Shown here one piece after another: positions 1 through 64,000 of a DNA stretch of 64,000 bases; position 1 is the first letter of the stretch; each line of letters begins with the position of its first letter. The notes beneath the pieces are model-generated. The model did no database searches. It had not been told where the DNA came from and saw only the letters and a list, made by a program, of their open reading frames with translations. Source of the DNA: Alphaproteobacteria bacterium (lineage in GTDB: Bacteria > Pseudomonadota > Alphaproteobacteria > Rhodospirillales > Casp-alpha2); the NCBI GenBank assembly GCA_024279135.1, contig JAJRRU010000039.1, positions 124,001 to 188,000 of the forward strand, read 5' to 3'. The position numbers were made by a program, and so were the translations under genes.

Positions 1-604
1 GTGCCGTCGCAGCCGTCAGACCACCGCCCCCACATGGCACAAGAACGACGTCCAACACGGTATCACGTAGTTTCGCTTGATTTATGAGTTCCAGCGCCAT
101 TGTACCGGCACCTGCGAGAATGCGTAAATCTTCATTTGGCGGGATCATAACCATATTGCGTTCGCCCCCGATACGCTCCGCGACATCTTCACGGGATTCA
201 GTAGCGCGGTTATACATTACGATCTCAGCCCCCAGCTCCTGCGTGCGTGCAATTTTATAGGCAGGCGCATCGTCCGGCATGACGATAAGAGCTTCGATGC
301 CGAACAATCCCGCAGCACAAGCGACGGCTTGCGCATGATTGCCGGATGAATAGGCAATGACGCCACGTTTCCGCGCCGCATTGTCCATTTGTCTAATACG
401 GTTATAAGCGCCCCGAAACTTGAAAGATCCAGTTCGTTGCGATATTTCACTTTTTATCAGCAGCCTGCCGGACAGCTCAGAATTCACTTCGCTATTTTCA
501 AGCAGCGGCGTTGTAATACCAATACCATTCAACGCCTGTGCCGCATCCTTAACCTGCAATAGTGTTGGTGCTTCAACCCATTGATCGGGTGTTTCTTCAG
601 ACAT
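1..604 (-). CDS. PLP-dependent threonine/serine dehydratase family protein (3' part beyond window)
   Basis: This is the N-terminal ~200 residues of a fold-type II PLP enzyme of the threonine dehydratase/serine racemase family; the rest runs off the left edge. The frame starts with ATG at 602-604 (MSEETPDQWVEAPT). It carries the lysine motif GSFKFRGAYNR, the SGNHAQAVA substrate loop, and at the edge the PCGGGGLTA phosphate-binding glycine loop. The family deaminates L-threonine or L-serine, or racemises serine. The start codon overlaps the end of arsA by 8 bp (ATGTCTGA), so it is probably translationally coupled to the arsenic operon, an unexpected partner. Family assignment is firm; substrate cannot be decided without the C-terminal part, which would show whether an ACT regulatory domain is present. 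Confidence 0.85.
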   Translation of the reverse strand, partial: MSEETPDQWVEAPTLLQVKDAAQALNGIGITTPLLENSEVNSELSGRLLIKSEISQRTGSFKFRGAYNRIRQMDNAARKRGVIAYSSGNHAQAVACAAGLFGIEALIVMPDDAPAYKIARTQELGAEIVMYNRATESREDVAERIGGERNMVMIPPNEDLRILAGAGTMALELINQAKLRDTVLDVVLVPCGGGGLTAATA

Positions 605-2363
605 GGATATTTGAGGTCTTGAACAAGGCGCGTAGTTTTTCAACCCCAACAGGTTCTTCGTGTTGCATGGGGACGACAGCATAATGTTTAGTCAGGTTAT
701 CGCGAACTTTAGATATTTGATCAATTTCAGAATTTGCCCGACACCGTAATAACGGATGTTTTGTTTCAGCCGCCAAGAGGCTTGAGTTGATGATCCAGCC
801 CGATGGCTTAATGCCTGCTCGATTAAGATCATTCTGAAGGTGCTCGGCTTCCAGTACCGGTGTCGTTTCCGGCAGGGTTACGATCACAATGCTGGTCCGT
901 TTCGGGTCCTGAAGCCGCATCATGGGCGTAATTAGTTTACTTGGCTGCTTGCCAGATGAAGAGTGCCGAACAATATCGCGGTGATATGAACCCGTGGCAT
1001 CAAGCAGCAGCAGAGTGTGTCCGGTCGGGGCCGTGTCCATAACGACAAACTTTTTCGTACTTTCGCGAATGGCCCGGGAAAAAGCCTGAAACACAGCTAT
1101 TTCTTCCGTACAAGGTGAGCGGAGGTCTTCTTCCAGTATTGCAAGGCCTTCGGCATCCAGATCTTTACCTTTGGTGCTCAAAACCTGTTCACGGTAACGC
1201 GCGATTTCCACTTCCGGGTCAATCCGGCTTACCGTTAAGTTTTGCAGGTCCTGGCCCAATGTTTCGGTGAGATGGGCAGCAGGATCGGTCGTTGTCAGCA
1301 AGACAGCATGACCGCGCGATGCAAGTTCTGTTGCAAATGCAGCAGCCATGGTTGTTTTACCGACACCACCTTTGCCCATAAACATAATCAACCCCTTGCC
1401 TCGTTGCTCCATATCCCCAATGAGCGCACTTAAAGTTGGCAGTTCTGTCTGATCATCAATTTCACTGTTTAATGTTAACGCCTCGATTTCGCTCGATGCA
1501 AATCGCCTGAGTGCATCTTTACCGACCAGATTTTCGGATCGTAACCGGAAAGTGTTCCGGGGAAGTTTCGCCAGTTCGCTATCCATTGATACCAGCGCGT
1601 CCTGATCTTTCCTGCTTAGTGCGGCTGCAAGCGGGTCAGAGTTTTCATCGTCAGGCATCAAGCCATTAATGGCGAGGTGTTGGTTTTTTATTCCAATGCC
1701 TGCAAGCTCCCGAGAGGTGCGGGCAAGTTCCGTCATTGCTGAGTGGCGTGGGCGAGCGACAAGAATGAGCCTGGTCAAATCAGCGTCACCCAGGCGGTCA
1801 ACCGCAGCCGCGTAACGTTCACGCTGTTTTTCAAGACCAGCGAGCGGACCAAGGCATGAGGCATCGCCCGTTCCGGTCTTAAGGAAATCCGTCCATGCTC
1901 CCGGTAATTTGAGCAGACGGATGGTGTGCCCTGTTGGTGCGGTGTCGAACACGACGTGATCATATTCATCGACAAGATCAGCATTTGTAAGGAGACCGGT
2001 AAATTCGTCGAAGGCAGCAATTTCCGTAGTGCAGGCTCCAGAAAGTTGCTCTTCAATGCTTTTTAGTGTTTGCTCCGGAAGGACGCCCCGCATTGGACCA
2101 ACTATACGTTCACGGTACTTCTCGGCCGCTTCTTCCGGGTTGATCTCAATCGCATCAAGACCAGAAACGCCACTAATGGGCGTAATCTTGTTGCCAATCT
2201 TGGTGTCAAATACCTGGCCAACATTGGAAGCAGGATCTGTACTAACAAGAAGAATTTTCTTGCCAGAATCGACGAGATTCAGGGCGCTCGAACAAGCGAG
2301 AGACGTTTTGCCAACGCCGCCTTTCCCCGTGAAAAAGATGAACTTTGGGAGATTGTCAAACAC
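597..2363 (-). CDS. arsA: Arsenical pump-driving ATPase ArsA (tandem two-domain form)
   Basis: The 588-residue protein contains two homologous ATPase halves, each with a P-loop GKGGVGKT (residues 13-20 and 330-337) and a DTAPTGHT switch motif (about 140-147 and 443-450). Cys111, Cys170 and Cys418 sit in the contexts SGACTTEI, DASCLGP and RSPCTEEI and correspond to the three As(III)/Sb(III)-binding cysteines of E. coli ArsA (113, 172, 422). ArsA is the cytosolic ATPase that energises an ArsB or ACR3 arsenite efflux pump and receives metalloid from ArsD. Translation starts with GTG at 2361-2363, with AGGA eight bases upstream. It follows arsD by 42 bp. No pump gene lies inside the window, so the membrane partner must be elsewhere or left of the edge. 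Confidence 0.96.
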   Translation of the reverse strand: MFDNLPKFIFFTGKGGVGKTSLACSSALNLVDSGKKILLVSTDPASNVGQVFDTKIGNKITPISGVSGLDAIEINPEEAAEKYRERIVGPMRGVLPEQTLKSIEEQLSGACTTEIAAFDEFTGLLTNADLVDEYDHVVFDTAPTGHTIRLLKLPGAWTDFLKTGTGDASCLGPLAGLEKQRERYAAAVDRLGDADLTRLILVARPRHSAMTELARTSRELAGIGIKNQHLAINGLMPDDENSDPLAAALSRKDQDALVSMDSELAKLPRNTFRLRSENLVGKDALRRFASSEIEALTLNSEIDDQTELPTLSALIGDMEQRGKGLIMFMGKGGVGKTTMAAAFATELASRGHAVLLTTTDPAAHLTETLGQDLQNLTVSRIDPEVEIARYREQVLSTKGKDLDAEGLAILEEDLRSPCTEEIAVFQAFSRAIRESTKKFVVMDTAPTGHTLLLLDATGSYHRDIVRHSSSGKQPSKLITPMMRLQDPKRTSIVIVTLPETTPVLEAEHLQNDLNRAGIKPSGWIINSSLLAAETKHPLLRCRANSEIDQISKVRDNLTKHYAVVPMQHEEPVGVEKLRALFKTSNIHV

Positions 2364-2405
2364 TGGTCAATCCTAACGTTATTGATGGGCTATTTAATTT
2401 TTTGC

Positions 2406-2786
2406 TTAACTACAATCTGTATTATCGGTGCCACATCCACAGTTACCACTCGAAGGTGCATCTTTAATAATTGAGGAATCCATTTCCAGACCGGTCATTT
2501 TGGAAAGTTCATTACGATCTGGAAACCGCCCGCACGAAACGAGTTCTTCATCAACAAGTATAACGGGCAGCTCATCTTCACCTGACCGATCAAGGATCGA
2601 TTTAACAATGCTGTTCTCGACAAACAATCCCGGTTCCTGCGCAAGATTATAACGCTGAACTGTAATGCCCTGGCTTTTTAACCATTCGAGGTTCCCTGCA
2701 AATTGAGCTAATTTCGGGTCTACCGATGGGCCACATACACCGGTTGCACAACATTGTGGCGGGTCGTAAACGGTAACAGTAACCAT
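2406..2786 (-). CDS. arsD: Arsenic metallochaperone / repressor ArsD
   Basis: A 126-residue thioredoxin-fold protein whose N-terminus holds Cys12, Cys13 and Cys18 (QCCATGVCG), the metalloid-transfer triad known from E. coli ArsD at the same positions. A second cysteine cluster, CGCGTDNTDC, closes the protein, like the extra vicinal cysteines of longer ArsD proteins. Known role: it binds As(III) in the cytosol, hands it to ArsA and can weakly repress the operon. GAGGTG lies seven bases before the ATG at 2786. It is the first gene of the arsD-arsA transcript and diverges from arsR. Confidence 0.95.
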   Translation of the reverse strand: MVTVTVYDPPQCCATGVCGPSVDPKLAQFAGNLEWLKSQGITVQRYNLAQEPGLFVENSIVKSILDRSGEDELPVILVDEELVSCGRFPDRNELSKMTGLEMDSSIIKDAPSSGNCGCGTDNTDCS

Positions 2787-2919
2787 AATGACACCTCATT
2801 TAAGTTAATTTCTATTTCGTTATATCGGCATCTGCCGAAATGTCAAATTGTTAATGCAATAACCTGCAATTTTCCTATATAATAATTGCAAAATTCGGTA
2901 TTTCGGGTATTAACGTGAT
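2787..2919. promoter_or_regulatory. Divergent arsD/arsR promoter region with inverted repeats
   Basis: The 133-bp gap between divergent arsD and arsR must hold both promoters. It contains a perfect inverted repeat TCGGCA-TC-TGCCGA at 2825-2838 and a second, wider one TGCAATT-N12-AATTGCA at 2865-2890 that is AT-rich and just upstream of arsR. Either could be an ArsR operator. The repeats are seen directly; their binding role is inferred. Confidence 0.55.
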
Positions 2920-3258
2920 ATGGATCAGGAACACGCCGTCGAGACTTTTACAGCGCTTGCACAAGAATCCCGCCTGGCGATCTATCGGTTGCTGGTCAAG
3001 GAAGAGCCCCATGGTTTGCCTGTTGGAGAGATTTCCAGGCGGCTTGAAATTGTTCCATCGACACTTTCAGGGCATTTGGGTGTGCTCAAACGGGTTGGTC
3101 TACTAAAATCCACCCGGCACCAAAGAGAAATTCATTATGCAGCAAACCTAGATATCATGGGCAATCTTGTCCGTTTTATGCTTGAGGATTGTTGCAACGG
3201 CAAAGTCGAAAATTGCGGTGGGATTGCATCTCTGATCGGAAATTCCACTAGCACGTGA
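2920..3258 (+). CDS. arsR: ArsR-family metalloregulator with C-terminal cysteine site
   Basis: A 112-residue winged-helix protein. Helix-turn-helix residues about 35-60 (GEISRRLEIVPSTLSGHL) are typical of the SmtB/ArsR family. It lacks the classic alpha-3 ELCVCDL box and instead has Cys91, Cys92 and Cys99 near the C-terminus (EDCCNGKVENCGG). That arrangement resembles the Acidithiobacillus ferrooxidans type, where Cys95, Cys96 and Cys102 bind As(III). It presumably represses arsD-arsA and itself until arsenite binds. It diverges from arsD across 133 bp that contain inverted repeats. The ATG at 2920 has no strong ribosome-binding site and is chosen because it begins the conserved domain. Confidence 0.93.
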   Translation: MDQEHAVETFTALAQESRLAIYRLLVKEEPHGLPVGEISRRLEIVPSTLSGHLGVLKRVGLLKSTRHQREIHYAANLDIMGNLVRFMLEDCCNGKVENCGGIASLIGNSTST

Positions 3259-3468
3259 CGTAGGACAATGTCGCCTTCTGGCTATACCCGGACTCTTTCA
3301 GCACACCGAAATTATGACTGGTTCTGCACTGAAAGTGGAAGTTAAAACGCAAAATCGAAAATCCCAATCATGACTTCCGATATCAGGGAGCTAAGCAGAC
3401 ATGACTCTCCATCGGTGAGAATAACCGTTGTTAGAGGTGGCTAGGTTTGTTGATTGATTAAAGCGTTT

Positions 3469-4155
3469 TCAGACAACCTTGACTATCAGTGTGCCCAGTC
3501 CGTCAATGCTGCCTTCCAACACATCGCCTTTTTGCACCGGGCCTACACCCGATGGTGTACCCGACATGATCAAATCTCCGGCCGCGATGTCATAGAAGCG
3601 CGAAAGATAGGCAATCATTTCAGGGACTTTCCAGATCATGTGGCTGAGATCGCCATCCTGTCTGACTTCGCCATTCACACGCAGCGATATCTTTCCTGAA
3701 TCCGGGCTGCCGGTCCCACTTGCCACGGTCAATTCACTCATCGGAGCCGATCGTTCAAATGCCTTGCCGGGCTCCCACGGACGCCGAGTTTCCTTGGCTG
3801 CGGCCTGAAGGTCGCGGCGGGTCATGTCAAGGCCCAGGCCATAACCGAAAACATGCGACAGCGCCTCATCCACTGGAATATTCGCTCCGCCGCTTTTCAA
3901 CGCAACGACCATCTCCATCTCATAATGTACATCATTCGATTGCGCAGGATAGGGAAATTCTCCGCTGGTATCGGCATTTTGTGCATTCTTCTGGAAGAAA
4001 AAAGGTTCCTCGCGATCAGGATCGCCACCCATTTCAATGACATGTGCCGCATAGTTGCGACCGATGCAATAAATCCGGCGAACGGGGAAGCGTTCATCGC
4101 TGCCGCGTATGGGCAAACTAATCTGTGGTGCTGGTTCAATACTGTATTTCGTCAT
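3469..4155 (-). CDS. FAH-superfamily hydrolase (fumarylpyruvate hydrolase-like)
   Basis: 228 residues with the fumarylacetoacetate hydrolase fold. The N-terminal YCIGRNYAAH motif, PFFFQK loop and metal ligands Glu79, Glu81 (HYEMEM) and Asp110 (GLGLDMTRRD) are visible, matching the short FAH-domain enzymes that cleave or hydrate 2-oxo acids such as fumarylpyruvate. AGGA lies about eight bases before the ATG. It is the last gene of a five-gene transcript behind an NMT1-type ABC importer, so its substrate is probably derived from the imported compound. The family is certain; the exact substrate is not, because acylpyruvases, fumarylpyruvate hydrolase and oxaloacetate decarboxylase share these residues. 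Confidence 0.88.
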   Translation of the reverse strand: MTKYSIEPAPQISLPIRGSDERFPVRRIYCIGRNYAAHVIEMGGDPDREEPFFFQKNAQNADTSGEFPYPAQSNDVHYEMEMVVALKSGGANIPVDEALSHVFGYGLGLDMTRRDLQAAAKETRRPWEPGKAFERSAPMSELTVASGTGSPDSGKISLRVNGEVRQDGDLSHMIWKVPEMIAYLSRFYDIAAGDLIMSGTPSGVGPVQKGDVLEGSIDGLGTLIVKVV

Positions 4156-4205
4156 TCTTTAATTCCTGTTTATTACAAAAAAGTGATGCAAGGATTTTTG
4201 TGCGC

Positions 4206-4958
4206 TCATCGCTGTGCAGCGTAGTAGGACACCCTTCTTTCCAGCCAGGCGAGACACTCGGCAATGATAAAGGAGATCGTAAAGAGCACAATCAGCACGG
4301 CCCAGAAATGTTTCATCAGGAAGTTGGAAGAGTAGAGCTCAAACAATGCCCCGAACCCGACAACCGAGATCAGCAATTGGCCAATGATTACACCTTTTAC
4401 AGCCCGGATGAAACCAATACGTACACCGCCCAGAATTTCAGGCAATGCTGCCCAGAAATAGATTTTGAAGAATGCATCTTTCGGCGATGCACCAAACGAG
4501 AGTGCCATTTCAACCAACGAGCGGTTTATCTGTAATACACCGGCGCGTGAATTCAGCACAATGATCCAGATGGCAAACAGGGTCGTTGTAATGATGATCG
4601 ATTTCAGCCCAAACCCGAACAGGACCATCAACACGGGAACCAATGCGGTAAGCGGCGCGCTGAGAAACATATTGACCCATGGCAGTAAAATTTCATCTAT
4701 CAACCGGTTCTTTCCCATCATGATACCGACGGGAACACCTATTACGATGGCAAAAAATGTGCCGACAAAAAATGCGTGTCCGGTTTCCTGAAGTGCCTTG
4801 ATGAACACCTTCGTCGTGCCAATCTCCATCAATGTCACGAAAATGGCTGATAAGGGAGGCAGAAAAAACGTAAGTTCCATCTGGCCGACAATTTCCCACA
4901 GCAAGGCCCACAGGAGAAGTGACGACATGCCAGGAAGCCGGTATCCAAAAACCTTCAT
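4206..4958 (-). CDS. ABC transporter permease (SsuC/TauC/ThiX type)
   Basis: A 250-residue inner-membrane protein with about six hydrophobic helices and the binding-protein-dependent transport signature in its second half (ALSFGASPKDAFFKIYFWAALPEILGG, the EAA loop, about residues 155-180). It belongs to the family of permeases for taurine, alkanesulfonates, nitrate and thiamine precursors. It starts 9 bp after the ATPase gene, with GGGTGGGG just before the ATG. A second, different permease is encoded upstream in the same operon (5770-6531), so the membrane channel is probably a heterodimer, which is unusual for this class since it commonly uses a homodimer. Confidence 0.92.
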   Translation of the reverse strand: MKVFGYRLPGMSSLLLWALLWEIVGQMELTFFLPPLSAIFVTLMEIGTTKVFIKALQETGHAFFVGTFFAIVIGVPVGIMMGKNRLIDEILLPWVNMFLSAPLTALVPVLMVLFGFGLKSIIITTTLFAIWIIVLNSRAGVLQINRSLVEMALSFGASPKDAFFKIYFWAALPEILGGVRIGFIRAVKGVIIGQLLISVVGFGALFELYSSNFLMKHFWAVLIVLFTISFIIAECLAWLERRVSYYAAQR

Positions 4959-4967
4959 TACCCCACC

Positions 4968-5783
4968 CTATTCTACGTATGTGCGCAAGGACGCCCAGAT
5001 TCTATCGACAATGTCGAGATATTCCGGATCACGCCTGATGTTTAAGGCTTCCTTTTCCCGGAAACCCGAGGGTCTGATAATTTCAGAAACCCGGCTCGGG
5101 CGAGGCAGCAAAATGGCGATTTGATCAGAGACATAGACGGCCTCCTCAATCGAGTGGGTGACGAACAGAAACGTCTTGTTCTCATTCTTGACCAGATCAA
5201 GCAGGTCTTCCTGAAACTTTCTCCTGGTCTGTTCATCAACCGCCGAGAACGGCTCGTCCATGAGCAGGACCTGGGCGTCAACACTCAACGCCCGGGCCAG
5301 ACCTACGCGTTGGCGCATGCCGCCCGACAGTTCATGGGGATAGCTGTGCTCAAAATCCGTAAGGCCGACATCCTTGATATACTTTTCCGCAATGGCTTCG
5401 CGTTCCGACTTTGCCACACCACGCAATTCCAGGCCAAAAGCGACATTGCGTAGCACCGTTGCCCACGGCAAAAGGGCAAAATCCTGAAACACGAAGGCCC
5501 GGTCCGGTCCGGGTCCGGTGACGGGTTTGTTATTGACCAGTATTTCACCGCTTGTCGGCTTCAGCAGTCCGGCAATGATTTTCAGTAATGTGGTCTTGCC
5601 GCACCCTGACGGCCCGAGTATTGAGGTCAGTTGCCCCCTCGGAAATTCCAGCGATAGGTCTCTCAAGGCCTCTACATTATCGTAATTCTTGCAGACGTTC
5701 CTGACTGTCACCGCATTGTCGACATCCGTGGATATATTATTCATTATGGATTCTCGTGTATTGTCATTGTTAATCAGAGACAT
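4968..5783 (-). CDS. ABC transporter ATP-binding protein (SsuB/TauB type)
   Basis: 271 residues with Walker A GPSGCGKTT, signature LSGGMRQRV, Walker B VLLMDEPFSAVD and the switch His in VTHSIEEA. It is the cytosolic ATPase that drives the neighbouring permeases. The first ATG at 5783 overlaps the upstream permease by 14 bp; a second in-frame ATG at 5744 would remove 13 poorly conserved residues, and neither has a strong ribosome-binding site. The C-terminal tail ends EYLDIVDRIWASLRTYVE, as in SsuB-like ATPases. Substrate is unknown. Confidence 0.93.
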   Translation of the reverse strand: MSLINNDNTRESIMNNISTDVDNAVTVRNVCKNYDNVEALRDLSLEFPRGQLTSILGPSGCGKTTLLKIIAGLLKPTSGEILVNNKPVTGPGPDRAFVFQDFALLPWATVLRNVAFGLELRGVAKSEREAIAEKYIKDVGLTDFEHSYPHELSGGMRQRVGLARALSVDAQVLLMDEPFSAVDEQTRRKFQEDLLDLVKNENKTFLFVTHSIEEAVYVSDQIAILLPRPSRVSEIIRPSGFREKEALNIRRDPEYLDIVDRIWASLRTYVE

Positions 5784-6531
5784 AGTTGCGTCGTGTGCCC
5801 TTGAATAGAGTTATCTCGATGCGTTCCAGGACGTTGAGGAACACCACGGCCAAAAGGATTATTGACAGGATTGCAGCGTACATTGTGGGGTAGTCGGCAA
5901 TCGAACGGCTGTAGGAAATAATGTCACCAACACCGGTTGGAGTGATTTTTAATTCTGCCAAAATAGCACCGATAAAACCAGCCGATACGCCAAGGCGTAA
6001 TCCGGCAAAAACGATTGGTGAAGCCGCAGGAAGAATAATTTTAATAATCACGTCCCGTCTGGAACCCAGGAACGAGTTGCCCATCTCGATAATCGATGCC
6101 GGTGTATTGCGAACAGCAGCACTGGTATTGAGGACAATTACCGGCATCGCCATGATGCACACGACAAATACCTTTGAGGTTAACCCGATACCATAAATCA
6201 TGATAAGCAATGGAATAAGGGCTGCCAGAGGGGCCGTCTGCATGACGATAAAGATAGGTGAAACCAACCAGTCGAAGGCCCGACTGAGGCCTATCCACAA
6301 TCCGATTCCGACCCCCAAAACCGTCGAGATCACCACACCAATTACCAATGGCCTAAGGGTTTCAGCGTAGGCAGTGAACAGGGTTCCCTCAATAATGAGA
6401 ACCCAGAATGCACTCATGGATTCGATAAATGTCGGGAAGGCGAAACTTACCGGAATGCGTCCGGCGATCTCCCATGCACCGAAAACGATTGAAGCCGAAA
6501 CAAAATTCAGGAACAGGGAACGATAACGCAT
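5770..6531 (-). CDS. ABC transporter permease (SsuC/TauC/ThiX type)
   Basis: 253 residues, about six membrane helices, and an EAA-type loop (MGNSFLGSRRDVIIKIILPAASPIVFAG read in two parts around residues 150-178). It is homologous to, but clearly diverged from, the permease at 4206-4958, supporting a heterodimeric channel. The gene begins about 100 bp after the binding-protein gene, with a stem-loop in that gap, and its end overlaps the ATPase start. Upstream of the ATG no strong ribosome-binding site is seen. Confidence 0.92.
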   Translation of the reverse strand: MRYRSLFLNFVSASIVFGAWEIAGRIPVSFAFPTFIESMSAFWVLIIEGTLFTAYAETLRPLVIGVVISTVLGVGIGLWIGLSRAFDWLVSPIFIVMQTAPLAALIPLLIMIYGIGLTSKVFVVCIMAMPVIVLNTSAAVRNTPASIIEMGNSFLGSRRDVIIKIILPAASPIVFAGLRLGVSAGFIGAILAELKITPTGVGDIISYSRSIADYPTMYAAILSIILLAVVFLNVLERIEITLFKGTRRNYVSD

Positions 6532-6576
6532 GATGGATTCTGTGTTTTAAATGTTGTGTAATAAATAAGGAAAAGA

Positions 6577-6620
6577 TGAGCCACCGGCAACGGATACCTG
6601 ACCCGAATACCGACGGCTCA
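6577..6620 (-). terminator. Stem-loop between binding-protein and permease genes
   Basis: On the minus strand, right after the binding-protein stop codon, TGAGCCGTCGG (6610-6620) can pair imperfectly with CCGGTGGCTCA (6577-6587), followed by a T-rich stretch. Such hairpins often follow the first gene of an importer operon and keep the binding protein more abundant than the membrane parts. It could be a partial terminator or an mRNA-stabilising element; the sequence does not decide. Confidence 0.4.
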
Positions 6621-6629
6621 CTGTAATAT

Positions 6630-7601
6630 TTACTGTGCCTGCATCAATGGCTTCATATACCAGAAATCATCGATTTTCAGATCACTCAGGTTTCCGGTCA
6701 ACTGGCCTGCCTTGTGATACCATTCCAGATCAGCCTTGGCAGCAACCATGCCACCACCGTTCGGATCATACAGCCCGCCGGCAACGGCGTCGGTGTAGAA
6801 ACCGTCGAGTTCAGCAAGCACCTCTTTCGGAAGCTGGCCAATCGGGCCGTCGGGGTCTGTTTCGCGGCGGATAATCGTGGGATCCTTGGCCATGTCGCGA
6901 TAAACACTGAGCAGCGCCTTGACGAAAATATCTACATCCTTTGCGTTGGACTTGATCCAGTCGAGGTTGGCAAAAAGGGCTTCATCGCTGGCATCAACAT
7001 CGAACATGGGTAGCACGTTGAACTGGTCACCGGTGTTTTTGACGAGCTTGTTCTTGTTTGACAGATCGACGATTGTCGCGTCCGCCTGGCCGGCAATCAG
7101 CGCGACAATCCTGTTGGCTGAACCAGGCACGTAAGATCGTTTACCGAACTTGATGCCGAGTTTGTCTTCGATGACGTTGGCGATTGAATCGGTGCCGCCG
7201 CCACGAGAATGTAACAGGATCGGCTCGCCATCAAGATCTTTCAAACTGGAATATTTTTTTGACGAGACCGGGAAAAACTTCAGCTTGGACAACTGAAAGA
7301 TAATACGGATCGGTGCCTTCGATCTCTGCATGACAGAGTACGGCGTTCCAAAGCCAATATCCATCTGGCCGCTCAGAATTGCCTGAATAGCCAGTTCTTC
7401 ATCGGCAAAGGCCGTCCATTCATAATCGAGTCCATTGGCCCTGGCCCGATCGAGGGCGACAAAGAACGCGGCCAGCTCATCCGAAGGTGTTTCGGCAAGC
7501 GCAATGCGTATTTTGTCGGCATTCGCGTTACTTGTGATACTCAGCATGACCAGCATAAATGCCGTCAATACCGCTCCAATTTTTCTGATAAACGATTTCA
7601 T
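6630..7601 (-). CDS. ABC transporter substrate-binding protein, NMT1/TauA-like
   Basis: About 323 residues with a Sec signal peptide (basic MKSFIRKI start, hydrophobic core, cleavage near NANA-DKIR). The mature part looks like the SsuA/TauA/THI5-like family, with LAETPSDELAAFFVALDRA at the front and RGGGTDSIANV in the anion-contact region. It acts in the periplasm and delivers ligand to the two permeases encoded downstream. ATG at 7601 is preferred because GGGAG lies nine bases upstream; an ATG two codons earlier (7607) is possible. It is the first gene of the operon and diverges from a FadR-type regulator. Ligand is unknown; the FAH hydrolase partner suggests an organic acid or aromatic breakdown product rather than a sulfonate. 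Confidence 0.9.
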   Translation of the reverse strand: MKSFIRKIGAVLTAFMLVMLSITSNANADKIRIALAETPSDELAAFFVALDRARANGLDYEWTAFADEELAIQAILSGQMDIGFGTPYSVMQRSKAPIRIIFQLSKLKFFPVSSKKYSSLKDLDGEPILLHSRGGGTDSIANVIEDKLGIKFGKRSYVPGSANRIVALIAGQADATIVDLSNKNKLVKNTGDQFNVLPMFDVDASDEALFANLDWIKSNAKDVDIFVKALLSVYRDMAKDPTIIRRETDPDGPIGQLPKEVLAELDGFYTDAVAGGLYDPNGGGMVAAKADLEWYHKAGQLTGNLSDLKIDDFWYMKPLMQAQ

Positions 7602-7694
7602 AGTCATGATCTCCCTTGCTTTGTGTTATCGCTCTCGCTTCGTTTGATATTCATGCTTTTGCTTTGGCAGTTTAGAGAATCGCTGAAATTATAT

Positions 7695-7734
7695 AATCAA
7701 TTTAGAATTGAATATAATCAATTCTTAATTGATT
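7695..7734. promoter_or_regulatory. Two tandem 19-bp palindromes, probable regulator operator
   Basis: AATCAATT-TAG-AATTGAAT (7695-7713, one mismatch) and AATCAATT-CTT-AATTGATT (7716-7734, perfect) have centres 21 bp apart, two helical turns. They lie in the 220-bp gap between the importer operon and the divergent FadR-type gene, the expected place for that regulator to bind. The repeats are read directly; the regulator assignment is inferred. Confidence 0.6.
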
Positions 7735-7829
7735 AGACAAGTATTATTTATTGATCTAGCCCTTGACGCGTATTGTATTGTTATGGCAAGAGTTAGGACA
7801 GGTTAGGAATATGAAAATTTGAGGGTATT

Positions 7830-8510
7830 ATGGACGACGCAGACGGTGCGTTGACACAACTGAAAGCTTGGCTGGCGCAACGCGACCTTCCATCCGATGG
7901 ACGGTTGCCGCCTGAGCGCGAACTTGTTGAAATACTTGGTGTTTCTCGTGGTGAGCTGCGCAAGGCCCTGGCTGTCCTTGAGTGCGATGGCGAGCTTTGG
8001 CGTCACGTCGGCAAGGGCACGTTTATTGGCTCGCGACCCGTCGAGGTGCATTCCTCCGTGGCCGCCATTGCCAACCGAACCAATCCACTTGAGGTAATGC
8101 AGGCTCGCCTGATCATGGAACCGGTTCTGGCCCGCGAGGCCGCCATCAATGCCACGGGATCACACCTGGAAGGCATGCAACAATGTGTTCGTTTACAGCG
8201 CACGGCCCAAACCTGGCGGCAATACGAAAACGCCGATAACCGTCTGCACCGATTGGTGGCCGAAGCCTCGGGTAATACGGTCCTGACGGCCCTGTTTGAC
8301 CAGTTGAACGCGGTGCGCAGGGCTGTCGTCTGGGGTCGACTGCGTGACGAAAGCAACCGCCCGCCCACCAATCATTACAGTTTTGCTCAGCACGAAGCCC
8401 TCGTTGCGGCCATCTGCGAGCGAGATCAGAAAGCTGCCTTCAAGGTCATGCAGAACCATCTCAGGACGGTACGAGATAACCTGCTCCAGCACCGCTCGGC
8501 CGCAGAATAG
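7830..8510 (+). CDS. GntR-family transcriptional regulator, FadR/FCD subfamily
   Basis: 226 residues: an N-terminal winged helix (about 8-68, with LPPERELVEILGVSRGELRKAL) and a C-terminal all-helical FCD ligand-binding domain (about 85-220). Asp136, His140, His188 and His210 match the metal-binding residues of FCD domains, which usually sense small carboxylates. GAGGG sits six bases before the ATG. The gene diverges from the five-gene importer/hydrolase operon, and the shared gap holds two tandem palindromes, so it most likely represses that operon. Another possible target is the agmatinase gene 170 bp downstream. Confidence 0.92.
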   Translation: MDDADGALTQLKAWLAQRDLPSDGRLPPERELVEILGVSRGELRKALAVLECDGELWRHVGKGTFIGSRPVEVHSSVAAIANRTNPLEVMQARLIMEPVLAREAAINATGSHLEGMQQCVRLQRTAQTWRQYENADNRLHRLVAEASGNTVLTALFDQLNAVRRAVVWGRLRDESNRPPTNHYSFAQHEALVAAICERDQKAAFKVMQNHLRTVRDNLLQHRSAAE

Positions 8511-8573
8511 GGTTTTATAATCCACGTCGTCGCCATTCATATGTGGGCAGTATCAGCCCGATAAGGTATATAA

Positions 8574-8605
8574 AATGGCAAGCTATATGAAAGAATGGCA
8601 AGCTA
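8574..8605. repeat. Short direct repeat upstream of the agmatinase gene
   Basis: AATGGCAAGCTA occurs at 8574-8585 and again at 8594-8605, a 20-bp period, about 75 bp before the agmatinase start. Two same-face half sites could bind an activator, or this could be a simple local duplication. Confidence 0.5.
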
Positions 8606-8679
8606 AGTGAGAAGGTAACTCTCCACTTTTATGATACGAGTCCAAAAATCCCGGGTTCACACCGAAGGATACATAGCAA

Positions 8680-9657
8680 ATGGCCAATGACGATAAAAAG
8701 ATCACCAGTGATGCCGCATTTCTTCGCACCAGCCTGATGGGGAAATCTCCGGATAACAGTTTCTCCGGAGCACTGTCATTTATGCGCCGAAAGTACACCC
8801 GTGATTTAACCGGTGTTGATGTTGCCGTTACGGGCATCCCGTTCGATCAGGCCACCAGCAACCGGCCCGGAGCGCGGTTCGGACCACAAGCGGTTCGCGC
8901 GGCAACGGCTCAGCACGCCTGGGGCTCGGTCTGGCCGTGGCGTTTCGATCCGTTCAAGACCCTTGCGGTGGTTGACTATGGCGATTGCGCGTTTGATTAC
9001 GGGTCTGTCGAGCAGGTGCCCCAGGATATCGAGCAACACATAACAGATATTGTCTCGCAAGGTGTATCCACCCTGGTAATCGGTGGCGACCACTATATTA
9101 CCTATCCCGTCCTGAAGGCCTATTTTGAGAAATACGGTCAGATGGGGCTTGTTCACTTCGATGCGCACCGTGATTTCGAACAAGACATCGGTGGGCGCAT
9201 CGATCACGGGACCATGTTTACCCTGGCCACACGCGATGGCCTGATCGATCCCAAGCGCACTGTCCAGATCGGTATCCGCACACATTATACCGGTGAGACA
9301 GGAAATGATATCAGGGTCATGAATGCGGCCGAAGTCAACACCCTGAGTGCGCCGGAAATTGCCCAGGAAGTACGTGATATCATCGGCACCGGGCCGACCT
9401 ATCTGACGTTTGATATTGATTGTCTGGACCCGGCTTACGCACCGGGAACCGGGACCCCGGTCCCCGGCGGTCTGACCAGCTATCAGGCCCTGGCCATCAT
9501 CCGCGAGCTCAAAGGCATCGATTTTGTCGGCATGGACGTGGTCGAGGTTGCACCAGCCTATGACCATGGCGAGATCACGGCAAACGCCGCGGCCATGCTG
9601 GGTCTGGAAATATTATGCCTGAAAGCATGGGCTAAAGGGGCACGGCCAAAAAGCTGA
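8680..9657 (+). CDS. speB: Agmatinase (agmatine ureohydrolase)
   Basis: 325 residues of the ureohydrolase family, which hydrolyse guanidino compounds to amines and urea using two Mn ions. All six metal ligands are present: His138 (GGDH), Asp161, His163 and Asp165 (DAHRD), Asp245 and Asp247 (TFDIDCLDP). The blocks HGTMF, QIGIRT, APGTGTPVPGGLTS and GMDVVEVAPAYD follow E. coli SpeB closely, so agmatinase is the best call. One difference is Arg164 where SpeB proteins have Thr in DAHTD. Agmatinase makes putrescine, which the neighbouring puu genes break down. A guanidinobutyrase or related specificity remains possible. Confidence 0.88.
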   Translation: MANDDKKITSDAAFLRTSLMGKSPDNSFSGALSFMRRKYTRDLTGVDVAVTGIPFDQATSNRPGARFGPQAVRAATAQHAWGSVWPWRFDPFKTLAVVDYGDCAFDYGSVEQVPQDIEQHITDIVSQGVSTLVIGGDHYITYPVLKAYFEKYGQMGLVHFDAHRDFEQDIGGRIDHGTMFTLATRDGLIDPKRTVQIGIRTHYTGETGNDIRVMNAAEVNTLSAPEIAQEVRDIIGTGPTYLTFDIDCLDPAYAPGTGTPVPGGLTSYQALAIIRELKGIDFVGMDVVEVAPAYDHGEITANAAAMLGLEILCLKAWAKGARPKS

Positions 9658-9658
9658 A

Positions 9659-10948
9659 TTATAACAAATCGCGCAATTTAAAATAGGCCATGGATAACAA
9701 CAGAGCCGGTTTTCGCATGACAGCCCCGCCGGGGAACGACATATGGGGAATGCGGGTAAAAACATCGAACCGCTCTGCGGTCCCCTGAACAGCTTCAGCC
9801 ATGAGCTTGCCAGCCAGACCGGTCAGCAAAATGCCGTGACCGGAAAAACCGTGGGCGAAATAAATGTTCTTGTCGATACGCCCAAAGTGCGGCAACCGGT
9901 TGACGGTTATGGCCACATTACCGCCCCAGGCATAATCGATCCGGCTGTCATTAAGCTGCGGGTATATTTTACGCATGGAGCGACCCATGGTTTGTTTCAG
10001 ATCAAATGGCACCAGGCCCGAATAACTGACACGACCCCCGAATAACAAACGCCTGTCAGCCGACAGCCGCCAGTAATTCAGCACGAAATTGATATCGACC
10101 ACGCTTTCGTCTTGCAAGATCACGCTTTGGGCCAGCTCGTCGCCCAGCGGTTCGGTGGCAATGATGAAGGTGCCGACCGGCATGATCTTTTTCGACAGAC
10201 CGGGTGCCAAATTTTCGCCGTAGGCATTGGCGCACATGATGACATGTTGACACAGCACGGTTCCTGACGGAGTGGTAATAACCGGATTATTGCCTTGCTG
10301 GATATGGGTTACCGGAGAGTTTTCATAAATCACCGCCCCGCTGGACTGTGCAGCTCTGGCCAGACCCAGGGTGTAATTCAAGGGGTGTAAATGGCCACTG
10401 TGGGGATCAAACAACGCATCGATATAGCTCTCGCTGCCAACCCGGTTTCGGGCTTCGGCCTTGCCCAGCATATACAGGCCTTCACAAGCTGACTCGCATT
10501 CGAGTTCCTCTTTGTATTCTTCGAGTGCCCGAACATGACGCGGTTTTATGGCCATCATCAAATGACCCCATTTCATATCACACACGATGTCATGTTTTGT
10601 CACGGTGTCGATTAACAGTTGTTTGGCATAAAGCCCCAGTTCATCCAGTTTGCGGGCATCGTCCCGCCCGACCAGGGCCGCGATTTCACGGAAACCTTTA
10701 TTATAACCGACAATGGACTGACCACCACTGCGCCCCGAAGCACCCCAGCCGACCTGGCGGGCTTCCAGCACAATAACCGAGAACCCCTGTTCTGCCAGAT
10801 GCAAGGCAGCCGATACACCGGTAATACCGGCACCGATCACACAAATATCACACTTGTGGTTACCCTGCAGTTTGGCATGAGCTTCGGCGGCATGGGCTGA
10901 AGCGACATAATAGGAGTCGGCGTGACGGTCATTATGAATTGTACTCAT
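9659..10948 (-). CDS. puuB: Gamma-glutamylputrescine oxidase
   Basis: 429 residues of the DAO/FAD-dependent oxidoreductase family. The dinucleotide motif VIGAGITGVSAALHLAEQG lies near residues 35-55, followed by GWGASGRSGGQ, which contacts FAD. The C-terminal third (FAHGFSGHGILLTGLAGK, AERFDVF, PHMSFPGG, YFKLRDLL) closely matches E. coli PuuB. It oxidises gamma-glutamylputrescine to the aldehyde with release of H2O2. The ATG at 10948 (MSTIHNDRHADSYYVAS) is preferred over an upstream ATG because the SYY-AS start is conserved. It is convergent with speB, one base apart, and diverges from puuD-puuA across a gap containing a PuuR-like box. Confidence 0.93.
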   Translation of the reverse strand: MSTIHNDRHADSYYVASAHAAEAHAKLQGNHKCDICVIGAGITGVSAALHLAEQGFSVIVLEARQVGWGASGRSGGQSIVGYNKGFREIAALVGRDDARKLDELGLYAKQLLIDTVTKHDIVCDMKWGHLMMAIKPRHVRALEEYKEELECESACEGLYMLGKAEARNRVGSESYIDALFDPHSGHLHPLNYTLGLARAAQSSGAVIYENSPVTHIQQGNNPVITTPSGTVLCQHVIMCANAYGENLAPGLSKKIMPVGTFIIATEPLGDELAQSVILQDESVVDINFVLNYWRLSADRRLLFGGRVSYSGLVPFDLKQTMGRSMRKIYPQLNDSRIDYAWGGNVAITVNRLPHFGRIDKNIYFAHGFSGHGILLTGLAGKLMAEAVQGTAERFDVFTRIPHMSFPGGAVMRKPALLLSMAYFKLRDLL

Positions 10949-11258
10949 GGCGTCATCACACTTATATAATAGTGGAATAATTTCCAGATCCATGGATACT
11001 ATGGCACCCATACACCGGACAGTGTCAAGTGGATTGTCTATTATATTAAATGTTACTTACAGAAACTTTTCGCTTAACAGCCATAAAAATACAGTCAATT
11101 TTATAAGTAACATATTATTATTATTATATATTTATGATTTATTTGATCCATGAGCCGATACAAAATCCATCTTGAAGAATTTATTAGTTCATGATAATGT
11201 TAAAAATAATTAACACTTTCACAAAGACCTCATAGAAGATAAATACGGATTATCAATC
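10949..11258. promoter_or_regulatory. Divergent puuB / puuDA control region
   Basis: This 310-bp AT-rich gap has no convincing gene. It holds a PuuR-like box at 11033-11050, a perfect inverted repeat ATGTTACTTA (11050-11059) with TAAGTAACAT (11104-11113), and a smaller palindrome TGTTAA-N6-TTAACA at 11198-11215 about 43 bp before puuD. Both divergent promoters must lie here. Confidence 0.6.
11033..11050 (-). promoter_or_regulatory. Candidate PuuR-like operator, copy 1
   Basis: Plus-strand ATTGTCTATTATATTAAA matches the box at 15369-15386 upstream of the PuuR-like gene at 16 of 18 positions. On the complementary strand it reads TTTAATATAATAGACAAT, close to the E. coli PuuR recognition sequence as I recall it (AAAATATAATGAACA). 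It sits between the divergent puuB and puuD genes. Confidence 0.65.
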
Positions 11259-12023
11259 ATGAACACCACGCCAATCGTCGCGGTTTCCGCCTGCGTTAAA
11301 AGCATTAAGGATATCAATTTTCATGCCGTGGCAGATCGCTATCTGGCGGCGCTTGTTCAGGCTTCCGGCGTTAGCCCGATCATCCTGCCGGCCCAAGGTT
11401 ACGGTCTGCATACTGAAAATTTACTTGAGCTTTGCGACGGGTTGTTCCTGTCCGGTAGTCCATCCAATATCGAACCCCATCATTATGATGGCACACCCAG
11501 CATAGACGGCACGCTACACGATTCTTACCGCGACGCCACAATCCTGCCGTTGGTCCGTCACGCCATCGATACCGGCGTGCCTGTACTCGCAATTTGCCGG
11601 GGCTTTCAGGAAATGAATGTGGCTCTGGGCGGCACACTGCATCAACGCGTTCACGAGGTCGAGGGTTACACCGATCACAGGGCACCCGATATAAACAAGG
11701 GGTATGATATTTATTACGGGCTGTCACACGACGTTAATCTCACCCCGGGCGGCATGTTGGAAGCCATCGCCGGCTCTCCAAGCATCACCGTTAATTCCCT
11801 GCACAGTCAAGGTGTGGATCAATTGGCACCGGGGTTGGGGATAGAGGCTAGTGATCCCGACGGGTTGATCGAGGCTTTCCATGTTAAAGATGCCACGACC
11901 TTTGCGGTCGGGGTGCAATGGCATCCGGAATGGAAGGTCATGGAGAATACATTTTCACGCGCACTGTTTGGCGAGTTTGGGAAAGCCTGTAAGGACCGCG
12001 CAAAAACCAGGGCAACACAATGA
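11259..12023 (+). CDS. puuD: Gamma-glutamyl-gamma-aminobutyrate hydrolase
   Basis: 254 residues of the class I glutamine-amidotransferase-like peptidase C26 family. The nucleophile elbow is ICRGFQEMN with Cys113, and the His222/Glu224 pair lies in VQWHPEW; these form the catalytic triad. The SGSPSNIEPHHY loop is typical of PuuD. It releases GABA and glutamate from gamma-glutamyl-GABA in the cytosol, the last step of the gamma-glutamylated putrescine route. The stop overlaps the puuA start by four bases (ATGA), so the two are translationally coupled. Confidence 0.93.
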   Translation: MNTTPIVAVSACVKSIKDINFHAVADRYLAALVQASGVSPIILPAQGYGLHTENLLELCDGLFLSGSPSNIEPHHYDGTPSIDGTLHDSYRDATILPLVRHAIDTGVPVLAICRGFQEMNVALGGTLHQRVHEVEGYTDHRAPDINKGYDIYYGLSHDVNLTPGGMLEAIAGSPSITVNSLHSQGVDQLAPGLGIEASDPDGLIEAFHVKDATTFAVGVQWHPEWKVMENTFSRALFGEFGKACKDRAKTRATQ

Positions 12024-13378
12024 CAAAACCAAACCCAATTATTGATATGGCAACATGGTGCAAGCAACACCAGATTACCGAGGTGGAATGTCTGGTTCCA
12101 GACATGGCCAGCATTGCCCGGGGTAAAATTCTGACGGCGGATAAATTTCTCGAAGGCATCGAGTCCGACAGCCACCGCATCCCCGAAAGCATTTTTACCC
12201 AATCGGTTACCGGCGATTTCCCGGAAACCGATGGCTTGGTACCGTTGACCGACATAGACGTCATCATGCGCCCCGACGGTAATACGATCCGCCTGCTTCC
12301 GTGGCGCGATCATCCCGCCGCCCAGGTTATCTGTGATTGCCTTTATGCCGATAATACGCCGGTCGATTTATCGTCACGTCAGGTTTTGCGCGAAATCCTT
12401 GCCCTCTACGAAAACAAGGGTTGGAAACCAGTGGTCGCACCGGAAGTGGAAATGTATCTAGTGGCGATGAACTTCGACCCGCACGAAACACTGGAACCAC
12501 CAGTCGGTCGTTCAGGACGTCCGGAAACCGGACGCCAGGCTTTCGGCGTTGACGCTGCCAATGAATTCAACGCTCTTTTCAAAGACGTCTATGACTACTG
12601 CAAGGCGTCGCGTATCGACATCGATACGCTCAACCACGAATGCGGAGCCGCACAGATGGAGGTCAATCTGTTGCACGGCGAGCCTCTGGAACTGGCCGAC
12701 CAGGTCTTCCTGTTCAAACGCACCATGCGCCAGGCCGCAATCGAACATGACATCCATGCAACCTTCATGGCCAGACCCATGCAACACGAAGCGGGCAGCG
12801 CCCTGCACATCCATACCAGTCTTTACGATCAGGAAACCGGAGAGAACCTGTTTAGTCAGGGGCAGGAGTCCGACACCCCGTTATTTCTGTCGTTTATCGC
12901 CGGGTTGCAGACCTACGCACCCATGATGATGTCATTGTTTGCACCAACGGTTAATTCCTATCGCCGTTTTGTCTACAAAGAGGCCCCCATAAACACCCAT
13001 TGGGGTCGTGACAATCGCAGTTGCGGCCTGCGCGTACCCCACGCCAGCCCCAACAACAGGCGCATCGAAAACCGCCTGCCCGGCGCAGATGTCAATCCGT
13101 ACCTGGCCATGGCAGGCACCCTGGCCTGCGGTTATCTGGGCATGACAGAAGGGCTTACCGCGACGGCGAGCGAACAAGACAATGCCCTCGTTCTACCACG
13201 TAATCTGCCCGTATATTTGCCAAACGCCCTGGATAATTTTTCCGGCAATGACGCCGTGCGCAAAGTTCTCGGTGATCGTTTTGTGGATCTGTTCTGTATG
13301 ATCAAGCGCGATGAACTGGCGACTTTTAATCAGGTCATCACGTCCTGGGAACGCGAACACTTGTTATTGAATGTTTGA
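12020..13378 (+). CDS. puuA: Gamma-glutamylputrescine synthetase (glutamine synthetase family)
   Basis: 452 residues with the glutamine synthetase fold: a short N-terminal beta-grasp (ECLVPDMASIARGKIL, about residues 23-40) and the catalytic domain with metal/ATP residues in APEVEMYL, CGAAQMEVNLLHG and AGSALHIHTSLYD, then NRSCGLRVPHA and ENRLPGADVNPYLAMA. Length and motifs fit PuuA rather than the nitrogen-assimilating GlnA. It joins glutamate to putrescine with ATP, the first committed step. It overlaps puuD by four bases and is followed at once by the aminotransferase gene, in one operon. Confidence 0.93.
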   Translation: MTKPNPIIDMATWCKQHQITEVECLVPDMASIARGKILTADKFLEGIESDSHRIPESIFTQSVTGDFPETDGLVPLTDIDVIMRPDGNTIRLLPWRDHPAAQVICDCLYADNTPVDLSSRQVLREILALYENKGWKPVVAPEVEMYLVAMNFDPHETLEPPVGRSGRPETGRQAFGVDAANEFNALFKDVYDYCKASRIDIDTLNHECGAAQMEVNLLHGEPLELADQVFLFKRTMRQAAIEHDIHATFMARPMQHEAGSALHIHTSLYDQETGENLFSQGQESDTPLFLSFIAGLQTYAPMMMSLFAPTVNSYRRFVYKEAPINTHWGRDNRSCGLRVPHASPNNRRIENRLPGADVNPYLAMAGTLACGYLGMTEGLTATASEQDNALVLPRNLPVYLPNALDNFSGNDAVRKVLGDRFVDLFCMIKRDELATFNQVITSWEREHLLLNV

Positions 13379-13388
13379 GGAAAGGGGT

Positions 13389-14765
13389 ATGACAATGAAT
13401 GTAGCTCTCAACAGCACCAGCCAGTGGCAACAGGAAGATCGCGATCATCACCTGCACCCTTTTACCGACACCGCTGAATTAAACCAGAAAGGCGTGCGCA
13501 TTATCACCCGTGGCCAGGGTGTATACCTGTGGGATTCCGAGGGCAATAAATTGATCGATGGCATGGCCGGATTATGGTGTGTTAATCTGGGCTATGGCCG
13601 CAAGGAACTGGCCGATGTTGCCGCCCGCCAGATGAACGAACTTGCCTTTTACAATACCTTTTTTCAAACCACCAACATTCCAGCGACCTCGCTGGCGACG
13701 TTGCTATCGGAAGTTACGCCTGATGGTTTTAACCGGGTTTTTTATGGTAATTCTGGCTCGGAATCCAATGACACGGTTGTGCGCCTGATCTGGCGTTACT
13801 GGGACGTCAGGGAAAAACCCGGCAAAAAAACCATCATCAGCCGCAACAACGCCTACCACGGCAGCACCCTTGCCGGCGCCAGTCTCGGTGGCATGGGCTA
13901 CATGCACGAACAGGGCCCTTTGCCATTACCCGGTTTTGAGCACATTGAAGAGCCGAACTGGTACGTCAATGGTGGCGACCTCAGCCCCGATGAGTTTGGC
14001 CTTAAAGCAGCGCGGTGGCTGGAAGAAAAAATCCTTGAACTTGGTGCCGATAGCGTGGCGGCTTTCTTCGGCGAGCCAATCCAGGGTGCGGGCGGGGTTA
14101 TCGTGCCGCCTGATACCTACTGGCCGGAGATCCAGCGGATCTGTCGCAAGTACGATATTTTACTGGTTTCCGATGAAGTGATCTGTGGGTTTGGCCGGAC
14201 AGGTAATTGGTTCGGTTGTCAGACGTTCGGCTTTGAGCCTGATCTGATGACCATGGCAAAGGGCATGTCATCGGGTTATATCCCGATCTCCGGTGTGATG
14301 ATCCACGACCGTGTGGCCGATGTGCTTGAAGGCAGCGGCGAATTTAATCACGGTTACACCTATTGCGGACATCCGGTCGCCACAGCCGTGGCCCACGCCA
14401 ATATTTCGATCCTGCGCGACGAAGCCATCATCGAGCGGGTTAAAACCGATACCGGTCCCTATTTCCAAGAGATCTTGCGCAGCTTCGAAGATCACCCGCT
14501 GGTCGGGCAGGTTCGCGGCCGCGGTCTGATGGCAGCCATACAACTGGTCAAGGACAAGGCCAACCGCCAGGCCTTTGATGACGTGGGAAAAGCCGGTGCC
14601 ATGTGCCGCAACCATTGCAGCGACAACGGCATCATCATGCGCGCAACCGGAGACGCTATGTTGTTATCGCCGCCGCTGGTGATCACCCGACCCGAGATTG
14701 ATGAGCTTCTGGGCAGTGCGCGCAAAAGCCTGGACGCAACGGCCAGAGACCTCGGCATGATGTAA
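13389..14765 (+). CDS. spuC: Class III aminotransferase, putrescine-pyruvate aminotransferase (SpuC)-like
   Basis: 458 residues, PLP fold type I, class III. Lys291 (TMAKGMSSGYIP) is the Schiff-base lysine and Asp262 (VSDEVICGFGRTG) pairs with the pyridine nitrogen. The front HLHPFTDTAELNQKG and the NSGSESNDT loop are typical of SpuC and related omega-aminotransferases. It probably moves an amino group from putrescine, GABA or a related amine to pyruvate. ATG at 13389 is chosen because GAGGAAAGGGG ends just before it; an upstream ATG at 13371 would overlap puuA. Being last in the puuD-puuA operon, it may give a second, non-glutamylated route or remove GABA, as PuuE does. Confidence 0.87.
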   Translation: MTMNVALNSTSQWQQEDRDHHLHPFTDTAELNQKGVRIITRGQGVYLWDSEGNKLIDGMAGLWCVNLGYGRKELADVAARQMNELAFYNTFFQTTNIPATSLATLLSEVTPDGFNRVFYGNSGSESNDTVVRLIWRYWDVREKPGKKTIISRNNAYHGSTLAGASLGGMGYMHEQGPLPLPGFEHIEEPNWYVNGGDLSPDEFGLKAARWLEEKILELGADSVAAFFGEPIQGAGGVIVPPDTYWPEIQRICRKYDILLVSDEVICGFGRTGNWFGCQTFGFEPDLMTMAKGMSSGYIPISGVMIHDRVADVLEGSGEFNHGYTYCGHPVATAVAHANISILRDEAIIERVKTDTGPYFQEILRSFEDHPLVGQVRGRGLMAAIQLVKDKANRQAFDDVGKAGAMCRNHCSDNGIIMRATGDAMLLSPPLVITRPEIDELLGSARKSLDATARDLGMM

Positions 14766-14788
14766 AGCCCCGGTCAGAAATTCGGTGG

Positions 14789-15349
14789 TCAGAAGCTGGG
14801 TGGGGTTTCGGCGCTAATGATAATGGCATCACCCTTGCCGACATTCTTGAAACGGTGCGGTATATTATTGTTAATATAATACGAGTCACCTTCACCCAGC
14901 ACCCTACTGGCCTGTCCGACCGTCAGTTCAATCTGGCCTTTGATGATGATGCCCGCTTCTTCGCTGTCACACGAAAGCATATGCTCGCCCGAACTGGCAC
15001 CTTGCTCATAACGTTCATGCAGGAACCGCAGTTTACGGTCTTTACGATTGGCACCGACAAGCTTCAGATGGGCACCTTTCTCGAAGAACGACAACAAATC
15101 CTCCTTGGCAAAAAAGATATCGCCATCCTCTTCCACGTTCATGGTCAAAAATTCAACCAGCGAAAGAGAGAAGCTGTTCGAGATTTTTTTTATTGAGTCA
15201 ACCGAGGGACTCACCCTGCCTTGTTCTATCAGTGATATGGTACTGTTTGTAACACCGGAACGTTTCGCGACTTCCCGCTGAGACAGTTTATACATGGTGC
15301 GAAGGGCCTTGAGGCGGGTGCCAATCTCATTATCCAACACATTATTCAA
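14789..15349 (-). CDS. puuR: XRE-family regulator with C-terminal cupin domain, PuuR-like
   Basis: 186 residues when started at the TTG at 15349, very close to the length of E. coli PuuR (185). An N-terminal helix-turn-helix (LSQREVAKRSGVTNSTISLIEQGR, read in parts) is followed by a RmlC-type cupin (about residues 105-180, ending GDAIIISAETPPSF). AGGAAA lies six bases before this TTG; an earlier TTG at 15376 would add nine residues but has no ribosome-binding site and would place the start inside the operator. PuuR represses polyamine catabolism and is released by putrescine. The gene is convergent with spuC. A box matching the one in front of puuB/puuD lies just upstream, implying autoregulation. 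Confidence 0.85.
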   Translation of the reverse strand: MNNVLDNEIGTRLKALRTMYKLSQREVAKRSGVTNSTISLIEQGRVSPSVDSIKKISNSFSLSLVEFLTMNVEEDGDIFFAKEDLLSFFEKGAHLKLVGANRKDRKLRFLHERYEQGASSGEHMLSCDSEEAGIIIKGQIELTVGQASRVLGEGDSYYINNNIPHRFKNVGKGDAIIISAETPPSF

Positions 15350-15362
15350 CGGATTTCCTATA

Positions 15363-15388
15363 TGTTTAATCGTCAATTATATTAAACA
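15363..15388 (-). promoter_or_regulatory. Candidate PuuR-like operator, copy 2, in a palindrome
   Basis: TGTTTAAT-N10-ATTAAACA forms a perfect 8-bp inverted repeat. Inside it, 15369-15386 (ATCGTCAATTATATTAAA) matches the puuB/puuD box at 16 of 18 bases. It lies 14 bp upstream of the preferred start of the PuuR-like gene, where it would give autoregulation. Confidence 0.65.
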
Positions 15389-15487
15389 TAAACCCGCAAA
15401 AAACCAGTTAAATCGCAACAAAATCACATAATCGTAAATAATATTAGAGCGTTTCCGAGATATTATGGATCATTCTGATGGCGCAAA

Positions 15488-15916
15488 TTACTCCCTGACC
15501 ACAAGAACTGAGCAATTTGCATGACGCACAACACGAGCCGTATTCGGTCCTACCAGATAGTCTTGCATGGTTGGACGGTGCGATCCCATGATCACAAGAT
15601 CTATAACATTTTCGTTCGCGACACGCAGGATTTCCGCATAGGCATTGCCATGTCCTAAAACATGCTGGACCGGCACATCCGATGGTACATTTTCAGAAAC
15701 CCATTCCTGAAGCGCCTTCAAGGCCTGTTCGAGAGCATTTTTCTCAAAGTTTTCCGGGAAATATGAGCCGACGATGCTCATACCAAAATCCGGCACCACG
15801 GTCATGACATGTAGTGTGGAATCAAATGCCTTGGCATATTCGACTGCCGTGGGAAGAGATTTCGCCCAACTGTCATTATGCTGAAGATCAATAGCAAGCA
15901 GGATATGCTTATACAT
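15488..15916 (-). CDS. Universal stress protein, UspA family
   Basis: 142 residues beginning MYKHILLAIDLQHND, with the UspA alpha/beta fold and a C-terminal VMGSHRP...GPNTARVVRHANCSVLVVRE. The usual G-2x-G-9x-G(S/T) ATP loop is altered (GSHR), so ATP binding is doubtful. The ATG at 15916 is chosen because GGGGAG lies nine bases upstream; a longer frame adds 19 unlikely residues. Single-domain Usp proteins often accompany TRAP transporters, and the TAXI-TRAP genes start about 1 kb away on the other strand, but they do not share a transcript. Confidence 0.9.
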   Translation of the reverse strand: MYKHILLAIDLQHNDSWAKSLPTAVEYAKAFDSTLHVMTVVPDFGMSIVGSYFPENFEKNALEQALKALQEWVSENVPSDVPVQHVLGHGNAYAEILRVANENVIDLVIMGSHRPTMQDYLVGPNTARVVRHANCSVLVVRE

Positions 15917-16126
15917 TTTTTTTATCTCCCCGTTTATTTGTTGCATGTAAAGAAACAGTACCGGCGTCGGCAACCCTCAATATCTCTCAGTAACTCTACG
16001 ACCGATTAGTAACATAATGATGAAGCCAAAAAAACTAAAGCAGGAATATATATCTCAGAATTTACCGGTATACTTCATTGTTAACCACAGCCGGAAAACA
16101 TGACATGTGAGACATGTGAAACGGGT

Positions 16127-16533
16127 ATGATTGGACCATTGCCGATTAAAAATATTCTGACTCTTGGAATAACTGCTGTCGTTCTCGTTGCCTGTGTCGG
16201 ATTAAATACCCCCCAGTCCCAGTACCTTCTCGGTGCTGCCTACGCAGCGGTAAGAGGCCTGGCGACCGATCATTCCAAAGCCGTTGGTCTGTTCCTCAGT
16301 GCGGCGTCAATCTGACAACCCGCCATACGACGACCCACCGACGTTGCGCTACATACAAGACGTTACGCTACATACAAAGAGGGCTCATCAAGCTCGGATT
16401 TCTGAACGATAAAGATGACGGGCTGACTGGACCAAAAACCAACGCCGCCATCTTTATGATTTTTTGCATAGGCAACTTTGGACACGACACCGCCATCAAG
16501 AAAATCAAGTGCCAAAGGCATGACAACCAGTGA
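16127..16533 (+). pseudogene. Decayed lipoprotein gene: Sel1-like repeat plus peptidoglycan-binding remnant
   Basis: A short frame (16127-16315, or from an earlier ATG at 16100) encodes a lipoprotein signal with lipobox LVAC and then one Sel1-like repeat (QYLLGAAYAAVRGLATDHSK). It stops at 16313. About 40 bp later, in another frame, the sequence reads YIQRGLIKLGFLNDKDDGL and GPKTNAAI, a peptidoglycan-binding domain 1 core, ending at 16531-16533. In between is a 19-20-bp tandem duplication (16341-16359 and 16360-16379). The simplest reading is a Sel1/PG-binding lipoprotein gene that lost its middle repeats and frame. A functional 63-residue lipopeptide cannot be excluded. Confidence 0.55.
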
Positions 16534-16882
16534 TGGTGGTCGCACACAATACCACAAACAGCTTGCCAGTCCTGGTACGGGCAATTGGGGTATTCATAAT
16601 AATAATGTCTCCTGCATCACGAAGGTTAGAAATACTATCACAAAAACACCCTACTGTTGAATCTTGTCTGTGATTTTCATCACTCCGCAAGAAACAAACT
16701 GAAATTTATATAGAAAAACTAGTCCCGTCACATTTTACAAAAAAGATTACATTAATAATATAAATAATTATTTTTTGGCCTAGTCCGCAAGAATGTGCTT
16801 ATATTCTTTTGCAGATTTTGATATTGAAATTAAGATCTGAAAACAAATATAAAGTTAGTGTTAAATTTTAAGGGAGAGAATT
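16534..16882. other. Non-coding AT-rich gap before the TAXI-TRAP operon
   Basis: I see no credible gene here. The first 100 bp still have moderate GC and may be further decayed sequence. From about 16700 it is strongly AT-rich and should contain the promoter of the transporter operon, but no clear -35/-10 pair stands out. Confidence 0.5.
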
Positions 16883-17866
16883 GTGAACATTAAATCATTT
16901 TCTAAGCTAGCGGGCATGACTGCTGCTGTGATTATGGGTGCATCTTTTGCAACCATGGACAGTCAGGCTGCTGAGCAACAGTTTATTTCCATCGGTACTG
17001 GTGGTGTGACTGGGGTGTATTATCCGACCGGTGGTGCGATCTGCCGCCTGGTTAATAAAACCCGCAAAGAAACCGGCATTCGTTGCTCTGCTGAGTCTAC
17101 CGGTGGTTCCATTTACAACATCAACACAATTCGCGCAGGCGAACTTGAATTTGGTGTTGCCCAATCTGACTGGCAGTTCCATGCCTACAATGGTACATCC
17201 AAATTCAAGGATCAGGGCAAGTTTTCCAAGCTGCGGGCCGTATTTTCCGTCCACGCCGAGCCCGTTACCATTATTGCCAGTGACCGCTCCGGCATCAAAA
17301 ACATCACCGATCTCAAGGGCACACGCATGAACATCGGCAACGCCGGTTCGGGCACCCGTGGCACCTGGGAAGTCATCGAAGAAGCTTTGGGCTGGAAACG
17401 CTCCGATCTGAAACTGGCCGCTGAAATGAAATCGGCAGAAACCGGTCAGGCCGTCTGTGATGGCAAAATCGATGCCTACTTCTGGCTCGTTGGTCATCCT
17501 TCAGCCCTGACTCAGGAATCTCTGGCATCTTGTGACGCCCACCTGGTGAATGCCACAGGTTCGGCAATTGACAAACTCGTTGCCGACAATCCCTATTACC
17601 GTGTCGCGACTATTCCTGCCGGTATGTACAACAACGACAAAGACGTCATGACATTTGGCGTCGGTGCAACCTTCGTCAGCAGCTCTGATGTTCCCGACAA
17701 GGTTGTTTATACCGTGGTTAAAGCTGTGTTTGATAATTTCGATGCTTTCAAAAAGCTTCATCCCGCATTTGCCAATCTCACAGAAAAGCAGATGATTACA
17801 GATAGTCTGTCCGCTCCATTGCATGATGGTGCCGTAAAATACTACAAAGAACGCGGCTGGATGTAA
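16883..17866 (+). CDS. TAXI-family TRAP transporter solute-binding protein
   Basis: 327 residues. A signal peptide (about 1-29, ending DSQA-AEQQ) is followed by the TAXI signature GTGGVTGVYYPTGGAICRLV and STGGSIYNINTIRAGELEFG, with GNAGSGTRGTWEV in the middle. TAXI proteins are periplasmic receptors for a fused TRAP membrane unit, and most have unknown ligands. GTG at 16883 follows AGGGAGAG at good spacing. A strong terminator-like hairpin follows the gene and separates it from the membrane component, which would keep the receptor in excess. The operon neighbours point to a sulfur-containing amino-acid-like ligand, which is inference. Confidence 0.94.
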   Translation: MNIKSFSKLAGMTAAVIMGASFATMDSQAAEQQFISIGTGGVTGVYYPTGGAICRLVNKTRKETGIRCSAESTGGSIYNINTIRAGELEFGVAQSDWQFHAYNGTSKFKDQGKFSKLRAVFSVHAEPVTIIASDRSGIKNITDLKGTRMNIGNAGSGTRGTWEVIEEALGWKRSDLKLAAEMKSAETGQAVCDGKIDAYFWLVGHPSALTQESLASCDAHLVNATGSAIDKLVADNPYYRVATIPAGMYNNDKDVMTFGVGATFVSSSDVPDKVVYTVVKAVFDNFDAFKKLHPAFANLTEKQMITDSLSAPLHDGAVKYYKERGWM

Positions 17867-17878
17867 GATAAAAATCGA

Positions 17879-17916
17879 GGCAGGGTGTTTGTGAAAACAC
17901 CCTGCCTTATTTTTTA
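17879..17916 (+). terminator. Rho-independent terminator or attenuator after TAXI receptor gene
   Basis: A perfect 12-bp stem GGCAGGGTGTTT / AAACACCCTGCC (17879-17890 and 17895-17906) with a GTGA loop is followed by TTATTTTTT. It lies between the receptor and the TRAP membrane gene, 13 bp after the stop codon, so it probably lets only part of the transcription continue. Confidence 0.85.
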
Positions 17917-18003
17917 TCTAAATTTAAATTCAAAAAAATCAAAAAATAATAATGGGATATAGTGTCACAGCCTGAACAAGGCTGAAAGCAGGAGGGAATT
18001 ATC

Positions 18004-20631
18004 GTGAGCACGGAATCTACAGCCAAAAAAGTCCAGGAAATGGTCGACAATATTGACTCCGGAGGACGCACGCCCAAAGGGTGGCAAGGCCGTATGATCC
18101 TGACGACCGCCTTTACCTGGGCTTTGTTTCAGCTATACATAGCCTCCAATCTTCCGTTTATTCTGACGGAATATATTGGCATAAATGTGATTGTAACACT
18201 TTCGGCTGCCCGTCTCATTCACCTGGCATTTGCTTTATTCCTCGCCGCGATGGCATTCCCGCTGACCAAGAACTGCCCGAAGGATCATATCCCGTGGTAT
18301 GACTGGGGGCTCGGCCTGCTTGGCGTGGCGTCGTGTCTTTATATTGTTATCCTGCGCAATGAAATTGCCGAACGGGCCGGTCTGCCAACCACTGGCGACC
18401 TGATCACGGCAACCATCGGTATGGTCGTTCTTGGTACAGCCGTATACCGCGCGCTCGGTCTGCCACTGGTCATCGTTGCCAGCGTCTTTGTGATGTACGT
18501 ATTTTTCGGTCACTCAAATTACCTGCCGGACGCCGTTATGTGGAAAGGCGCATCTTACGGCAAGGCCATGTGGCATTTCTGGATGCAGGAAGAAGGCGTC
18601 TTCGGGGTCGCACTGCGTGTCTCTACCGGCCTGATATTCCTGTTCGTTCTGTTTGGCTCCGTGCTCGAAAAAGCCGGTGCCGGTAATTTCTTTATCAAGA
18701 TAGCCTTTGCCCTGTTGGGTCACTTCCGGGGTGGACCTGCCAAGGCGGCAGTCATCGCATCGGCCCTGAGCGGCCTCTATTCAGGCTCATCCATTGCCAA
18801 CACGGTGACCACCGGTACGTTTACGATTCCGCTGATGAAAAAAACCGAGTTCTCAGCCGAAAAAGCCGGAGCCATTGAAGTCGCGTCTTCCACAAACGGG
18901 CAATTAACCCCGCCCGTCATGGGTGCAGCGGCCTTCCTGATCGCCGAGTTCACCGGTATCGCCTATACGGATATTATCATCCACGCGCTGGTTCCAGCCC
19001 TGGTATCTTATATTGCCCTGTTCTACATCGTGCACCTTGAAGCCCTGAAAATGGACCTTAAAGGGTTGAAAAAACCCACCTCCACCATGACATTTGCCAC
19101 CAAGGTAATTTCTTTCCTTGGCGGATTTATCGGCATTGCCCTCATCGGCGCGTTTGTCTATTACGGCATGGGCTGGATCAAGGATGTGGCTTACGAAGCG
19201 GCTTTCCCCATCGTCGTCGTTGGCTGTACGCTGGCGTACCTCTTTCTGGCCCGTATTGCAGCCAGACACCCGGACCTTGTCATCGATGATCCCGATGCCC
19301 CGGTTATGGAATTGCCCAGAGCCGGGGAAACGGCCATTACGGGTCTCTATTACATTCTGCCCATCGTTATCCTGATCTGGAGCATTATGATCGAGCGCCT
19401 GTCGCCAGGACTGGCGGCGTTTTGGGCAACCATAGCCATGATGATTGTTGCCATCACCCAACACCCCCTGAAAGCCTATTTCCGGGGTGAAACGAACTGG
19501 AGTGCCGGTTTTTCACGTGGCCTTCGTGAATGCAAGGAAGGCATGATTGCCGGTTCACGCAACATGATCGGCATCGGTGTGGCGACGGGTGTGGCGGGCA
19601 TTATTGTCGGTACAGTCTCACTGACCGGCGCCCATCAGATTGTCGGTGAATTCATCGAATTCCTGTCCGGTGGCAACCTGATGGTCATGCTTGTGCTCGT
19701 TGCACTCATGAGTCTGGTGCTGGGCATGGGGCTTCCGACAACGGCAAACTACATCGTTGTTTCTTCCTTGATGGCACCGGTTATTCTGGCCCTGAGCGCC
19801 AAAAGTGGGCTGATTATTCCGCTGATTGCGGTTCACCTGTTTGTGTTCTATTTCGGTATTCTGGCCGACGACACACCACCCGTGGGCCTGGCGGCATTTG
19901 CCGCGGCGGCCATATCCGGCGGCGATCCCATCAAAACCGGTATTCAGGGTTTCATGTACGATATCAGGACAGCCCTGTTGCCGTTCCTGTTCATCTTCAA
20001 TACGGACCTGCTGTTGATCGAGGTCTCGCCCCTGAAGGGTATATTCGTGTTCTTCACGGCCGTGCTCGCCATGTTATTATTCGCTTCGGCGACACAAGGT
20101 TATATGTTTGTGAAGAACAGGCTTTGGGAATCGGCCCTGTTATTGTTGATCGCCTTTACCATGTTCAGGCCGGGATATTGGCTCGACAAGGTTTCTCCAC
20201 CTTATAATGCAATAGACCCGACGAAGGTCTATGAGTTCATCGATACAGTACCGGCGGGTGACACCATGACCATTGTGGTCAGCGGCCCGGATTTCGATAC
20301 CAGCGAGATGACCTCCACAACCCTGCTCATTCCCCTGTCTCGCCCCGGTGACGCAGCAGAACGTCTACGTTCTGCCGGGTTGACGGTTATCGTCGATGGC
20401 GGTGTAACGATCGTCGACGAACCCATGCAGAGCTCACCATTCTTCAAAAACATTGGCTCTTTGTTTGATTTTTATGCTGATACACCGGTGACCATTTCAC
20501 AAGTCAATGAAAAGGCCGACCGTATGCCGAAAGAACTGTTCTACATTCCGGCGCTGCTCGTGCTCGGGCTGGTCGTCGTGGGACAGCGCAGACGCTTGCG
20601 GATCGAAGACGCTGCCAAGGCGGCGGCATAA
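18004..20631 (+). CDS. TRAP transporter, fused 4TM/12TM membrane protein (TAXI type)
   Basis: 875 residues with the small (DctQ-like, about 1-170) and large (DctM-like, about 200-680) TRAP subunits in one chain, then two more hydrophobic stretches and a C-terminal soluble segment like DUF3394 (about 690-860). Typical blocks are LSGLYSGSSIANTVTTG, EVASSTNGQLTPPVMG, LGMGLPTTANYIVVSS and ILADDTPPVGLAAFAAAA. It uses a cation gradient to import the solute carried by the TAXI protein upstream. The start is a GTG preceded by CAGGAGGG. The gene is followed 57 bp later by the PLP lyase gene, implying that the lyase acts on the imported compound. Confidence 0.94.
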   Translation: MSTESTAKKVQEMVDNIDSGGRTPKGWQGRMILTTAFTWALFQLYIASNLPFILTEYIGINVIVTLSAARLIHLAFALFLAAMAFPLTKNCPKDHIPWYDWGLGLLGVASCLYIVILRNEIAERAGLPTTGDLITATIGMVVLGTAVYRALGLPLVIVASVFVMYVFFGHSNYLPDAVMWKGASYGKAMWHFWMQEEGVFGVALRVSTGLIFLFVLFGSVLEKAGAGNFFIKIAFALLGHFRGGPAKAAVIASALSGLYSGSSIANTVTTGTFTIPLMKKTEFSAEKAGAIEVASSTNGQLTPPVMGAAAFLIAEFTGIAYTDIIIHALVPALVSYIALFYIVHLEALKMDLKGLKKPTSTMTFATKVISFLGGFIGIALIGAFVYYGMGWIKDVAYEAAFPIVVVGCTLAYLFLARIAARHPDLVIDDPDAPVMELPRAGETAITGLYYILPIVILIWSIMIERLSPGLAAFWATIAMMIVAITQHPLKAYFRGETNWSAGFSRGLRECKEGMIAGSRNMIGIGVATGVAGIIVGTVSLTGAHQIVGEFIEFLSGGNLMVMLVLVALMSLVLGMGLPTTANYIVVSSLMAPVILALSAKSGLIIPLIAVHLFVFYFGILADDTPPVGLAAFAAAAISGGDPIKTGIQGFMYDIRTALLPFLFIFNTDLLLIEVSPLKGIFVFFTAVLAMLLFASATQGYMFVKNRLWESALLLLIAFTMFRPGYWLDKVSPPYNAIDPTKVYEFIDTVPAGDTMTIVVSGPDFDTSEMTSTTLLIPLSRPGDAAERLRSAGLTVIVDGGVTIVDEPMQSSPFFKNIGSLFDFYADTPVTISQVNEKADRMPKELFYIPALLVLGLVVVGQRRRLRIEDAAKAAA

Positions 20632-20688
20632 CAAGGCAAAACTGACCATGCTATCAACTGAATTACGGATAAGGGTGTGTAAACGACT

Positions 20689-21738
20689 ATGCTGATTGGA
20701 AAACTGGATGATCTTCCGCGTTCTATATTAGCGCACACCCCCACCCCGGTTGATGAAATGCCAAATCTGGCCAAATTTGTCGAAGCCGAGCGTGCCTCGG
20801 GCGCGTGCCGCCTCTATGCCAAGCGCGATGATTGCACCGGGCTTGGTATGGGCGGCAACAAAATCCGCCAGCTTGAATTCTATATAGGTGAAGCAGTCGC
20901 CAGAGATGCCGATACCATCCTGATCACCGGGGCCGTTCAGTCAAATTTTGTCCGCTCGGCAGCCGCCGCAGCCCGCAAGGCAGGCATGGATTGTCATATC
21001 CAGCTGGAAGAACGTGTCGCCAACCCATCGTCGCAATACCGGCGTTCGGGAAATGTATTGCTCGACAGAATACTGGGGGCAACCCTGCATTCCTTCCCGG
21101 AAGGCGAAAACGAAGCCGGGGCTGATCGTGCCCTGGAAGATATTGCCGGAGGCTTGCGCGCCAAAGGAAGAACCCCTTATATCATTCACCTGGGTCCTGG
21201 TCATCCACCGCTTGGCGCTTTGGGGTATGTTGTTGCGGCGCGTGAAATCTTCGGCCAGATCAATGAAACTGATCTGAATATCCATGAAATCGTTGTTGCC
21301 TCGGGCAGTGGTGCGACACATGCTGGCCTGCTCTTCGGTCTGCGCGCACTGGGTTGTGATATCCCTGTAAAAGGCATCTGTGTGCGCCGCGCAAAAGATC
21401 AGCAAACCCCGCGTATCATTAACCGGTGTCAGGAAGTTGCCGACATGCTGGACATGGACAACCCGGTGAGAAACGAAGATATCGAGATCAACGATGACGT
21501 GCTTGCGCCGGGATACGGCAAGATCAATGATGCTGTTTTGCACGCTATCAAGGCGGCAGCTCACTGCGAAGGCATTATCCTGGACCCTGTTTACACCGGA
21601 CGCACCATGGCCGGATTTCTGTCCCGTGCTCGTCAGGCTAAAGCCGGACAGAACCTGATGTTCATTCATACCGGCGGACAACCGGCAGTATTCGGATATG
21701 AGGACGTCCTGGGGCCTATGTTAAGCAGTTCTCTATAA
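20689..21738 (+). CDS. PLP-dependent lyase of the D-cysteine desulfhydrase / L-cysteate sulfo-lyase (CuyA) family
   Basis: 349 residues, tryptophan-synthase-beta fold, related to ACC deaminase. The PLP lysine is Lys58 in GMGGNKIRQLEF, the conserved loop is GAVQSNFVRSAAAAARKAG, and a late TGGQPAVFGY loop binds phosphate. The family includes D-cysteine desulfhydrase, which forms pyruvate, ammonia and sulfide, and CuyA, which cleaves L-cysteate to pyruvate, ammonia and sulfite. The next gene encodes a TauE/SafE-type exporter, and known cuyA genes sit with such sulfite exporters, so I favour cysteate sulfo-lyase. The sequence alone does not prove the substrate. It is cotranscribed with the TAXI-TRAP importer. 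Confidence 0.85.
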   Translation: MLIGKLDDLPRSILAHTPTPVDEMPNLAKFVEAERASGACRLYAKRDDCTGLGMGGNKIRQLEFYIGEAVARDADTILITGAVQSNFVRSAAAAARKAGMDCHIQLEERVANPSSQYRRSGNVLLDRILGATLHSFPEGENEAGADRALEDIAGGLRAKGRTPYIIHLGPGHPPLGALGYVVAAREIFGQINETDLNIHEIVVASGSGATHAGLLFGLRALGCDIPVKGICVRRAKDQQTPRIINRCQEVADMLDMDNPVRNEDIEINDDVLAPGYGKINDAVLHAIKAAAHCEGIILDPVYTGRTMAGFLSRARQAKAGQNLMFIHTGGQPAVFGYEDVLGPMLSSSL

Positions 21739-21743
21739 AAAAA

Positions 21744-22487
21744 ATGGTAACGATCGCGAGCGACCCCACGCTATATCTGGTTTTATTGATTGCCGGGGCT
21801 TTCGCCGCCGCATTTGTCATAGGAGCCGTGGGGTTTGCCGACGCATTGATTTTAAACGCTGTCTGGCTGCATATTATGGACCCCGCCGCCGCCATTCCGC
21901 TGGTGGTGGCCTGTGGCCTCATGATGCATGTAACGCCGCTCTATAAACTGCGCAAAACCCTGGATTTCTCCAGATTAATGCCTTTCATATGGGGCGGCAT
22001 CGTTGGTGTCCCCATGGGGGTCTGGATATTGGGTTATATAGAGCCAGGCATATTCCGCAGTGTTATTGGCGGCTTGCTTGTTGGATATGGCCTGTGGATG
22101 TTGCTCCGCCCCCATACGACCGTGGGCCAGGTCGGTGGTCGAAAACTTGATGGACTGGTTGGGCTTGGCGGTGGTGTCATGGGCGGGTTCGCCGGACTGT
22201 CCGGCCTGCTGCCGACCTTGTGGAGTGGTATTCGCGGCTGGCCGCGTAACACCCAGCGCGGCACCTACCAGCCCTTCGTTCTGGTCATGCATGGTTTGGG
22301 CATTGCCGTGTTCGCCCTCAACGGCATGATAACGGAACGAACAATATATGACTTCCTGTGGTGCCTGCCAGCGGTTATAATTGGCTCACGTCTGGGCGTC
22401 CAGGTTTACCCTTACCTGAACGATGCCCTGTTCAAGCGGATCATTCTCGGGCTTATATTGCTATCGGGCATTACGCTGCTGATTTAG
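21744..22487 (+). CDS. TSUP (TauE/SafE) family membrane exporter
   Basis: 247 residues, about eight hydrophobic helices, with the two-repeat TauE/SafE layout (GAFAAAFVIGAVGFADALIL at the front, GGGVMGGFAGLSGLLPTLW in the second repeat). The family moves sulfite, sulfoacetate and other anions across the inner membrane. It begins six bases after the lyase stop with only an A-rich leader, so translation is probably coupled. Sulfite export would match desulfonation of a sulfonate by the upstream lyase; this is inferred from context. Confidence 0.88.
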   Translation: MVTIASDPTLYLVLLIAGAFAAAFVIGAVGFADALILNAVWLHIMDPAAAIPLVVACGLMMHVTPLYKLRKTLDFSRLMPFIWGGIVGVPMGVWILGYIEPGIFRSVIGGLLVGYGLWMLLRPHTTVGQVGGRKLDGLVGLGGGVMGGFAGLSGLLPTLWSGIRGWPRNTQRGTYQPFVLVMHGLGIAVFALNGMITERTIYDFLWCLPAVIIGSRLGVQVYPYLNDALFKRIILGLILLSGITLLI

Positions 22488-22500
22488 GATAAGACGTTCC

Positions 22501-23382
22501 ATGCCATTGAATTATGACATGCCGCTGTACCGGCCACCAAGCGAGGGCAACAACCTGATCATTCAGGCAACGCTGGGCTGTTCGGCCAACACCTGTACCT
22601 TTTGTTCCATGTATAAGAGTAAATCCTACAGGGCGCGCCCACTGGATCAGGTATTTGCCGATATTGAAACCGCCGCCAGGGCCTGGCCCCAGGCCCACCG
22701 GATTTTTCTGGCCGATGGTGACGCGCTGACCCTGCCCATGGAAAGCCTGCGGGCCATTCTCGGAAAACTGGCGGCAACTTTCCCCAACCTAAGCCGGGTG
22801 TCGGCCTATGCCACACCGAAAAATCTGATAGATAAAAGCTGTGAGGAATTGAGGGAACTGAAAGAAAACAAACTTTCCCTGGTCTATCTTGGTGTGGAGT
22901 CGGGATCAAACACGGTCCTTAAACGTACCATCAAGGGTGCCAGCCAGAAAACCCTGACCATGGCCCTGTCAAACGCGACCCGGGCCGGATTGAAGGTTTC
23001 CGCTACGGTCATTCTGGGGCTTGCGGGAAAACATGGCTGGGAAGACCATATTACGGCCACAGCCGCCTTGATAAACCAGGCCCCGCCCACATACCTGTCG
23101 ACCTTGCAGCTTAATCTGGAACAAGGCACCTATGACGAGTTCATGGACCGTCAGGAACCTGATTTCACCTTTCAGGATGACCTGGGTATTCTGGATGAAC
23201 AGGAACGCCTGATCAGCCTGTTGGCTCCGCCCCGCCCAGTGATTTTCAGGTCCAACCACGCCTCAAACTGTCTGGCACTGGCGGGCAACCTGCCGCGTGA
23301 TATGGATAAATTATTAGCCCAGATTGCACACGCCAAACAACAAGGCGATCTGTTGCGACCACATTACCTGCGCGGATTATAA
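22501..23382 (+). CDS. Radical SAM protein of unknown function
   Basis: 293 residues with a C-x4-C-x2-C cluster, GCSANTCTFCSMYK (about residues 24-37), which binds the 4Fe-4S cluster that splits S-adenosylmethionine. Further blocks, FLADGDALTLP and LVYLGVESGSNTVLKR, match the Elp3/MiaB-like radical SAM barrel, and VILGLAGKHGWEDH is in the usual place. There is no obvious second cofactor domain. TAGGATAAG precedes the ATG. It is 13 bp after the TSUP exporter gene in the same operon, so it may act on the imported compound, yet no substrate can be named. I do not recognise a characterised orthologue. Confidence 0.9.
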   Translation: MPLNYDMPLYRPPSEGNNLIIQATLGCSANTCTFCSMYKSKSYRARPLDQVFADIETAARAWPQAHRIFLADGDALTLPMESLRAILGKLAATFPNLSRVSAYATPKNLIDKSCEELRELKENKLSLVYLGVESGSNTVLKRTIKGASQKTLTMALSNATRAGLKVSATVILGLAGKHGWEDHITATAALINQAPPTYLSTLQLNLEQGTYDEFMDRQEPDFTFQDDLGILDEQERLISLLAPPRPVIFRSNHASNCLALAGNLPRDMDKLLAQIAHAKQQGDLLRPHYLRGL

Positions 23383-23386
23383 ACGC

Positions 23387-24334
23387 TTACCGGGGAGCAT
23401 TGCGCAGGGTAGCGAACATCAAAGCACCGATCACCACGACCATGCCGATATATTGAACGGGCTCAAGAAATTCAGCGAACAATATCATCGCCAACAAGGT
23501 GACGACCAACGGTTCCAGATTAGACAGGGTCGAGGCAGTAACCGGGTTTGTCAGCTTAACCGCAAAGACCAGCATGATGGTCCCAAAGCCATAAAAAACC
23601 CCGGATATACCCGCGGCCAGCCAGCCTGTTGAATCAACGGGGAACATGAACTCGCCGAACAACCAGGCCGCCGCAAGCAAGACAATGACATTAAGCGAAT
23701 TGACATAAACGGTCAGAACCAATCCGTTGGTTTCAGCCATAATCTTCGGCAACTTCAGCATATACAAGGCCACCCCCAAAGCCGCGACGATCCCGGCTGC
23801 AAGACCTTGCCATTGCAGGTCATTCAAAGAGGGCGCCAGGACAATACCAAGGCCCACAAAAGCAGTCAGGCAAATCATTGTACGCCGAATACCGGGGAAC
23901 CGGCGCTCACTAAACGAACCGATGATGAGAATAATCAACGGGAACAGATAAAACGTCAGCGATGCTATACTGGCCGGCACATATTTCATGGCCGTGGGAT
24001 AGCCAAAGGCAATCATTAAAAACAGCAAGGTTACCGGCAGAACCTCGCTGCGAACCGAGCGGGGCAAACGCCACAGGGTGCCTAAATAAATAGCCATGCT
24101 GCCGGAAATAATTACCGACGAGATAGCCCGCACGACGGCAAATGTTGTGGGCGACATGCCATGCTCATAGGTTATCTTGGCCGGGATAATGCTGAAAGCG
24201 AAGAATGTTGCAGCCATCAAACACAAAAGTATCCCCAGCTTGCTGATACCCCCCAGACCGCCGGGATGTTCAACAGAACCGGAAACCGTTGATACCTCAG
24301 CCGACCGATCCTGCTCCAACCTTTCGTCCATCAT
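23387..24334 (-). CDS. DMT superfamily (EamA) permease
   Basis: About 315 residues and ten predicted membrane helices in two EamA halves (ILLCLMAATFFAFSIIPAKI early; GISGVFYGFGTIMLVFAVKL and LSNLEPLVVTLLAMILFAE late). Such proteins export or exchange amino acids, nucleotides or other metabolites; the substrate here is unknown. The start at 24334 (MMDERLEQ) is chosen because an upstream extension would run into the rhodanese gene. It is 31 bp after that gene on the same strand, and convergent with the radical SAM gene. Confidence 0.88.
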   Translation of the reverse strand: MMDERLEQDRSAEVSTVSGSVEHPGGLGGISKLGILLCLMAATFFAFSIIPAKITYEHGMSPTTFAVVRAISSVIISGSMAIYLGTLWRLPRSVRSEVLPVTLLFLMIAFGYPTAMKYVPASIASLTFYLFPLIILIIGSFSERRFPGIRRTMICLTAFVGLGIVLAPSLNDLQWQGLAAGIVAALGVALYMLKLPKIMAETNGLVLTVYVNSLNVIVLLAAAWLFGEFMFPVDSTGWLAAGISGVFYGFGTIMLVFAVKLTNPVTASTLSNLEPLVVTLLAMILFAEFLEPVQYIGMVVVIGALMFATLRNAPR

Positions 24335-24365
24335 GGCCCCCAAAAAGTCATGCCCTTTTAGTAAC

Positions 24366-24818
24366 TTATTTGCTGACAGGATACCCGGCAGCAATCCAGC
24401 CCATAATCCCGCCGACCACATTATAGATACCGCTATAACCATCTTGCTGGGACAGCAGGCTGGCAATTCGCGAAGAACGTGCTCCGGAACGACAGATTAG
24501 AACCACACGCTGATCAGGCTTAATTTTTTCATGAAAGGTCTGGCGGAAATTATCAACCAGTTTGCCACGGGCATCAAACGCCGTCAGCTTGATGCTGCCG
24601 TCAATCACGCCTGTCGCGTCCCATTCATCCTGACGTCTGAGGTCAACAATCGTGACACCTTCGCCATATAGTTTTTTAAGATCGCTCGCCGATATATTCG
24701 TTATCTTCTGGGCTGTTTGAGCATAAGCCACACCAGCGGATGACGCCACGAATGCCATACTGGTCCAACCGAACAGAACCACCAAAAAACTTGCAATAAA
24801 AACTGATTTATACGTCAT
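24366..24818 (-). CDS. Exported rhodanese-domain protein
   Basis: About 150 residues: a signal peptide or membrane anchor (hydrophobic FIASFLVVLFGWTSMAFVASS, cleaved near AYA-QTAQ) and one rhodanese domain. The active-site loop is CRSGARS, with the catalytic cysteine in VVLICRSGARSSR and the CH2A motif DLRRQDEWDATG. It probably handles persulfide or thiosulfate sulfur in the periplasm. The ATG at 24818 has GAGTGG upstream; an ATG at 24836 is an alternative. Its partner is unclear, although the nearby lyase and exporter genes also handle sulfur. Confidence 0.86.
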   Translation of the reverse strand: MTYKSVFIASFLVVLFGWTSMAFVASSAGVAYAQTAQKITNISASDLKKLYGEGVTIVDLRRQDEWDATGVIDGSIKLTAFDARGKLVDNFRQTFHEKIKPDQRVVLICRSGARSSRIASLLSQQDGYSGIYNVVGGIMGWIAAGYPVSK

Positions 24819-25034
24819 CAAGAACCACTCAATCATCTGTTATATGTCATACTGTTGATCCTGTAAGGTGGCTATTTCTAGCCCATAAATCAACCGAAAT
24901 CTCACACCATATCATAGTCCTGTACCATCACATTTCCGCGATAAAAAAACTTAATAATTGCCTTGTGTCCGGGAACCATACGACGATACTTTCAGAACCG
25001 TCACACTTTACCCCTAATTGACAGGAGCTTTTCG

Positions 25035-26627
25035 TTGCGCGACTTTACAAAATCAGGCCGGTCCACCGTACATGCCATGAATGGGATGGTCGCAACGTCA
25101 CACCCTCTGGCCACCAGTGCGGCCAATGAAACCTTACGCAACGGAGGCAACGCCCTGGACGCCGCCATCTGCGCCAGTGCCGTATTGTGCGTGGTCGAAC
25201 CCCAGTCCACCGGCATCGGTGGGGATTGTTTTATCCTGATGGCTAACAACGGCAGCGACAAAGTGATTGGTTACAATGGCTCGGGCCGCTCTCCGGCGGC
25301 CGCCACCCTGGATTATTTTCGCGGGCTGGGGCTGGACGAATTCCAGTCAGACAGTATTCATGCCATCACCATGCCCGGTGCTATCGATGCCTGGCTGAAC
25401 ACCCACAAAGATCATGGCCGTATGGACATGGCCGATATTCTGGCACCGGCCATTGACTTTGCCCACAAGGGTTACCCCATCCATTGCCGGGTCGGCTCAG
25501 ACTGGGCGCGTCATCTGGATCGTCTGCAAAAAGACGCCGATACGGCGGCCATATTCCTGCCCGGCGGCAAGCCCCCCCGAGAAGGCGACGTGCACACCCA
25601 ACCCCGACTGGGCGATACCTTGCAATCCATCGTCCGGCACGGACGCGAAGGTTTCTACGAAGGCCCGGTTGGCGAGGCTATGATCGCCACCCTGCAAGCC
25701 AAGGGCGGCGTCCATAGCCTGGCTGATTTAAACGCAGTCCGCGGCCAATACGTAAAACCCATCACCACCACCTATCGCGGATACACGGTGCACCAGATAC
25801 CGCCCAACAATCAGGGCCTGACCGCACTGATCATGCTCAATATCCTGGAAGGCTTCGATCTGGCCCGCTATGAGCCCTTATCGGTTGAGCGGACCCATCT
25901 GGAAATCGAAGCCGGGCGGCTGGCTTTCAAGGCCCGTAACGAGACCATGGCCGATCTGGAGCATATGACAATCAGCGTAGAGACCATGTTGTCAAAAGAC
26001 TGGGCCGCGGATCTTCGAGCCCAGATCAGCCTGGACCATGCCATGACTGATCTGCCCGATCTGGGGCTAACGACCTCAGATACCATCTACATCAGCGTGG
26101 TCGACCAGGATCGTAACGCGGTGAGCTTTATCAATTCCATTTTTACAGCCTTCGGCAGTGGCATCATGTGTCCCCATACCGGGGTGATGTTCCAAAACCG
26201 TGGTAAATCATTCCAGTTCGACCCTGCCCACCCCAACTGCATCGCGCCCAACAAACGCCCCATGCACACCATCATGCCCGGTATGCTGAGCCGGGACGGC
26301 AACGTCATCATGCCCTACGGTGTGATGGGTGGGGATTACCAGCCCTATGGCCACACGCGCCTTTTGACCAACATCATTGACTACGCCATGGACCCGCAAA
26401 GTGCGCTGGATATGCCGCGGGTATTTGGCATGGGTAATGTGGTTGAAATTGAGCGCAGCCTGCCTGATGAAACGGTGCAGGGCCTGATCCAGCGCGGCCA
26501 CACTATCGACTATGTGGATCAAGCTTCGCCCCACGGCGGTGGACAGGCCATCCTGATCGACCATGAACGCGGCATCCTGTCGGGTGGCTCCGACCCGCGC
26601 AAAGACGGCTGTGCGCTCGGGTTTTAG
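25035..26627 (+). CDS. Gamma-glutamyltransferase family protein
   Basis: 530 residues from a TTG start at 25035, chosen because CAGGAG sits seven bases upstream; a longer frame back to 24963 lacks a site and adds unconserved residues. The N-terminal part (VATSHPLATSAANETLRNGGNALDAA, read in parts) and IGGDCFILM are family typical. The self-cleavage threonine is Thr350 in DTIYISVVDQDRNAVSF. No signal peptide is seen, unlike exported GGT of E. coli, so a cytoplasmic location resembling YwrD-type proteins is likely. It cleaves gamma-glutamyl bonds, perhaps in glutathione or gamma-glutamylated amines. A divergent rhodanese gene and a convergent GST gene flank it. Confidence 0.9.
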   Translation: MRDFTKSGRSTVHAMNGMVATSHPLATSAANETLRNGGNALDAAICASAVLCVVEPQSTGIGGDCFILMANNGSDKVIGYNGSGRSPAAATLDYFRGLGLDEFQSDSIHAITMPGAIDAWLNTHKDHGRMDMADILAPAIDFAHKGYPIHCRVGSDWARHLDRLQKDADTAAIFLPGGKPPREGDVHTQPRLGDTLQSIVRHGREGFYEGPVGEAMIATLQAKGGVHSLADLNAVRGQYVKPITTTYRGYTVHQIPPNNQGLTALIMLNILEGFDLARYEPLSVERTHLEIEAGRLAFKARNETMADLEHMTISVETMLSKDWAADLRAQISLDHAMTDLPDLGLTTSDTIYISVVDQDRNAVSFINSIFTAFGSGIMCPHTGVMFQNRGKSFQFDPAHPNCIAPNKRPMHTIMPGMLSRDGNVIMPYGVMGGDYQPYGHTRLLTNIIDYAMDPQSALDMPRVFGMGNVVEIERSLPDETVQGLIQRGHTIDYVDQASPHGGGQAILIDHERGILSGGSDPRKDGCALGF

Positions 26628-26639
26628 GACTAAGACAGC

Positions 26640-27548
26640 TTAACCTGTTGATACACGATAGCCGATCCGTGGGAAATGCACGCAGACCTGTCCAACCCTA
26701 CTGTCGTCGCGCAGGATCGAAATCGTCTGGTGATCGGCGTAGTGAACCAAACCCTCAACAGCCGGATCACCACCATCGCTGTCGGGACGAATCCAGACCT
26801 GCTGCCCGGGTTTCAGGCCTTGTGGATCATTGTCATCCACACAAGGCGCGCAAGCGGTATCACATTTGCGCGCAATCTCCAGCGCCTGGGTTGCGGTCAT
26901 ATCATGGCTGGTGCCATAGCCGATGGCATCCATTCTGGCTTCCCATTTGACAATTTCGCTGAACGGAGCGATCAACTCTGGGCCGCCTTTCCAGCGCCCC
27001 CGGATGAACCAGACCAAATACCACGCCAGCACGTCGGCCAGCCCGGCCCGTTGCCCGGCCAGAAATGAACCGCCGTTTATCAACTCGTTTTGCCACCAGC
27101 CCAATGCGCCGCGCAATTGTGCCATGACATGGGGTAAATCCTCGGCAACCTTATGCAAATCAGGGTTCGGGCCAAAATAAAGTCGGCCACGGTCCCGGGC
27201 AAAATCCTCTGGCAGAACATCCGCATTACCGCCGAGCACCAGACGCACGGCCAGATCAAATAACACCTGATCGTTCCATCTGCATAGCCCCCAGTCGGCC
27301 TGAAAATCAGGTTCGGGAAAACGACGTTGCAGTTCCATCAGAATGCACTGACTGTCACAATAAATATCGGCGCCTATCTGCATCACCGGGGTCCGGCGAT
27401 ACCCGCCCGTCAGAGGCATTAAATCCGGCTTGGGTGGCAAACGAGGAATTTCCACCGAATTCCAGTCAAGGCCCTTGATGCCAAATGCTTTGCGAACCTT
27501 CTCAGCAACCGGAGACTGAGGGTAATTGTGAAAAATGATCTCGCTCAT
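26640..27548 (-). CDS. Glutathione S-transferase family protein
   Basis: 302 residues with an N-terminal thioredoxin-fold GST domain (EIIFHNYPQSPVAEKVRKAF, and RTPVMQIGADIYCDSQCI in the glutathione contact region) and a longer helical C-terminal domain with a further ~90 residues, which is longer than typical 200-220-residue GSTs. GGGAGCAATAGG precedes the ATG. It follows the AmaA-like oxidase by 31 bp, so all three genes (ALDH, oxidase, GST) likely form one transcript. Its role in that operon is not obvious; it might detoxify an aldehyde or isomerise an intermediate. Confidence 0.88.
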   Translation of the reverse strand: MSEIIFHNYPQSPVAEKVRKAFGIKGLDWNSVEIPRLPPKPDLMPLTGGYRRTPVMQIGADIYCDSQCILMELQRRFPEPDFQADWGLCRWNDQVLFDLAVRLVLGGNADVLPEDFARDRGRLYFGPNPDLHKVAEDLPHVMAQLRGALGWWQNELINGGSFLAGQRAGLADVLAWYLVWFIRGRWKGGPELIAPFSEIVKWEARMDAIGYGTSHDMTATQALEIARKCDTACAPCVDDNDPQGLKPGQQVWIRPDSDGGDPAVEGLVHYADHQTISILRDDSRVGQVCVHFPRIGYRVSTG

Positions 27549-27579
27549 CCTATTGCTCCCAAATATCCGTAAGACCCTA

Positions 27580-28866
27580 TTATACTGAACCCATTAAATG
27601 ATACAGCCGAGCACCCGTTTCATAGCCCAGTCCACGGAGCCCTGCAATGGCCTCGCTGTGTTGCTCGCTGATGGGCAGGCTCAGATCCCGGCTGTTTCCT
27701 GAGATAAAATAATCGGCAATCTCACGCCCGAAAACGGTGCCCGGCCCGATGCCACGCCCGTTATATCCATAAACAGACAGAATACCCGGCGCAGGCTGTA
27801 TCAATCGAGGCAGGTGATCCCCCGTCATGCCGATGCGTCCATACCAGGCATGGGACCAGACCGGATTATCCAGCCGGGGAAACAATCGTCTGACCTGATG
27901 CATAGCCCAGTTTTTGTGGATACCGCCAGCCCAATCCAACCGGCCCACACTGCCCACGATTAACCGGCCAGACTGATCACGGCGAAACGACGTCATCACG
28001 AGGTTGGTATCCCATGCCCCTTCCCCACCAGGCAGGATCGAACCACCGACCTTGTCATCAAGCGGCTCGGTGGCGCATTGAAAAAAATACAACGGCACCT
28101 GATCTCCACCACGAACCGGCGTAATGGTATTTTTATTATCTCGCCCATAAGCCCCGACGGCGATCAATACCTGGCGACTTAACAATGTGCCGTTTGATGT
28201 TTGAATGCGCCAGTTCTCACCGTCTTTTGTCAATTTGTTGACAGGCGAATGTGTAAATATCTGCGCACCTGCCGCCACAGCGGCCCGGGCCAGACCATAG
28301 GCATAGGCCAGGGGTTGGATGGTTCCGGCCAGACGATCCAGCAGGGCACCGGAGAAATATTCTGTACCGGTACGCCGGGCGGTCTGCTCAGCATCAAGAA
28401 TTTCTATATCCGAACCAAGCGCCTTGCGACTTGCCGCCCGATTAACGAGGCGATGCAAGGCCGCATGAGAATGGGCGCAATTGAGCGTACCCTTGCGGAT
28501 TGCCTGACAGGAAATATGGTGTTTTTCAATAAGCTCAAAGACCGCCGCCGGGGCCTGTTCCAGGGTATCGATCAGGCCACTGCCGACGGCCTCACCCAAT
28601 TGTTCGGTAATTTGATCATAGTCGAGCCACAGACCGGCGTTAACCAACCCTACGTTGCGGCCAGAACCACCATGACCGATCTCTCTGGCCTCGACGATAC
28701 AGACACGCACCCCCTGTTCGGCCAGATGCAGTGCCGTGCTCAGCCCGGTATAGCCAGCACCGATAATAACCACGTCACATGACTTTGTGCCTTCAAGAGG
28801 TACAGTGGCGGGACAATCTCGCGCCGATTCGCTCCACAATCCAGTCCCATCAGTTTGATGATACAT
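27580..28866 (-). CDS. FAD-dependent oxidoreductase, L-pipecolate oxidase (AmaA)-like
   Basis: 428 residues of the DAO family. The FAD dinucleotide fold is VVIIGAGYTGLSTALHLAEQ near residues 33-52, followed by GHGGSGRNVGLVNAGLW, and the C-terminal GYNGRGIGPGT binds flavin. Because the neighbour is an AmaB-like piperideine-6-carboxylate dehydrogenase, the natural proposal is AmaA, which oxidises L-pipecolate in lysine degradation (Pseudomonas putida AmaA is also about 428 residues). Substrate is inferred from context; glycine, sarcosine and D-amino acid oxidases share the fold. GGAG lies ten bases before the ATG, and the gene follows the ALDH gene by 46 bp. Confidence 0.82.
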   Translation of the reverse strand: MYHQTDGTGLWSESARDCPATVPLEGTKSCDVVIIGAGYTGLSTALHLAEQGVRVCIVEAREIGHGGSGRNVGLVNAGLWLDYDQITEQLGEAVGSGLIDTLEQAPAAVFELIEKHHISCQAIRKGTLNCAHSHAALHRLVNRAASRKALGSDIEILDAEQTARRTGTEYFSGALLDRLAGTIQPLAYAYGLARAAVAAGAQIFTHSPVNKLTKDGENWRIQTSNGTLLSRQVLIAVGAYGRDNKNTITPVRGGDQVPLYFFQCATEPLDDKVGGSILPGGEGAWDTNLVMTSFRRDQSGRLIVGSVGRLDWAGGIHKNWAMHQVRRLFPRLDNPVWSHAWYGRIGMTGDHLPRLIQPAPGILSVYGYNGRGIGPGTVFGREIADYFISGNSRDLSLPISEQHSEAIAGLRGLGYETGARLYHLMGSV

Positions 28867-28912
28867 GAACCAAGGACTCCAGCATGATTACACGTCGAAC
28901 CTGACGTCTTGT

Positions 28913-30412
28913 TTAAACGTCAAACTTGACACCCTGGGCCAAGGGTAATTCAGTGGAATAATTCACCGTATTGGTCTGGCGACGCATATAGGCCCGCCAG
29001 GCATCGGAACCGCTTTCACGTCCGCCCCCGGTTTCCTTCTCGCCACCAAAAGCCCCGCCGATTTCCGCGCCGGAAGGGCCGATATTAACATTGGCGATAC
29101 CACAATCGGAACCCACGTCAGAAATAAACATTTCCGTTTCACGAACATCGGTGGAGAAAATGCACGAAGACAAGCCTTGCGGGACGGCATTTTGCAAGGC
29201 GATAGCGCCCTGAAAATCGCTATACTTCATGACATAAAGAATAGGGGCAAAAGTTTCTTCGGCAACGATGTCGGTCTGGCCGGGCATTTCCACAATCGCC
29301 GGATTGACATAATAACCATTCGGGTATTCACCTTCCAGTGCCCGGCTGCCACCGTGGACCACACCGCCTTGCTGAGTGGCTGCTTGCAGTGCACTTTGCA
29401 TACTATCAAAGGCCCGCTGGTTGATCAGGGGACCGATCAGGGCACTTTCTTCCAACGGATTACTGATCGGCACGTTGCTGTAGGCAGTTTTCAGTTTCGC
29501 CACCAAAGCATCATAAATTGTGTCGTGGGCAATCACCCGGCGCAAGGTGGTGCACCGTTGCCCGCATGTGCCGATGGCCGAAAATACGATGGCCCGGATT
29601 GCCATCTCCATATCGGCAGATGGTGCCACGATCATGGAATTATTACCGCCAAGTTCCAGAATGCTGCGTCCAAAACGTTCGGCAACGGCAACCGATACCT
29701 TGCGGCCCATGGCCGTAGATCCGGTTGCCGAGACAATAGCAACATCCTTGCTTGCTGTGAGCACCGCACCGGTTTGCGGACCGCCGATGACAATCTGCGA
29801 CAGATTGTCCGGCGCGTCACCAAACCTCGCGGCGGCTTTCTCGAAAATCTTCTGACAGGCCAGCGCGGTCAACGGGGTCATTTCCGATGGTTTCCAGATC
29901 ACCGGATCACCACAGACCAGCGCCAGGGACGTATTCCAGCACCACGGCGCGGTGGGGAAATTAAATGCCGTGATGATGCCGCATACCCCCATAGGGTGCC
30001 AGGTTTCACGCATATGATGACCGGGACGCTCGGACTGGATGGTCAGGCCATAGAGCTGGCGGGATAAACCGACTGCAAAATCGCAGATGTCGATCATTTC
30101 CTGAACTTCGCCGAGGCCTTCCTGATAGATCTTGCCACATTCCAGGGCAACCAGACGGCCCAGGTCTTCCTTGGCCACACGTAGCTCTTCGGCGAACAGA
30201 CGAACCAGTTCACCACGGCGCGGGGCCGGCACGGTGCGCCACTGTTCAAAAGCAGCCTTGCTTTTAGCGATCATATCAGAAACGTCGTCCACACTGTGAA
30301 CAGACAGATTGGCTATTTCTACTCCATCAACAGGGGTAAAAACCTGAAGAGTGCCGCCGGAAACATCGCTTTCGGACAAGCCGCAGTTTGCAAGAATATC
30401 AAAATAAGACAC
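28913..30412 (-). CDS. Aldehyde dehydrogenase, L-piperidine-6-carboxylate dehydrogenase (AmaB/ALDH7)-like
   Basis: 499 residues. Catalytic Cys287 lies in GTCGQRCTTLRR and the general base Glu253 in ILELGGNN. The C-terminal stretch ANVNIGPSGAEIGGAFGGEK and ESGSDAWRAYMRR is typical of the ALDH7 antiquitin branch, which oxidises alpha-aminoadipate semialdehyde/piperideine-6-carboxylate. It begins with GTG, preceded by CGAGGAG. It is the first gene of an operon with an AmaA-like oxidase, so lysine or pipecolate degradation to 2-aminoadipate is the likely role. A PuuC-like role for the polyamine genes 14 kb away is less likely, because PuuC belongs to another ALDH branch. Confidence 0.88.
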   Translation of the reverse strand: MSYFDILANCGLSESDVSGGTLQVFTPVDGVEIANLSVHSVDDVSDMIAKSKAAFEQWRTVPAPRRGELVRLFAEELRVAKEDLGRLVALECGKIYQEGLGEVQEMIDICDFAVGLSRQLYGLTIQSERPGHHMRETWHPMGVCGIITAFNFPTAPWCWNTSLALVCGDPVIWKPSEMTPLTALACQKIFEKAAARFGDAPDNLSQIVIGGPQTGAVLTASKDVAIVSATGSTAMGRKVSVAVAERFGRSILELGGNNSMIVAPSADMEMAIRAIVFSAIGTCGQRCTTLRRVIAHDTIYDALVAKLKTAYSNVPISNPLEESALIGPLINQRAFDSMQSALQAATQQGGVVHGGSRALEGEYPNGYYVNPAIVEMPGQTDIVAEETFAPILYVMKYSDFQGAIALQNAVPQGLSSCIFSTDVRETEMFISDVGSDCGIANVNIGPSGAEIGGAFGGEKETGGGRESGSDAWRAYMRRQTNTVNYSTELPLAQGVKFDV

Positions 30413-30570
30413 GGGAAAACTCCTCGAAGGATTTCATTAATACTGAGCCCCGGTATGTAGCCGAAAACCTACCAGTTTGCCAACACATTAATCAGCTCAT
30501 TTACCATGAAAAACGGTCATGTTACGAAGCAAAATGGGGCGGGAACAATTGTTGATTTATATGGAAAACT

Positions 30571-31386
30571 TCAGTCTGCCACACAAGGTCGTGCCAACCA
30601 TTCTTGAATGTAGCGTTCCTGGGTAGCCTGCACAAAACCTTCTTCAACCAGGGTTTCATACACCTTGCGGAATATGCTCACCAGATCAGGCGGCGTGTCT
30701 TTGTTAAAAGCGATCCAAAGTGGTTTTGAAAGGGGGGTGATCCTGATGACCTGTTCGATCTCGTCCCCATTGAAGCCCAGCCGACAGGTATTGGCACGCG
30801 CCGCAAATGACGTCAGCGGCAGCATGGCAAATCGATCACGAAACAACATCCGGATACCATTGGTATAGTGAGGGTATGTGACGTAATCTTTGCCTTGTGA
30901 CAGCCCATAACCATCCAGAAGATCCTGAGAATTGCTGCCGTCCTGCACGCCAATAAGAAGTTTCATATTTTGAATATCGTCCATGTTCTTAAGCTGGAAA
31001 GACGTATTCTTTTTGAGTTTGTAAAAAAACACATTGTAGGGAGAAATCTCACCAATCCAATGAAACATGTCCTCACGATCCAAGGTCCGAGAAATCGAAA
31101 AGAACAACGCACCGGGCTCTCGGGTTGCCATTAAAAAAGCCCGCTTCCAAGGCAGGATTTTGATCGACGATGTCAGATCAGACCCGGCGATCTTCACCCT
31201 TTTCAGCAATTCCTGAACGATCTCTATAGCAAAACCAGAAGGCTGATCATCGCGCAACATTTGCAAGGGAGCAAACACGGAAGTAAGCACCAAAATATCA
31301 ATTTTCTGGTCCTGCGCCTGAGCTTCATTTGATGTGATACTGACAATAAAAAATGCCGCCATCACCGCCAAGAAAATCACCTTCAT
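30571..31386 (-). CDS. Periplasmic binding protein, SBP_bac_3 (amino-acid) type, no permease nearby
   Basis: 271 residues from the ATG at 31386. The signal peptide is about residues 1-26 (hydrophobic VIFLAVMAAFFIVSI, cleavage after AQA). The mature part has the family's early QPSGFAIEIVQEL and late TPPDLVSIFRKVYETLVEEG. It is divergent from the best-known arginine/glutamine binders: no clean ligand Arg motif is visible. It has no ABC permease next to it, and follows a histidine kinase gene on the same strand by 194 bp. It may feed a signal to that kinase rather than transport; this is inference. Confidence 0.82.
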   Translation of the reverse strand: MKVIFLAVMAAFFIVSITSNEAQAQDQKIDILVLTSVFAPLQMLRDDQPSGFAIEIVQELLKRVKIAGSDLTSSIKILPWKRAFLMATREPGALFFSISRTLDREDMFHWIGEISPYNVFFYKLKKNTSFQLKNMDDIQNMKLLIGVQDGSNSQDLLDGYGLSQGKDYVTYPHYTNGIRMLFRDRFAMLPLTSFAARANTCRLGFNGDEIEQVIRITPLSKPLWIAFNKDTPPDLVSIFRKVYETLVEEGFVQATQERYIQEWLARPCVAD

Positions 31387-31580
31387 CCGATACCGCAAAC
31401 CTAAGGCTTTCAAATCAAAGAAATAACAAGAGTATAGTTGAAAGTATATCACCGGATTATTATTTTACCAACGTCAGTTATATTTCAAATTATTTTACGA
31501 AAAAAACGAAATATAAATCTCCTGACAGTCATAAATTCACCTCAGGTTTGTGCAGCATTCTTACCAAATCATCGGTGAAA

Positions 31581-33407
31581 TTAGGTATTCTCGATACCCG
31601 GAAATTTAATGGAGACCGATGTTCCCTCACCTGGAATGCTCTCAATTTCCAGCGTGCCACCGTTTAATTCTGTCAGCATTTTTGCCAGGTAAAGCCCCAG
31701 TCCCGCCCCTTCATGTGTACGGGTATAAATATCACCAACCTGCCCGAATGGTTCCAGGGCATGGGGTATGTCTTCAGATGCTATGCCGCAGCCCGTATCA
31801 CATACGACCAGCATGTAACCATTTTCACAGGAGCCTGAGACATCAATTCTCACCTCGCCTTCGGGGGGAGTAAATTTAATAGCGTTTGACAGTAAATTAA
31901 CAACAACCTGTCTCATTCTGAGTGAGTCAGACATGAGCATTAACTCGCCCTCAGGCATATTGAGCGAAAGCGTGAGCCCTTTTTGTGATGCTGAGCCGCG
32001 GATGATCGCAACGGATGCGACCACAATTTCAGACAAATCGGCCTGTTCCATATTGAGGCGAATGGCACCAACCTCGATTTTTGAAACATCCAGAATATCG
32101 GTAATCAAATCCAGAAGATGATGGCCAGACATGGAAATATCAGCGGCGTATTCCTTGTATTTTTTCTGGCCAATCGGGCCAAAAGTTTCAGTGTTTATCA
32201 TCTGGGAAAACCCGATAATCGCGTTCAGTGGCGAACGCAGTTCGTGGCTCATATTAGCGAGAAAGCGGGATTTTGAATCGCTGGCGTGTTTAACAACCTC
32301 GAGGGCATTTTTTATTTTATCCTCTACCCTTCTTTCTTCCGTAATATCGCGCCCGGCAAAAATGACACCGGAAATGACCCCTGGTTTTTCAAAGTAAGGT
32401 TCCATATGAACAGCCAATAAATGGTCGCTCTTGCCCGTCTTTGTTATGCCCGCTTCAAACTCAACCACATCTCCCTTGAGCGCACGGTCCAGAGCCGGTT
32501 TGATAGTACGATAAAAATAATCGTCGCCGACAATTTCCCCTATGGTTTTGCCAACGATTTCATCGATTTTTACACCAAAATAATCCACATAGACTCCGCT
32601 AACAGCGGCATATCTGTAATCGGGGGTAATAAACGATTGGAAATCCCTGGATGATGCCACGATCGTCTGATACCGAACCAGTTCAATTTCCTTGCGTTTA
32701 CGTTCACAAAGATGGCTCTCGTTCATATCTATAATGGTATTGATTGTTGTGCTAAGCACTCCCAACTCGTCATGACGGTGGTTGGGTGATACCTCTGTTC
32801 GGATATTTGATGTACTCGCCGGGTCTATTTTTTGAAGCTGACCAATCAGCCGTAACAAAGGCTCGGTAAGAATCTGGTGGAATATTAAAGACAGGACGAC
32901 GACCAGCAGGATGGCACTGATCAGATCAGCCACGACAATGAATAAAACCCGATCAAAAAAAGCGCTGAGGGCGACACCCCGATTAATAGTCAGTTCCAGA
33001 ACGCCAAATTGATTGGTCTCATTTGCTTTATCAAAAAGTTTAATGGTAAATGTTCGGGTTTTTTCATCCAGCAATGAAACAAACAAACGGTTTTCACCGT
33101 CAACTGTGCGAGACATTTCTCCCAAAACAGTGTTGAGTTCATCGGTGAGCTTGGCATGAACGACAAAGTCATAAACGAACATTCCCTTTACGACTTCACC
33201 GGCCAGGGCGTTGTCCAGCATTCTTGCAGCCTGATGAGCAGGAAGTTCCGCAGATAAAAGAATGCGTTCCGCCAGGTCATTTATACGTTTGTTCTGTTCG
33301 TTGAAATCGAGAGTCAATTGTGAAATGCCAAACACGGCCCCCAGAGCCAGCGCGACGGCAAGCCCTGCCCAGGCTAATCTATACGAAATTCCTCGCCTTG
33401 ATTTCAC
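31581..33407 (-). CDS. Membrane histidine kinase with HAMP and PAS domains
   Basis: 608 residues: membrane helix 1 at about 11-30, periplasmic segment 31-150, helix 2 at about 153-177, HAMP (180-230), PAS (245-360), dimerisation domain with phospho-His388 (NMSHELRSPLNAIIGF), and an ATPase domain with N box LLSNAIKF, G1 DTGCGIA and G2 GAGLGLYLAK. No receiver domain is attached and no response regulator lies next to it. It begins with GTG (33405-33407) with GGAG 11 bases upstream. Its downstream neighbour, a lone binding protein, may supply its periplasmic signal. Confidence 0.92.
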   Translation of the reverse strand: MKSRRGISYRLAWAGLAVALALGAVFGISQLTLDFNEQNKRINDLAERILLSAELPAHQAARMLDNALAGEVVKGMFVYDFVVHAKLTDELNTVLGEMSRTVDGENRLFVSLLDEKTRTFTIKLFDKANETNQFGVLELTINRGVALSAFFDRVLFIVVADLISAILLVVVLSLIFHQILTEPLLRLIGQLQKIDPASTSNIRTEVSPNHRHDELGVLSTTINTIIDMNESHLCERKRKEIELVRYQTIVASSRDFQSFITPDYRYAAVSGVYVDYFGVKIDEIVGKTIGEIVGDDYFYRTIKPALDRALKGDVVEFEAGITKTGKSDHLLAVHMEPYFEKPGVISGVIFAGRDITEERRVEDKIKNALEVVKHASDSKSRFLANMSHELRSPLNAIIGFSQMINTETFGPIGQKKYKEYAADISMSGHHLLDLITDILDVSKIEVGAIRLNMEQADLSEIVVASVAIIRGSASQKGLTLSLNMPEGELMLMSDSLRMRQVVVNLLSNAIKFTPPEGEVRIDVSGSCENGYMLVVCDTGCGIASEDIPHALEPFGQVGDIYTRTHEGAGLGLYLAKMLTELNGGTLEIESIPGEGTSVSIKFPGIENT

Positions 33408-33613
33408 GTTCGATCAATCTCCGCAACACCGGCCATCGAATAAGTGCACCAATATAATGGCAACAATAACAATCAAGAGCAAACTTGCTATGGATTTCGT
33501 CAATCACCTAAGCGCAAAACTAAAATGAAACACTTGTATTATGGGTCATTCGTTGATAGCGATGACTGTAGCAAGATTTCAAGAATTACACACATTATCA
33601 AACAGGCTTTCCC

Positions 33614-34996
33614 ATGACCTTTCGTGCAAATTCCCCTCATGCGAGGGATGCAGCCCATCATTTACACCCCTATACCAACATGGCCGACCACGAAGCCATC
33701 GGGCCACATATCATATCACGGGGCGAGGGCATCTATGTTTTCGACGACGATGGCAAACGCTATATTGAAGGCCTTGCGGGATTGTGGTGTGCGGCTCTGG
33801 GGTTCAGTGAAAAACGTCTGGTTGAGGCCGCCCATAAACAACTCGACACCCTGCCCTATTATCACAATTTTGCCCACAAAGCCTGTGAGCCGACCATCGA
33901 ACTGGCGGACTATCTGATCAACCATGCCCCGTGCGAGGACATGGCCAAGGTGTTTTTTACCAATTCCGGTTCCGAAGCCAATGACACCCAGATAAAAATT
34001 GTCTGGTATTATAACAATATTCTCGGCCGCCCGGAAAAAAAGAAAATATTTGCCCGTACCGGTGCCTATCACGGCATCACCCTTGCCGCTTCCAGCCTGA
34101 CCGGGTTGCAATACACCCATAATGCCTTCGACGTTCCGCTGAAGAATTTCCTACACACCCAATGCCCCCATTATTATCACCACGGTGAAGACGGCGAGAG
34201 CGAACTAGCCTTTGCCAAGCGCTGTGCGGATATTCTGGAGCAGCAAATCCTCGACGCTGGCCCCGAGACCTGTGCGGCTTTTATCGCCGAGCCATTTCTG
34301 GGGGCTGGTGGGGTCATCCCGCCACCACAAGGTTATTTCGAAGCCATCCAGATCGTGCTCGATAAATACGATATGCTGCTGATTATCGACGAAGTGATCA
34401 GCGGTTTTTATCGCACCGGCAACCGATTCGCCACCCAAACCTATAACCTGAAACCCGATCTGATAACCATTGCCAAGGCATTGTCGGCGGCCTACCTGCC
34501 CATCGCCGGGGTGATGATTTCAAAAAAAATCTCCGATGTGATCAACCAGGGCAGTAAAAAATATGGCATGTTCGGTACCGGTTATACATACGGCGGGCAT
34601 CCGGTTCCCGCTGCCGTGGCCATGGAAACCCAGAAGATTTACGATGAAATGAATATCGGCGACCATGTCAATATGGTCTCGCACCGGTTTGCCGAGCGGC
34701 TAAAACAACTGGGCGGCCATCCACTGGTTGGCGAGACCCGGGGCATCGGTTTAATCGGCGGCATTGAACTGGTCAGAGACAAGACCGACAGGGTTAATTT
34801 TGATCCACAACACAAGGTCGCACCCTGGTGTGCCAACAAAATGACCGAACTGGGTTTGATTGCCAGACCTTTGTTCAACGATACAATCGGTTTGTGCCCA
34901 CCGCTGATTATTACCGACCAGCAGATCGATGATATGTTTGATATACTGGAACAGGCCATCGACATCACCCACAAGGATTATGTCAGCACCCTGTAA
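33614..34996 (+). CDS. Class III aminotransferase (omega-aminotransferase/SpuC-like)
   Basis: 460 residues. Lys288 (TIAKALSAAYLPIAG) is the PLP lysine, and IIDEVISGFYRTGN holds Asp259. The start HHLHPYTNMADHEAIGP resembles the SpuC-type enzyme at 13389-14765, and it is its clear paralogue. The family transaminates amines such as putrescine, beta-alanine or 4-aminobutyrate with pyruvate or 2-oxoglutarate. It stands alone in orientation between a histidine kinase and a HIT protein gene 38 bp downstream. Substrate is unknown. Confidence 0.88.
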   Translation: MTFRANSPHARDAAHHLHPYTNMADHEAIGPHIISRGEGIYVFDDDGKRYIEGLAGLWCAALGFSEKRLVEAAHKQLDTLPYYHNFAHKACEPTIELADYLINHAPCEDMAKVFFTNSGSEANDTQIKIVWYYNNILGRPEKKKIFARTGAYHGITLAASSLTGLQYTHNAFDVPLKNFLHTQCPHYYHHGEDGESELAFAKRCADILEQQILDAGPETCAAFIAEPFLGAGGVIPPPQGYFEAIQIVLDKYDMLLIIDEVISGFYRTGNRFATQTYNLKPDLITIAKALSAAYLPIAGVMISKKISDVINQGSKKYGMFGTGYTYGGHPVPAAVAMETQKIYDEMNIGDHVNMVSHRFAERLKQLGGHPLVGETRGIGLIGGIELVRDKTDRVNFDPQHKVAPWCANKMTELGLIARPLFNDTIGLCPPLIITDQQIDDMFDILEQAIDITHKDYVSTL

Positions 34997-35034
34997 CATC
35001 GTAACTTCAAAGGTATATCCCACTGGAGCCGCCC

Positions 35035-35439
35035 ATGTTCACCTTGCACCCCACCTTGTGTAGCGAAAGTTTCCCGGTCGGTGACATGGCATCGGGCAAA
35101 CTCTTGCTCAGCGCGGACGCCCGTTATCCGTGGTTTATTCTGGTTCCTGCCATCCCGGATTTACGCGATCTTCATGACATGGAACGAGTCGATCAGATCC
35201 GCGCTCTCGATGACATTACCGCCCTATCGCGCGCCTTGACCACCCTGTACACCCCCGACAAGATTAATGTGGCCGCGTTGGGTAATATGGTGCCGCAATT
35301 ACACATTCATGTCATTGCCCGCTTTACCCATGATGATGCCTGGCCGAGGCCTGTATGGGTGTATGGTCAGGGCCGGTCTTACGAAGAAACTGAGCGCGAG
35401 CAATCCATTGCAAACATGAAACAAGCCCTGAAGATTTAA
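35035..35439 (+). CDS. HIT domain protein
   Basis: 134 residues with a histidine-triad-like motif PQLHIHVIARF near residue 85-95. The first His of the H-x-H-x-H triad is Gln here (Q-L-H-I-H), as in many bacterial diadenosine-type HIT proteins. These hydrolyse or transfer nucleotides. GGAGCCGCCC precedes the ATG. It follows the aminotransferase by 38 bp and is probably cotranscribed, without an evident functional link. The substrate is unknown. Confidence 0.86.
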   Translation: MFTLHPTLCSESFPVGDMASGKLLLSADARYPWFILVPAIPDLRDLHDMERVDQIRALDDITALSRALTTLYTPDKINVAALGNMVPQLHIHVIARFTHDDAWPRPVWVYGQGRSYEETEREQSIANMKQALKI

Positions 35440-35463
35440 TCGAACGGTCTGATCAGCGCGCAA

Positions 35464-37293
35464 TCAAGCTTCAATTTCTTCGCGTTTCATCTCCAGTTCC
35501 AACCATTGTTCTTCGGCCAGACTCAACTCGGTTTCGGCCCGAAGCAACTGGGACGCCGCGTTTTCAAAAGTTTCCGGGTCACGCGAATAGAGCATAGGAT
35601 CGGCCATGGTTTTGTGCAAACTCTCGATCTTGCTTTGCAGAGCCTCCATCACCCCCGGCAGGGTCTTCAAGGCATGTTTTTCCTTGAAATTCAGTTTCAG
35701 TTTTGCCGCAGCCCCGTGACTGGTCACAGGCTTTTTCCTGGCCGGGGTTTCCCGTTTGCGATTTTTCTGCGCTGATGTGTCAGCAAGCACACCTTCGCGA
35801 CGACGCTGGTCGATCATATCAGAATAACCACCCACGTATTCCTGCCACCGGCCATCACCTTCCCAGGCAATCACGGAGGTCACGCAACTATCGAGAAAAT
35901 TCCGATCATGGCTGATCAGCAGGATTGTCCCACTGTAATCGGCCAGGACTTCCTGTAACAGATCGAGAGTTTCCAGATCCAGATCGTTGGTCGGTTCATC
36001 GAGTATCAGCAGGTTTGAGCGTTTGGCCAGTGCCCGGGCCAGCATCACCCGGCCCCGCTCTCCACCCGACAGAGCCTTTAGCGCCGTACCAGCCTGTTCC
36101 GGGGAAAACAGAAAATCTTTCATGTAACCGATCACATGGCGCGGTTCACCATTAACCGAAATAGTATCACCATGGCCACCAGTCAGGGCATCCTTCAAAG
36201 TGTCCTCCGGGTCCAGGCTTTCGCGCTTCTGGTCCAGCGTGACCATTTCAAGGTTGGTGCCCAGGCGCACTGAACCTTCGTCAGGTTGCAACTCGCCGGT
36301 CAACATCTTGAGCAAGGTGGTCTTGCCAGCCCCGTTAGGGCCTACCAGGCCAACCCGGTCGCCGCGCACGATACGGATTGTAAAATTCTCAACTACCGGG
36401 TTTGCCCCGAAAGATTTTGAAATTCCGGCCGCTTCAGAAACCAGCTTGCCCGAGGTCTCGCTTTTAGCCGTGGCCATCGTCACCAACCCGGTAACTTTGC
36501 GTGCATTGCGCTTTTGCTCGCGCATGGCGAACAGGTCCTTCAGGCGGCGTTGATTACGTTTTCGCCGACCCTGTACCCCCTGGGCAAGCCAGGCAGACTC
36601 AATGGCTATTTTTTTATCAAATAAGGCCCGCTCGCGCTGCTGTTCTTCGAGGATCTTGTCCCGCCATGCCTCAAAAGCGCCAAAGCCATCGTTCAGACGC
36701 TGGGTAATGGCCATATTCAACCAGATCGTTGTGTTGGACAGGTTCTCCATGAACTGGCGGTCATGGCTGATCATGATCATGGCACAACGCATGGATTTCA
36801 GTTCATCTTCAAGCCATTCGATGGCTGGCAGGTCGAGATGATTTGTCGGCTCATCAAGCAACAGAATATCGGGTTGGGGGGCCAGGGTGCGCGCCAGGGC
36901 ACATCGACGTGCTTCACCGCCCGACAGACGCGATGGGTCTTCGCTCCCGTCAAGGCCCAGTATTTCCAGCAGGTATCGTGCCCGGTATGGGTCATCGCCC
37001 GGACCAAGTTCACTTTCGACACACGACAAGGTCGTCTCGAAGCCCTGTATATGTGTTTCCTGAGACAGATAGCGGACCGTCTTGCCCGGTTGAATGAACC
37101 GCTCCCCCGTGTCCGGTTCGATGAGACCGGCGGCTATCTTGAACAAGGTTGACTTGCCCGAACCATTTCGCCCGACCAGACACAGTCGCTCACCTTCGGA
37201 CAGGGTGATCTCTGCGCCTTCGAGCAGGTTTTTGCCGCCAAAACTCAGGTGGATGTTTTTAAGTGTCAGTACAGGTGGAGCCATAGGCCGCAT
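35464..37293 (-). CDS. ABC-F family ATPase (Uup-like)
   Basis: 609 residues with two ATPase domains in one soluble chain: first Walker A GRNGSGKST and signature LSGGEARRCAL with Walker B ILLLDEPTNHLDL, second GPNGAGKTT, LSGGERGRVML and ILDEPTNDLDL. A basic linker joins them (RRKRNQRRLKDLFAMRE). The C-terminal coiled-coil tail resembles Uup. ABC-F proteins act on ribosomes or, in Uup's case, also on DNA transposition/excision; there are no membrane helices. ATG at 37284 would start nine bases later, and neither choice has a clear ribosome-binding site. Confidence 0.92.
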   Translation of the reverse strand: MRPMAPPVLTLKNIHLSFGGKNLLEGAEITLSEGERLCLVGRNGSGKSTLFKIAAGLIEPDTGERFIQPGKTVRYLSQETHIQGFETTLSCVESELGPGDDPYRARYLLEILGLDGSEDPSRLSGGEARRCALARTLAPQPDILLLDEPTNHLDLPAIEWLEDELKSMRCAMIMISHDRQFMENLSNTTIWLNMAITQRLNDGFGAFEAWRDKILEEQQRERALFDKKIAIESAWLAQGVQGRRKRNQRRLKDLFAMREQKRNARKVTGLVTMATAKSETSGKLVSEAAGISKSFGANPVVENFTIRIVRGDRVGLVGPNGAGKTTLLKMLTGELQPDEGSVRLGTNLEMVTLDQKRESLDPEDTLKDALTGGHGDTISVNGEPRHVIGYMKDFLFSPEQAGTALKALSGGERGRVMLARALAKRSNLLILDEPTNDLDLETLDLLQEVLADYSGTILLISHDRNFLDSCVTSVIAWEGDGRWQEYVGGYSDMIDQRRREGVLADTSAQKNRKRETPARKKPVTSHGAAAKLKLNFKEKHALKTLPGVMEALQSKIESLHKTMADPMLYSRDPETFENAASQLLRAETELSLAEEQWLELEMKREEIEA

Positions 37294-37463
37294 ATACAGA
37301 GGCCGCAGCCCGAGAGCAAGCCCGGTGTATGATCATTAAAGCCTTGCATTCCATTTTACAGCCCCATATGAGCTATTGATCGAGGGCGATCTATCGACTA
37401 TTCCTGTTTGCATAACATTTGTGAATGCGCCCGGAAGGATATTACCATGAAAGCCCCCTTTCT

Positions 37464-38573
37464 ATGAAAGCCCTGTGTATCGGATCGGCCATGGTGGACA
37501 TTATCGCTATTATCGAGGATAGCGATGTGGAACGCATCACCATGCACAACGAACGCACGTCTTTTTTATTACTGGAACAGGGTCGCAAGATCGATTCTCA
37601 AAGCATTACCACCCATATCGGCGGTGGTGCTGTAAACGCCAGTGTTTCCATGGCCCGCCAGGGCATCGAGACATCTATCCTGGTCAAGATCGGCAACGAC
37701 AGTAACGCATCGCTGATCGCCGACCGTCTGACCGTTGAAAATATCGATGACAAGTTTGTCATCCATGCCCAGGAACTGCCCACCGGCACTTCGGTCATGG
37801 TCTCGTCCCATAATCGCAATGCCACCATATTCACCCAGCGTGGCACCAACACCTTGTTACATGCCAGCGAAATACAAGACGACATGTTCAATGGCATGGA
37901 CCTGGTCTATATAGCCAGTCTGTCAAATCGCTCAGCCGATTGTTTTCCTGCGATCATCGATATGGCAAAGAATGCCGGGGCTTTTGTGTCCACCAATCCG
38001 GGCATCCGACAATTACTCTCGCGGCAGGAAAAGTTTTCCCAGTATATTGAAAAAATTGATCTGCTGGCCATAAACCGGGCCGAAGCCGAGATTCTGGTGC
38101 CAGTGGTTCTGGCCCTCGATGACGTCGTGGGCAAAACACACCCCTTGCACATCGACGAGGACGCGCCATCTTTGATGTATCGGGGGCTGATGGCCGGGCA
38201 CTTTACCATCTCGCTAGCTGAATTTTTCAACCGGATGATGAAACGTGGCCTGAAAAAGGCCGTCATTACCGATGGTACCAAAGGAGCCTATCTGGCAGAT
38301 TCTGATGGCATTTATCACTGCCCTGGCCTGCGTGTGGATGCCAAAGGAACGGCAGGAGCCGGCGATGCCTTTATTTCTACCATCAGCGCCCAACTGGCCG
38401 CAGGCACTCCCGCCGAATTCTGCTTGCGTGCCGCCACGATCAATGCCTCTGCCATTGTCGGCGTGGTTGATACCCAATCGGGTCTGCTCAGTGGCAAAGA
38501 ACTGGGACAACGAGTCGAAAAAAACATTGATGAGCTGCCCATCGTATTCTGGCCATGGTGTGATTTAATCTGA
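37464..38573 (+). CDS. PfkB-family carbohydrate/nucleoside kinase
   Basis: 369 residues from ATG 37464 (MKALCIGSAMVDI). The N-terminal IGGGAVNASVSMARQG and the C-terminal GTAGAGDAFISTIS are the PfkB signatures, with the catalytic Asp of the GAGD motif. It is about 60 residues longer than ribokinase, with an insert around residues 205-230 (DDVVGKTHPLHIDEDAPS). It phosphorylates a sugar or nucleoside not identifiable here. A good Shine-Dalgarno (GGAAGGA) serves an out-of-frame ATG at 37447 opening a six-codon frame that ends on top of this ATG, so expression may be coupled. QueA follows closely. Confidence 0.88.
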   Translation: MKALCIGSAMVDIIAIIEDSDVERITMHNERTSFLLLEQGRKIDSQSITTHIGGGAVNASVSMARQGIETSILVKIGNDSNASLIADRLTVENIDDKFVIHAQELPTGTSVMVSSHNRNATIFTQRGTNTLLHASEIQDDMFNGMDLVYIASLSNRSADCFPAIIDMAKNAGAFVSTNPGIRQLLSRQEKFSQYIEKIDLLAINRAEAEILVPVVLALDDVVGKTHPLHIDEDAPSLMYRGLMAGHFTISLAEFFNRMMKRGLKKAVITDGTKGAYLADSDGIYHCPGLRVDAKGTAGAGDAFISTISAQLAAGTPAEFCLRAATINASAIVGVVDTQSGLLSGKELGQRVEKNIDELPIVFWPWCDLI

Positions 38574-38576
38574 GGA

Positions 38577-38591
38577 TGTTATAATACTGTC
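38577..38591 (+). promoter_or_regulatory. Extended -10 element placed for a leaderless queA transcript
   Basis: TGT-TATAAT (38577-38585) is a perfect extended -10 whose last base is six bases before the queA ATG at 38592, so +1 would fall on the start codon. No credible -35 or Shine-Dalgarno is seen. This is a sequence observation; leaderless transcription is inferred. Confidence 0.45.
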
Positions 38592-39695
38592 ATGAAAGTT
38601 GACCTGTTTGATTTTGATCTGCCAAGCGAACTGATTGCCCAGCACCCGGCGAGACCGCGTGACAGTGCGCGGATGCTCCATATTCCTGTGCGAGGCGAAC
38701 GGAAAGACCTTGGCTTTCTTGATCTGGCCAAAACATTGCGGCCGGGCGACCTCATGGTGTTTAACAATACCAAGGTTATTCCAGCCAGACTGGCAGGCCA
38801 CCGCAGCCGTCCACAACCCAAAGGTCAGAAAACCGAGGCTCCCGGTCCCAAGATCGAGGTTACTCTTCATAAACGCGATGAAAGCAACGTCTGGAGAGCC
38901 TTTGCCAGACCAGGCCGTAAACTGGCCGTGGCAGATGTGATCCATTTCGCCGATGATTTCAATGCGGAGATAACCCACAAAGGTAATGATGGCGAGATCA
39001 CCTTGCTGTTTAACAAGCGCGATAGCGCCCTAAGCAAGGCCCTGAATAAATATGGCGCCATGCCCTTGCCACCCTACATTCATCGCGATCAGTTGGAAGA
39101 ACCGGAAGACCAGAACGATTATCAGACCCTGTTTGCCAGTCAGGACGGTGCGGTTGCGGCCCCCACGGCCGGACTGCATTTTACCCCGGCCATGTTCGAT
39201 GCCCTGAATGCCCGCGGCGTCAAACATGTCTTCCTGACCCTGCATGTGGGTGCTGGCACCTTCCTGCCCGTCAAGGTCAATGATACCAGCGAGCATACCA
39301 TGCACAGCGAGTGGGTGGAAATTGGCGCCGATACGGCGCGCGCAATAAATCAAGTCCGTGCCAGTGGCAACCGGGTCGTCGCGGTCGGCACCACGGCCCT
39401 GCGAGCCCTGGAAAGTGCGGCCACCCCGGAAGGGGTCGTGCAGCCATATTCCGGCAACACGGATATTTTTATTACTCCGGGCTATGCTTTTCGCAGCGTG
39501 GATATTCTGCTCACAAACTTCCACCTACCCTGTTCCACATTGTTCATGCTGGTCAGTGCCTTCGCCGGATTATATTCCATGCAAAAAGCCTACAGCCACG
39601 CCATAATCAAAAAATACCGGTTCTATTCCTATGGTGATGCCTGTCTGCTGGAACGGGCTTTACCGGATAAACTGGCCCGGCAACACGCCCTGTAA
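38592..39695 (+). CDS. queA: S-adenosylmethionine:tRNA ribosyltransferase-isomerase
   Basis: 367 residues. The front DFDLPSELIAQHPARPRDSAR, central GRKLAVADV, and GAVAAPTAGLHFTP and ITLHVGAGTF-like LTLHVGAGTFLPVK blocks, plus the closing INTNFHLP-like ILLTNFHLPCSTLFMLVSAF, are the QueA signatures. The enzyme adds the epoxycyclopentane ring to 7-aminomethyl-7-deazaguanine in tRNA anticodons (Asp, Asn, His, Tyr). Tgt, QueF and QueG lie 2-5 kb downstream, giving most of the late queuosine pathway in one stretch. A -10-like box sits right before the start, with no visible ribosome-binding site. Confidence 0.96.
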   Translation: MKVDLFDFDLPSELIAQHPARPRDSARMLHIPVRGERKDLGFLDLAKTLRPGDLMVFNNTKVIPARLAGHRSRPQPKGQKTEAPGPKIEVTLHKRDESNVWRAFARPGRKLAVADVIHFADDFNAEITHKGNDGEITLLFNKRDSALSKALNKYGAMPLPPYIHRDQLEEPEDQNDYQTLFASQDGAVAAPTAGLHFTPAMFDALNARGVKHVFLTLHVGAGTFLPVKVNDTSEHTMHSEWVEIGADTARAINQVRASGNRVVAVGTTALRALESAATPEGVVQPYSGNTDIFITPGYAFRSVDILLTNFHLPCSTLFMLVSAFAGLYSMQKAYSHAIIKKYRFYSYGDACLLERALPDKLARQHAL

Positions 39696-39781
39696 GCCCA
39701 TATATTTTTATTAATACATAATTTAAATGTATTAATATTTAATTTTACAATTTTAATTGTGGTATAAATTATTATACGATG

Positions 39782-39793
39782 TATAATGTACAA
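39782..39793 (+). promoter_or_regulatory. -10 hexamer placed for a leaderless cysH transcript
   Basis: TATAAT (39782-39787) ends six bases before the in-frame ATG at 39794, the same spacing as at queA. The surroundings are AT-rich with a weak -35-like TTGTGG at 39757-39762. Leaderless use is inferred. Confidence 0.4.
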
Positions 39794-40537
39794 ATGAAAA
39801 TTGATACGGCCCACACCCAGTCTCAACAAATCGTCAACAGTCCCCTGTCGGCTGAAGACGTCATAAACCGCTATGCTCATCTGGAAGGGGCAGAATTACT
39901 CGACGCCCTGATCCATGAGGTTTTCCCGGGACGGATTGCCGTATCGTCATCATTTGGTACTGAATCGGCGGTTTTATTACATCTGATATCACAGATTGCC
40001 CCCGATACACCGATCCTATTCCTCAATACGGGCATGCTGTTTGCCCAGACTGAGCAATACCAGAGAACCTTGCAGAAACATCTGGGGCTAAGCGATGTGC
40101 GGATCATCCGGCCCGACCCGGACCATCTGAAAGCATATGATCCCGATGACACTTTGAATAAACGCGATACCGATACGTGTTGTCATCTGCGCAAGGTTTT
40201 ACCCATGCAACAGGCATTGGATTCCTTCGATGCGTGGATTACCGGTCGCAAAAGGTTCCAGGGTGCATCACGGAACGCTCTGCCCATGATCGAACACGAT
40301 GGCAACCACTACAAAATAAACCCCATTGCCAACTGGTCGCCGGAAAAAATCAAAACGGAATTTAAAAAATACAAATTGCCCCGACACCTGCTCGAGTCCG
40401 TCGGTTACACCTCAATTGGCTGTTTTCCCTGTACCCGACTTCCATTATCGGGACAGGACTCCCGCAGTGGACGCTGGGCCGATCAGGAAAAAACCGAGTG
40501 CGGCATACATTCCCCATGGGCCGGTGACAGCATCTAG
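39794..40537 (+). CDS. cysH: Assimilatory adenylyl-sulfate (APS) reductase, CysH family
   Basis: 247 residues from the ATG at 39794; an ATG at 39779 would add five. The active-site Cys is Cys236 in TECGIH, and Cys129/Cys130 (TCCHLRK) with Cys210/Cys213 (GCFPCTR) are the four ligands of a 4Fe-4S cluster, which marks APS reductase rather than the cluster-free PAPS reductase. It reduces adenylyl sulfate to sulfite with thioredoxin, entering cysteine synthesis. The other cys genes are not in the window. It sits between queA and a receiver-domain protein. Confidence 0.93.
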   Translation: MKIDTAHTQSQQIVNSPLSAEDVINRYAHLEGAELLDALIHEVFPGRIAVSSSFGTESAVLLHLISQIAPDTPILFLNTGMLFAQTEQYQRTLQKHLGLSDVRIIRPDPDHLKAYDPDDTLNKRDTDTCCHLRKVLPMQQALDSFDAWITGRKRFQGASRNALPMIEHDGNHYKINPIANWSPEKIKTEFKKYKLPRHLLESVGYTSIGCFPCTRLPLSGQDSRSGRWADQEKTECGIHSPWAGDSI

Positions 40538-40750
40538 GGTCAGTATCCATTAATTCCATACAAATCACATTCAATAATTACTATGCGCATTGCCTATAAT
40601 ACTTGAAAATTTGCCACTTTAGTGTTAATTTGACTTAATTGATTGCTGCCTAGTTACTTTGACATTTTTTAAAACAGAGAAACTATTTATTCTTCTGTAT
40701 AAATGGTTTATATACTACCTTGGAGTTGTTTTGGGGTAGATAGACGCGTT

Positions 40751-41713
40751 ATGGATGTAGACCACACCAACATATACGAAAATGTCCGGCTCGCCATCGG
40801 CGAGCCAAACCGGGTCGTCCTGTCGACGCTGGTTTCCCAGTTCAAATATTTTGGCTTCCAGGAAATTATCAACACGGATTCCCTGGACGAAATCAAGGCG
40901 GCCGTCACCAATGACATGGTCGATCTGATTATTTGCGATGAGGGTCTGAAAGGTGATTTCTGTACCTTCATGAGTGACATTCGCCATCATCGCATTGGGC
41001 ACAACCCGTTTATGATCACCGTCGCCACAACCGATGGCCTGACAGCAGATAAAATGAAGGTTCTGGCTGACAGCGGAATAGACGACCTGGTTGCCAAACC
41101 TCTATCTGTGGGGAAATTATTAGCTCGATTGGAATATATCACCACATCACGAAAGCCTTTTGTTGTGACGACAGGCTATACCGGCCCTGATCGTCGCGGA
41201 TCAAACGCACCCAGAGACGGAAAACAAGACATTGACCGGATTGACGTTCCCAATCCATTGGTCTACCTGACCAAAAAAAAGCAAGGCAGAGGTGAAGCTG
41301 CGGCGGCCATTGCCCAGGCCGCCGAGCTTATCAATGAGCACAAGATGGAACGTCATTCATTCCAGCTCGGCTTCCTGATTGATCGGATATTACCTTTATA
41401 CAAGGAAGATCGGGCCGATGAGGTCGACCCCAAAGACCTTACCAATCTAGTTTATGTTTCCCAGGATATCAGTAACCGTCTGAAAGGCACCCGCTTTTCC
41501 GATGCGTCTGATTTGTGCCGCTCAATGACAGACCTGGCATTAAAGATTGAAGAAACCCCGCTCAACCCTGCCCCCAAGGATCTGAGCCTGTTACAGCAAC
41601 TGTCCATGGCCATTCAAATGGCCTTCAAGACAGCCCATGGTGACACAACATCCATTGACCAGATCGTCAAAGCACTGAAGGCTCAAAAACTGATCACCAC
41701 TAAAGCCTCTTGA
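40751..41713 (+). CDS. Receiver-domain protein (response-regulator-like) with unknown C-terminal region
   Basis: About 320 residues. The first ~125 form a CheY-like receiver with the phospho-acceptor Asp63 (LIICDEGLKG) and Lys116 (LVAKPLSV); an acidic pocket residue is Glu18. Then TTGYTGPDRRG, a linker seen after receivers in many alphaproteobacterial regulators, and a helical C-terminal ~170 residues without a recognisable DNA-binding or enzymatic domain. The ATG at 40751 is chosen over an upstream one at 40703, because it begins the conserved part. No kinase is next to it. Function unknown. Confidence 0.8.
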   Translation: MDVDHTNIYENVRLAIGEPNRVVLSTLVSQFKYFGFQEIINTDSLDEIKAAVTNDMVDLIICDEGLKGDFCTFMSDIRHHRIGHNPFMITVATTDGLTADKMKVLADSGIDDLVAKPLSVGKLLARLEYITTSRKPFVVTTGYTGPDRRGSNAPRDGKQDIDRIDVPNPLVYLTKKKQGRGEAAAAIAQAAELINEHKMERHSFQLGFLIDRILPLYKEDRADEVDPKDLTNLVYVSQDISNRLKGTRFSDASDLCRSMTDLALKIEETPLNPAPKDLSLLQQLSMAIQMAFKTAHGDTTSIDQIVKALKAQKLITTKAS

Positions 41714-41772
41714 CGCGATCCCAAATAGAGTACATTCCTCTACTCCTCGTTCACCCAACCCATCGCCTCTAA

Positions 41773-42921
<1,149 letters not shown>

Positions 42922-42936
42922 AGGAATGCAAAGATC

Positions 42937-43401
42937 ATGAGTGATACCACCTATGAAAACCTGACCCAGTTGGGCAATGCCACCGAGCTGCCGGAGACAC
43001 CGGAACAAGCGACCTTGCAAAGTGTGGCTAATCCGCAATCGGGTATAGACTATGTGATCCGTTTTACCTGCCCCGAGTTCACCTCGGTCTGTCCGGTCAC
43101 CGGCCAGCCGGATTTTGCCCATCTGGTGATCGATTACATCGCGGCTGATCTGATCGTCGAGAGCAAATCCCTGAAGCTGTATCTGGCCAGTTTTCGAAAT
43201 CATGCGGCCTTCCACGAAGACTGCACCGTTGGCATCGCCCGCCGTCTGGCCGATACATTATCGCCTAAATGGTTGCGCATTGGCGGCTACTGGTACCCGC
43301 GCGGCGGCATACCGATTGATGTGTTCTACCAGACCAGTGAACCACCTTCGGGTGTGTGGATTCCCGACCAGGGGGTCGCCTCTTACAGGGGACGCGGATA
43401 A
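42937..43401 (+). CDS. queF: 7-cyano-7-deazaguanine reductase (preQ0 reductase)
   Basis: 154 residues, the unimodular QueF form. Cys52 ([11 protein letters not shown]) is the thioimide-forming nucleophile with Asp59, and [15 protein letters not shown] is the QueF signature around residues 75-89. It uses NADPH to reduce preQ0 to preQ1. AAGGAATG precedes the ATG. It follows tgt by 15 bp and precedes queG by 9 bp, so the three are one transcript. Confidence 0.96.
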
Positions 43402-43410
43402 ATCACCGAC

Positions 43411-44442
43411 ATGACTTCTGATATCCGGAAATATGCTCTCGACTGTGGATTTGATGCAGTCGGCATAACCTCGGCTGCGGTTTGCGATAAAGATGGTGAT
43501 GCTTTGCGGGCGTTCCTGAAACAGGGCCGCAATGGAGACATGACATGGCTGGCCGAAAAAGCCGATCGCCGGGTATCGCCCACGGCCCTGTGGCCCGAAG
43601 CCCGCAGCGTCATCGTGCTTGGCCTGAATTACGCACCTCACACAGACCCGCTGGATATCCACGGGCGCAAAGATCGTGCCGCCATCAGCGTCTATGCCCA
43701 GGGCAAGGACTATCACGATCTGGTCAAAAAACGTCTGAAAGTGCTGGCCCGCTGGCTGGTTGAGAGCCACGGTGGTGACGTCAAAGTCTTCGTCGATACC
43801 GCCCCGGTCATGGAAAAACCACTGGCCGCGCGCGCTGGGCTGGGCTGGCAGGGCAAGCATACAAATCTGGTTTCCACCAAATTTGGTTCATGGCTGTTTC
43901 TGGGCGAAGTTTTCACAACCCTTGAGCTGGACTATGACACGCCACAGCCCGATCACTGTGGCAGTTGTGATTTATGCGTTCGGGCGTGCCCGACGGGTGC
44001 ACTCGACACACCCTACCGGATCGATGCAACCCGGTGCATTTCGTATTTAAACATCGAAACCAGATCACACATTGATAACGACCTTATGGCCCGGATGGGT
44101 AACCGCATCTACGGTTGTGATGATTGTCTGTCTGTGTGCCCGTGGAACAAGTTTCAAGTGCCCAACACCGAACCAGCCTTCCACCCGCGCCCGGAGCTTA
44201 ACGGAGCGCGACTAGCCGACATGATGGATCTGGATGATGCCTCATTCCGCCAGGTCTTCAGCGGCTCACCCGTCAAACGGACAGGGCGCGAGCGCATGAT
44301 CCGCAACGTGCTTGTTGCAGCGGGCAACAGTGGGCTGACGAACCTGTTACCCGGCATCAAAAAACTGCTGGATGATCCATCGGATTTGATCCACAAGGCC
44401 GCCACATGGAGCCTGGACAGGTTGCAACACCGGAAACTTTGA
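43411..44442 (+). CDS. queG: Epoxyqueuosine reductase
   Basis: 343 residues with a cobalamin-binding N-terminal half and two 4Fe-4S clusters: CGSCDLCVRACPTGAL and CDDCLSVCPWNKF, plus the Cys in DATRCISYL. A conserved VDTAPVMEKPLAARAGLGWQGK block holds the likely catalytic Asp. It reduces epoxyqueuosine to queuosine on tRNA. HEAT-like repeats end the chain (LINHKAATWSLDRLQ-like). It follows queF in the queuosine operon. Confidence 0.95.
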   Translation: MTSDIRKYALDCGFDAVGITSAAVCDKDGDALRAFLKQGRNGDMTWLAEKADRRVSPTALWPEARSVIVLGLNYAPHTDPLDIHGRKDRAAISVYAQGKDYHDLVKKRLKVLARWLVESHGGDVKVFVDTAPVMEKPLAARAGLGWQGKHTNLVSTKFGSWLFLGEVFTTLELDYDTPQPDHCGSCDLCVRACPTGALDTPYRIDATRCISYLNIETRSHIDNDLMARMGNRIYGCDDCLSVCPWNKFQVPNTEPAFHPRPELNGARLADMMDLDDASFRQVFSGSPVKRTGRERMIRNVLVAAGNSGLTNLLPGIKKLLDDPSDLIHKAATWSLDRLQHRKL

Positions 44443-44477
44443 TTGACCTGTGCCATAAGCAAGGTAACGTTACGAAT

Positions 44478-45311
44478 ATGACTTTAATATCACCAAAAAT
44501 TCTGGCCCGCTTGCTGGGTGGTTTATTCTTTCTGCTGATTGCCGCCTGTGCCCCGCAGAGTGCCCTTAGCGCGAAAACTTCTTCGGTGCCCGGCACGATT
44601 TTCAAGGATTGTCCCGACTGTCCGGAATTGGTTGTCGTGCCACCGGGCATCTTCATCATGGGGCTGGGCGGGACCACGCCCACAGAAGCCCCCCGCCATC
44701 GTGTTTTTATCCGAAAGGCTTTTGCCATAGGACGTTATGAAATAACCTTCAACAACTGGCAATCGTGTTTCATCGAGGGTGCTTGCCTCAAAATTCCCGA
44801 TGACCATGAATGGGGCCGCGAAAACCGCCCGGTTATCAATCTGACCTATTCGCAAATCGAAACGTATCTGGCATGGCTGAGCAACAAAACCGGCGAAGTT
44901 TACCGCCTGCCCAGCGAAGCCGAATGGGAATACGCTCACCGTGGCGGTACCACCACGACTTATTACTGGGGCAATGAAGTCGGCACCAATCAAGCCAATT
45001 GCAAGGACTGCAAAAGCCCGTGGAGCGCCAAAAGCACGGCCCCTGTAGGTTCGTTCAAACCCAACGCCTTTGGGCTGTATGATACGGCGGGTAACGCATA
45101 TGAATGGACGGCTGATTGCTGGAATGACAGCCATAAGGGAGCACCCGGCGATGAACGCGCACGGACCGATGGTGATTGCAATCTACGGGTCATGCGCGGG
45201 GGCTCATTCTATTATTTCAGCAAGGTCGCCCGATCATCTTACCGGTCAAAAAACCGGCTTCAGGTCAACAGCTACTGGCTCAGCTTTCGGGTCGTGCGGG
45301 AATTGCGATGA
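44478..45311 (+). CDS. Lipoprotein with formylglycine-generating-enzyme (FGE-sulfatase) domain
   Basis: 277 residues from ATG 44478; a longer frame back to 44406 overlaps queG. A lipoprotein signal (LARLLGGLFFLLIAAC) ends in lipobox LIAAC, so it is likely anchored at a membrane. The rest is a FGE-like fold: PGIFIMGL, EVTFNNWQ-like EITFNNWQSC, SEAEWEYAHRGG, GLYDTAGNAYEWTADCW and RVMRGGSF. True FGE needs two catalytic Cys, which I cannot assign, so a non-catalytic role in a sulfatase-like domain family is likely. Other possible functions are ergothioneine-type chemistry. Cotranscribed with queG, if at all, by 35 bp. Confidence 0.85.
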   Translation: MTLISPKILARLLGGLFFLLIAACAPQSALSAKTSSVPGTIFKDCPDCPELVVVPPGIFIMGLGGTTPTEAPRHRVFIRKAFAIGRYEITFNNWQSCFIEGACLKIPDDHEWGRENRPVINLTYSQIETYLAWLSNKTGEVYRLPSEAEWEYAHRGGTTTTYYWGNEVGTNQANCKDCKSPWSAKSTAPVGSFKPNAFGLYDTAGNAYEWTADCWNDSHKGAPGDERARTDGDCNLRVMRGGSFYYFSKVARSSYRSKNRLQVNSYWLSFRVVRELR

Positions 45312-45515
45312 ATTTCCTGGCAGCCAATATATACTTGATAATATAGTAGTACAGATTAAACAACACACATCTCATGTAAAATTATTTTTATATACACATA
45401 AGTATAGTTTTAATTTAATTAAGACTAGTTCCAATAATAGTTGACTTTAGCCCTTTTAAAACTAACACTATGCAAAATTTTACAATAATATGTTGCAAGG
45501 AGAGGACATGTCGCG

Positions 45516-47339
45516 ATGACAATCAAAACAAAAATTTTTGGCGTATTCGGTTTGGTCCTGTTACTGTCCTGGGGGGTCATTGGTAACGCCATTATAAAAC
45601 TCATATCCCAAGGCCCTGAACTGAGCAATGCAGAAATCGACGCCGGTCAAGTGTCAGATGACTCTGTGCCGTTACTGGTCACCATCAAGGAAATCAAATT
45701 CAATGTGATCTCGGTACAGGGTTGGTTAACCGACATTTCAGCGACCCGCGGTCTGACGGGCTACGACGATGGATTTGCAGAAGCAGATAACTTTGCCAAA
45801 AAGTTTTCAATCAATATCAAGCTTGCCCGCAGTCACGCAGAAAAATTAGAGTTGACCGATGTCCTGACGGGACTGAGCGCCATGGAAGACGCTTTCCAGC
45901 CTTTCTATACCGGTGGCATAAAGATGGCCCAAGCCTATATTGATGGCGGACCTGAATCAGGCAACAGGCAAATGAACAGCTTTGACACGGTTGCTAATAC
46001 CCTGAGCGGAGCAACGGATAGGCTCATTGCGTTAATCGAAGAACAAACCGCCAGCAACCTGAGCAATCTTAAGTCTAATATCAAGAATGTTCGTGAGGGC
46101 AATGATAAACTGGTCAACCAGCTTATACTTTTCTCCATCATCAGCATGGTCATCATGATCGCGGGTATATTTTATCTATTCAAAACCATCAGCAACAGCT
46201 TCCAATATCTCAATAAAGATGTGGAAACTGTGATGTCCGAAAATGATACGGTTGCCCTGGTTCTTGGTGTTGACCGACATGATGAATTCGGTCCCGTGGC
46301 ATCTGCCCTTGCCGTGTTCCGCGAGAACAAAGCCAAGCTGAAACAGGCCGAAGCCGCCGATGCAGAAGCTCGTCAGGCACGCCAGACCGCCGAGGCAGAA
46401 GCCCAACAGTCCCGCCTGGATGCAGAACTTGCTCAACAGGCTGCTGAAACCAAAGCCCGCCAGGAACGCATAGCAGAACGTAAACGACAAATGAACGCTT
46501 TGGCCAATCACTTTGAGAGCAGCGTCGGTGAAATCGTCCAATCCGTATCGTCTATCGCCAAACAGATGCAGGTCTCAGCACAGACAATGGCCGCCACGGC
46601 AGAGCAGACCAGTCATCAGGCAAATGATGCCGCAACGTCATCCAACCAGGCCTCTGATAATGTCCAGACGGTAGCCGCTGCTGCGGAAGAACTTTCATCG
46701 TCGATCACCGAAATATCCCGTCAGGTAAATGTCTCACTTTCGGCCAACGAAGAAGCTGTCTCAAAGGCTGCTACCTCTCAGAACACCGTTAAGGAACTGG
46801 TTACCTCGGCCCAAAAAATCGGTGAAGTAGTCGAACTGATTTCTGATGTTGCCGAACAGACAAATCTGTTGGCATTGAACGCCACCATCGAAGCGGCGCG
46901 AGCCGGCGATGCCGGTAAGGGATTTGCGGTGGTCGCATCGGAGGTAAAGAACCTTGCGAATCAAACGGCACGGGCTACCGAAGAAATCCGGGACCAGGTT
47001 GCAAATGTTCGCGGTGTTGCGGAAGAAGCGGCCAATTCCATAAATGATATCGGCGACAGCATAACGACCGTCAGCGATAATACGTCCAGTATCTCAGCGG
47101 CCGTTGAACAGCAAGATGCCGCAACCCGAGAAATTGCCCGTAATGTTGAGGAAGCAGCCCAAGGCACAAGCAACGTAACGTCCAACATTGATCGGGTAAC
47201 ACAGGGCGCAGCAGAAACCGGGATCGCTGCATCGCAAATTCTGTCAGCCGTTAGCGATCTGGCTCAACAGTCAGAACATTTAAACGATGAAGTGATAAAA
47301 TTCCTGGATAATATCCGCAAAGACGAAGATGCGGCCTGA
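45516..47339 (+). CDS. Methyl-accepting chemotaxis protein
   Basis: 607 residues: membrane helix 1 (about 8-30), periplasmic sensing segment (31-200), helix 2 (about 203-223), HAMP (225-280), an unusual Ala/Glu/Gln-rich coiled coil (about 285-330), and the methyl-accepting domain with the hairpin tip [20 protein letters not shown] and [16 protein letters not shown]. It controls CheA kinase through an array at the pole. AAGGAGAGG is close to an out-of-frame ATG at 45508 that opens a three-codon frame ending on this start codon. Ligand unknown; no che genes nearby. Confidence 0.94.
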
Positions 47340-47397
47340 ATATAAGGCAGATCAGTATACCGGTGTGACCTGAAAACCAGGCCCGCCAGCACCACCA

Positions 47398-47418
47398 CCC
47401 CCCGGGAGGGGGGGGGGG
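47398..47418. repeat. C6/G11 homopolymer pair at the MCP-phaR junction
   Basis: CCCCCC-GGG-A followed by eleven G (47408-47418) lies between two convergent stop codons, ending where the phaR stop codon begins. The runs could pair in a hairpin but lack a T tract. It might also be a low-accuracy stretch of the assembly. Confidence 0.6.
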
Positions 47419-48039
47419 TTAGTCTTTGCTTATTTTGTCGAGCTGTGCCTGCATGGCATCGATTTGATCGCGCAGAGCCGCCAGATCATCCCCGGACGTG
47501 CCCGCTGGCGACGGGTTTGCGGGTACAGCAGCCTTTTCATCCTCGGGGGGGGATGAGTTTGCGTTGGACTTGCCTGCAAAAGGTGTAAACATATTCATAG
47601 CAGATTCAAACATCGCCAAATTCTGTTTTCCCACATCCTCAAATTTTGAAAATGGCGACATGCTGCCGAAGGATTCCTGCATATAAGCCCGCATCTTATC
47701 CTGGTTATTGGCGAATGAGTGCATGGACTGTTCCAGGTAGTTCGGCACAACAGATTCGAGACTGTCGCCATAAAAACTGATCAGATGGCGCAGAAAGCTC
47801 ACCGGCAGCAACGACTGACCCATGCTTTCCTGTTCCATGATAATATGCGTCAGAACAGAGTGGGTGATGTCATCTTTTGTCTTGGCATCATAGACCGTAA
47901 AATCAATATCGTTTTTAATCATCGTGGCAAGATCGTCCAGGGTTACGTAACTGCTCGTCGACGTATTATAGAGCCGACGGTTAGCATATTTTTTTATGGT
48001 AACCGGCTTGGACTTGGTATCTTTGTTATCATCAGTCAT
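47419..48039 (-). CDS. phaR: Polyhydroxyalkanoate synthesis regulator PhaR
   Basis: 206 residues from ATG 48039 (MTDDNKD). The N-terminal PHB/PHA accumulation regulator DNA-binding domain (VTIKKYANRRLYNTSTSSYVT, residues about 12-32) is followed by the PHB-accumulation domain and a Pro/Ala-rich then coiled-coil tail (LAALRDQIDAMQAQLDKI). PhaR represses phasin genes and binds PHA granules. It diverges from a small phasin-like gene across about 140 bp that contains a CTGC-N3-GCAA motif. A longer frame begins at 48147 but lacks conserved residues. Confidence 0.93.
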   Translation of the reverse strand: MTDDNKDTKSKPVTIKKYANRRLYNTSTSSYVTLDDLATMIKNDIDFTVYDAKTKDDITHSVLTHIIMEQESMGQSLLPVSFLRHLISFYGDSLESVVPNYLEQSMHSFANNQDKMRAYMQESFGSMSPFSKFEDVGKQNLAMFESAMNMFTPFAGKSNANSSPPEDEKAAVPANPSPAGTSGDDLAALRDQIDAMQAQLDKISKD

Positions 48040-48112
48040 ACTGGATAATCCTTTGACTTCGATCCAACCACTCAGGGATTTAGAAACACTGCAAGTCCTA
48101 GCGCGAATTATG

Positions 48113-48123
48113 CTGCGCCGCAA
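48113..48123. promoter_or_regulatory. Candidate PhaR-binding TGC/GCA motif
   Basis: CTGC-GCC-GCAA (48113-48123) lies in the divergent phaR/phasin-like promoter gap and resembles the TGC-N3-GCA class of sites described for alphaproteobacterial PhaR proteins, as I recall. Short motif; a chance match is possible. Confidence 0.35.
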
Positions 48124-48176
48124 CAGATTCTTCCGCACCATACACACCGCATCCAGAAATAGAACCGATATTTGTA

Positions 48177-48614
48177 ATGACAGACCATCAAGATTCCCCC
48201 GATAAATCTGACAAACCAGACATGGCTAAACTGGCACAAGACTACATGGACCTGTGGCAGCAACAACTTTCCAGTATGGCGGCGGACAAAGACATCGCAT
48301 CCCTGATGGCCCAGACCGTCGAGTTGATGAACACCGGGACGGCGTCCATGGCGAAAATGACCAACATGGCCAATATGGCAGGTACAGCTACCGACACCAC
48401 CAAATCCGATGCAGGCAATGGAAGCAATAATGACCCATCCTCCCCCTTGGACAGACAACCCACTTCAGCTACCCAGACAAATGACGGGTCCTCATCCGCT
48501 TGCCCTGCATGTGGCATTACTGAGCATGTTATCACTCTCCTCGGTCAGCGCATCGAACGGCTTGAAGAACGGATTACTGCCCTGGAAGCCCCATCTGGCA
48601 AAAGCCGCGGCTAA
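48177..48614 (+). CDS. Small acidic/coiled-coil protein, phasin/PhaE-like
   Basis: 145 residues. The N-terminal half is a helix (AKLAQDYMDLWQQQLSSMAADK) with Met-rich low-complexity sequence after it, and the C-terminus has a CPACG pair and a heptad-like coiled coil (LLGQRIERLEERITALE). It resembles the small proteins found ahead of PhaC-like genes in alphaproteobacteria and the PhaE-type partners of PHA synthase, but I cannot assign it firmly. Its last 185 bases overlap the start of the PhaC-like gene in another frame. It starts at ATG 48177 and diverges from phaR. Confidence 0.65.
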   Translation: MTDHQDSPDKSDKPDMAKLAQDYMDLWQQQLSSMAADKDIASLMAQTVELMNTGTASMAKMTNMANMAGTATDTTKSDAGNGSNNDPSSPLDRQPTSATQTNDGSSSACPACGITEHVITLLGQRIERLEERITALEAPSGKSRG

Positions 48615-49701
48615 ACTTGTCGCCCGACTGGATGGCGTAGAACCAGCCGTCTTTACCAAAGCCGTGCAGGATGAAGCCCAACGCCGCCACCTTGAATTTG
48701 CCACAGGCGTTCATAAATACAGGTCCTATTCGCGCCCTGCAGCCCGCCCCCAACCGGCGGTGGTCTGGCAGGACGGCACCACACGGTTGCTTGATTTTGG
48801 CGTAGCTGATACCTCGGCTCCGGTAAAACCCCTGCTAATCATTCCCTCGCTGATCAACCGCTATCATGTTCTGGACATGGCGCAAGGCCACAGCTTTATC
48901 GGTGCCCTGAGAGAAAAAGGGTTTCGGCCTTACGTAATTGATTGGGACAGTCCCGGCGAGGCCGAACAAAAATTCGACCTGAGCGCCTATATCACCCAGC
49001 GCCTGGAACCCGCACTGGAACACATTCGCGCAACTCATGACCGCCCAGTCGTGATCATCGGCTATTGCATGGGTGGATTGCTGGCACTGGCACTGGCATT
49101 GCGTAAACCGGGCGCAACCGGCGGCCTGGCCCTGCTCGCCACGCCGTGGGATTTCCATGCGGGACACGACCGGTTTATTATGTCACTGCGTGCCATGCAA
49201 CCTCAAATCAACGCCATGATAGATACCATGGGCTGCATTTCGGTAGATTGTCTTCAAGCCATGTTTGCCAGCCTCAACCCGTGGGCAACCATCGAGAAAT
49301 TTCGCCGTTTCTCCCGCACAACAGAACGGGCAACTAAACAGAACAAGCACCATGACCTGTTTGTCGAACTGGAAGACTGGTTGAATAATGGCAGCCCCCT
49401 GGCCGGACCGACGGCGCGTGAATGCCTCAATGACTGGTATATAGGCAACGCCCCTTTCAAGGACCAGTGGTCCATAGCCGGTTCCCTGATCAAGGCCCGG
49501 CAAATATCCTGCCCGAGCCTGGCCATCATCCCGCAACACGACACCATCGTTCCACCGGCCTCTGCCAGGGCTATCTCAGAGTGCCTTCCCGGTATTGAAA
49601 CGATCACCGTAAACAAAGGGCATATTGGCATGATCACAGGAGATCATTCCCAGGAAACCCTTATCAATCCTCTTGTTCGGTGGCTTTCTGGAATATTTTA
49701 A
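48430..49701 (+). CDS. Alpha/beta hydrolase, polyhydroxyalkanoate synthase (PhaC)-like
   Basis: 423 residues from ATG 48430. The nucleophile elbow is GYCMGGLLALALA, a cysteine as in PHA synthases; Asp of QHDTIVPPAS and His of KGHIGMI complete the triad. Earlier blocks IPSLINRYHVLDMAQGHSF and GFRPYVIDWDSPGEAE match the PhaC/PhaC-like fold. It is shorter than class I PhaC (about 560-600) and nearer to class III PhaC or the synthase-like hydrolases. It probably polymerises or processes hydroxyacyl-CoA. Its 5' end overlaps the phasin-like gene by 185 bp. A start at 48409 would add seven residues. Confidence 0.85.
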   Translation: MTHPPPWTDNPLQLPRQMTGPHPLALHVALLSMLSLSSVSASNGLKNGLLPWKPHLAKAAAKLVARLDGVEPAVFTKAVQDEAQRRHLEFATGVHKYRSYSRPAARPQPAVVWQDGTTRLLDFGVADTSAPVKPLLIIPSLINRYHVLDMAQGHSFIGALREKGFRPYVIDWDSPGEAEQKFDLSAYITQRLEPALEHIRATHDRPVVIIGYCMGGLLALALALRKPGATGGLALLATPWDFHAGHDRFIMSLRAMQPQINAMIDTMGCISVDCLQAMFASLNPWATIEKFRRFSRTTERATKQNKHHDLFVELEDWLNNGSPLAGPTARECLNDWYIGNAPFKDQWSIAGSLIKARQISCPSLAIIPQHDTIVPPASARAISECLPGIETITVNKGHIGMITGDHSQETLINPLVRWLSGIF

Positions 49702-49978
49702 TTCTCCACACTGTTCTTGTGGGATAGAGGAGCGATCCAGTTGACGCACCACAACCCATAATATAGAATTTCTTCAATAATAGAAGTTGTGCTTATCCCA
49801 AAGGTCGATTTAACCAACCCCATCTACCACGACAACGATACGGCGCGACCATTTTGAAGTCTTACTTTGGCCCGACGGCCCTACTTGCATCACTATTTAG
49901 CCGAGTTCGATTTCAGACATAACACTCTCAAGGACACCGACGCGGAATGCGCTGGTGCAACAAGAAGGGGAACATATC
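49702..49978. other. Gap with no clear gene at left border of accessory patch
   Basis: About 280 bp of moderately AT-rich sequence. It contains a short inverted pair TGGGATA (about 49730) and TATCCCA (about 49794) and AGAAGTT/TTCTTCAA pieces, but no frame that I trust. It should hold the end of the pha transcript and a promoter for the next small gene. Confidence 0.45.
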
Positions 49979-50293
49979 ATGACCTGGATGCGCATTATGC
50001 TGGCCCCCAAAGACATTAAGACGAGCAAGCATTTCCAACTACAGGACGCTTTTGAGAAGGTGTTCTTAGCAACGGTTGCACCAAAAGATGCAGCAATGTT
50101 TCAGAACAATTCGAGCTATGAGGAATATGGATACTACTTCTCGCCAGAAGCAGTCGCCATATTTTCCGTCTCACTGGCATCATACAACGCTGTAGAATGT
50201 GGGCCTCCCCCACGGCCTGAAACATCGCTCTTGGTCGGGCACGCGGACGCTTGGGATATGCTCTCATCCGACGCCAAGACCGACGGGAAGTAG
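49979..50293 (+). CDS. Hypothetical protein
   Basis: 104 residues from ATG 49979, with GAAGGGGAA seven bases before it. The sequence reads like a real protein (YGYYFSPEAVAIFSVSLASY, PPPRPETSLLVGHADAWDML), without a signal peptide, membrane helix or domain that I recognise. It lies at the start of a patch of small genes between phaC-like and phaA. A smaller frame with a good ribosome-binding site runs opposite to its 3' half. Confidence 0.55.
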   Translation: MTWMRIMLAPKDIKTSKHFQLQDAFEKVFLATVAPKDAAMFQNNSSYEEYGYYFSPEAVAIFSVSLASYNAVECGPPPRPETSLLVGHADAWDMLSSDAKTDGK

Positions 50294-50394
50294 TTGAGAA
50301 CTATCGCCCTTGACTTAAATCCATCAATTTGCCCATTGGCGAAAACGCAATAGGTTTCCCCAGATGGTTCAACAGCCTTGAATACTTCGCGCAT
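50134..50394 (-). CDS. Doubtful small ORF with strong Shine-Dalgarno
   Basis: 86 codons on the minus strand. The leader TAGGAGATAAA directly before the ATG at 50394 is an excellent ribosome-binding site, and the first ~40 residues (MREVFKAVEPSGETYCVFAN, QIDGFKSRAIVLNY) look protein-like. The rest runs antisense to 49979-50293 and looks less so. It may be a decayed small phage-type gene. A terminator hairpin precedes it by nine bases. Confidence 0.3.
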   Translation of the reverse strand: MREVFKAVEPSGETYCVFANGQIDGFKSRAIVLNYFPSVLASDESISQASACPTKSDVSGRGGGPHSTALYDASETENMATASGEK

Positions 50395-50402
50395 TTTATC
50401 TC

Positions 50403-50435
50403 CTACAAAAAACCCCGGCTACATGGCCGGGGTTT
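50403..50435 (-). terminator. Strong terminator hairpin, bidirectional
   Basis: AAACCCCGGC (50410-50419) and GCCGGGGTTT (50426-50435) form a perfect 10-bp stem with a TACATG loop. On the minus strand it is followed by a T6 run, ideal for rho-independent termination. On the plus strand TATTTC follows, weaker. It lies between a broken ORF and the start of the small minus-strand ORF. Confidence 0.8.
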
Positions 50436-50586
50436 ATTTCTTGAGTTTCTTATTTCTGGTAATATACTTTTCGCGCTCACGTCTAGAGCGCGGCTGCGGG
50501 GGTGATTTCAATAAACCTATCAGCAATTCGCCCCTATGGCGTTATTCGGCGGGTGTGGAAATTTGAGAAGGGTTAGAATTCAGCAT
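50434..50586 (-). pseudogene. Broken small basic ORF with in-frame stop
   Basis: On the minus strand ATG (50584-50586) opens MLNSNPSQISTPAE, then TAA, then in the same frame RHRGELLIGLLKSPPQPRSR, REREKYITRNKK and a stop at 50434-50436, immediately before the terminator stem. A single change from TAC or TAT (Tyr) to TAA would explain the split. The tail is very basic, as in small phage or plasmid proteins. It could be noise; the tail next to a terminator is the main argument. Confidence 0.3.
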
Positions 50587-51433
50587 GGTGCACCGGTACT
50601 CACCAGTCAACGAATGTATTTACTGCAAAGAGACTACCCCGCCACTTGATACGGAGCATATCATTCCATATGCGTTCGGTGGCAATCTTTTATTGCCAAA
50701 GGCGAGCTGTCGTAAATGCGCAAAGATCATCAATAAGCAGATTGAAACACCGATACTTAGCCATGAGTGGGGCGCGTTAAGGGCAAAGCACAGGTTCCCA
50801 ACCCGCAATAAAAATAAACGTAGAACTCATATTACTGTCTATGAAAAAGACGGCGCGGCTAAAAAAATATCTATCAAAGAGCATTCAACGCCCGTTCCTC
50901 TCTACAGATTTAAGCAAGCACGAATCCTTTCTGGGGCTCCTCGCGGTGACGACAACCACCACTTTACGATGTCGATACTTACGAGTCATAAAGAAGAGAT
51001 GGCGATGAAAACCGAGGTTGCAAATTGGAACCAAAAACATCAATTTTTTGCACAACCCCTCCCGTTTGCTCGGTTGTTAGCCAAGATTGCTCATGGATAC
51101 ATAACTGCTGAACTTGGGATTGGAACGTTTATACCACTCACCTTAGATTTAATCCTAGGGCGAACGGACGATTATTCAATGACCGTCGGAGGGATTTGGG
51201 ACATTCCTCCACCAGTTCCCGGCGGCGATCACATCACAGACATCCATATGCTGTTTGCTAGTTCGGTGCTCGCACTTGTGATTGTCGATATTCGCCTATT
51301 CTCAGCCGCTGAAACACCCTGCTACCACGTCGTTGCTGGTAATATTAATTTTCATCGACCTGAACACGTCCGGGCGTTCGAGAAGCACAAAATCGGTGGA
51401 AAAATTAAACACATCCCGCTAGGAAGTACTTAA
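50585..51433 (+). CDS. HNH-endonuclease-like protein
   Basis: 282 residues. The first 50 carry an HNH/zinc motif: CIYC (Cys11, Cys14), DTEHIIPYAFGGN (His25, Asn34) and CRKCAKIIN (Cys42, Cys45, Asn50), typical of restriction/homing-type HNH nucleases such as the HNH_5 subset. The remaining ~230 residues are not recognised. No methyltransferase, helicase or antitoxin is next to it. GAGAAGGG lies eleven bases before the ATG. It sits in the small-gene patch between phaC-like and phaA, with AT content above its neighbours, which suggests recent gain. Confidence 0.78.
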   Translation: MVHRYSPVNECIYCKETTPPLDTEHIIPYAFGGNLLLPKASCRKCAKIINKQIETPILSHEWGALRAKHRFPTRNKNKRRTHITVYEKDGAAKKISIKEHSTPVPLYRFKQARILSGAPRGDDNHHFTMSILTSHKEEMAMKTEVANWNQKHQFFAQPLPFARLLAKIAHGYITAELGIGTFIPLTLDLILGRTDDYSMTVGGIWDIPPPVPGGDHITDIHMLFASSVLALVIVDIRLFSAAETPCYHVVAGNINFHRPEHVRAFEKHKIGGKIKHIPLGST

Positions 51434-51684
51434 ATCGTCCCACAACACCCCATCGTATCTTAGATAAAGGTACTCCATTCTTTCATAAAGAATGCGCTCC
51501 AAACTCCAAACTGCAGAATCCACCTCGTCTTCTGAAAACACTGACCTGTCAGCCGTAACTCCTGCCCCTAATATATTGATACGTGAATTTGATAGTTTCC
51601 GGATAAGGCTTGTGGAAAAGTACCGCAGCCGATACCGTAAATTGATCTCAAGAGATAAATCGTCAAAGCTATATTGCAGGAGAA
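51419..51684 (-). pseudogene. Possible 5'-truncated gene fragment on minus strand
   Basis: An open frame in minus orientation ends RINILGAGVTADRSVFSEDE and LERILYERMEYLYLRYDG, stopping at 51419-51421. It has protein-like composition but no start codon before running into the phaA start region, so it may be the tail of a gene cut by the insertion that created this patch. A 15-bp overlap with the HNH gene end is seen. Low confidence; it may be a chance frame. Confidence 0.25.
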
Positions 51685-51693
51685 ATGAACCCC

Positions 51694-52875
51694 ATGAGTG
51701 ATGAAGTTGTAATTGTTGGTGCCGCCCGCACGCCGATCGGCGCATTTAATGGTGGATTGAGTTCCGTTCCGGCAAGTTATCTGGGTGAAGTTGCCATCAA
51801 GGCTGCCCTGGAACGCGCAAACGTCGATGCGGCGGATGTTGACGAAGTCGTCCTGGGACATGTTCTACAGGCCGGCGCCGGCCAAAACCCGGCCCGCAAG
51901 GCCGCCATGAGCGCGGGTATTCCTGCCGAAAAGACAGCCTACGCCATCAATCAGGTTTGCGGTTCAGGCCTGCGCACCATTGCCCTTGGTGCCCAATCCA
52001 TCAAATGCGGAGACGCCCGCGTGGTGGTCGCTGGCGGACAGGAAAACATGAGCATGTCGCCTCATGTGTTGCACCTGCGTAACGGCACCAAGATGGGCAC
52101 GGCCCAGATGACCGACACCATGATCACCGATGGTCTGTGGGATGCCTTTAACGACTATCACATGGGTATCACCGCCGAAAACGTGGCCGAGAAGTGGCAG
52201 ATTTCACGCGAGCAGCAAGACAGCTTTGCCGCTGCATCCCAACAAAAAGCCGAAGCCGCCCAGAAAGATGGAAAATTTGCCGCCGAAATAGTCCCGGTGA
52301 CCATCAAATCGCGACGTGGCGATAAAATCATTGATACCGATGAACATCCCAAACATGGCACCACGGCGGAAAGTCTGGCGGGTATGCGCCCGGCCTTTAA
52401 ACGCGATGGGGGCACCGTTACCGCTGGTAATGCATCGGGCATCAACGATGGTGCTGCCGCCGTTGTGCTGATGAGCGCAAGTGAAGCCGAAAAGCGAGGG
52501 CTCAAGCCTCTAGCAACCATCAAGTCCTGGGCCACCGTCGGTGTCGATCCCGAAGTCATGGGCTCTGGCCCTATTCCGGCAAGCCGGGCCGCACTGGATA
52601 AAGCCGGGTGGAGTGTGGAAGACCTGGATCTGGTTGAAGCCAACGAAGCCTTTGCCGCGCAGGCCTGTGCGGTGAACAAGGACATGGGTTGGGCCGCCGA
52701 CAAGGTTAATGTCAACGGCGGTGCCATAGCACTGGGCCATCCCATTGGTGCTTCGGGAACACGCATTTTTGTTACCCTGCTTTATGAAATGGAAAAACGG
52801 GACGCCAAAAAAGGTCTGGCAACCCTTTGCATCGGTGGAGGCATGGGCATCGCCATGTGTATTGAACGAACATAA
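51694..52875 (+). CDS. phaA: Acetyl-CoA C-acetyltransferase (beta-ketothiolase)
   Basis: 393 residues from ATG 51694 (MSDEVVIVG); an ATG at 51685 has AGGAGA too close. The nucleophilic Cys is in [14 protein letters not shown] near residue 87, a catalytic His in [17 protein letters not shown], and the second Cys in [11 protein letters not shown]. It condenses two acetyl-CoA to acetoacetyl-CoA, the first step of PHB synthesis. phaB follows 41 bp downstream on the same strand. Its upstream region is the edge of the accessory patch. Confidence 0.94.
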
Positions 52876-52916
52876 ACGGAGACCTTAACCACATTTAAAA
52901 AATCCGGGAGAGTGAT

Positions 52917-53642
52917 ATGGGACGAGTTGCATTGGTTACCGGGGGCACCCGGGGTATTGGCAGGGCTATTTCGATTTCGCTGAAAAAAGCCGGTTATAAT
53001 GTGACGGCCAGTTATGCTGGCAATGAGGAGGCGGCGAGAGACTTCACACAGGAAACCGGCATCGACATTTGCAAATTCGATGTTGGCGATTTTCAGGCAT
53101 GTGAGGACGCCATCAACCAGATCACTGCGGATAAAGGGACCATCGAAATTCTCGTTAACAATGCCGGTATCACTCGCGACAGGCCGTTGCATAAAATGAC
53201 CCCTGAGCAGTGGAATGACGTTCTTAACACCAACCTGACCGGGACTTTCAACACCTGTCGCCTGACCATCGACGGTATGCGGGAAAGCGGATTCGGCAGG
53301 ATTATCAACATCAGTTCCATCAACGGTCAGAAAGGCCAGTTCGGCCAAACGAACTATTCTGCCACCAAGGCCGGTAAAATTGGCTTCACCAAGGCGCTGG
53401 CACTGGAGACCGCCGCCAAGGGCATTACGGTCAATGCCGTCACGCCGGGCTATATCTCCACGGAAATGGTGCTGGCCGTACCGGAGAAAATCCTTAAGGA
53501 AGTTATCATTCCTCAAATCCCGGTCGGTCGACTGGGTGAAGCAGAAGAGATCGCCCATTGTGTGGTTTTTCTGGCGTCTAATGACTCAGGATTTATCACC
53601 GGTTCGACCCTGACCGTAAACGGCGGCCAATATATGGCCTGA
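52917..53642 (+). CDS. phaB: Acetoacetyl-CoA reductase (3-oxoacyl-CoA reductase, SDR)
   Basis: 241 residues, short-chain dehydrogenase fold: TGGTRGIGRAISISL nucleotide loop, NNAGITRD, and the catalytic Ser-Tyr-Lys in INISSINGQKGQFGQTNYSA and TKAGKIGF. It uses NADPH to make (R)-3-hydroxybutyryl-CoA. GGGAGAGTGAT precedes the ATG. With phaA it forms the PHB precursor operon. Confidence 0.94.
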   Translation: MGRVALVTGGTRGIGRAISISLKKAGYNVTASYAGNEEAARDFTQETGIDICKFDVGDFQACEDAINQITADKGTIEILVNNAGITRDRPLHKMTPEQWNDVLNTNLTGTFNTCRLTIDGMRESGFGRIINISSINGQKGQFGQTNYSATKAGKIGFTKALALETAAKGITVNAVTPGYISTEMVLAVPEKILKEVIIPQIPVGRLGEAEEIAHCVVFLASNDSGFITGSTLTVNGGQYMA

Positions 53643-53646
53643 TGGT

Positions 53647-54255
53647 TTATGCGGGCGCCTTCGGCTCGCTGGCCATGGCCGACGGGCGGGCAGAAAAATT
53701 TACATACCAGTCGGCCAGTGCCGGTCGGTCGGTGCGCCAATCGCCATCCCCGGATAACCGGAAATCGAACCAGCCCAATGCCACGCAAAATGTAATCTGC
53801 ACCAGATCAATCGGCTTGCTGAACGAACCCACGGCGGCGTCCATGGCGTCCAGGGCTTGATTAAAGGCCAGGTTCTGACGTTCAACCCAGGTGGCCGAAC
53901 GTTCATCTTCTGGACGCTTGGATTCCATAAATCGCAGTATACCTGCATCCATTGCCCCGTCAGCCAGGGCCTGTAATTGTAAGGCAGTCCACCGTTTTGC
54001 TCCACTTTGCGGTATCATTTTCTCACCACTATGCAGTGAGTCGAGATATTCACAGATCACCGCTGAGTCAAACAGCACTTGCCCATCATCCAGCTCAAGA
54101 GCAGGAATTTTACCAAGTGGGTTGGCTTTTGCCACGTCTCCCGCCGGTCCGGCCATGACCTGCAGGGTTGATATTTTATCATCGAGTCCCGTTTCCAGGG
54201 CCATCATGGTGACCTTGCGAACATACGGTGATGTGGGTGAATAGTATAATTTCAT
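53647..54255 (-). CDS. Glutathione S-transferase family protein
   Basis: 202 residues from ATG 54255 (MKLYYSPTSPYVRKVTMMA). The N-terminal SPYVRKV loop binds glutathione, and LGKIPALELDDGQVLFDSAVI is the cis-Pro/SNAIL region. The length is typical. AGGAGC lies seven bases before the ATG. It is convergent with phaB by a few bases. The gene resembles the beta/theta-type bacterial GSTs and is not related by operon to the other GST at 26640. Confidence 0.92.
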   Translation of the reverse strand: MKLYYSPTSPYVRKVTMMALETGLDDKISTLQVMAGPAGDVAKANPLGKIPALELDDGQVLFDSAVICEYLDSLHSGEKMIPQSGAKRWTALQLQALADGAMDAGILRFMESKRPEDERSATWVERQNLAFNQALDAMDAAVGSFSKPIDLVQITFCVALGWFDFRLSGDGDWRTDRPALADWYVNFSARPSAMASEPKAPA

Positions 54256-54311
54256 GCCATAGCTCCTTTTCTTTGAGATCAATCTATCATTGCTAGAACC
54301 ATACCACCATG

Positions 54312-54326
54312 TGTTATGATGAATTT
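54312..54326 (+). promoter_or_regulatory. Extended -10 element placed for a leaderless methyltransferase transcript
   Basis: TGT-TATGAT (54312-54320) resembles an extended -10 and ends exactly six bases before the ATG at 54327, the same geometry as at queA. No Shine-Dalgarno is seen. Leaderless use is inferred. Confidence 0.4.
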
Positions 54327-55103
54327 ATGTGGACAGATATTATTGATATCAGAGATTTTTATAACAGCCCCCTGGGTAAAATAGCGCGGCGTATGATCCG
54401 CCGTCGGCTGCGCGATTTCTGGCCCAATGTGAGTGGGATGCGCGTGCTCGGTTTGGGTTTCGCGACACCGTACCTGCGCTCTTTCAAAGACGAGGCCGAA
54501 CGTGTTATCGCCGCCATGCCCGCCGGTCAGGGCGTATTACACTGGCCGGAAGAAACCGCCAGCCTGACGGTGCTGACCGATGAAATGGAGTTGCCCTTCG
54601 ATGATTTAAGCATGGACAGGGTGCTGCTGGTTCATGCCCTTGAAAGTGCCGAACCCGCCCGACCCTTGTTGCGTGAAATCTGGCGGGTCCTGTCGGGCAG
54701 CGGAAAACTGGTGATTATCACACCCAACAGACGAGGTCTGTGGGCACGATTCGAACACACACCATTCGGCAACGGGCGGCCTTATTCCAAGAACCAGCTC
54801 ACCACAATACTGCGCGATACCATGTTTATCCCGGTCGCCACCCAGTCAGCCCTGTTCGTCCCGCCCTTAAGGTCCGCCATGGTGCAATCGTCCTGTGCGG
54901 CATGGGAAAAAATTGGCGCCAGTATTTTCCCCTATTTTGGTGGCGTCATGATGATCGAGGCGGAAAAACAGATCTATGCCGGACAAAGCGAGGCAAAAGT
55001 CCTGCAAAAACGATACGTCATTACCACCCAGGGCACACCATGGGGCAATTCGCGCAATGGACCGCGTTCGGTGGTAAAACGTCAAGTTGATCATCTACCC
55101 TGA
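54327..55103 (+). CDS. Class I SAM-dependent methyltransferase
   Basis: 258 residues. The SAM site is about residues 35-60 (GMRVLGLGFATPYLRSF, a modified motif I), with LLVHALESAEPARPLLREIW and LSGSGKLVIITPNRRGLWAR later, as in methyltransferase type 11 proteins. The target is unknown; many alphaproteobacterial members sit beside glyoxalase genes, which are not seen here. It is divergent from the GST and precedes chorismate mutase. The start ATG 54327 has a -10-like box instead of a ribosome-binding site. Confidence 0.87.
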   Translation: MWTDIIDIRDFYNSPLGKIARRMIRRRLRDFWPNVSGMRVLGLGFATPYLRSFKDEAERVIAAMPAGQGVLHWPEETASLTVLTDEMELPFDDLSMDRVLLVHALESAEPARPLLREIWRVLSGSGKLVIITPNRRGLWARFEHTPFGNGRPYSKNQLTTILRDTMFIPVATQSALFVPPLRSAMVQSSCAAWEKIGASIFPYFGGVMMIEAEKQIYAGQSEAKVLQKRYVITTQGTPWGNSRNGPRSVVKRQVDHLP

Positions 55104-55222
55104 ATCCTTCATTTACCCTTTTTTCATGAGGTTTTCTTTGATTTGTTCCTCCGGTCCTATTAAGACCATGGGGCACCTAAAATAACCCCTGCAATAATCC
55201 CATCAATAACCCGGGTTTGAAC

Positions 55223-56089
55223 ATGACTGAGAAACGACCAACACTGGAAGATCTTCGCCGCGAAATCGATCGGATCGATGTGCAACTGCATGATCTGATT
55301 ATTGAACGCACCCTGGTGGTTGATGCAGTTCGCCTGGTCAAAGCCAAAGAGCGGGTGAAAATTCGCCCCGGTCGCGAAGCCGAGATGCTGTACCATCTAT
55401 CAGCCACACACACCGGCAAGTTTCCCAAACAGTCATTGCTCCGAATTTGGCGCGAGTTGATTTCCGGCACCCTGACCATCGAAGGGCCGTTTTGTGTTGC
55501 CGTACAGACACCCGGTCAGAATACAGGCTACATCGATCTGGCTCGCGACCATTATGGTGGTTATACAACCATAAACCGCTTTGAACGATCGGCCGATGTG
55601 ATCGACGCCGTGACAACAGATCAGGCTGCTATTGGCATATTGCCCTTCCCCGCCGATGGCATGGCCGATCCATGGTGGATTAAATTACCCAAAGGCAAGC
55701 CTGGTCAGGACACAATCAGGATCATCGCCAGGTTGCCTTTTTTCGGTCGCAGCAGTGCGCCCGGGGCCGATCTGGATGCGGTGGTTATATCCTACGCCGT
55801 ACCTCTCATGGCTGGGCGCGATATCAGCCTGTTCAGAATTGAGACAACAACCATGCCGACGAGGCAAGAACTTGACACTGCCTTCAGGCAGTGCGGCCTG
55901 AATATTTATTCAACCACATCATGCCAGGATCAATGCAGCGTTTTGATCGAGGTCGATGGGTTTACTGATGGCACAACACTCCACCTGCCCGAAGCGTTTC
56001 AAAATGTGTGCTGGCTGGGGTCTTATTCGGCTCCCATGGGTGATGACGAATTGTTTGACCAGATATCCCAACCGGCGGACCTGCCATGA
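55223..56089 (+). CDS. Chorismate mutase (AroQ type) with long C-terminal domain
   Basis: 288 residues. The first ~90 form an AroQ helix bundle (LRREIDRIDVQLHDLIIERT and VDAVRLVKAKERVKIRPGRE); chorismate mutase converts chorismate to prephenate. The next ~195 residues hold sequence suggesting a prephenate dehydratase-like periplasmic-binding fold, but the TIRFxxx-type active-site motif is not evident, so dehydratase activity is uncertain. ATG 55223 is chosen over TTG 55217. The stop overlaps the hisC start by four bases (ATGA). Confidence 0.85.
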   Translation: MTEKRPTLEDLRREIDRIDVQLHDLIIERTLVVDAVRLVKAKERVKIRPGREAEMLYHLSATHTGKFPKQSLLRIWRELISGTLTIEGPFCVAVQTPGQNTGYIDLARDHYGGYTTINRFERSADVIDAVTTDQAAIGILPFPADGMADPWWIKLPKGKPGQDTIRIIARLPFFGRSSAPGADLDAVVISYAVPLMAGRDISLFRIETTTMPTRQELDTAFRQCGLNIYSTTSCQDQCSVLIEVDGFTDGTTLHLPEAFQNVCWLGSYSAPMGDDELFDQISQPADLP

Positions 56090-57186
56090 GCACGCCAGGC
56101 CCCGAGCCGCGACCCGGCATCATGGACATCGCCCCCTACAAAGGCGGGCAGTCACAAATCGAAGGCGGGAACAGGATCATCAAACTGTCGTCCAACGAAG
56201 CGCCATCGCTCAGCCCGAAGGCTGCGGCAGTCAGCCAGGCCGTCTCAGCATCCCATAACCGATATCCCGATGGCGAAGCAACCGCCCTGCGCGAGGCACT
56301 CGCGTTACACAACACCATTGATATGGAGCGTATTGTCTGTGGTGCCGGTTCTGACGAGCTGATATCCTTGTTGTGCAATGCCTACGCCGGTCCCGGTGAT
56401 GAAGTACTCTATACCGAACACGGGTTTCTGATGTATGCCATCAGTGCCAAGGCCGTCGGTGCAACACCCGTTGCGGCACCGGAGAAAGACCTGCACACGG
56501 ATGTGGACGCCCTGCTGGCCTGTGTGAGCGAGCACACCAAACTTGTTTTCATCGCTAACCCTAACAATCCCACCGGCACCCTCATCGCCCAGTCAGAGGT
56601 CGAACGTCTGTGGCAGGGTCTGCCCAAAAGCGTCATTCTGGTACTCGATGCGGCCTACGCCGAATTTGTCGATGACGACGATTATGACCCTGGACAGGGG
56701 CTGGTGGAGCGCTCCGTGAATGTTGTCATGTTGCGCACATTTTCTAAAATCTATGGCCTCGGTGGTTTGCGCCTAGGTTGGGGCTACGCGCCACCGGCTA
56801 TCACCGATGTGCTTAACCGGGTTCGCGGCCCGTTCAATGTGAGCAGCACGGCCCAGGCCGTGGGGCTGGCCGCCCTGCTCGATACGGATTTCACCGAACA
56901 GGAACGGCGACGCACCATTGAGCTGCGGCAATGGACAACGCAACAACTACACGATCTGGGCATAACCACCACCCAGAGTGTGGGGAATTTCGTCCTCATG
57001 CGGTTTCCAAAAAGCAGCAACCGTACGGTCATTGAATGCGATGCTTTCTTGAAATCCCAAGGCATCATCATCCGTCTCGTGGCCGGGTATGGCCTGGCGG
57101 ACTGGTTGCGGGTATCCATTGGCACAAATGAAGAAATGCAGGCCTTTATAAACTCCATTAAAGACTTTCTCGCGAAGGCGGATTAG
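56086..57186 (+). CDS. hisC: Histidinol-phosphate/aromatic aminotransferase (HisC family)
   Basis: 366 residues, PLP fold type I. The PLP lysine lies in LRTFSKIYGLGGLRLGW, with ANPNNPTGT, RYPDGEATALREAL and a cofactor Asp in ILVLDAAYAEF. In alphaproteobacteria HisC serves both histidine synthesis and transamination of aromatic keto acids, which fits its place between chorismate mutase and tyrA. It overlaps chorismate mutase by four bases and precedes tyrA by six. Confidence 0.93.
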   Translation: MSTPGPEPRPGIMDIAPYKGGQSQIEGGNRIIKLSSNEAPSLSPKAAAVSQAVSASHNRYPDGEATALREALALHNTIDMERIVCGAGSDELISLLCNAYAGPGDEVLYTEHGFLMYAISAKAVGATPVAAPEKDLHTDVDALLACVSEHTKLVFIANPNNPTGTLIAQSEVERLWQGLPKSVILVLDAAYAEFVDDDDYDPGQGLVERSVNVVMLRTFSKIYGLGGLRLGWGYAPPAITDVLNRVRGPFNVSSTAQAVGLAALLDTDFTEQERRRTIELRQWTTQQLHDLGITTTQSVGNFVLMRFPKSSNRTVIECDAFLKSQGIIIRLVAGYGLADWLRVSIGTNEEMQAFINSIKDFLAKAD

Positions 57187-57191
57187 AGATC

Positions 57192-58106
57192 ATGAGCACC
57201 ACACCAAAACCATTTTTTGAACGGGTCTGCTTTATCGGTTTCGGCTTGCTCGGCTCCTCGCTGGCCCAGGTCATGCGCCGCGATGGCTTATGCGACCATA
57301 TCTGCGTTAATGCGCGCTCGCAAGAAACCCTGGACAAGGCCCTTGAACTTGGCTTGTGCGACAGCACACAACTTGATCCGGGGCAGGCCGTCGAGGGCGC
57401 AGATTTGATCATGATCTGTTCGCCACTGGGCAGCTTTGGTGCCGTTGCACGGGCTATCGGGCCACACCTCAAACCCGGTGCTATCGTCAGCGATGTGGGT
57501 TCGGCAAAAAAATGTGTGTACCGAGAAATCGCGCCACACCTGCCGGACGGGGTGCATTTGATCCCCGGTCACCCGGTTGCCGGAACAGAAAATTCCGGCC
57601 CTGAATCCGGTTTCGCTGAATTGTTCATGGATCGTTACTGTATCCTGACCCCCGACGAGAATACCGACCCCCAAGCCCTGCAACAGATACAGTCCCTGTG
57701 GCAGGCTGCCGGAATGAACGTCGAGATCATGAACGTGGATCATCACGATCAGGTTCTGGCGATTACCTCTCACCTGCCCCATCTGATCGCTTATTCCATC
57801 GTCGATACCGCGACCCAACTTGGCGATGAGATGCAAAAAGAAATTTTCCGCTACTCGGCCAGTGGCTTTCGTGACTTTACCAGAATTGCCGCCTCGGACC
57901 CGGTCATGTGGCGTGATATATTTCTGGAAAACCGGGACGCGGTGCTCGATATCCTGGGCCGTTTTGACGAAGACCTGACCACTTTGAAACGGGCTGTCCG
58001 TCAAGGTGATGGCGAGACATTGCATAAAGTGTTCACCCGGACCCGTGCCGTACGTCGCGGCATTATCGATGCCAATCAACACGTCCCGGAAGACCAGAAG
58101 GTCTAG
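57192..58106 (+). CDS. tyrA: Prephenate / arogenate dehydrogenase
   Basis: 304 residues. An N-terminal Rossmann fold starts FIGFGLLGSSLAQVMRR, and the catalytic HPVAGTENSG and SHLPHLIAYSIVDTA blocks are typical of TyrA. It oxidises prephenate or arogenate to 4-hydroxyphenylpyruvate or tyrosine. No ACT domain is visible, so feedback control may differ from that of the E. coli fusion. It follows hisC by six bases and ends the operon. Confidence 0.93.
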   Translation: MSTTPKPFFERVCFIGFGLLGSSLAQVMRRDGLCDHICVNARSQETLDKALELGLCDSTQLDPGQAVEGADLIMICSPLGSFGAVARAIGPHLKPGAIVSDVGSAKKCVYREIAPHLPDGVHLIPGHPVAGTENSGPESGFAELFMDRYCILTPDENTDPQALQQIQSLWQAAGMNVEIMNVDHHDQVLAITSHLPHLIAYSIVDTATQLGDEMQKEIFRYSASGFRDFTRIAASDPVMWRDIFLENRDAVLDILGRFDEDLTTLKRAVRQGDGETLHKVFTRTRAVRRGIIDANQHVPEDQKV

Positions 58107-58112
58107 CAGGGT

Positions 58113-59141
58113 TTATGGCCAGATAACGGGTGGTATTTTTCCCAGCACAAACGGACCGGCCCGCACGGTTCGTTGCTGAAGGGTCACTGCGAGATCCAGG
58201 CTCGGTTCACCAGTCGCCGGATCGGCAGTACTCAGTGCCCCCACAACCACGCGGGCGGCCAGGGCTTCCGGGCCACCGAGGATGCCCCTGTCCTGCATGA
58301 CGGTAATGATAGAATCATAGCCCTGTAATCGCGTGGTCAGTGAAGCGATTGGCTGTAATTCTCCGTCCAGGGCCAGGGTGCCTTCCATTCTCAGGTCTAT
58401 GCCAGCGTATCCAAGATTGATATACCGCAATTCAATCACCCCGCCCAGATTACGCCACCGGGCAAGCTCATCACCTGTCAGGCTTGCGGGAACTTGTCCG
58501 ACCAGTTCGGCGCGGGCGGACAACCGGGCAATATCTGAACCAAACGGGGATTGCGATAAACCGGTGATTTCCATGCCCTGTAACCTAAGCTCCAGTGCAT
58601 CATTGCGGGGGGCTCTTTTTTTCAGGGTAATCTGACCTGAATCCAGTCCGCCCAGGCGCTGTTGCCGGTCGGAAACATCCACGTTGGTCAACTGTATGCT
58701 GATCGCTTTAAAGGCGAGCCCGTCCACCGCTATGCGGGCTTTGAGAGACTTAGCATTTAAAGCAAAGGTGCGTTGCCGGTCCCGCCAGGTCAGATCGAAC
58801 CTGTGGGTTCCTGTACTGGACACATCAAACTCTGACCAGTCCCAAAACCTGCCATGGACCTTTAAATCATCCGCCGACCAGCGCCACTGGGTCGGAGCGG
58901 TAACCACAATACCGCGGATATCTACATCCAGAGAAAAGGGATATCCCGATACATCGAAGCTGTTCCAGTTTATGTAGAATCCGGCCTCTTGTTGTTGAAC
59001 AACCCACATGGTGGATCGGTCATAAATCTGGCCTGCTACGATCATCCAATAGCCCGACCACACCACCACAGCCACACTAAAGGATGCAACAATCCAGCGC
59101 AAATGACGATACGACAACAATTTTCCCGGTTGTATATTCAT
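58113..59141 (-). CDS. DUF2125 family exported or membrane-anchored protein
   Basis: 342 residues from ATG 59141 (MNIQPGKLL); GGAA lies just upstream. One N-terminal membrane helix (about 14-33) anchors it, and the rest, with repeats of beta-like strands, matches the alphaproteobacterial DUF2125 group, ending GPFVLGKIPPVIWP. Function is unknown; it is presumed to face the periplasm. It is convergent with tyrA by seven bases and divergent from ppx. Confidence 0.82.
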   Translation of the reverse strand: MNIQPGKLLSYRHLRWIVASFSVAVVVWSGYWMIVAGQIYDRSTMWVVQQQEAGFYINWNSFDVSGYPFSLDVDIRGIVVTAPTQWRWSADDLKVHGRFWDWSEFDVSSTGTHRFDLTWRDRQRTFALNAKSLKARIAVDGLAFKAISIQLTNVDVSDRQQRLGGLDSGQITLKKRAPRNDALELRLQGMEITGLSQSPFGSDIARLSARAELVGQVPASLTGDELARWRNLGGVIELRYINLGYAGIDLRMEGTLALDGELQPIASLTTRLQGYDSIITVMQDRGILGGPEALAARVVVGALSTADPATGEPSLDLAVTLQQRTVRAGPFVLGKIPPVIWP

Positions 59142-59191
59142 GAATTCCGCGAAATAATAAATATCACAACACACTAAAACAGGCACGCCGC

Positions 59192-60679
59192 ATGAGCAAG
59201 ACGAGCAGCCCAGAACACGATAACAGCCAGCGAATAGGCATTATCGATATCGGCTCCAATTCGGTCCGTCTGGTCGTCTATGTCTCGCCCATGCGCATAC
59301 CCGTACCGGTTTTCAATGAAAAAATACAATGCCAGCTGGGTCGTGGCATGACGGAAACCGGACGACTTAGCCCGCCTGGCATAACAATGGCTATGGATAC
59401 TATCAAGTGGTTCGCGCGACTTGCCACAGCCATGGGCGTCAACCAGTTGGACCTGGTCGCAACGTCCGCCGTACGCGAAGCCGCAGACGGTCGTGATTTT
59501 GTCGCCCGTGTCAAATCTGAAACCGGCCATACCATCCACGTCCTCAGCGGTGATGAAGAAGCTCTGGCGGCGGCCCACGGGGTCACCATCGGTGTGCCCG
59601 ATGCCGATGGTATCCTGGGTGATCTGGGCGGTGGTAGTCTGGACCTGGTTGAACTGGATAATGGCAACATCGTTAATCAGGGAACCTTGCTGCTGGGCCA
59701 CCTGCGCCTGATGGAAGACAGCGCAGGGTCCGTGCTGGCAGCCCTGAACATTGCCGCAGAACGGCTGGAAGAAATATCCTGGCTTTCCAACATAACAGGC
59801 CGCAACCTCTATGTGGTTGGCGGCACCATGCGTGCCATCGCCCGGATTTTTATTGAACAAACCGGATACCCGCTGCACGTTATTGATAATTATACAATTT
59901 CCACCCCGGATGCCTTACGGCTGATCCACATGATTGCCGGGGCTGGCCCCCAGACCTTGATGCGGTTTCCAGGCATCACCAAAAAACATGTTGAGACATT
60001 ACCTTTTGCCGCCACAGTGCTTGGGGCTTTGCTCGACAAGGCAAGCCCCGAGAAGTTGATTTTTTCAGGTTTCAGTATGCGCGAAGGTTACCTGTTGAAG
60101 AATATACCGGCGGCAAACCGTAAACAGGACCCTCTGGTCAATGGCTGTCTGTCGCTGGCCAATCGGACCAGCCGATTCGCCATTAATGAACAGGAACTGA
60201 CACGCTGGATGGATGGATTGTTCATCGGCGAAAGCCCATTGCATAAACGGCTGCGCTACGCCACGTGCCTGATCAGTGATCTTGGTTGGGCCGAACACCC
60301 CGATTATCGTGCCGAACATTCGTTTTACCGGGTCCTGAGACTTCCTTTTGCAGGTCTCAACCACCCCGAACGAGTATTTTTGGCGGTCAGTGTTTTTGTC
60401 CGTTACGACGGCGACCCGGATTCGATTTTCATCGCTCCTTTGCGTAACCTGCTCGATGATCAAAGCTTCATCCAGGCAACCCGTTTGGGCCTTGTGCTGC
60501 GCCTGGCCTATACCCTGTCGGGTGGCGCGCCAGGATTGCTCGAAGGCTCCTCCACAAGGATTGAAAACGGGCGGTTAAAACTTACCCTCGCACCCCTGCA
60601 TGGTCCCCATTCCAGCGAGCTCATCGAACGTAGAATACAGGCGGTTGCCGACAGTTTCGGATTGGAAATAGCGTCCTGA
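59192..60679 (+). CDS. ppx: Exopolyphosphatase / guanosine pentaphosphate phosphohydrolase
   Basis: 495 residues of the ASKHA-fold Ppx/GppA family. Motifs are IDIGSNSVRLVVY (residues about 18-30), GLGGGSLDLV-like DLGGGSLDLVEL and VVGGTMRAIARI. It removes phosphate from the ends of polyphosphate, or from pppGpp. A 14-bp gap and convergent orientation separate it from ppk1, the enzyme that makes its substrate. Confidence 0.93.
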   Translation: MSKTSSPEHDNSQRIGIIDIGSNSVRLVVYVSPMRIPVPVFNEKIQCQLGRGMTETGRLSPPGITMAMDTIKWFARLATAMGVNQLDLVATSAVREAADGRDFVARVKSETGHTIHVLSGDEEALAAAHGVTIGVPDADGILGDLGGGSLDLVELDNGNIVNQGTLLLGHLRLMEDSAGSVLAALNIAAERLEEISWLSNITGRNLYVVGGTMRAIARIFIEQTGYPLHVIDNYTISTPDALRLIHMIAGAGPQTLMRFPGITKKHVETLPFAATVLGALLDKASPEKLIFSGFSMREGYLLKNIPAANRKQDPLVNGCLSLANRTSRFAINEQELTRWMDGLFIGESPLHKRLRYATCLISDLGWAEHPDYRAEHSFYRVLRLPFAGLNHPERVFLAVSVFVRYDGDPDSIFIAPLRNLLDDQSFIQATRLGLVLRLAYTLSGGAPGLLEGSSTRIENGRLKLTLAPLHGPHSSELIERRIQAVADSFGLEIAS

Positions 60680-60692
60680 GGGTGATTACAGA

Positions 60693-62966
60693 TCAGGCCA
60701 GGGGTATATCATTATGCAAGATGGCTTTGGGCCGGCGTTTTTTCAGACGATTGGCATCCCAGTGTCGTTTATCGGCATGTTCAATAAAAATTGTCTGACA
60801 GGCCTTCTCGGTATGAGTGCCGGAGGGTTGACGTTTTTCGTAAGAACCATCGGACATCATTGACCAACCCGCTACCATATCATTAATCTGGGAATCCATA
60901 ATAAAGCCCAGTTCGGCCTGCCAGTTTTCATCCTCGACAGGGGTTAGAACCTCGACCCGGCTTTGCAGGTTACGCGACATAAGATCGGCAGAACCAATGT
61001 AATATTCAGGCGCACCATTGTTGCCAAAATGATAGATGCGGGTGTGTTCCAAGAACCGTCCGACAATACTGACGACGGTGATATTCTCACTGACACCCCG
61101 CAAGCCGGGGATCAAACAACATGTATCACGGATTACCAGATCGACCTTTACCCCGGCTTGCGAAGCCAGATACAGGGCATGGACAATATCCGGGTCCTGA
61201 AGGGCATTGGTTTTGAGGCGAATGATGCCGTTTTTTTGTTTGGTTTGATGTTCAATCTCGCGCTGAATTTTTTCGATCAGGATATGTTTCATCATTTTTG
61301 GGGCGGCGAGAATTTTTTTGTAATGGCGCGATGGCTTGAACCCAGTGGTCAGATAATTAAACAGTTCTGTCAGATCGGCGCCGATTTGATCATCGCAGAT
61401 GAGCAGCCCCAGATCACCATACAGCCGTGCAGTACCCGAATGATAATTCCCCGTACCGATATGAGCATATCGGCGCAAACCGGAATAATCCCGGCGCACC
61501 ACAAGAATAACCTTGGAGTGTGTTTTAAGGCCGACTACGCCATAATTCACGTGGATACCGGCCTCCTCCAGCCGGGATGCCCACTGAATGTTTGCGGCTT
61601 CATCAAAACGTGCTTTCAGCTCGACCACAACGGAGACTTCCTTGCCGTTATGGGCAGCATCAAGCAGCAACCTGATAATCTGACTTTCTGAAGACGTCCG
61701 GTAAAGGGTCATTTTTATGGCCATGACCTTGGGGTCAACGCTTGCTTCGCGCAGGAACCGTTCAACAGACGTGGCAAAGGATTCATATGGATGATGCAGC
61801 AGGATCGATCCTGCATCGCGGATAATGTGGAAAATATTCCGGTCTTCAATCAGGCGGACGTTATTGATGGGATGGTGGTCCGGGTCATGCAGATAATGGA
61901 CATCAAGCATGGCGATTTCCATGAGTGCGGCCATCCCCAGCATACCAGGTGCACTAAACACATCATTGTCTTCATCGAGACCCAGCTTGTTGGCCAGCAT
62001 ACCCTGGTGCAGCGTGGTGAAATCGTCTTCAACTTCCAGCCGGACGGTGGTTGCAAATTTACGATCCCGTAATTCCGCTTCAATCATTGCCATCAGATCA
62101 TCGGCTTTTTCTTCATCGCTTTCGGTGTTGGCATTGCGGGTAACCCGGAAGATTTCACATTTCAGAACCTCCATACCCGGAAACAGCAAATCCAGATTAC
62201 TGGCCATCACTTGTTCCAGAAGGACAAACTTGTTGTCCGTGCCGACACGCATGAAACGCGACGTATTACCGCCAACAGGAACTTTAATACGGGCTTGAAC
62301 GGTGTCGTCTTCATCAGACAATTGCAATGTGGTCAGAAGATTCAATGACAGGTTTGAAAGGAATGGAAACGGATGAGCAGAATCTATCGCCAGAGGAGTT
62401 ACCAGCGGGAATATATTTTTATAATAATCTTCGCGCAGTGATGCGCGTTCTTCGTCAGTCAGGTCATCATAGTTGGCGATAATAATATCATTTTTGCGCA
62501 TAACCTCAATAATATCGGCCCACACAATTTTTGTCTGTTTATTGAGTTTACGAACGACGACAAGACATTCATTGATCTGTTCTTCGGGTGTCCGGCCATC
62601 TCTGGTCCTGGTATGCAAACCGGCACCGACCTGTTGCTTCAAACCACCGATCCGTTTCATGAAGAACTCGTCCAGATTGGAACACACAATCGCCAGAAAT
62701 TTCAGCCTTTCCAAAATAGGGCTCTCGGAATTATTGGCCTCTTCGAGAACCCGGAAGTTAAACCTCAACCACGTCAGTTCCCGATTGAGATAATATTTTT
62801 CACCTTTCAGGGCTGTGGCTGAAATATTCCGGGTAACGGGTGCTTTACGCTGGCTGGACCTGGTGCGAGCAGACTTGGCCTTATCACCACCACTGGACTT
62901 CCCGGTATTGGGTGCGGTCCGGGATGATGCTGGTTTAGTCTTTGTTTCCTGAGTGGTCTGTTCCAT
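60693..62966 (-). CDS. ppk1: Polyphosphate kinase 1
   Basis: 757 residues, longer than E. coli Ppk (688) because of a basic, Ser/Thr/Lys-rich N-terminal extension of about 50 residues before YYLNRELTWLRFN. The autophosphorylated His483 is in GLKTHSKVIL and HIGTGNYHSGTARLYGD follows. It makes polyphosphate from ATP. ppk2 lies directly upstream on the same strand (54 bp). Confidence 0.95.
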   Translation of the reverse strand: MEQTTQETKTKPASSRTAPNTGKSSGGDKAKSARTRSSQRKAPVTRNISATALKGEKYYLNRELTWLRFNFRVLEEANNSESPILERLKFLAIVCSNLDEFFMKRIGGLKQQVGAGLHTRTRDGRTPEEQINECLVVVRKLNKQTKIVWADIIEVMRKNDIIIANYDDLTDEERASLREDYYKNIFPLVTPLAIDSAHPFPFLSNLSLNLLTTLQLSDEDDTVQARIKVPVGGNTSRFMRVGTDNKFVLLEQVMASNLDLLFPGMEVLKCEIFRVTRNANTESDEEKADDLMAMIEAELRDRKFATTVRLEVEDDFTTLHQGMLANKLGLDEDNDVFSAPGMLGMAALMEIAMLDVHYLHDPDHHPINNVRLIEDRNIFHIIRDAGSILLHHPYESFATSVERFLREASVDPKVMAIKMTLYRTSSESQIIRLLLDAAHNGKEVSVVVELKARFDEAANIQWASRLEEAGIHVNYGVVGLKTHSKVILVVRRDYSGLRRYAHIGTGNYHSGTARLYGDLGLLICDDQIGADLTELFNYLTTGFKPSRHYKKILAAPKMMKHILIEKIQREIEHQTKQKNGIIRLKTNALQDPDIVHALYLASQAGVKVDLVIRDTCCLIPGLRGVSENITVVSIVGRFLEHTRIYHFGNNGAPEYYIGSADLMSRNLQSRVEVLTPVEDENWQAELGFIMDSQINDMVAGWSMMSDGSYEKRQPSGTHTEKACQTIFIEHADKRHWDANRLKKRRPKAILHNDIPLA

Positions 62967-63019
62967 AGTGAACGCCCCCGAACGAATAGAGATATAATTA
63001 CAATATAGGATCAGTACGC

Positions 63020-63847
63020 TTAGTCAGAACCGTAGTGATCGGGCACAAATGTCTGGTCAGACATGGGCGGACGCACATACCCTCCCAGAGACTTGCGTGG
63101 CGACAATTCAATTTTGATCGGTGTGACATCCTCGTAGGGGATCATGCTCAAAAAATGGCGGATACAGTTTAGTCTTGCGATTTTCTTGGAGTCGGCTTCG
63201 ACCACAATCCACGGAGCCTGCTTGATATCGGTATGGGCAAACATTTCATCCTTGGCTTTGGAATAATCAACCCAGCGATCACGGGATTCCAGATCCATGG
63301 GGCTGAGCTTCCATTGTTTGGTCGGATCATTCAACCGGCCTCGGAAGCGCTTTTCCTGTTCCTCATCACTGACAGAAAACCAGTACTTAATCAGCAATAT
63401 TCCCGACTGGGTGAGCATCCGCTCGAAATGTGGGCAAGAATGCATGAAATACTGATATTCTACATCGGTACAAAATCCCATAACCCGTTCAACCCCGGCG
63501 CGATTGTACCAGCTGCGGTCGAACAGAACGATTTCACCGGCCGCTGGCAGATGCGGCACGTAACGCTGGAAATACCACTGGGTTTTCTCTCTCTCGGTGG
63601 GTTGCCCCAGGGCAACCACGCGGCAGACACGGGGATTAAGCGATTCGGTGATACGCTTGATCACCCCACCCTTACCGGCGGCATCGCGGCCCTCAAACAA
63701 CACAACAACCCGCAAACCCTCTTGTTTGACCCAGCCTTGCAGCTTGACCAATTCAATTTGAAGCCGTTTTAACTCGCTCTCGTAAAATGACTTTGTAAAA
63801 GTTTTTTGGCTCGTTTCTGAGCCCTGCGCTGCATTGTCATTTGGCAT
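63020..63847 (-). CDS. ppk2: Polyphosphate kinase 2 (class I PPK2)
   Basis: 275 residues from ATG 63847; GGGGGA is five bases upstream, better than the ATG at 63859. Walker A EGRDAAGKGG (residues about 52-61) and Walker B VLFDRSWYNRAG (Asp110) are the PPK2 hallmarks. The class I enzymes use polyphosphate to phosphorylate nucleoside diphosphates. It is the first gene of the ppk2-ppk1 transcript. Confidence 0.94.
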   Translation of the reverse strand: MPNDNAAQGSETSQKTFTKSFYESELKRLQIELVKLQGWVKQEGLRVVVLFEGRDAAGKGGVIKRITESLNPRVCRVVALGQPTEREKTQWYFQRYVPHLPAAGEIVLFDRSWYNRAGVERVMGFCTDVEYQYFMHSCPHFERMLTQSGILLIKYWFSVSDEEQEKRFRGRLNDPTKQWKLSPMDLESRDRWVDYSKAKDEMFAHTDIKQAPWIVVEADSKKIARLNCIRHFLSMIPYEDVTPIKIELSPRKSLGGYVRPPMSDQTFVPDHYGSD

Positions 63848-63859
63848 TGTATCCCCCAT

Positions 63860-64000
63860 TCGATCTCATAATTTCCATCCCAATTATGTTAGCCTCATTT
63901 GGTGCAATATTAAATACATTTGGTCAATAAATATCAGGTTGTTAGAATTGAGGCATTCCAATTTATCTTCAGGCAGTATATATGTGTTTTAAGTAGCTTA
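63860..64000. promoter_or_regulatory. ppk2 upstream region with a 21-bp-spaced direct repeat
   Basis: No gene is seen in this last 141 bp, which is AT-rich. CATTTGGTGCAATA (63896-63909) and CATTTGGTCAATA (63917-63929) are repeated with a 21-bp period, two helical turns, within 90 bp of the ppk2 start. This is a plausible operator pair or half of a Pho-type control site. Confidence 0.45.

Follow-up and report, generated by a model that had tools for sequence, protein, structure and literature searches.

Within a 64,000-nucleotide stretch of a Casp-alpha2 alphaproteobacterial contig, referred to here as the window, a transporter, a pyridoxal phosphate (PLP) lyase, an anion exporter and a radical SAM protein are encoded in succession, raising the question of which compound, if any, is handled by these genes in common and whether all of them take part. 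Genes were called as longest open frames, and the five genes and families described in the first-pass annotation were recovered at the same positions, all on the forward strand (Table 1). Profile scores exceeded the cut-offs for the TAXI protein (TRAP_TAXI TIGR02122, 337.5 bits against 84.35), the permease (TRAP_fused TIGR02123, 601.4 against 320.65), the exporter (TauE PF01925, 94 against 32.6) and the radical SAM protein (Radical_SAM PF04055, 54.5 against 29.5). With both the TAXI binding protein and the fused DctQM protein above curated cut-offs, the pair qualifies as a TAXI-TRAP transporter. The lyase falls in the PALP / D-cysteine desulfhydrase family, and on these profile scores all five family assignments are far above chance level. 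The gaps between the five genes, 5' to 3', are 137, 57, 5 and 13 bases, a spacing from which a single operon is plausible. The binding-protein and permease genes are separated by a strong hairpin with 14 pairs and a T-rich tail, and a search of Rfam across 13000-25000 gave no match at gathering score.

Table 1. Features of the module and its surroundings, in window coordinates.
Feature	Position	Strand	Basis or remark
UspA-family protein; Pfam Usp	15488..15973	-	Divergent from module; possible accessory
TAXI solute-binding protein, VcGluP type; GTG start	16883..17866	+	TIGR02122, pocket residues
Terminator-like hairpin	17877..17908	+	Between binding-protein and permease genes
Fused TRAP permease (DctQM), C-terminal DUF3394 'claw' domain; GTG start	18004..20631	+	TIGR02123
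PLP lyase, D-cysteine desulfhydrase family, QSNF clade	20689..21738	+	Profiles, tree, loop motif
TauE/SafE (TSUP) anion exporter	21744..22487	+	PF01925
Radical SAM protein, CX4CX2C motif	22501..23382	+	PF04055; judged outside module
DMT (EamA) transporter	23387..24466	-	Block kept beside radical SAM gene in same-genus genome
Rhodanese-domain protein	24366..24836	-	Block kept beside radical SAM gene in same-genus genome
Gamma-glutamyltransferase	24963..26627	+	Block kept beside radical SAM gene in same-genus genome

We tentatively read the four genes at 16883-22487 as a catabolic module for an acidic amino acid bearing a sulfur oxyanion, a reading that is possible though short of probable. The TAXI protein would capture acidic amino acids in the periplasm, the DUF3394-type TRAP permease would take them up, the PLP lyase would carry out a beta-elimination yielding 2-aminoacrylate (and from it pyruvate and ammonia) together with a sulfur oxyanion, and the TauE/SafE protein would export the oxyanion; the range of the importer may exceed that of the lyase. 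The likeliest substrate of the lyase appears to be L- or D-cysteate, which would give sulfite, with S-sulfocysteine, serine O-sulfate and cysteine sulfinate as close alternatives. The proposed substrate, stereochemistry, product and co-transcription are all inferred. Counted in favor of the module, the genome encodes Xsc (956.6 bits against a cut-off of 676.4) and a SoeABC-like trio. A PF04295 match on contig C24 was considered as SuyB and discounted, its surroundings resembling sugar-acid genes by eye.

The lyase had been described at first as CuyA/D-cysteine desulfhydrase-like, a label that holds at the level of the superfamily and for neither group, since the lyase lies outside both in the tree. 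In a tree built by a quick method, with a root drawn for display only, its clade separates from CuyA, D-cysteine desulfhydrase and ACC deaminase with an SH-aLRT of 100 and a branch length of 0.47. The best-matching model was NF052482 (CuyA), on which the lyase scored 355.4 bits, below the cut-off of 450, while three CuyA proteins that pass scored 525-553. The CuyA name was rejected as evidence of substrate, as the D-cysteine desulfhydrase of Salmonella scores higher on this same model (400 against 355 bits). The NCBIfam cut-offs for DcyD were likewise missed (276 against 429, 243 against 610 and 242 against 469 bits). The predicted PLP lysine is K58, and the fold family and its lysine context, GGNK, are common to DcyD and ACC deaminase; in contrast, the loop reads QSNF, within a clade that mostly reads QSN-F/Y, and not QSN-H, as in the QSNH loop of DcyD, or QSN-Q. 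Furthermore, the ACC deaminase motifs VYEGK and HLGG (1rqx) read VYTGR and HTGG, so that the Glu and the Leu, which we take to be positions with a role in ACC deaminase, are both replaced by Thr. Judged on sequence, the lyase is thus assigned to none of the three named groups. That it is nonetheless a D-cysteine desulfhydrase or ACC deaminase, releasing sulfide or a keto acid beside an unrelated exporter, is consistent with its superfamily and with its Tyr-Thr and His-Thr positions, which agree with D-cysteine desulfhydrase; given the separate clade, the substituted ACC deaminase residues and a TSUP linkage that would be left unexplained, we consider this improbable.

The closest parallel to the pairing of lyase and exporter is CuyA/CuyZ of Ruegeria pomeroyi DSS-3 (SPOA0157-0159), where a PLP lyase of the same superfamily lies directly beside an anion exporter, also in a marine alphaproteobacterial setting. 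The R. pomeroyi CuyA is, however, 42% identical to the window lyase and belongs to a different clade, and the exporter following cuyA is a PF03601 protein whereas that of the window is TauE. The importers differ as well: the window lyase adjoins a TAXI-TRAP, while the tested cysteate importer of DSS-3, according to the accessible part of the source, is cuyTUVW, SPO3040-3043 (PMC10130141).

Lyase neighborhoods were compared across 105 loci (110 found, less five exact duplicates; sources 16 + 3 + 80 + 6), of which 80 are the best 80 of a larger contig search, so that counts describe a sample; many of the genomes are drafts, and relatives inflate the counts, e.g. seven Ruegeria loci that repeat one another. 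With a TSUP profile made from the neighborhood protein cluster and the window protein, 38 of the 105 loci among the matches listed proved to carry an exporter in the orientation of the lyase and no more than 1.5 kb from it, and one match lay further off. Where at least 1.5 kb was available on both sides, the listed loci divide into 33 of 85 with a TSUP nearby and 52 of 85 without. Exporter relatives 68-78% identical directly follow the lyase in three loci (L105, L108, L186), and the permease-lyase-TauE order is conserved in L105 and also in L186, where a remnant of the permease is left. This recurrent same-strand proximity supports the originally suggested pairing of lyase and anion exporter. 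The lyase is linked less often with TAXI-TRAP: among the matches listed, clear TAXI genes lie near 14 of the 105 loci (a cluster of 17 less L070, L072 and L077, each a distant match or fragment), 7 of the 14 being close Ruegeria relatives, and a fused TRAP near 16. These neighborhoods span alpha- and gammaproteobacteria in varying gene orders. TAXI proteins 80-83% identical to that of the window occur near the lyase in L112, L123 and L169, from MAGs labelled Gammaproteobacteria, Arenicellales and Amylibacter and all retrieved via the lyase search. Beside the lyase, L112 encodes an Asp/Glu racemase and a CuyA that passes its cut-off (524.6 bits), and the Ruegeria loci contain TAXI, TRAP, FAD oxidoreductase, Asp/Glu racemase, TSUP and lyase genes.

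The TAXI protein itself offers a clue to the imported compound. The first-pass annotation had remarked that TAXI receptors rarely have known ligands, which does not apply here: the nearest solved relative, VcGluP of Vibrio cholerae (PMC11574862), is a TAXI protein that binds L-glutamate, and it shares 61% identity with the window protein (180 identical positions among 294 aligned), with a match to structure 8s4j at E 4e-124. VcGluP residues V44, Y45, Y46, S75, Q93, H123, E125, G156 and G203 are conserved in the window protein, including all four contacts to the amino-acid headgroup (Y45, S75, Q93 and E125); alanine at Y45 or Q93 lowers the affinity of VcGluP by 213- and 990-fold, respectively. 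Against the module, the Ruegeria TAXI proteins are without Q93 and H123. Four pocket differences distinguish the window protein from VcGluP (S40G, D157T, Y200W and M201L), and high-affinity binding of L-glutamate is uncertain because of Y200W and M201L. The permeases are alike in carrying the DUF3394 claw, whereas the neighbors of the VcGluP gene are argR, mdh and uspA, with no lyase (PMC11574862), and the window TAXI gene adjoins the lyase module. An association between TRAP transporters and UspA has been reported (PMC11574862); Usp genes lie near lyase and TAXI-TRAP genes in L112, L125, L169 and L174, and the divergent UspA-family protein of the window could possibly be an accessory of the module.

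VcGluP favors glutamate and gives no response to aspartate, which matches cysteate in length (PMC11574862), and TauE/SafE proteins export several small anions, as described in the accessible part of PMC10413263. Both observations are consistent with a lyase that cleaves another beta-substituted alanine of glutamate length, e.g. S-sulfocysteine or serine O-sulfate, with TauE exporting the resulting thiosulfate or sulfate. Some of the QSN-aromatic lyases have CuyA and racemase genes close by, which suggests cysteate instead, and this alternative seems to us rather unlikely.

As a control started from the importer, 385 genomes of the class were searched for TAXI orthologues at least 75% identical, which were found in seven genomes besides that of the window. 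The lyase adjoined none of the seven in the flanks available, those of L237 and L243 being short; in G359 and G531, two of these genomes, a lyase is present on a different contig. Five of the 11 lyase loci in the 385-genome sample were compared, with a TSUP in one and a TAXI in none. The window's exact pocket residues, the Gly40/Thr157/Trp200/Leu201 set among them, were present in six of the seven control proteins. The set is common to the TAXI proteins of L112, L123, L169 and L187 and occurs also in L194, L196, L202, L205 and L208, which adjoin a class III aminotransferase; as it occurs away from lyases too, it was rejected as a lyase-specific signature.

The result of the control lowers the odds of the module as proposed and of the broader reading of the QSN-aromatic lyases and their importer given below, and raises those of a TAXI-TRAP that imports glutamate or acidic amino acids generally, as in Vibrio, and shares little function with the lyase. 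Such an importer would agree with the similarity to VcGluP and its retained headgroup contacts, with TAXI relatives adjoining class III aminotransferase and Usp genes in L195-L199, and with an N-formylglutamate amidohydrolase encoded two genes from the permease in L239, which hints at glutamate. Set against it are the recurrence of TAXI or fused TRAP genes near the lyase across two classes and the conserved permease-lyase-TauE order, and on balance an importer of this kind, with little function in common with the lyase, appears unlikely. A TAXI protein dedicated exclusively to the lyase was rejected on the same seven orthologues. Of the initial scheme of import, cleavage and sulfite export, the linkage of lyase and exporter stands; the link of importer to lyase recurs yet is not exclusive, and sulfite as the product is inferred.

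The radical SAM enzyme had been suggested to perform a separate step on the imported compound, and its gene does begin 13 bases past that of the exporter, in the same orientation. Conservation beside the lyase is nevertheless absent, an outcome that the first-pass annotation itself had named as refuting such a step: the gene accompanies the lyase in 0 of the 105 loci among the matches listed, and no lyase, TAXI, TRAP or TSUP gene was found near the 26 other radical SAM loci. Across 248 genomes of the order, the radical SAM gene occurs in 88, the lyase in 43 and both in 5, against approximately 15 expected if independent, a deficit that is partly driven by kinship and was obtained with a strict lyase cut-off (E 1e-90); the two share one contig only in the window's genome. 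Among 61 relatives, a close radical SAM gene coexists with a lyase-family gene in four more genomes (G006, G020, G026 and G042), in each case on separate contigs, the lyase-family member of G042 being only 40% identical. In a genome of the same genus (G001), the radical SAM gene keeps its DMT, rhodanese and gamma-glutamyltransferase neighbors while the module is missing. A search of the PDB with the radical SAM profile gave six general matches, the best at E 3e-13. On the locus counts, the co-occurrence and the neighborhood in G001, membership in the pathway was rejected; action on the imported compound is very improbable, and the gene appears to be a chance neighbor, the removal of which from the module spares a false lead.

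Cysteate and related sulfonates are marine carbon and sulfur currencies. A search of the open-access literature found no paper tying TAXI-TRAP to cysteate or to a QSN-aromatic lyase, which is not proof of absence. According to the accessible part of the source, R. pomeroyi is the sole carrier, or almost the sole carrier, of the tested cysteate importer within the set of Roseobacter genomes studied (PMC10130141). A broader reading, which we regard as doubtful, is that the QSN-aromatic lyases are an uncharacterized group acting on an acidic amino acid that CuyA does not prefer, e.g. L-cysteate directly, which they would desulfonate or from which they would free thiosulfate or sulfate; the TAXI-TRAP serving them here would be the first to import a sulfonated amino acid. 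If true, the new lyase clade, paired with TauE and in certain lineages also with TAXI-TRAP, would represent a more general route for cysteate or sulfonates, and a TAXI protein might gain a ligand other than glutamate. Annotated plasmid members of the lyase group, now named 'D-cysteine desulfhydrase family', would need that label corrected, and many marine bacteria would gain an import route that cuyTUVW, the sole tested importer, leaves unexplained.

Five open reading frames, encoding a TAXI binding protein, a fused TRAP permease, a PLP lyase, a TauE/SafE (TSUP) family exporter and a radical SAM protein, were recovered in this order on the forward strand with intergenic spacings of 137, 57, 5 and 13 bases, bearing out the coordinates and domains proposed by the first-pass annotation. 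The first four genes are referred to as the module. The gap between the TAXI and permease genes holds a hairpin. Among 23 other TAXI-TRAP loci, 22 had a hairpin in the same gap with a folding energy of -19 kcal/mol or lower and a sequence that differed between loci, this count taking the best of many sub-windows without a shuffle control and including seven close Ruegeria relatives. Binding protein in excess over permease is usual for binding-protein operons, and the predicted hairpin may maintain such an excess. Upstream in the window lies a separate cluster that, judged by gene content, looks like one for putrescine breakdown.

Coordinates of features in the window and at fetched loci (L-numbers)
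Location	Coordinates	Strand	Feature
Window	8680-15376		Agmatinase-like, FAD oxidoreductase, glutamine amidotransferase and glutamine synthetase-like genes (by eye); class III aminotransferase PRK07480 and PuuR-like regulator (domain scan)
Window	16883-17866	+	TAXI gene
Window	17877-17908		Hairpin, 14 pairs and T-rich tail, -26.7 kcal/mol
Window	18004-20631	+	Fused TRAP permease gene
Window	20689-21738	+	PLP lyase gene
Window	21744-22487	+	TauE/SafE gene
Window	22501-23382	+	Radical SAM gene
L125	2332-8868		TAXI relative (65-80% identical) adjoining class III aminotransferase; BKACE gene (by eye)
L169	10139-17337		TAXI relative (65-80% identical) adjoining class III aminotransferase; BKACE gene (by eye)
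L195	5880-9293		TAXI relative (65-80% identical) adjoining class III aminotransferase; BKACE gene (Pfam)
L185 (R. pomeroyi megaplasmid 182941-187519)	1142-5720		TAXI, fused TRAP and FAD oxidoreductase set near cuyA
L186 (genome G097)	9337-9993		C-terminal permease part only, before lyase and TauE; no TAXI gene in the stretch
L236 (window's genome G000, contig C28)	48000-60000		SoeABC-like trio, then Asp/Glu-racemase-family gene, regulator (by eye GntR), TPP enzyme; further along, FAD oxidoreductase of D-amino acid dehydrogenase type and DctP TRAP protein
L237	9007-9927		PF01212 beta-eliminating-lyase-fold gene (threonine aldolase type by eye) upstream of TAXI
L239	9026-10099		PF01212 beta-eliminating-lyase-fold gene (threonine aldolase type by eye) upstream of TAXI

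The proposed participation of the radical SAM enzyme in the pathway did not hold: its gene was found beside the lyase in 0 of 105 sampled loci (80 of them the best matches of a longer list). In an order-level survey of 248 genomes (thresholds of E 1e-60 for radical SAM and E 1e-90 for lyase), the radical SAM gene occurred in 88, the lyase in 43 and both in five (G000, G013, G097, G098 and G142), among which solely the window's genome, G000, carried both on one contig. No lyase, TAXI, TRAP or TSUP gene was present at 26 other radical SAM loci fetched. Furthermore, in a genome of the same genus (G001, 78% complete) a 77% identical radical SAM gene retains the window's order with DMT transporter, rhodanese and gamma-glutamyltransferase genes, and its 8,910-base contig contains no lyase, TAXI or TauE gene. 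The protein shares a CX4CX2C motif with all 23 relatives checked and belongs to a group without assigned function. The radical SAM gene is almost certainly not part of the module.

Among NCBIfam models the lyase matched CuyA best, but its 355 bits fall short of the 450-bit cut-off. The same model scored R. pomeroyi CuyA at 553 bits and Salmonella DcyD at 400 bits; because DcyD scores this highly, the model name is no proof of lyase identity. In a tree of 115 proteins, including nine outside rows (CuyA, DcyD, 7ysk and ACC deaminase), the window lyase formed a clade with its 105 relatives (branch 0.47, SH-aLRT 100). Membership in CuyA was rejected on both the sub-cut-off score and the separate clade. 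The QSN loop ends in F or Y in 96 of the 105 relatives (69 F and 27 Y, with six H, one L, one T and one unread among the others), in contrast to QSNH in R. pomeroyi CuyA and DcyD and QSNQ in ACC deaminase. The Glu and Leu positions that play a role in ACC deaminase are Thr in the window lyase. A search at E 0.001 gave one match in the window's genome and no second protein of the family. The clade is uncharacterised.

A TauE/TSUP gene was located within 1.5 kb and on the same strand for 38 of the 105 distinct lyase genes, and near the lyase in 33 of the 85 loci flanked by 1.5 kb or more on each side; one more TSUP match lay 2.2 kb away. Within 6 kb of the lyase, a clear TAXI gene was found in 14 of 105 loci, seven of these being close Ruegeria relatives, and a fused TRAP gene in 16, a count that includes two loci cut by contig ends (L066 and L105) and a remnant (L186). 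TAXI proteins 80-83% identical to that of the window are encoded near lyases in a Gammaproteobacteria MAG (L112), Arenicellales (L123) and Amylibacter (L169), with differing gene orders. In genome G015, an 80% identical TAXI gene is on a contig ending inside the permease gene (L187) and another contig (L066) carries a permease end, TSUP and lyase; we take it that the two may join. Among the five nearest tree relatives of the window lyase, a TauE 68-78% identical directly follows the lyase in three (L105, L108 and L186), L107 has none and the L106 contig ends too early to judge. The place that the radical SAM gene has after TauE in the window is taken in G097 by a gene of the proline racemase family.

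The TAXI protein matched VcGluP, the glutamate-binding TAXI protein of Vibrio cholerae (8s4j/9ibo), at E 4e-124 with 180 of 294 residues identical. In the alignment, pocket residues V44, Y45, Y46, S75, Q93, H123, E125, G156 and G203 are kept, while S40, D157, Y200 and M201 of VcGluP are replaced by G, T, W and L; the amino acid headgroup site is therefore kept and the remaining pocket altered. According to PMC11574862, VcGluP binds L-glutamate at 65 nM, aspartate gives no thermal shift, and mutants of Y45 and Q93 show 213-fold and 990-fold losses of affinity; the DUF3394 domain named 'claw' there is also present in the window permease.

An importer-side control covered 385 genomes drawn from the class (thresholds of 75% identity for TAXI and E 1e-90 for lyase). 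TAXI at least 75% identical occurred in seven genomes besides the window's and the lyase in 11, with both in two genomes, on different contigs. All seven TAXI genes were fetched and none had the module's type of lyase in its surroundings, the flanks of L237 and L243 being short; a class III aminotransferase adjoined one, and the window's exact pocket residues were present in six of the seven proteins. Five of the 11 lyase loci were fetched, with TSUP in one and TAXI or the radical SAM gene in none. Hence the TAXI and lyase pairing is recurrent, not a rule, and glutamate, or acidic amino acids more broadly, may be what the TAXI protein binds. The PF01212 genes at two of the seven loci (L237 and L239) hint again at an amino acid as TAXI ligand, and one of these loci (L239) has an N-formylglutamate amidohydrolase gene near the permease. 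At three further loci (L125, L169 and L195), the aminotransferase and BKACE (beta-keto acid cleavage) genes beside TAXI relatives suggest that a beta-amino acid, e.g. beta-glutamate, is taken up and degraded.

Several observations point to a sulfonated acidic amino acid as substrate, beginning with cysteate itself, a sulfonate isostere of aspartate. In L112 the new lyase is encoded alongside an above-cut-off CuyA and an Asp/Glu racemase. Three loci have a CuyA-like gene near the new lyase, next to it in L158, no more than 1 kb from it in L112 and about 8 kb away in L153, and the two enzymes may therefore act on different though related substrates. The Ruegeria loci contain TAXI, TRAP, FAD oxidoreductase, Asp/Glu racemase, TSUP and lyase genes, with RidA in some, and in Paracoccus aminophilus an above-cut-off CuyA is followed by a racemase gene. 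As described in PMC11382572, CuyA prefers D-cysteate, the racemase CuyB interconverts the enantiomers, and the R. pomeroyi CuyB is not identified. No racemase gene adjoins the module in the window; one Asp/Glu-racemase-family protein (PRK07475 type) is encoded on contig C28 of the same genome, where the L236 gene set might represent a second amino-sulfonate route.

The module can be likened, by analogy, to the cysteate lyase/exporter pair CuyA/CuyZ of R. pomeroyi, from which it differs in having a TauE rather than a PF03601 exporter and a neighbouring TAXI-TRAP importer. The experimentally tested R. pomeroyi cysteate importer is cuyTUVW (SPO3040-3043), described in PMC10130141 as confined, or almost confined, to that species, and no report tying TAXI-TRAP to cysteate was found in the portion of the literature searched. 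The TAXI set near R. pomeroyi cuyA (L185) shares 58-79% identity with the lyase operon of Ruegeria but lacks lyase, racemase and TSUP.

The window's genome encodes an above-cut-off Xsc (956.6 bits vs 676.4) with an adjoining acetate kinase, and a trio of molybdopterin subunit, Fe-S subunit and DmsC anchor, named SoeABC-like by resemblance. From Xsc and this trio we infer that the organism probably degrades C2 sulfonates and may oxidize sulfite. The four-gene module probably carries out import, cleavage and export; for its substrate, which we infer, an amino acid bearing a sulfur oxyanion, cysteate for example, is a tentative candidate, somewhat short of an even chance.
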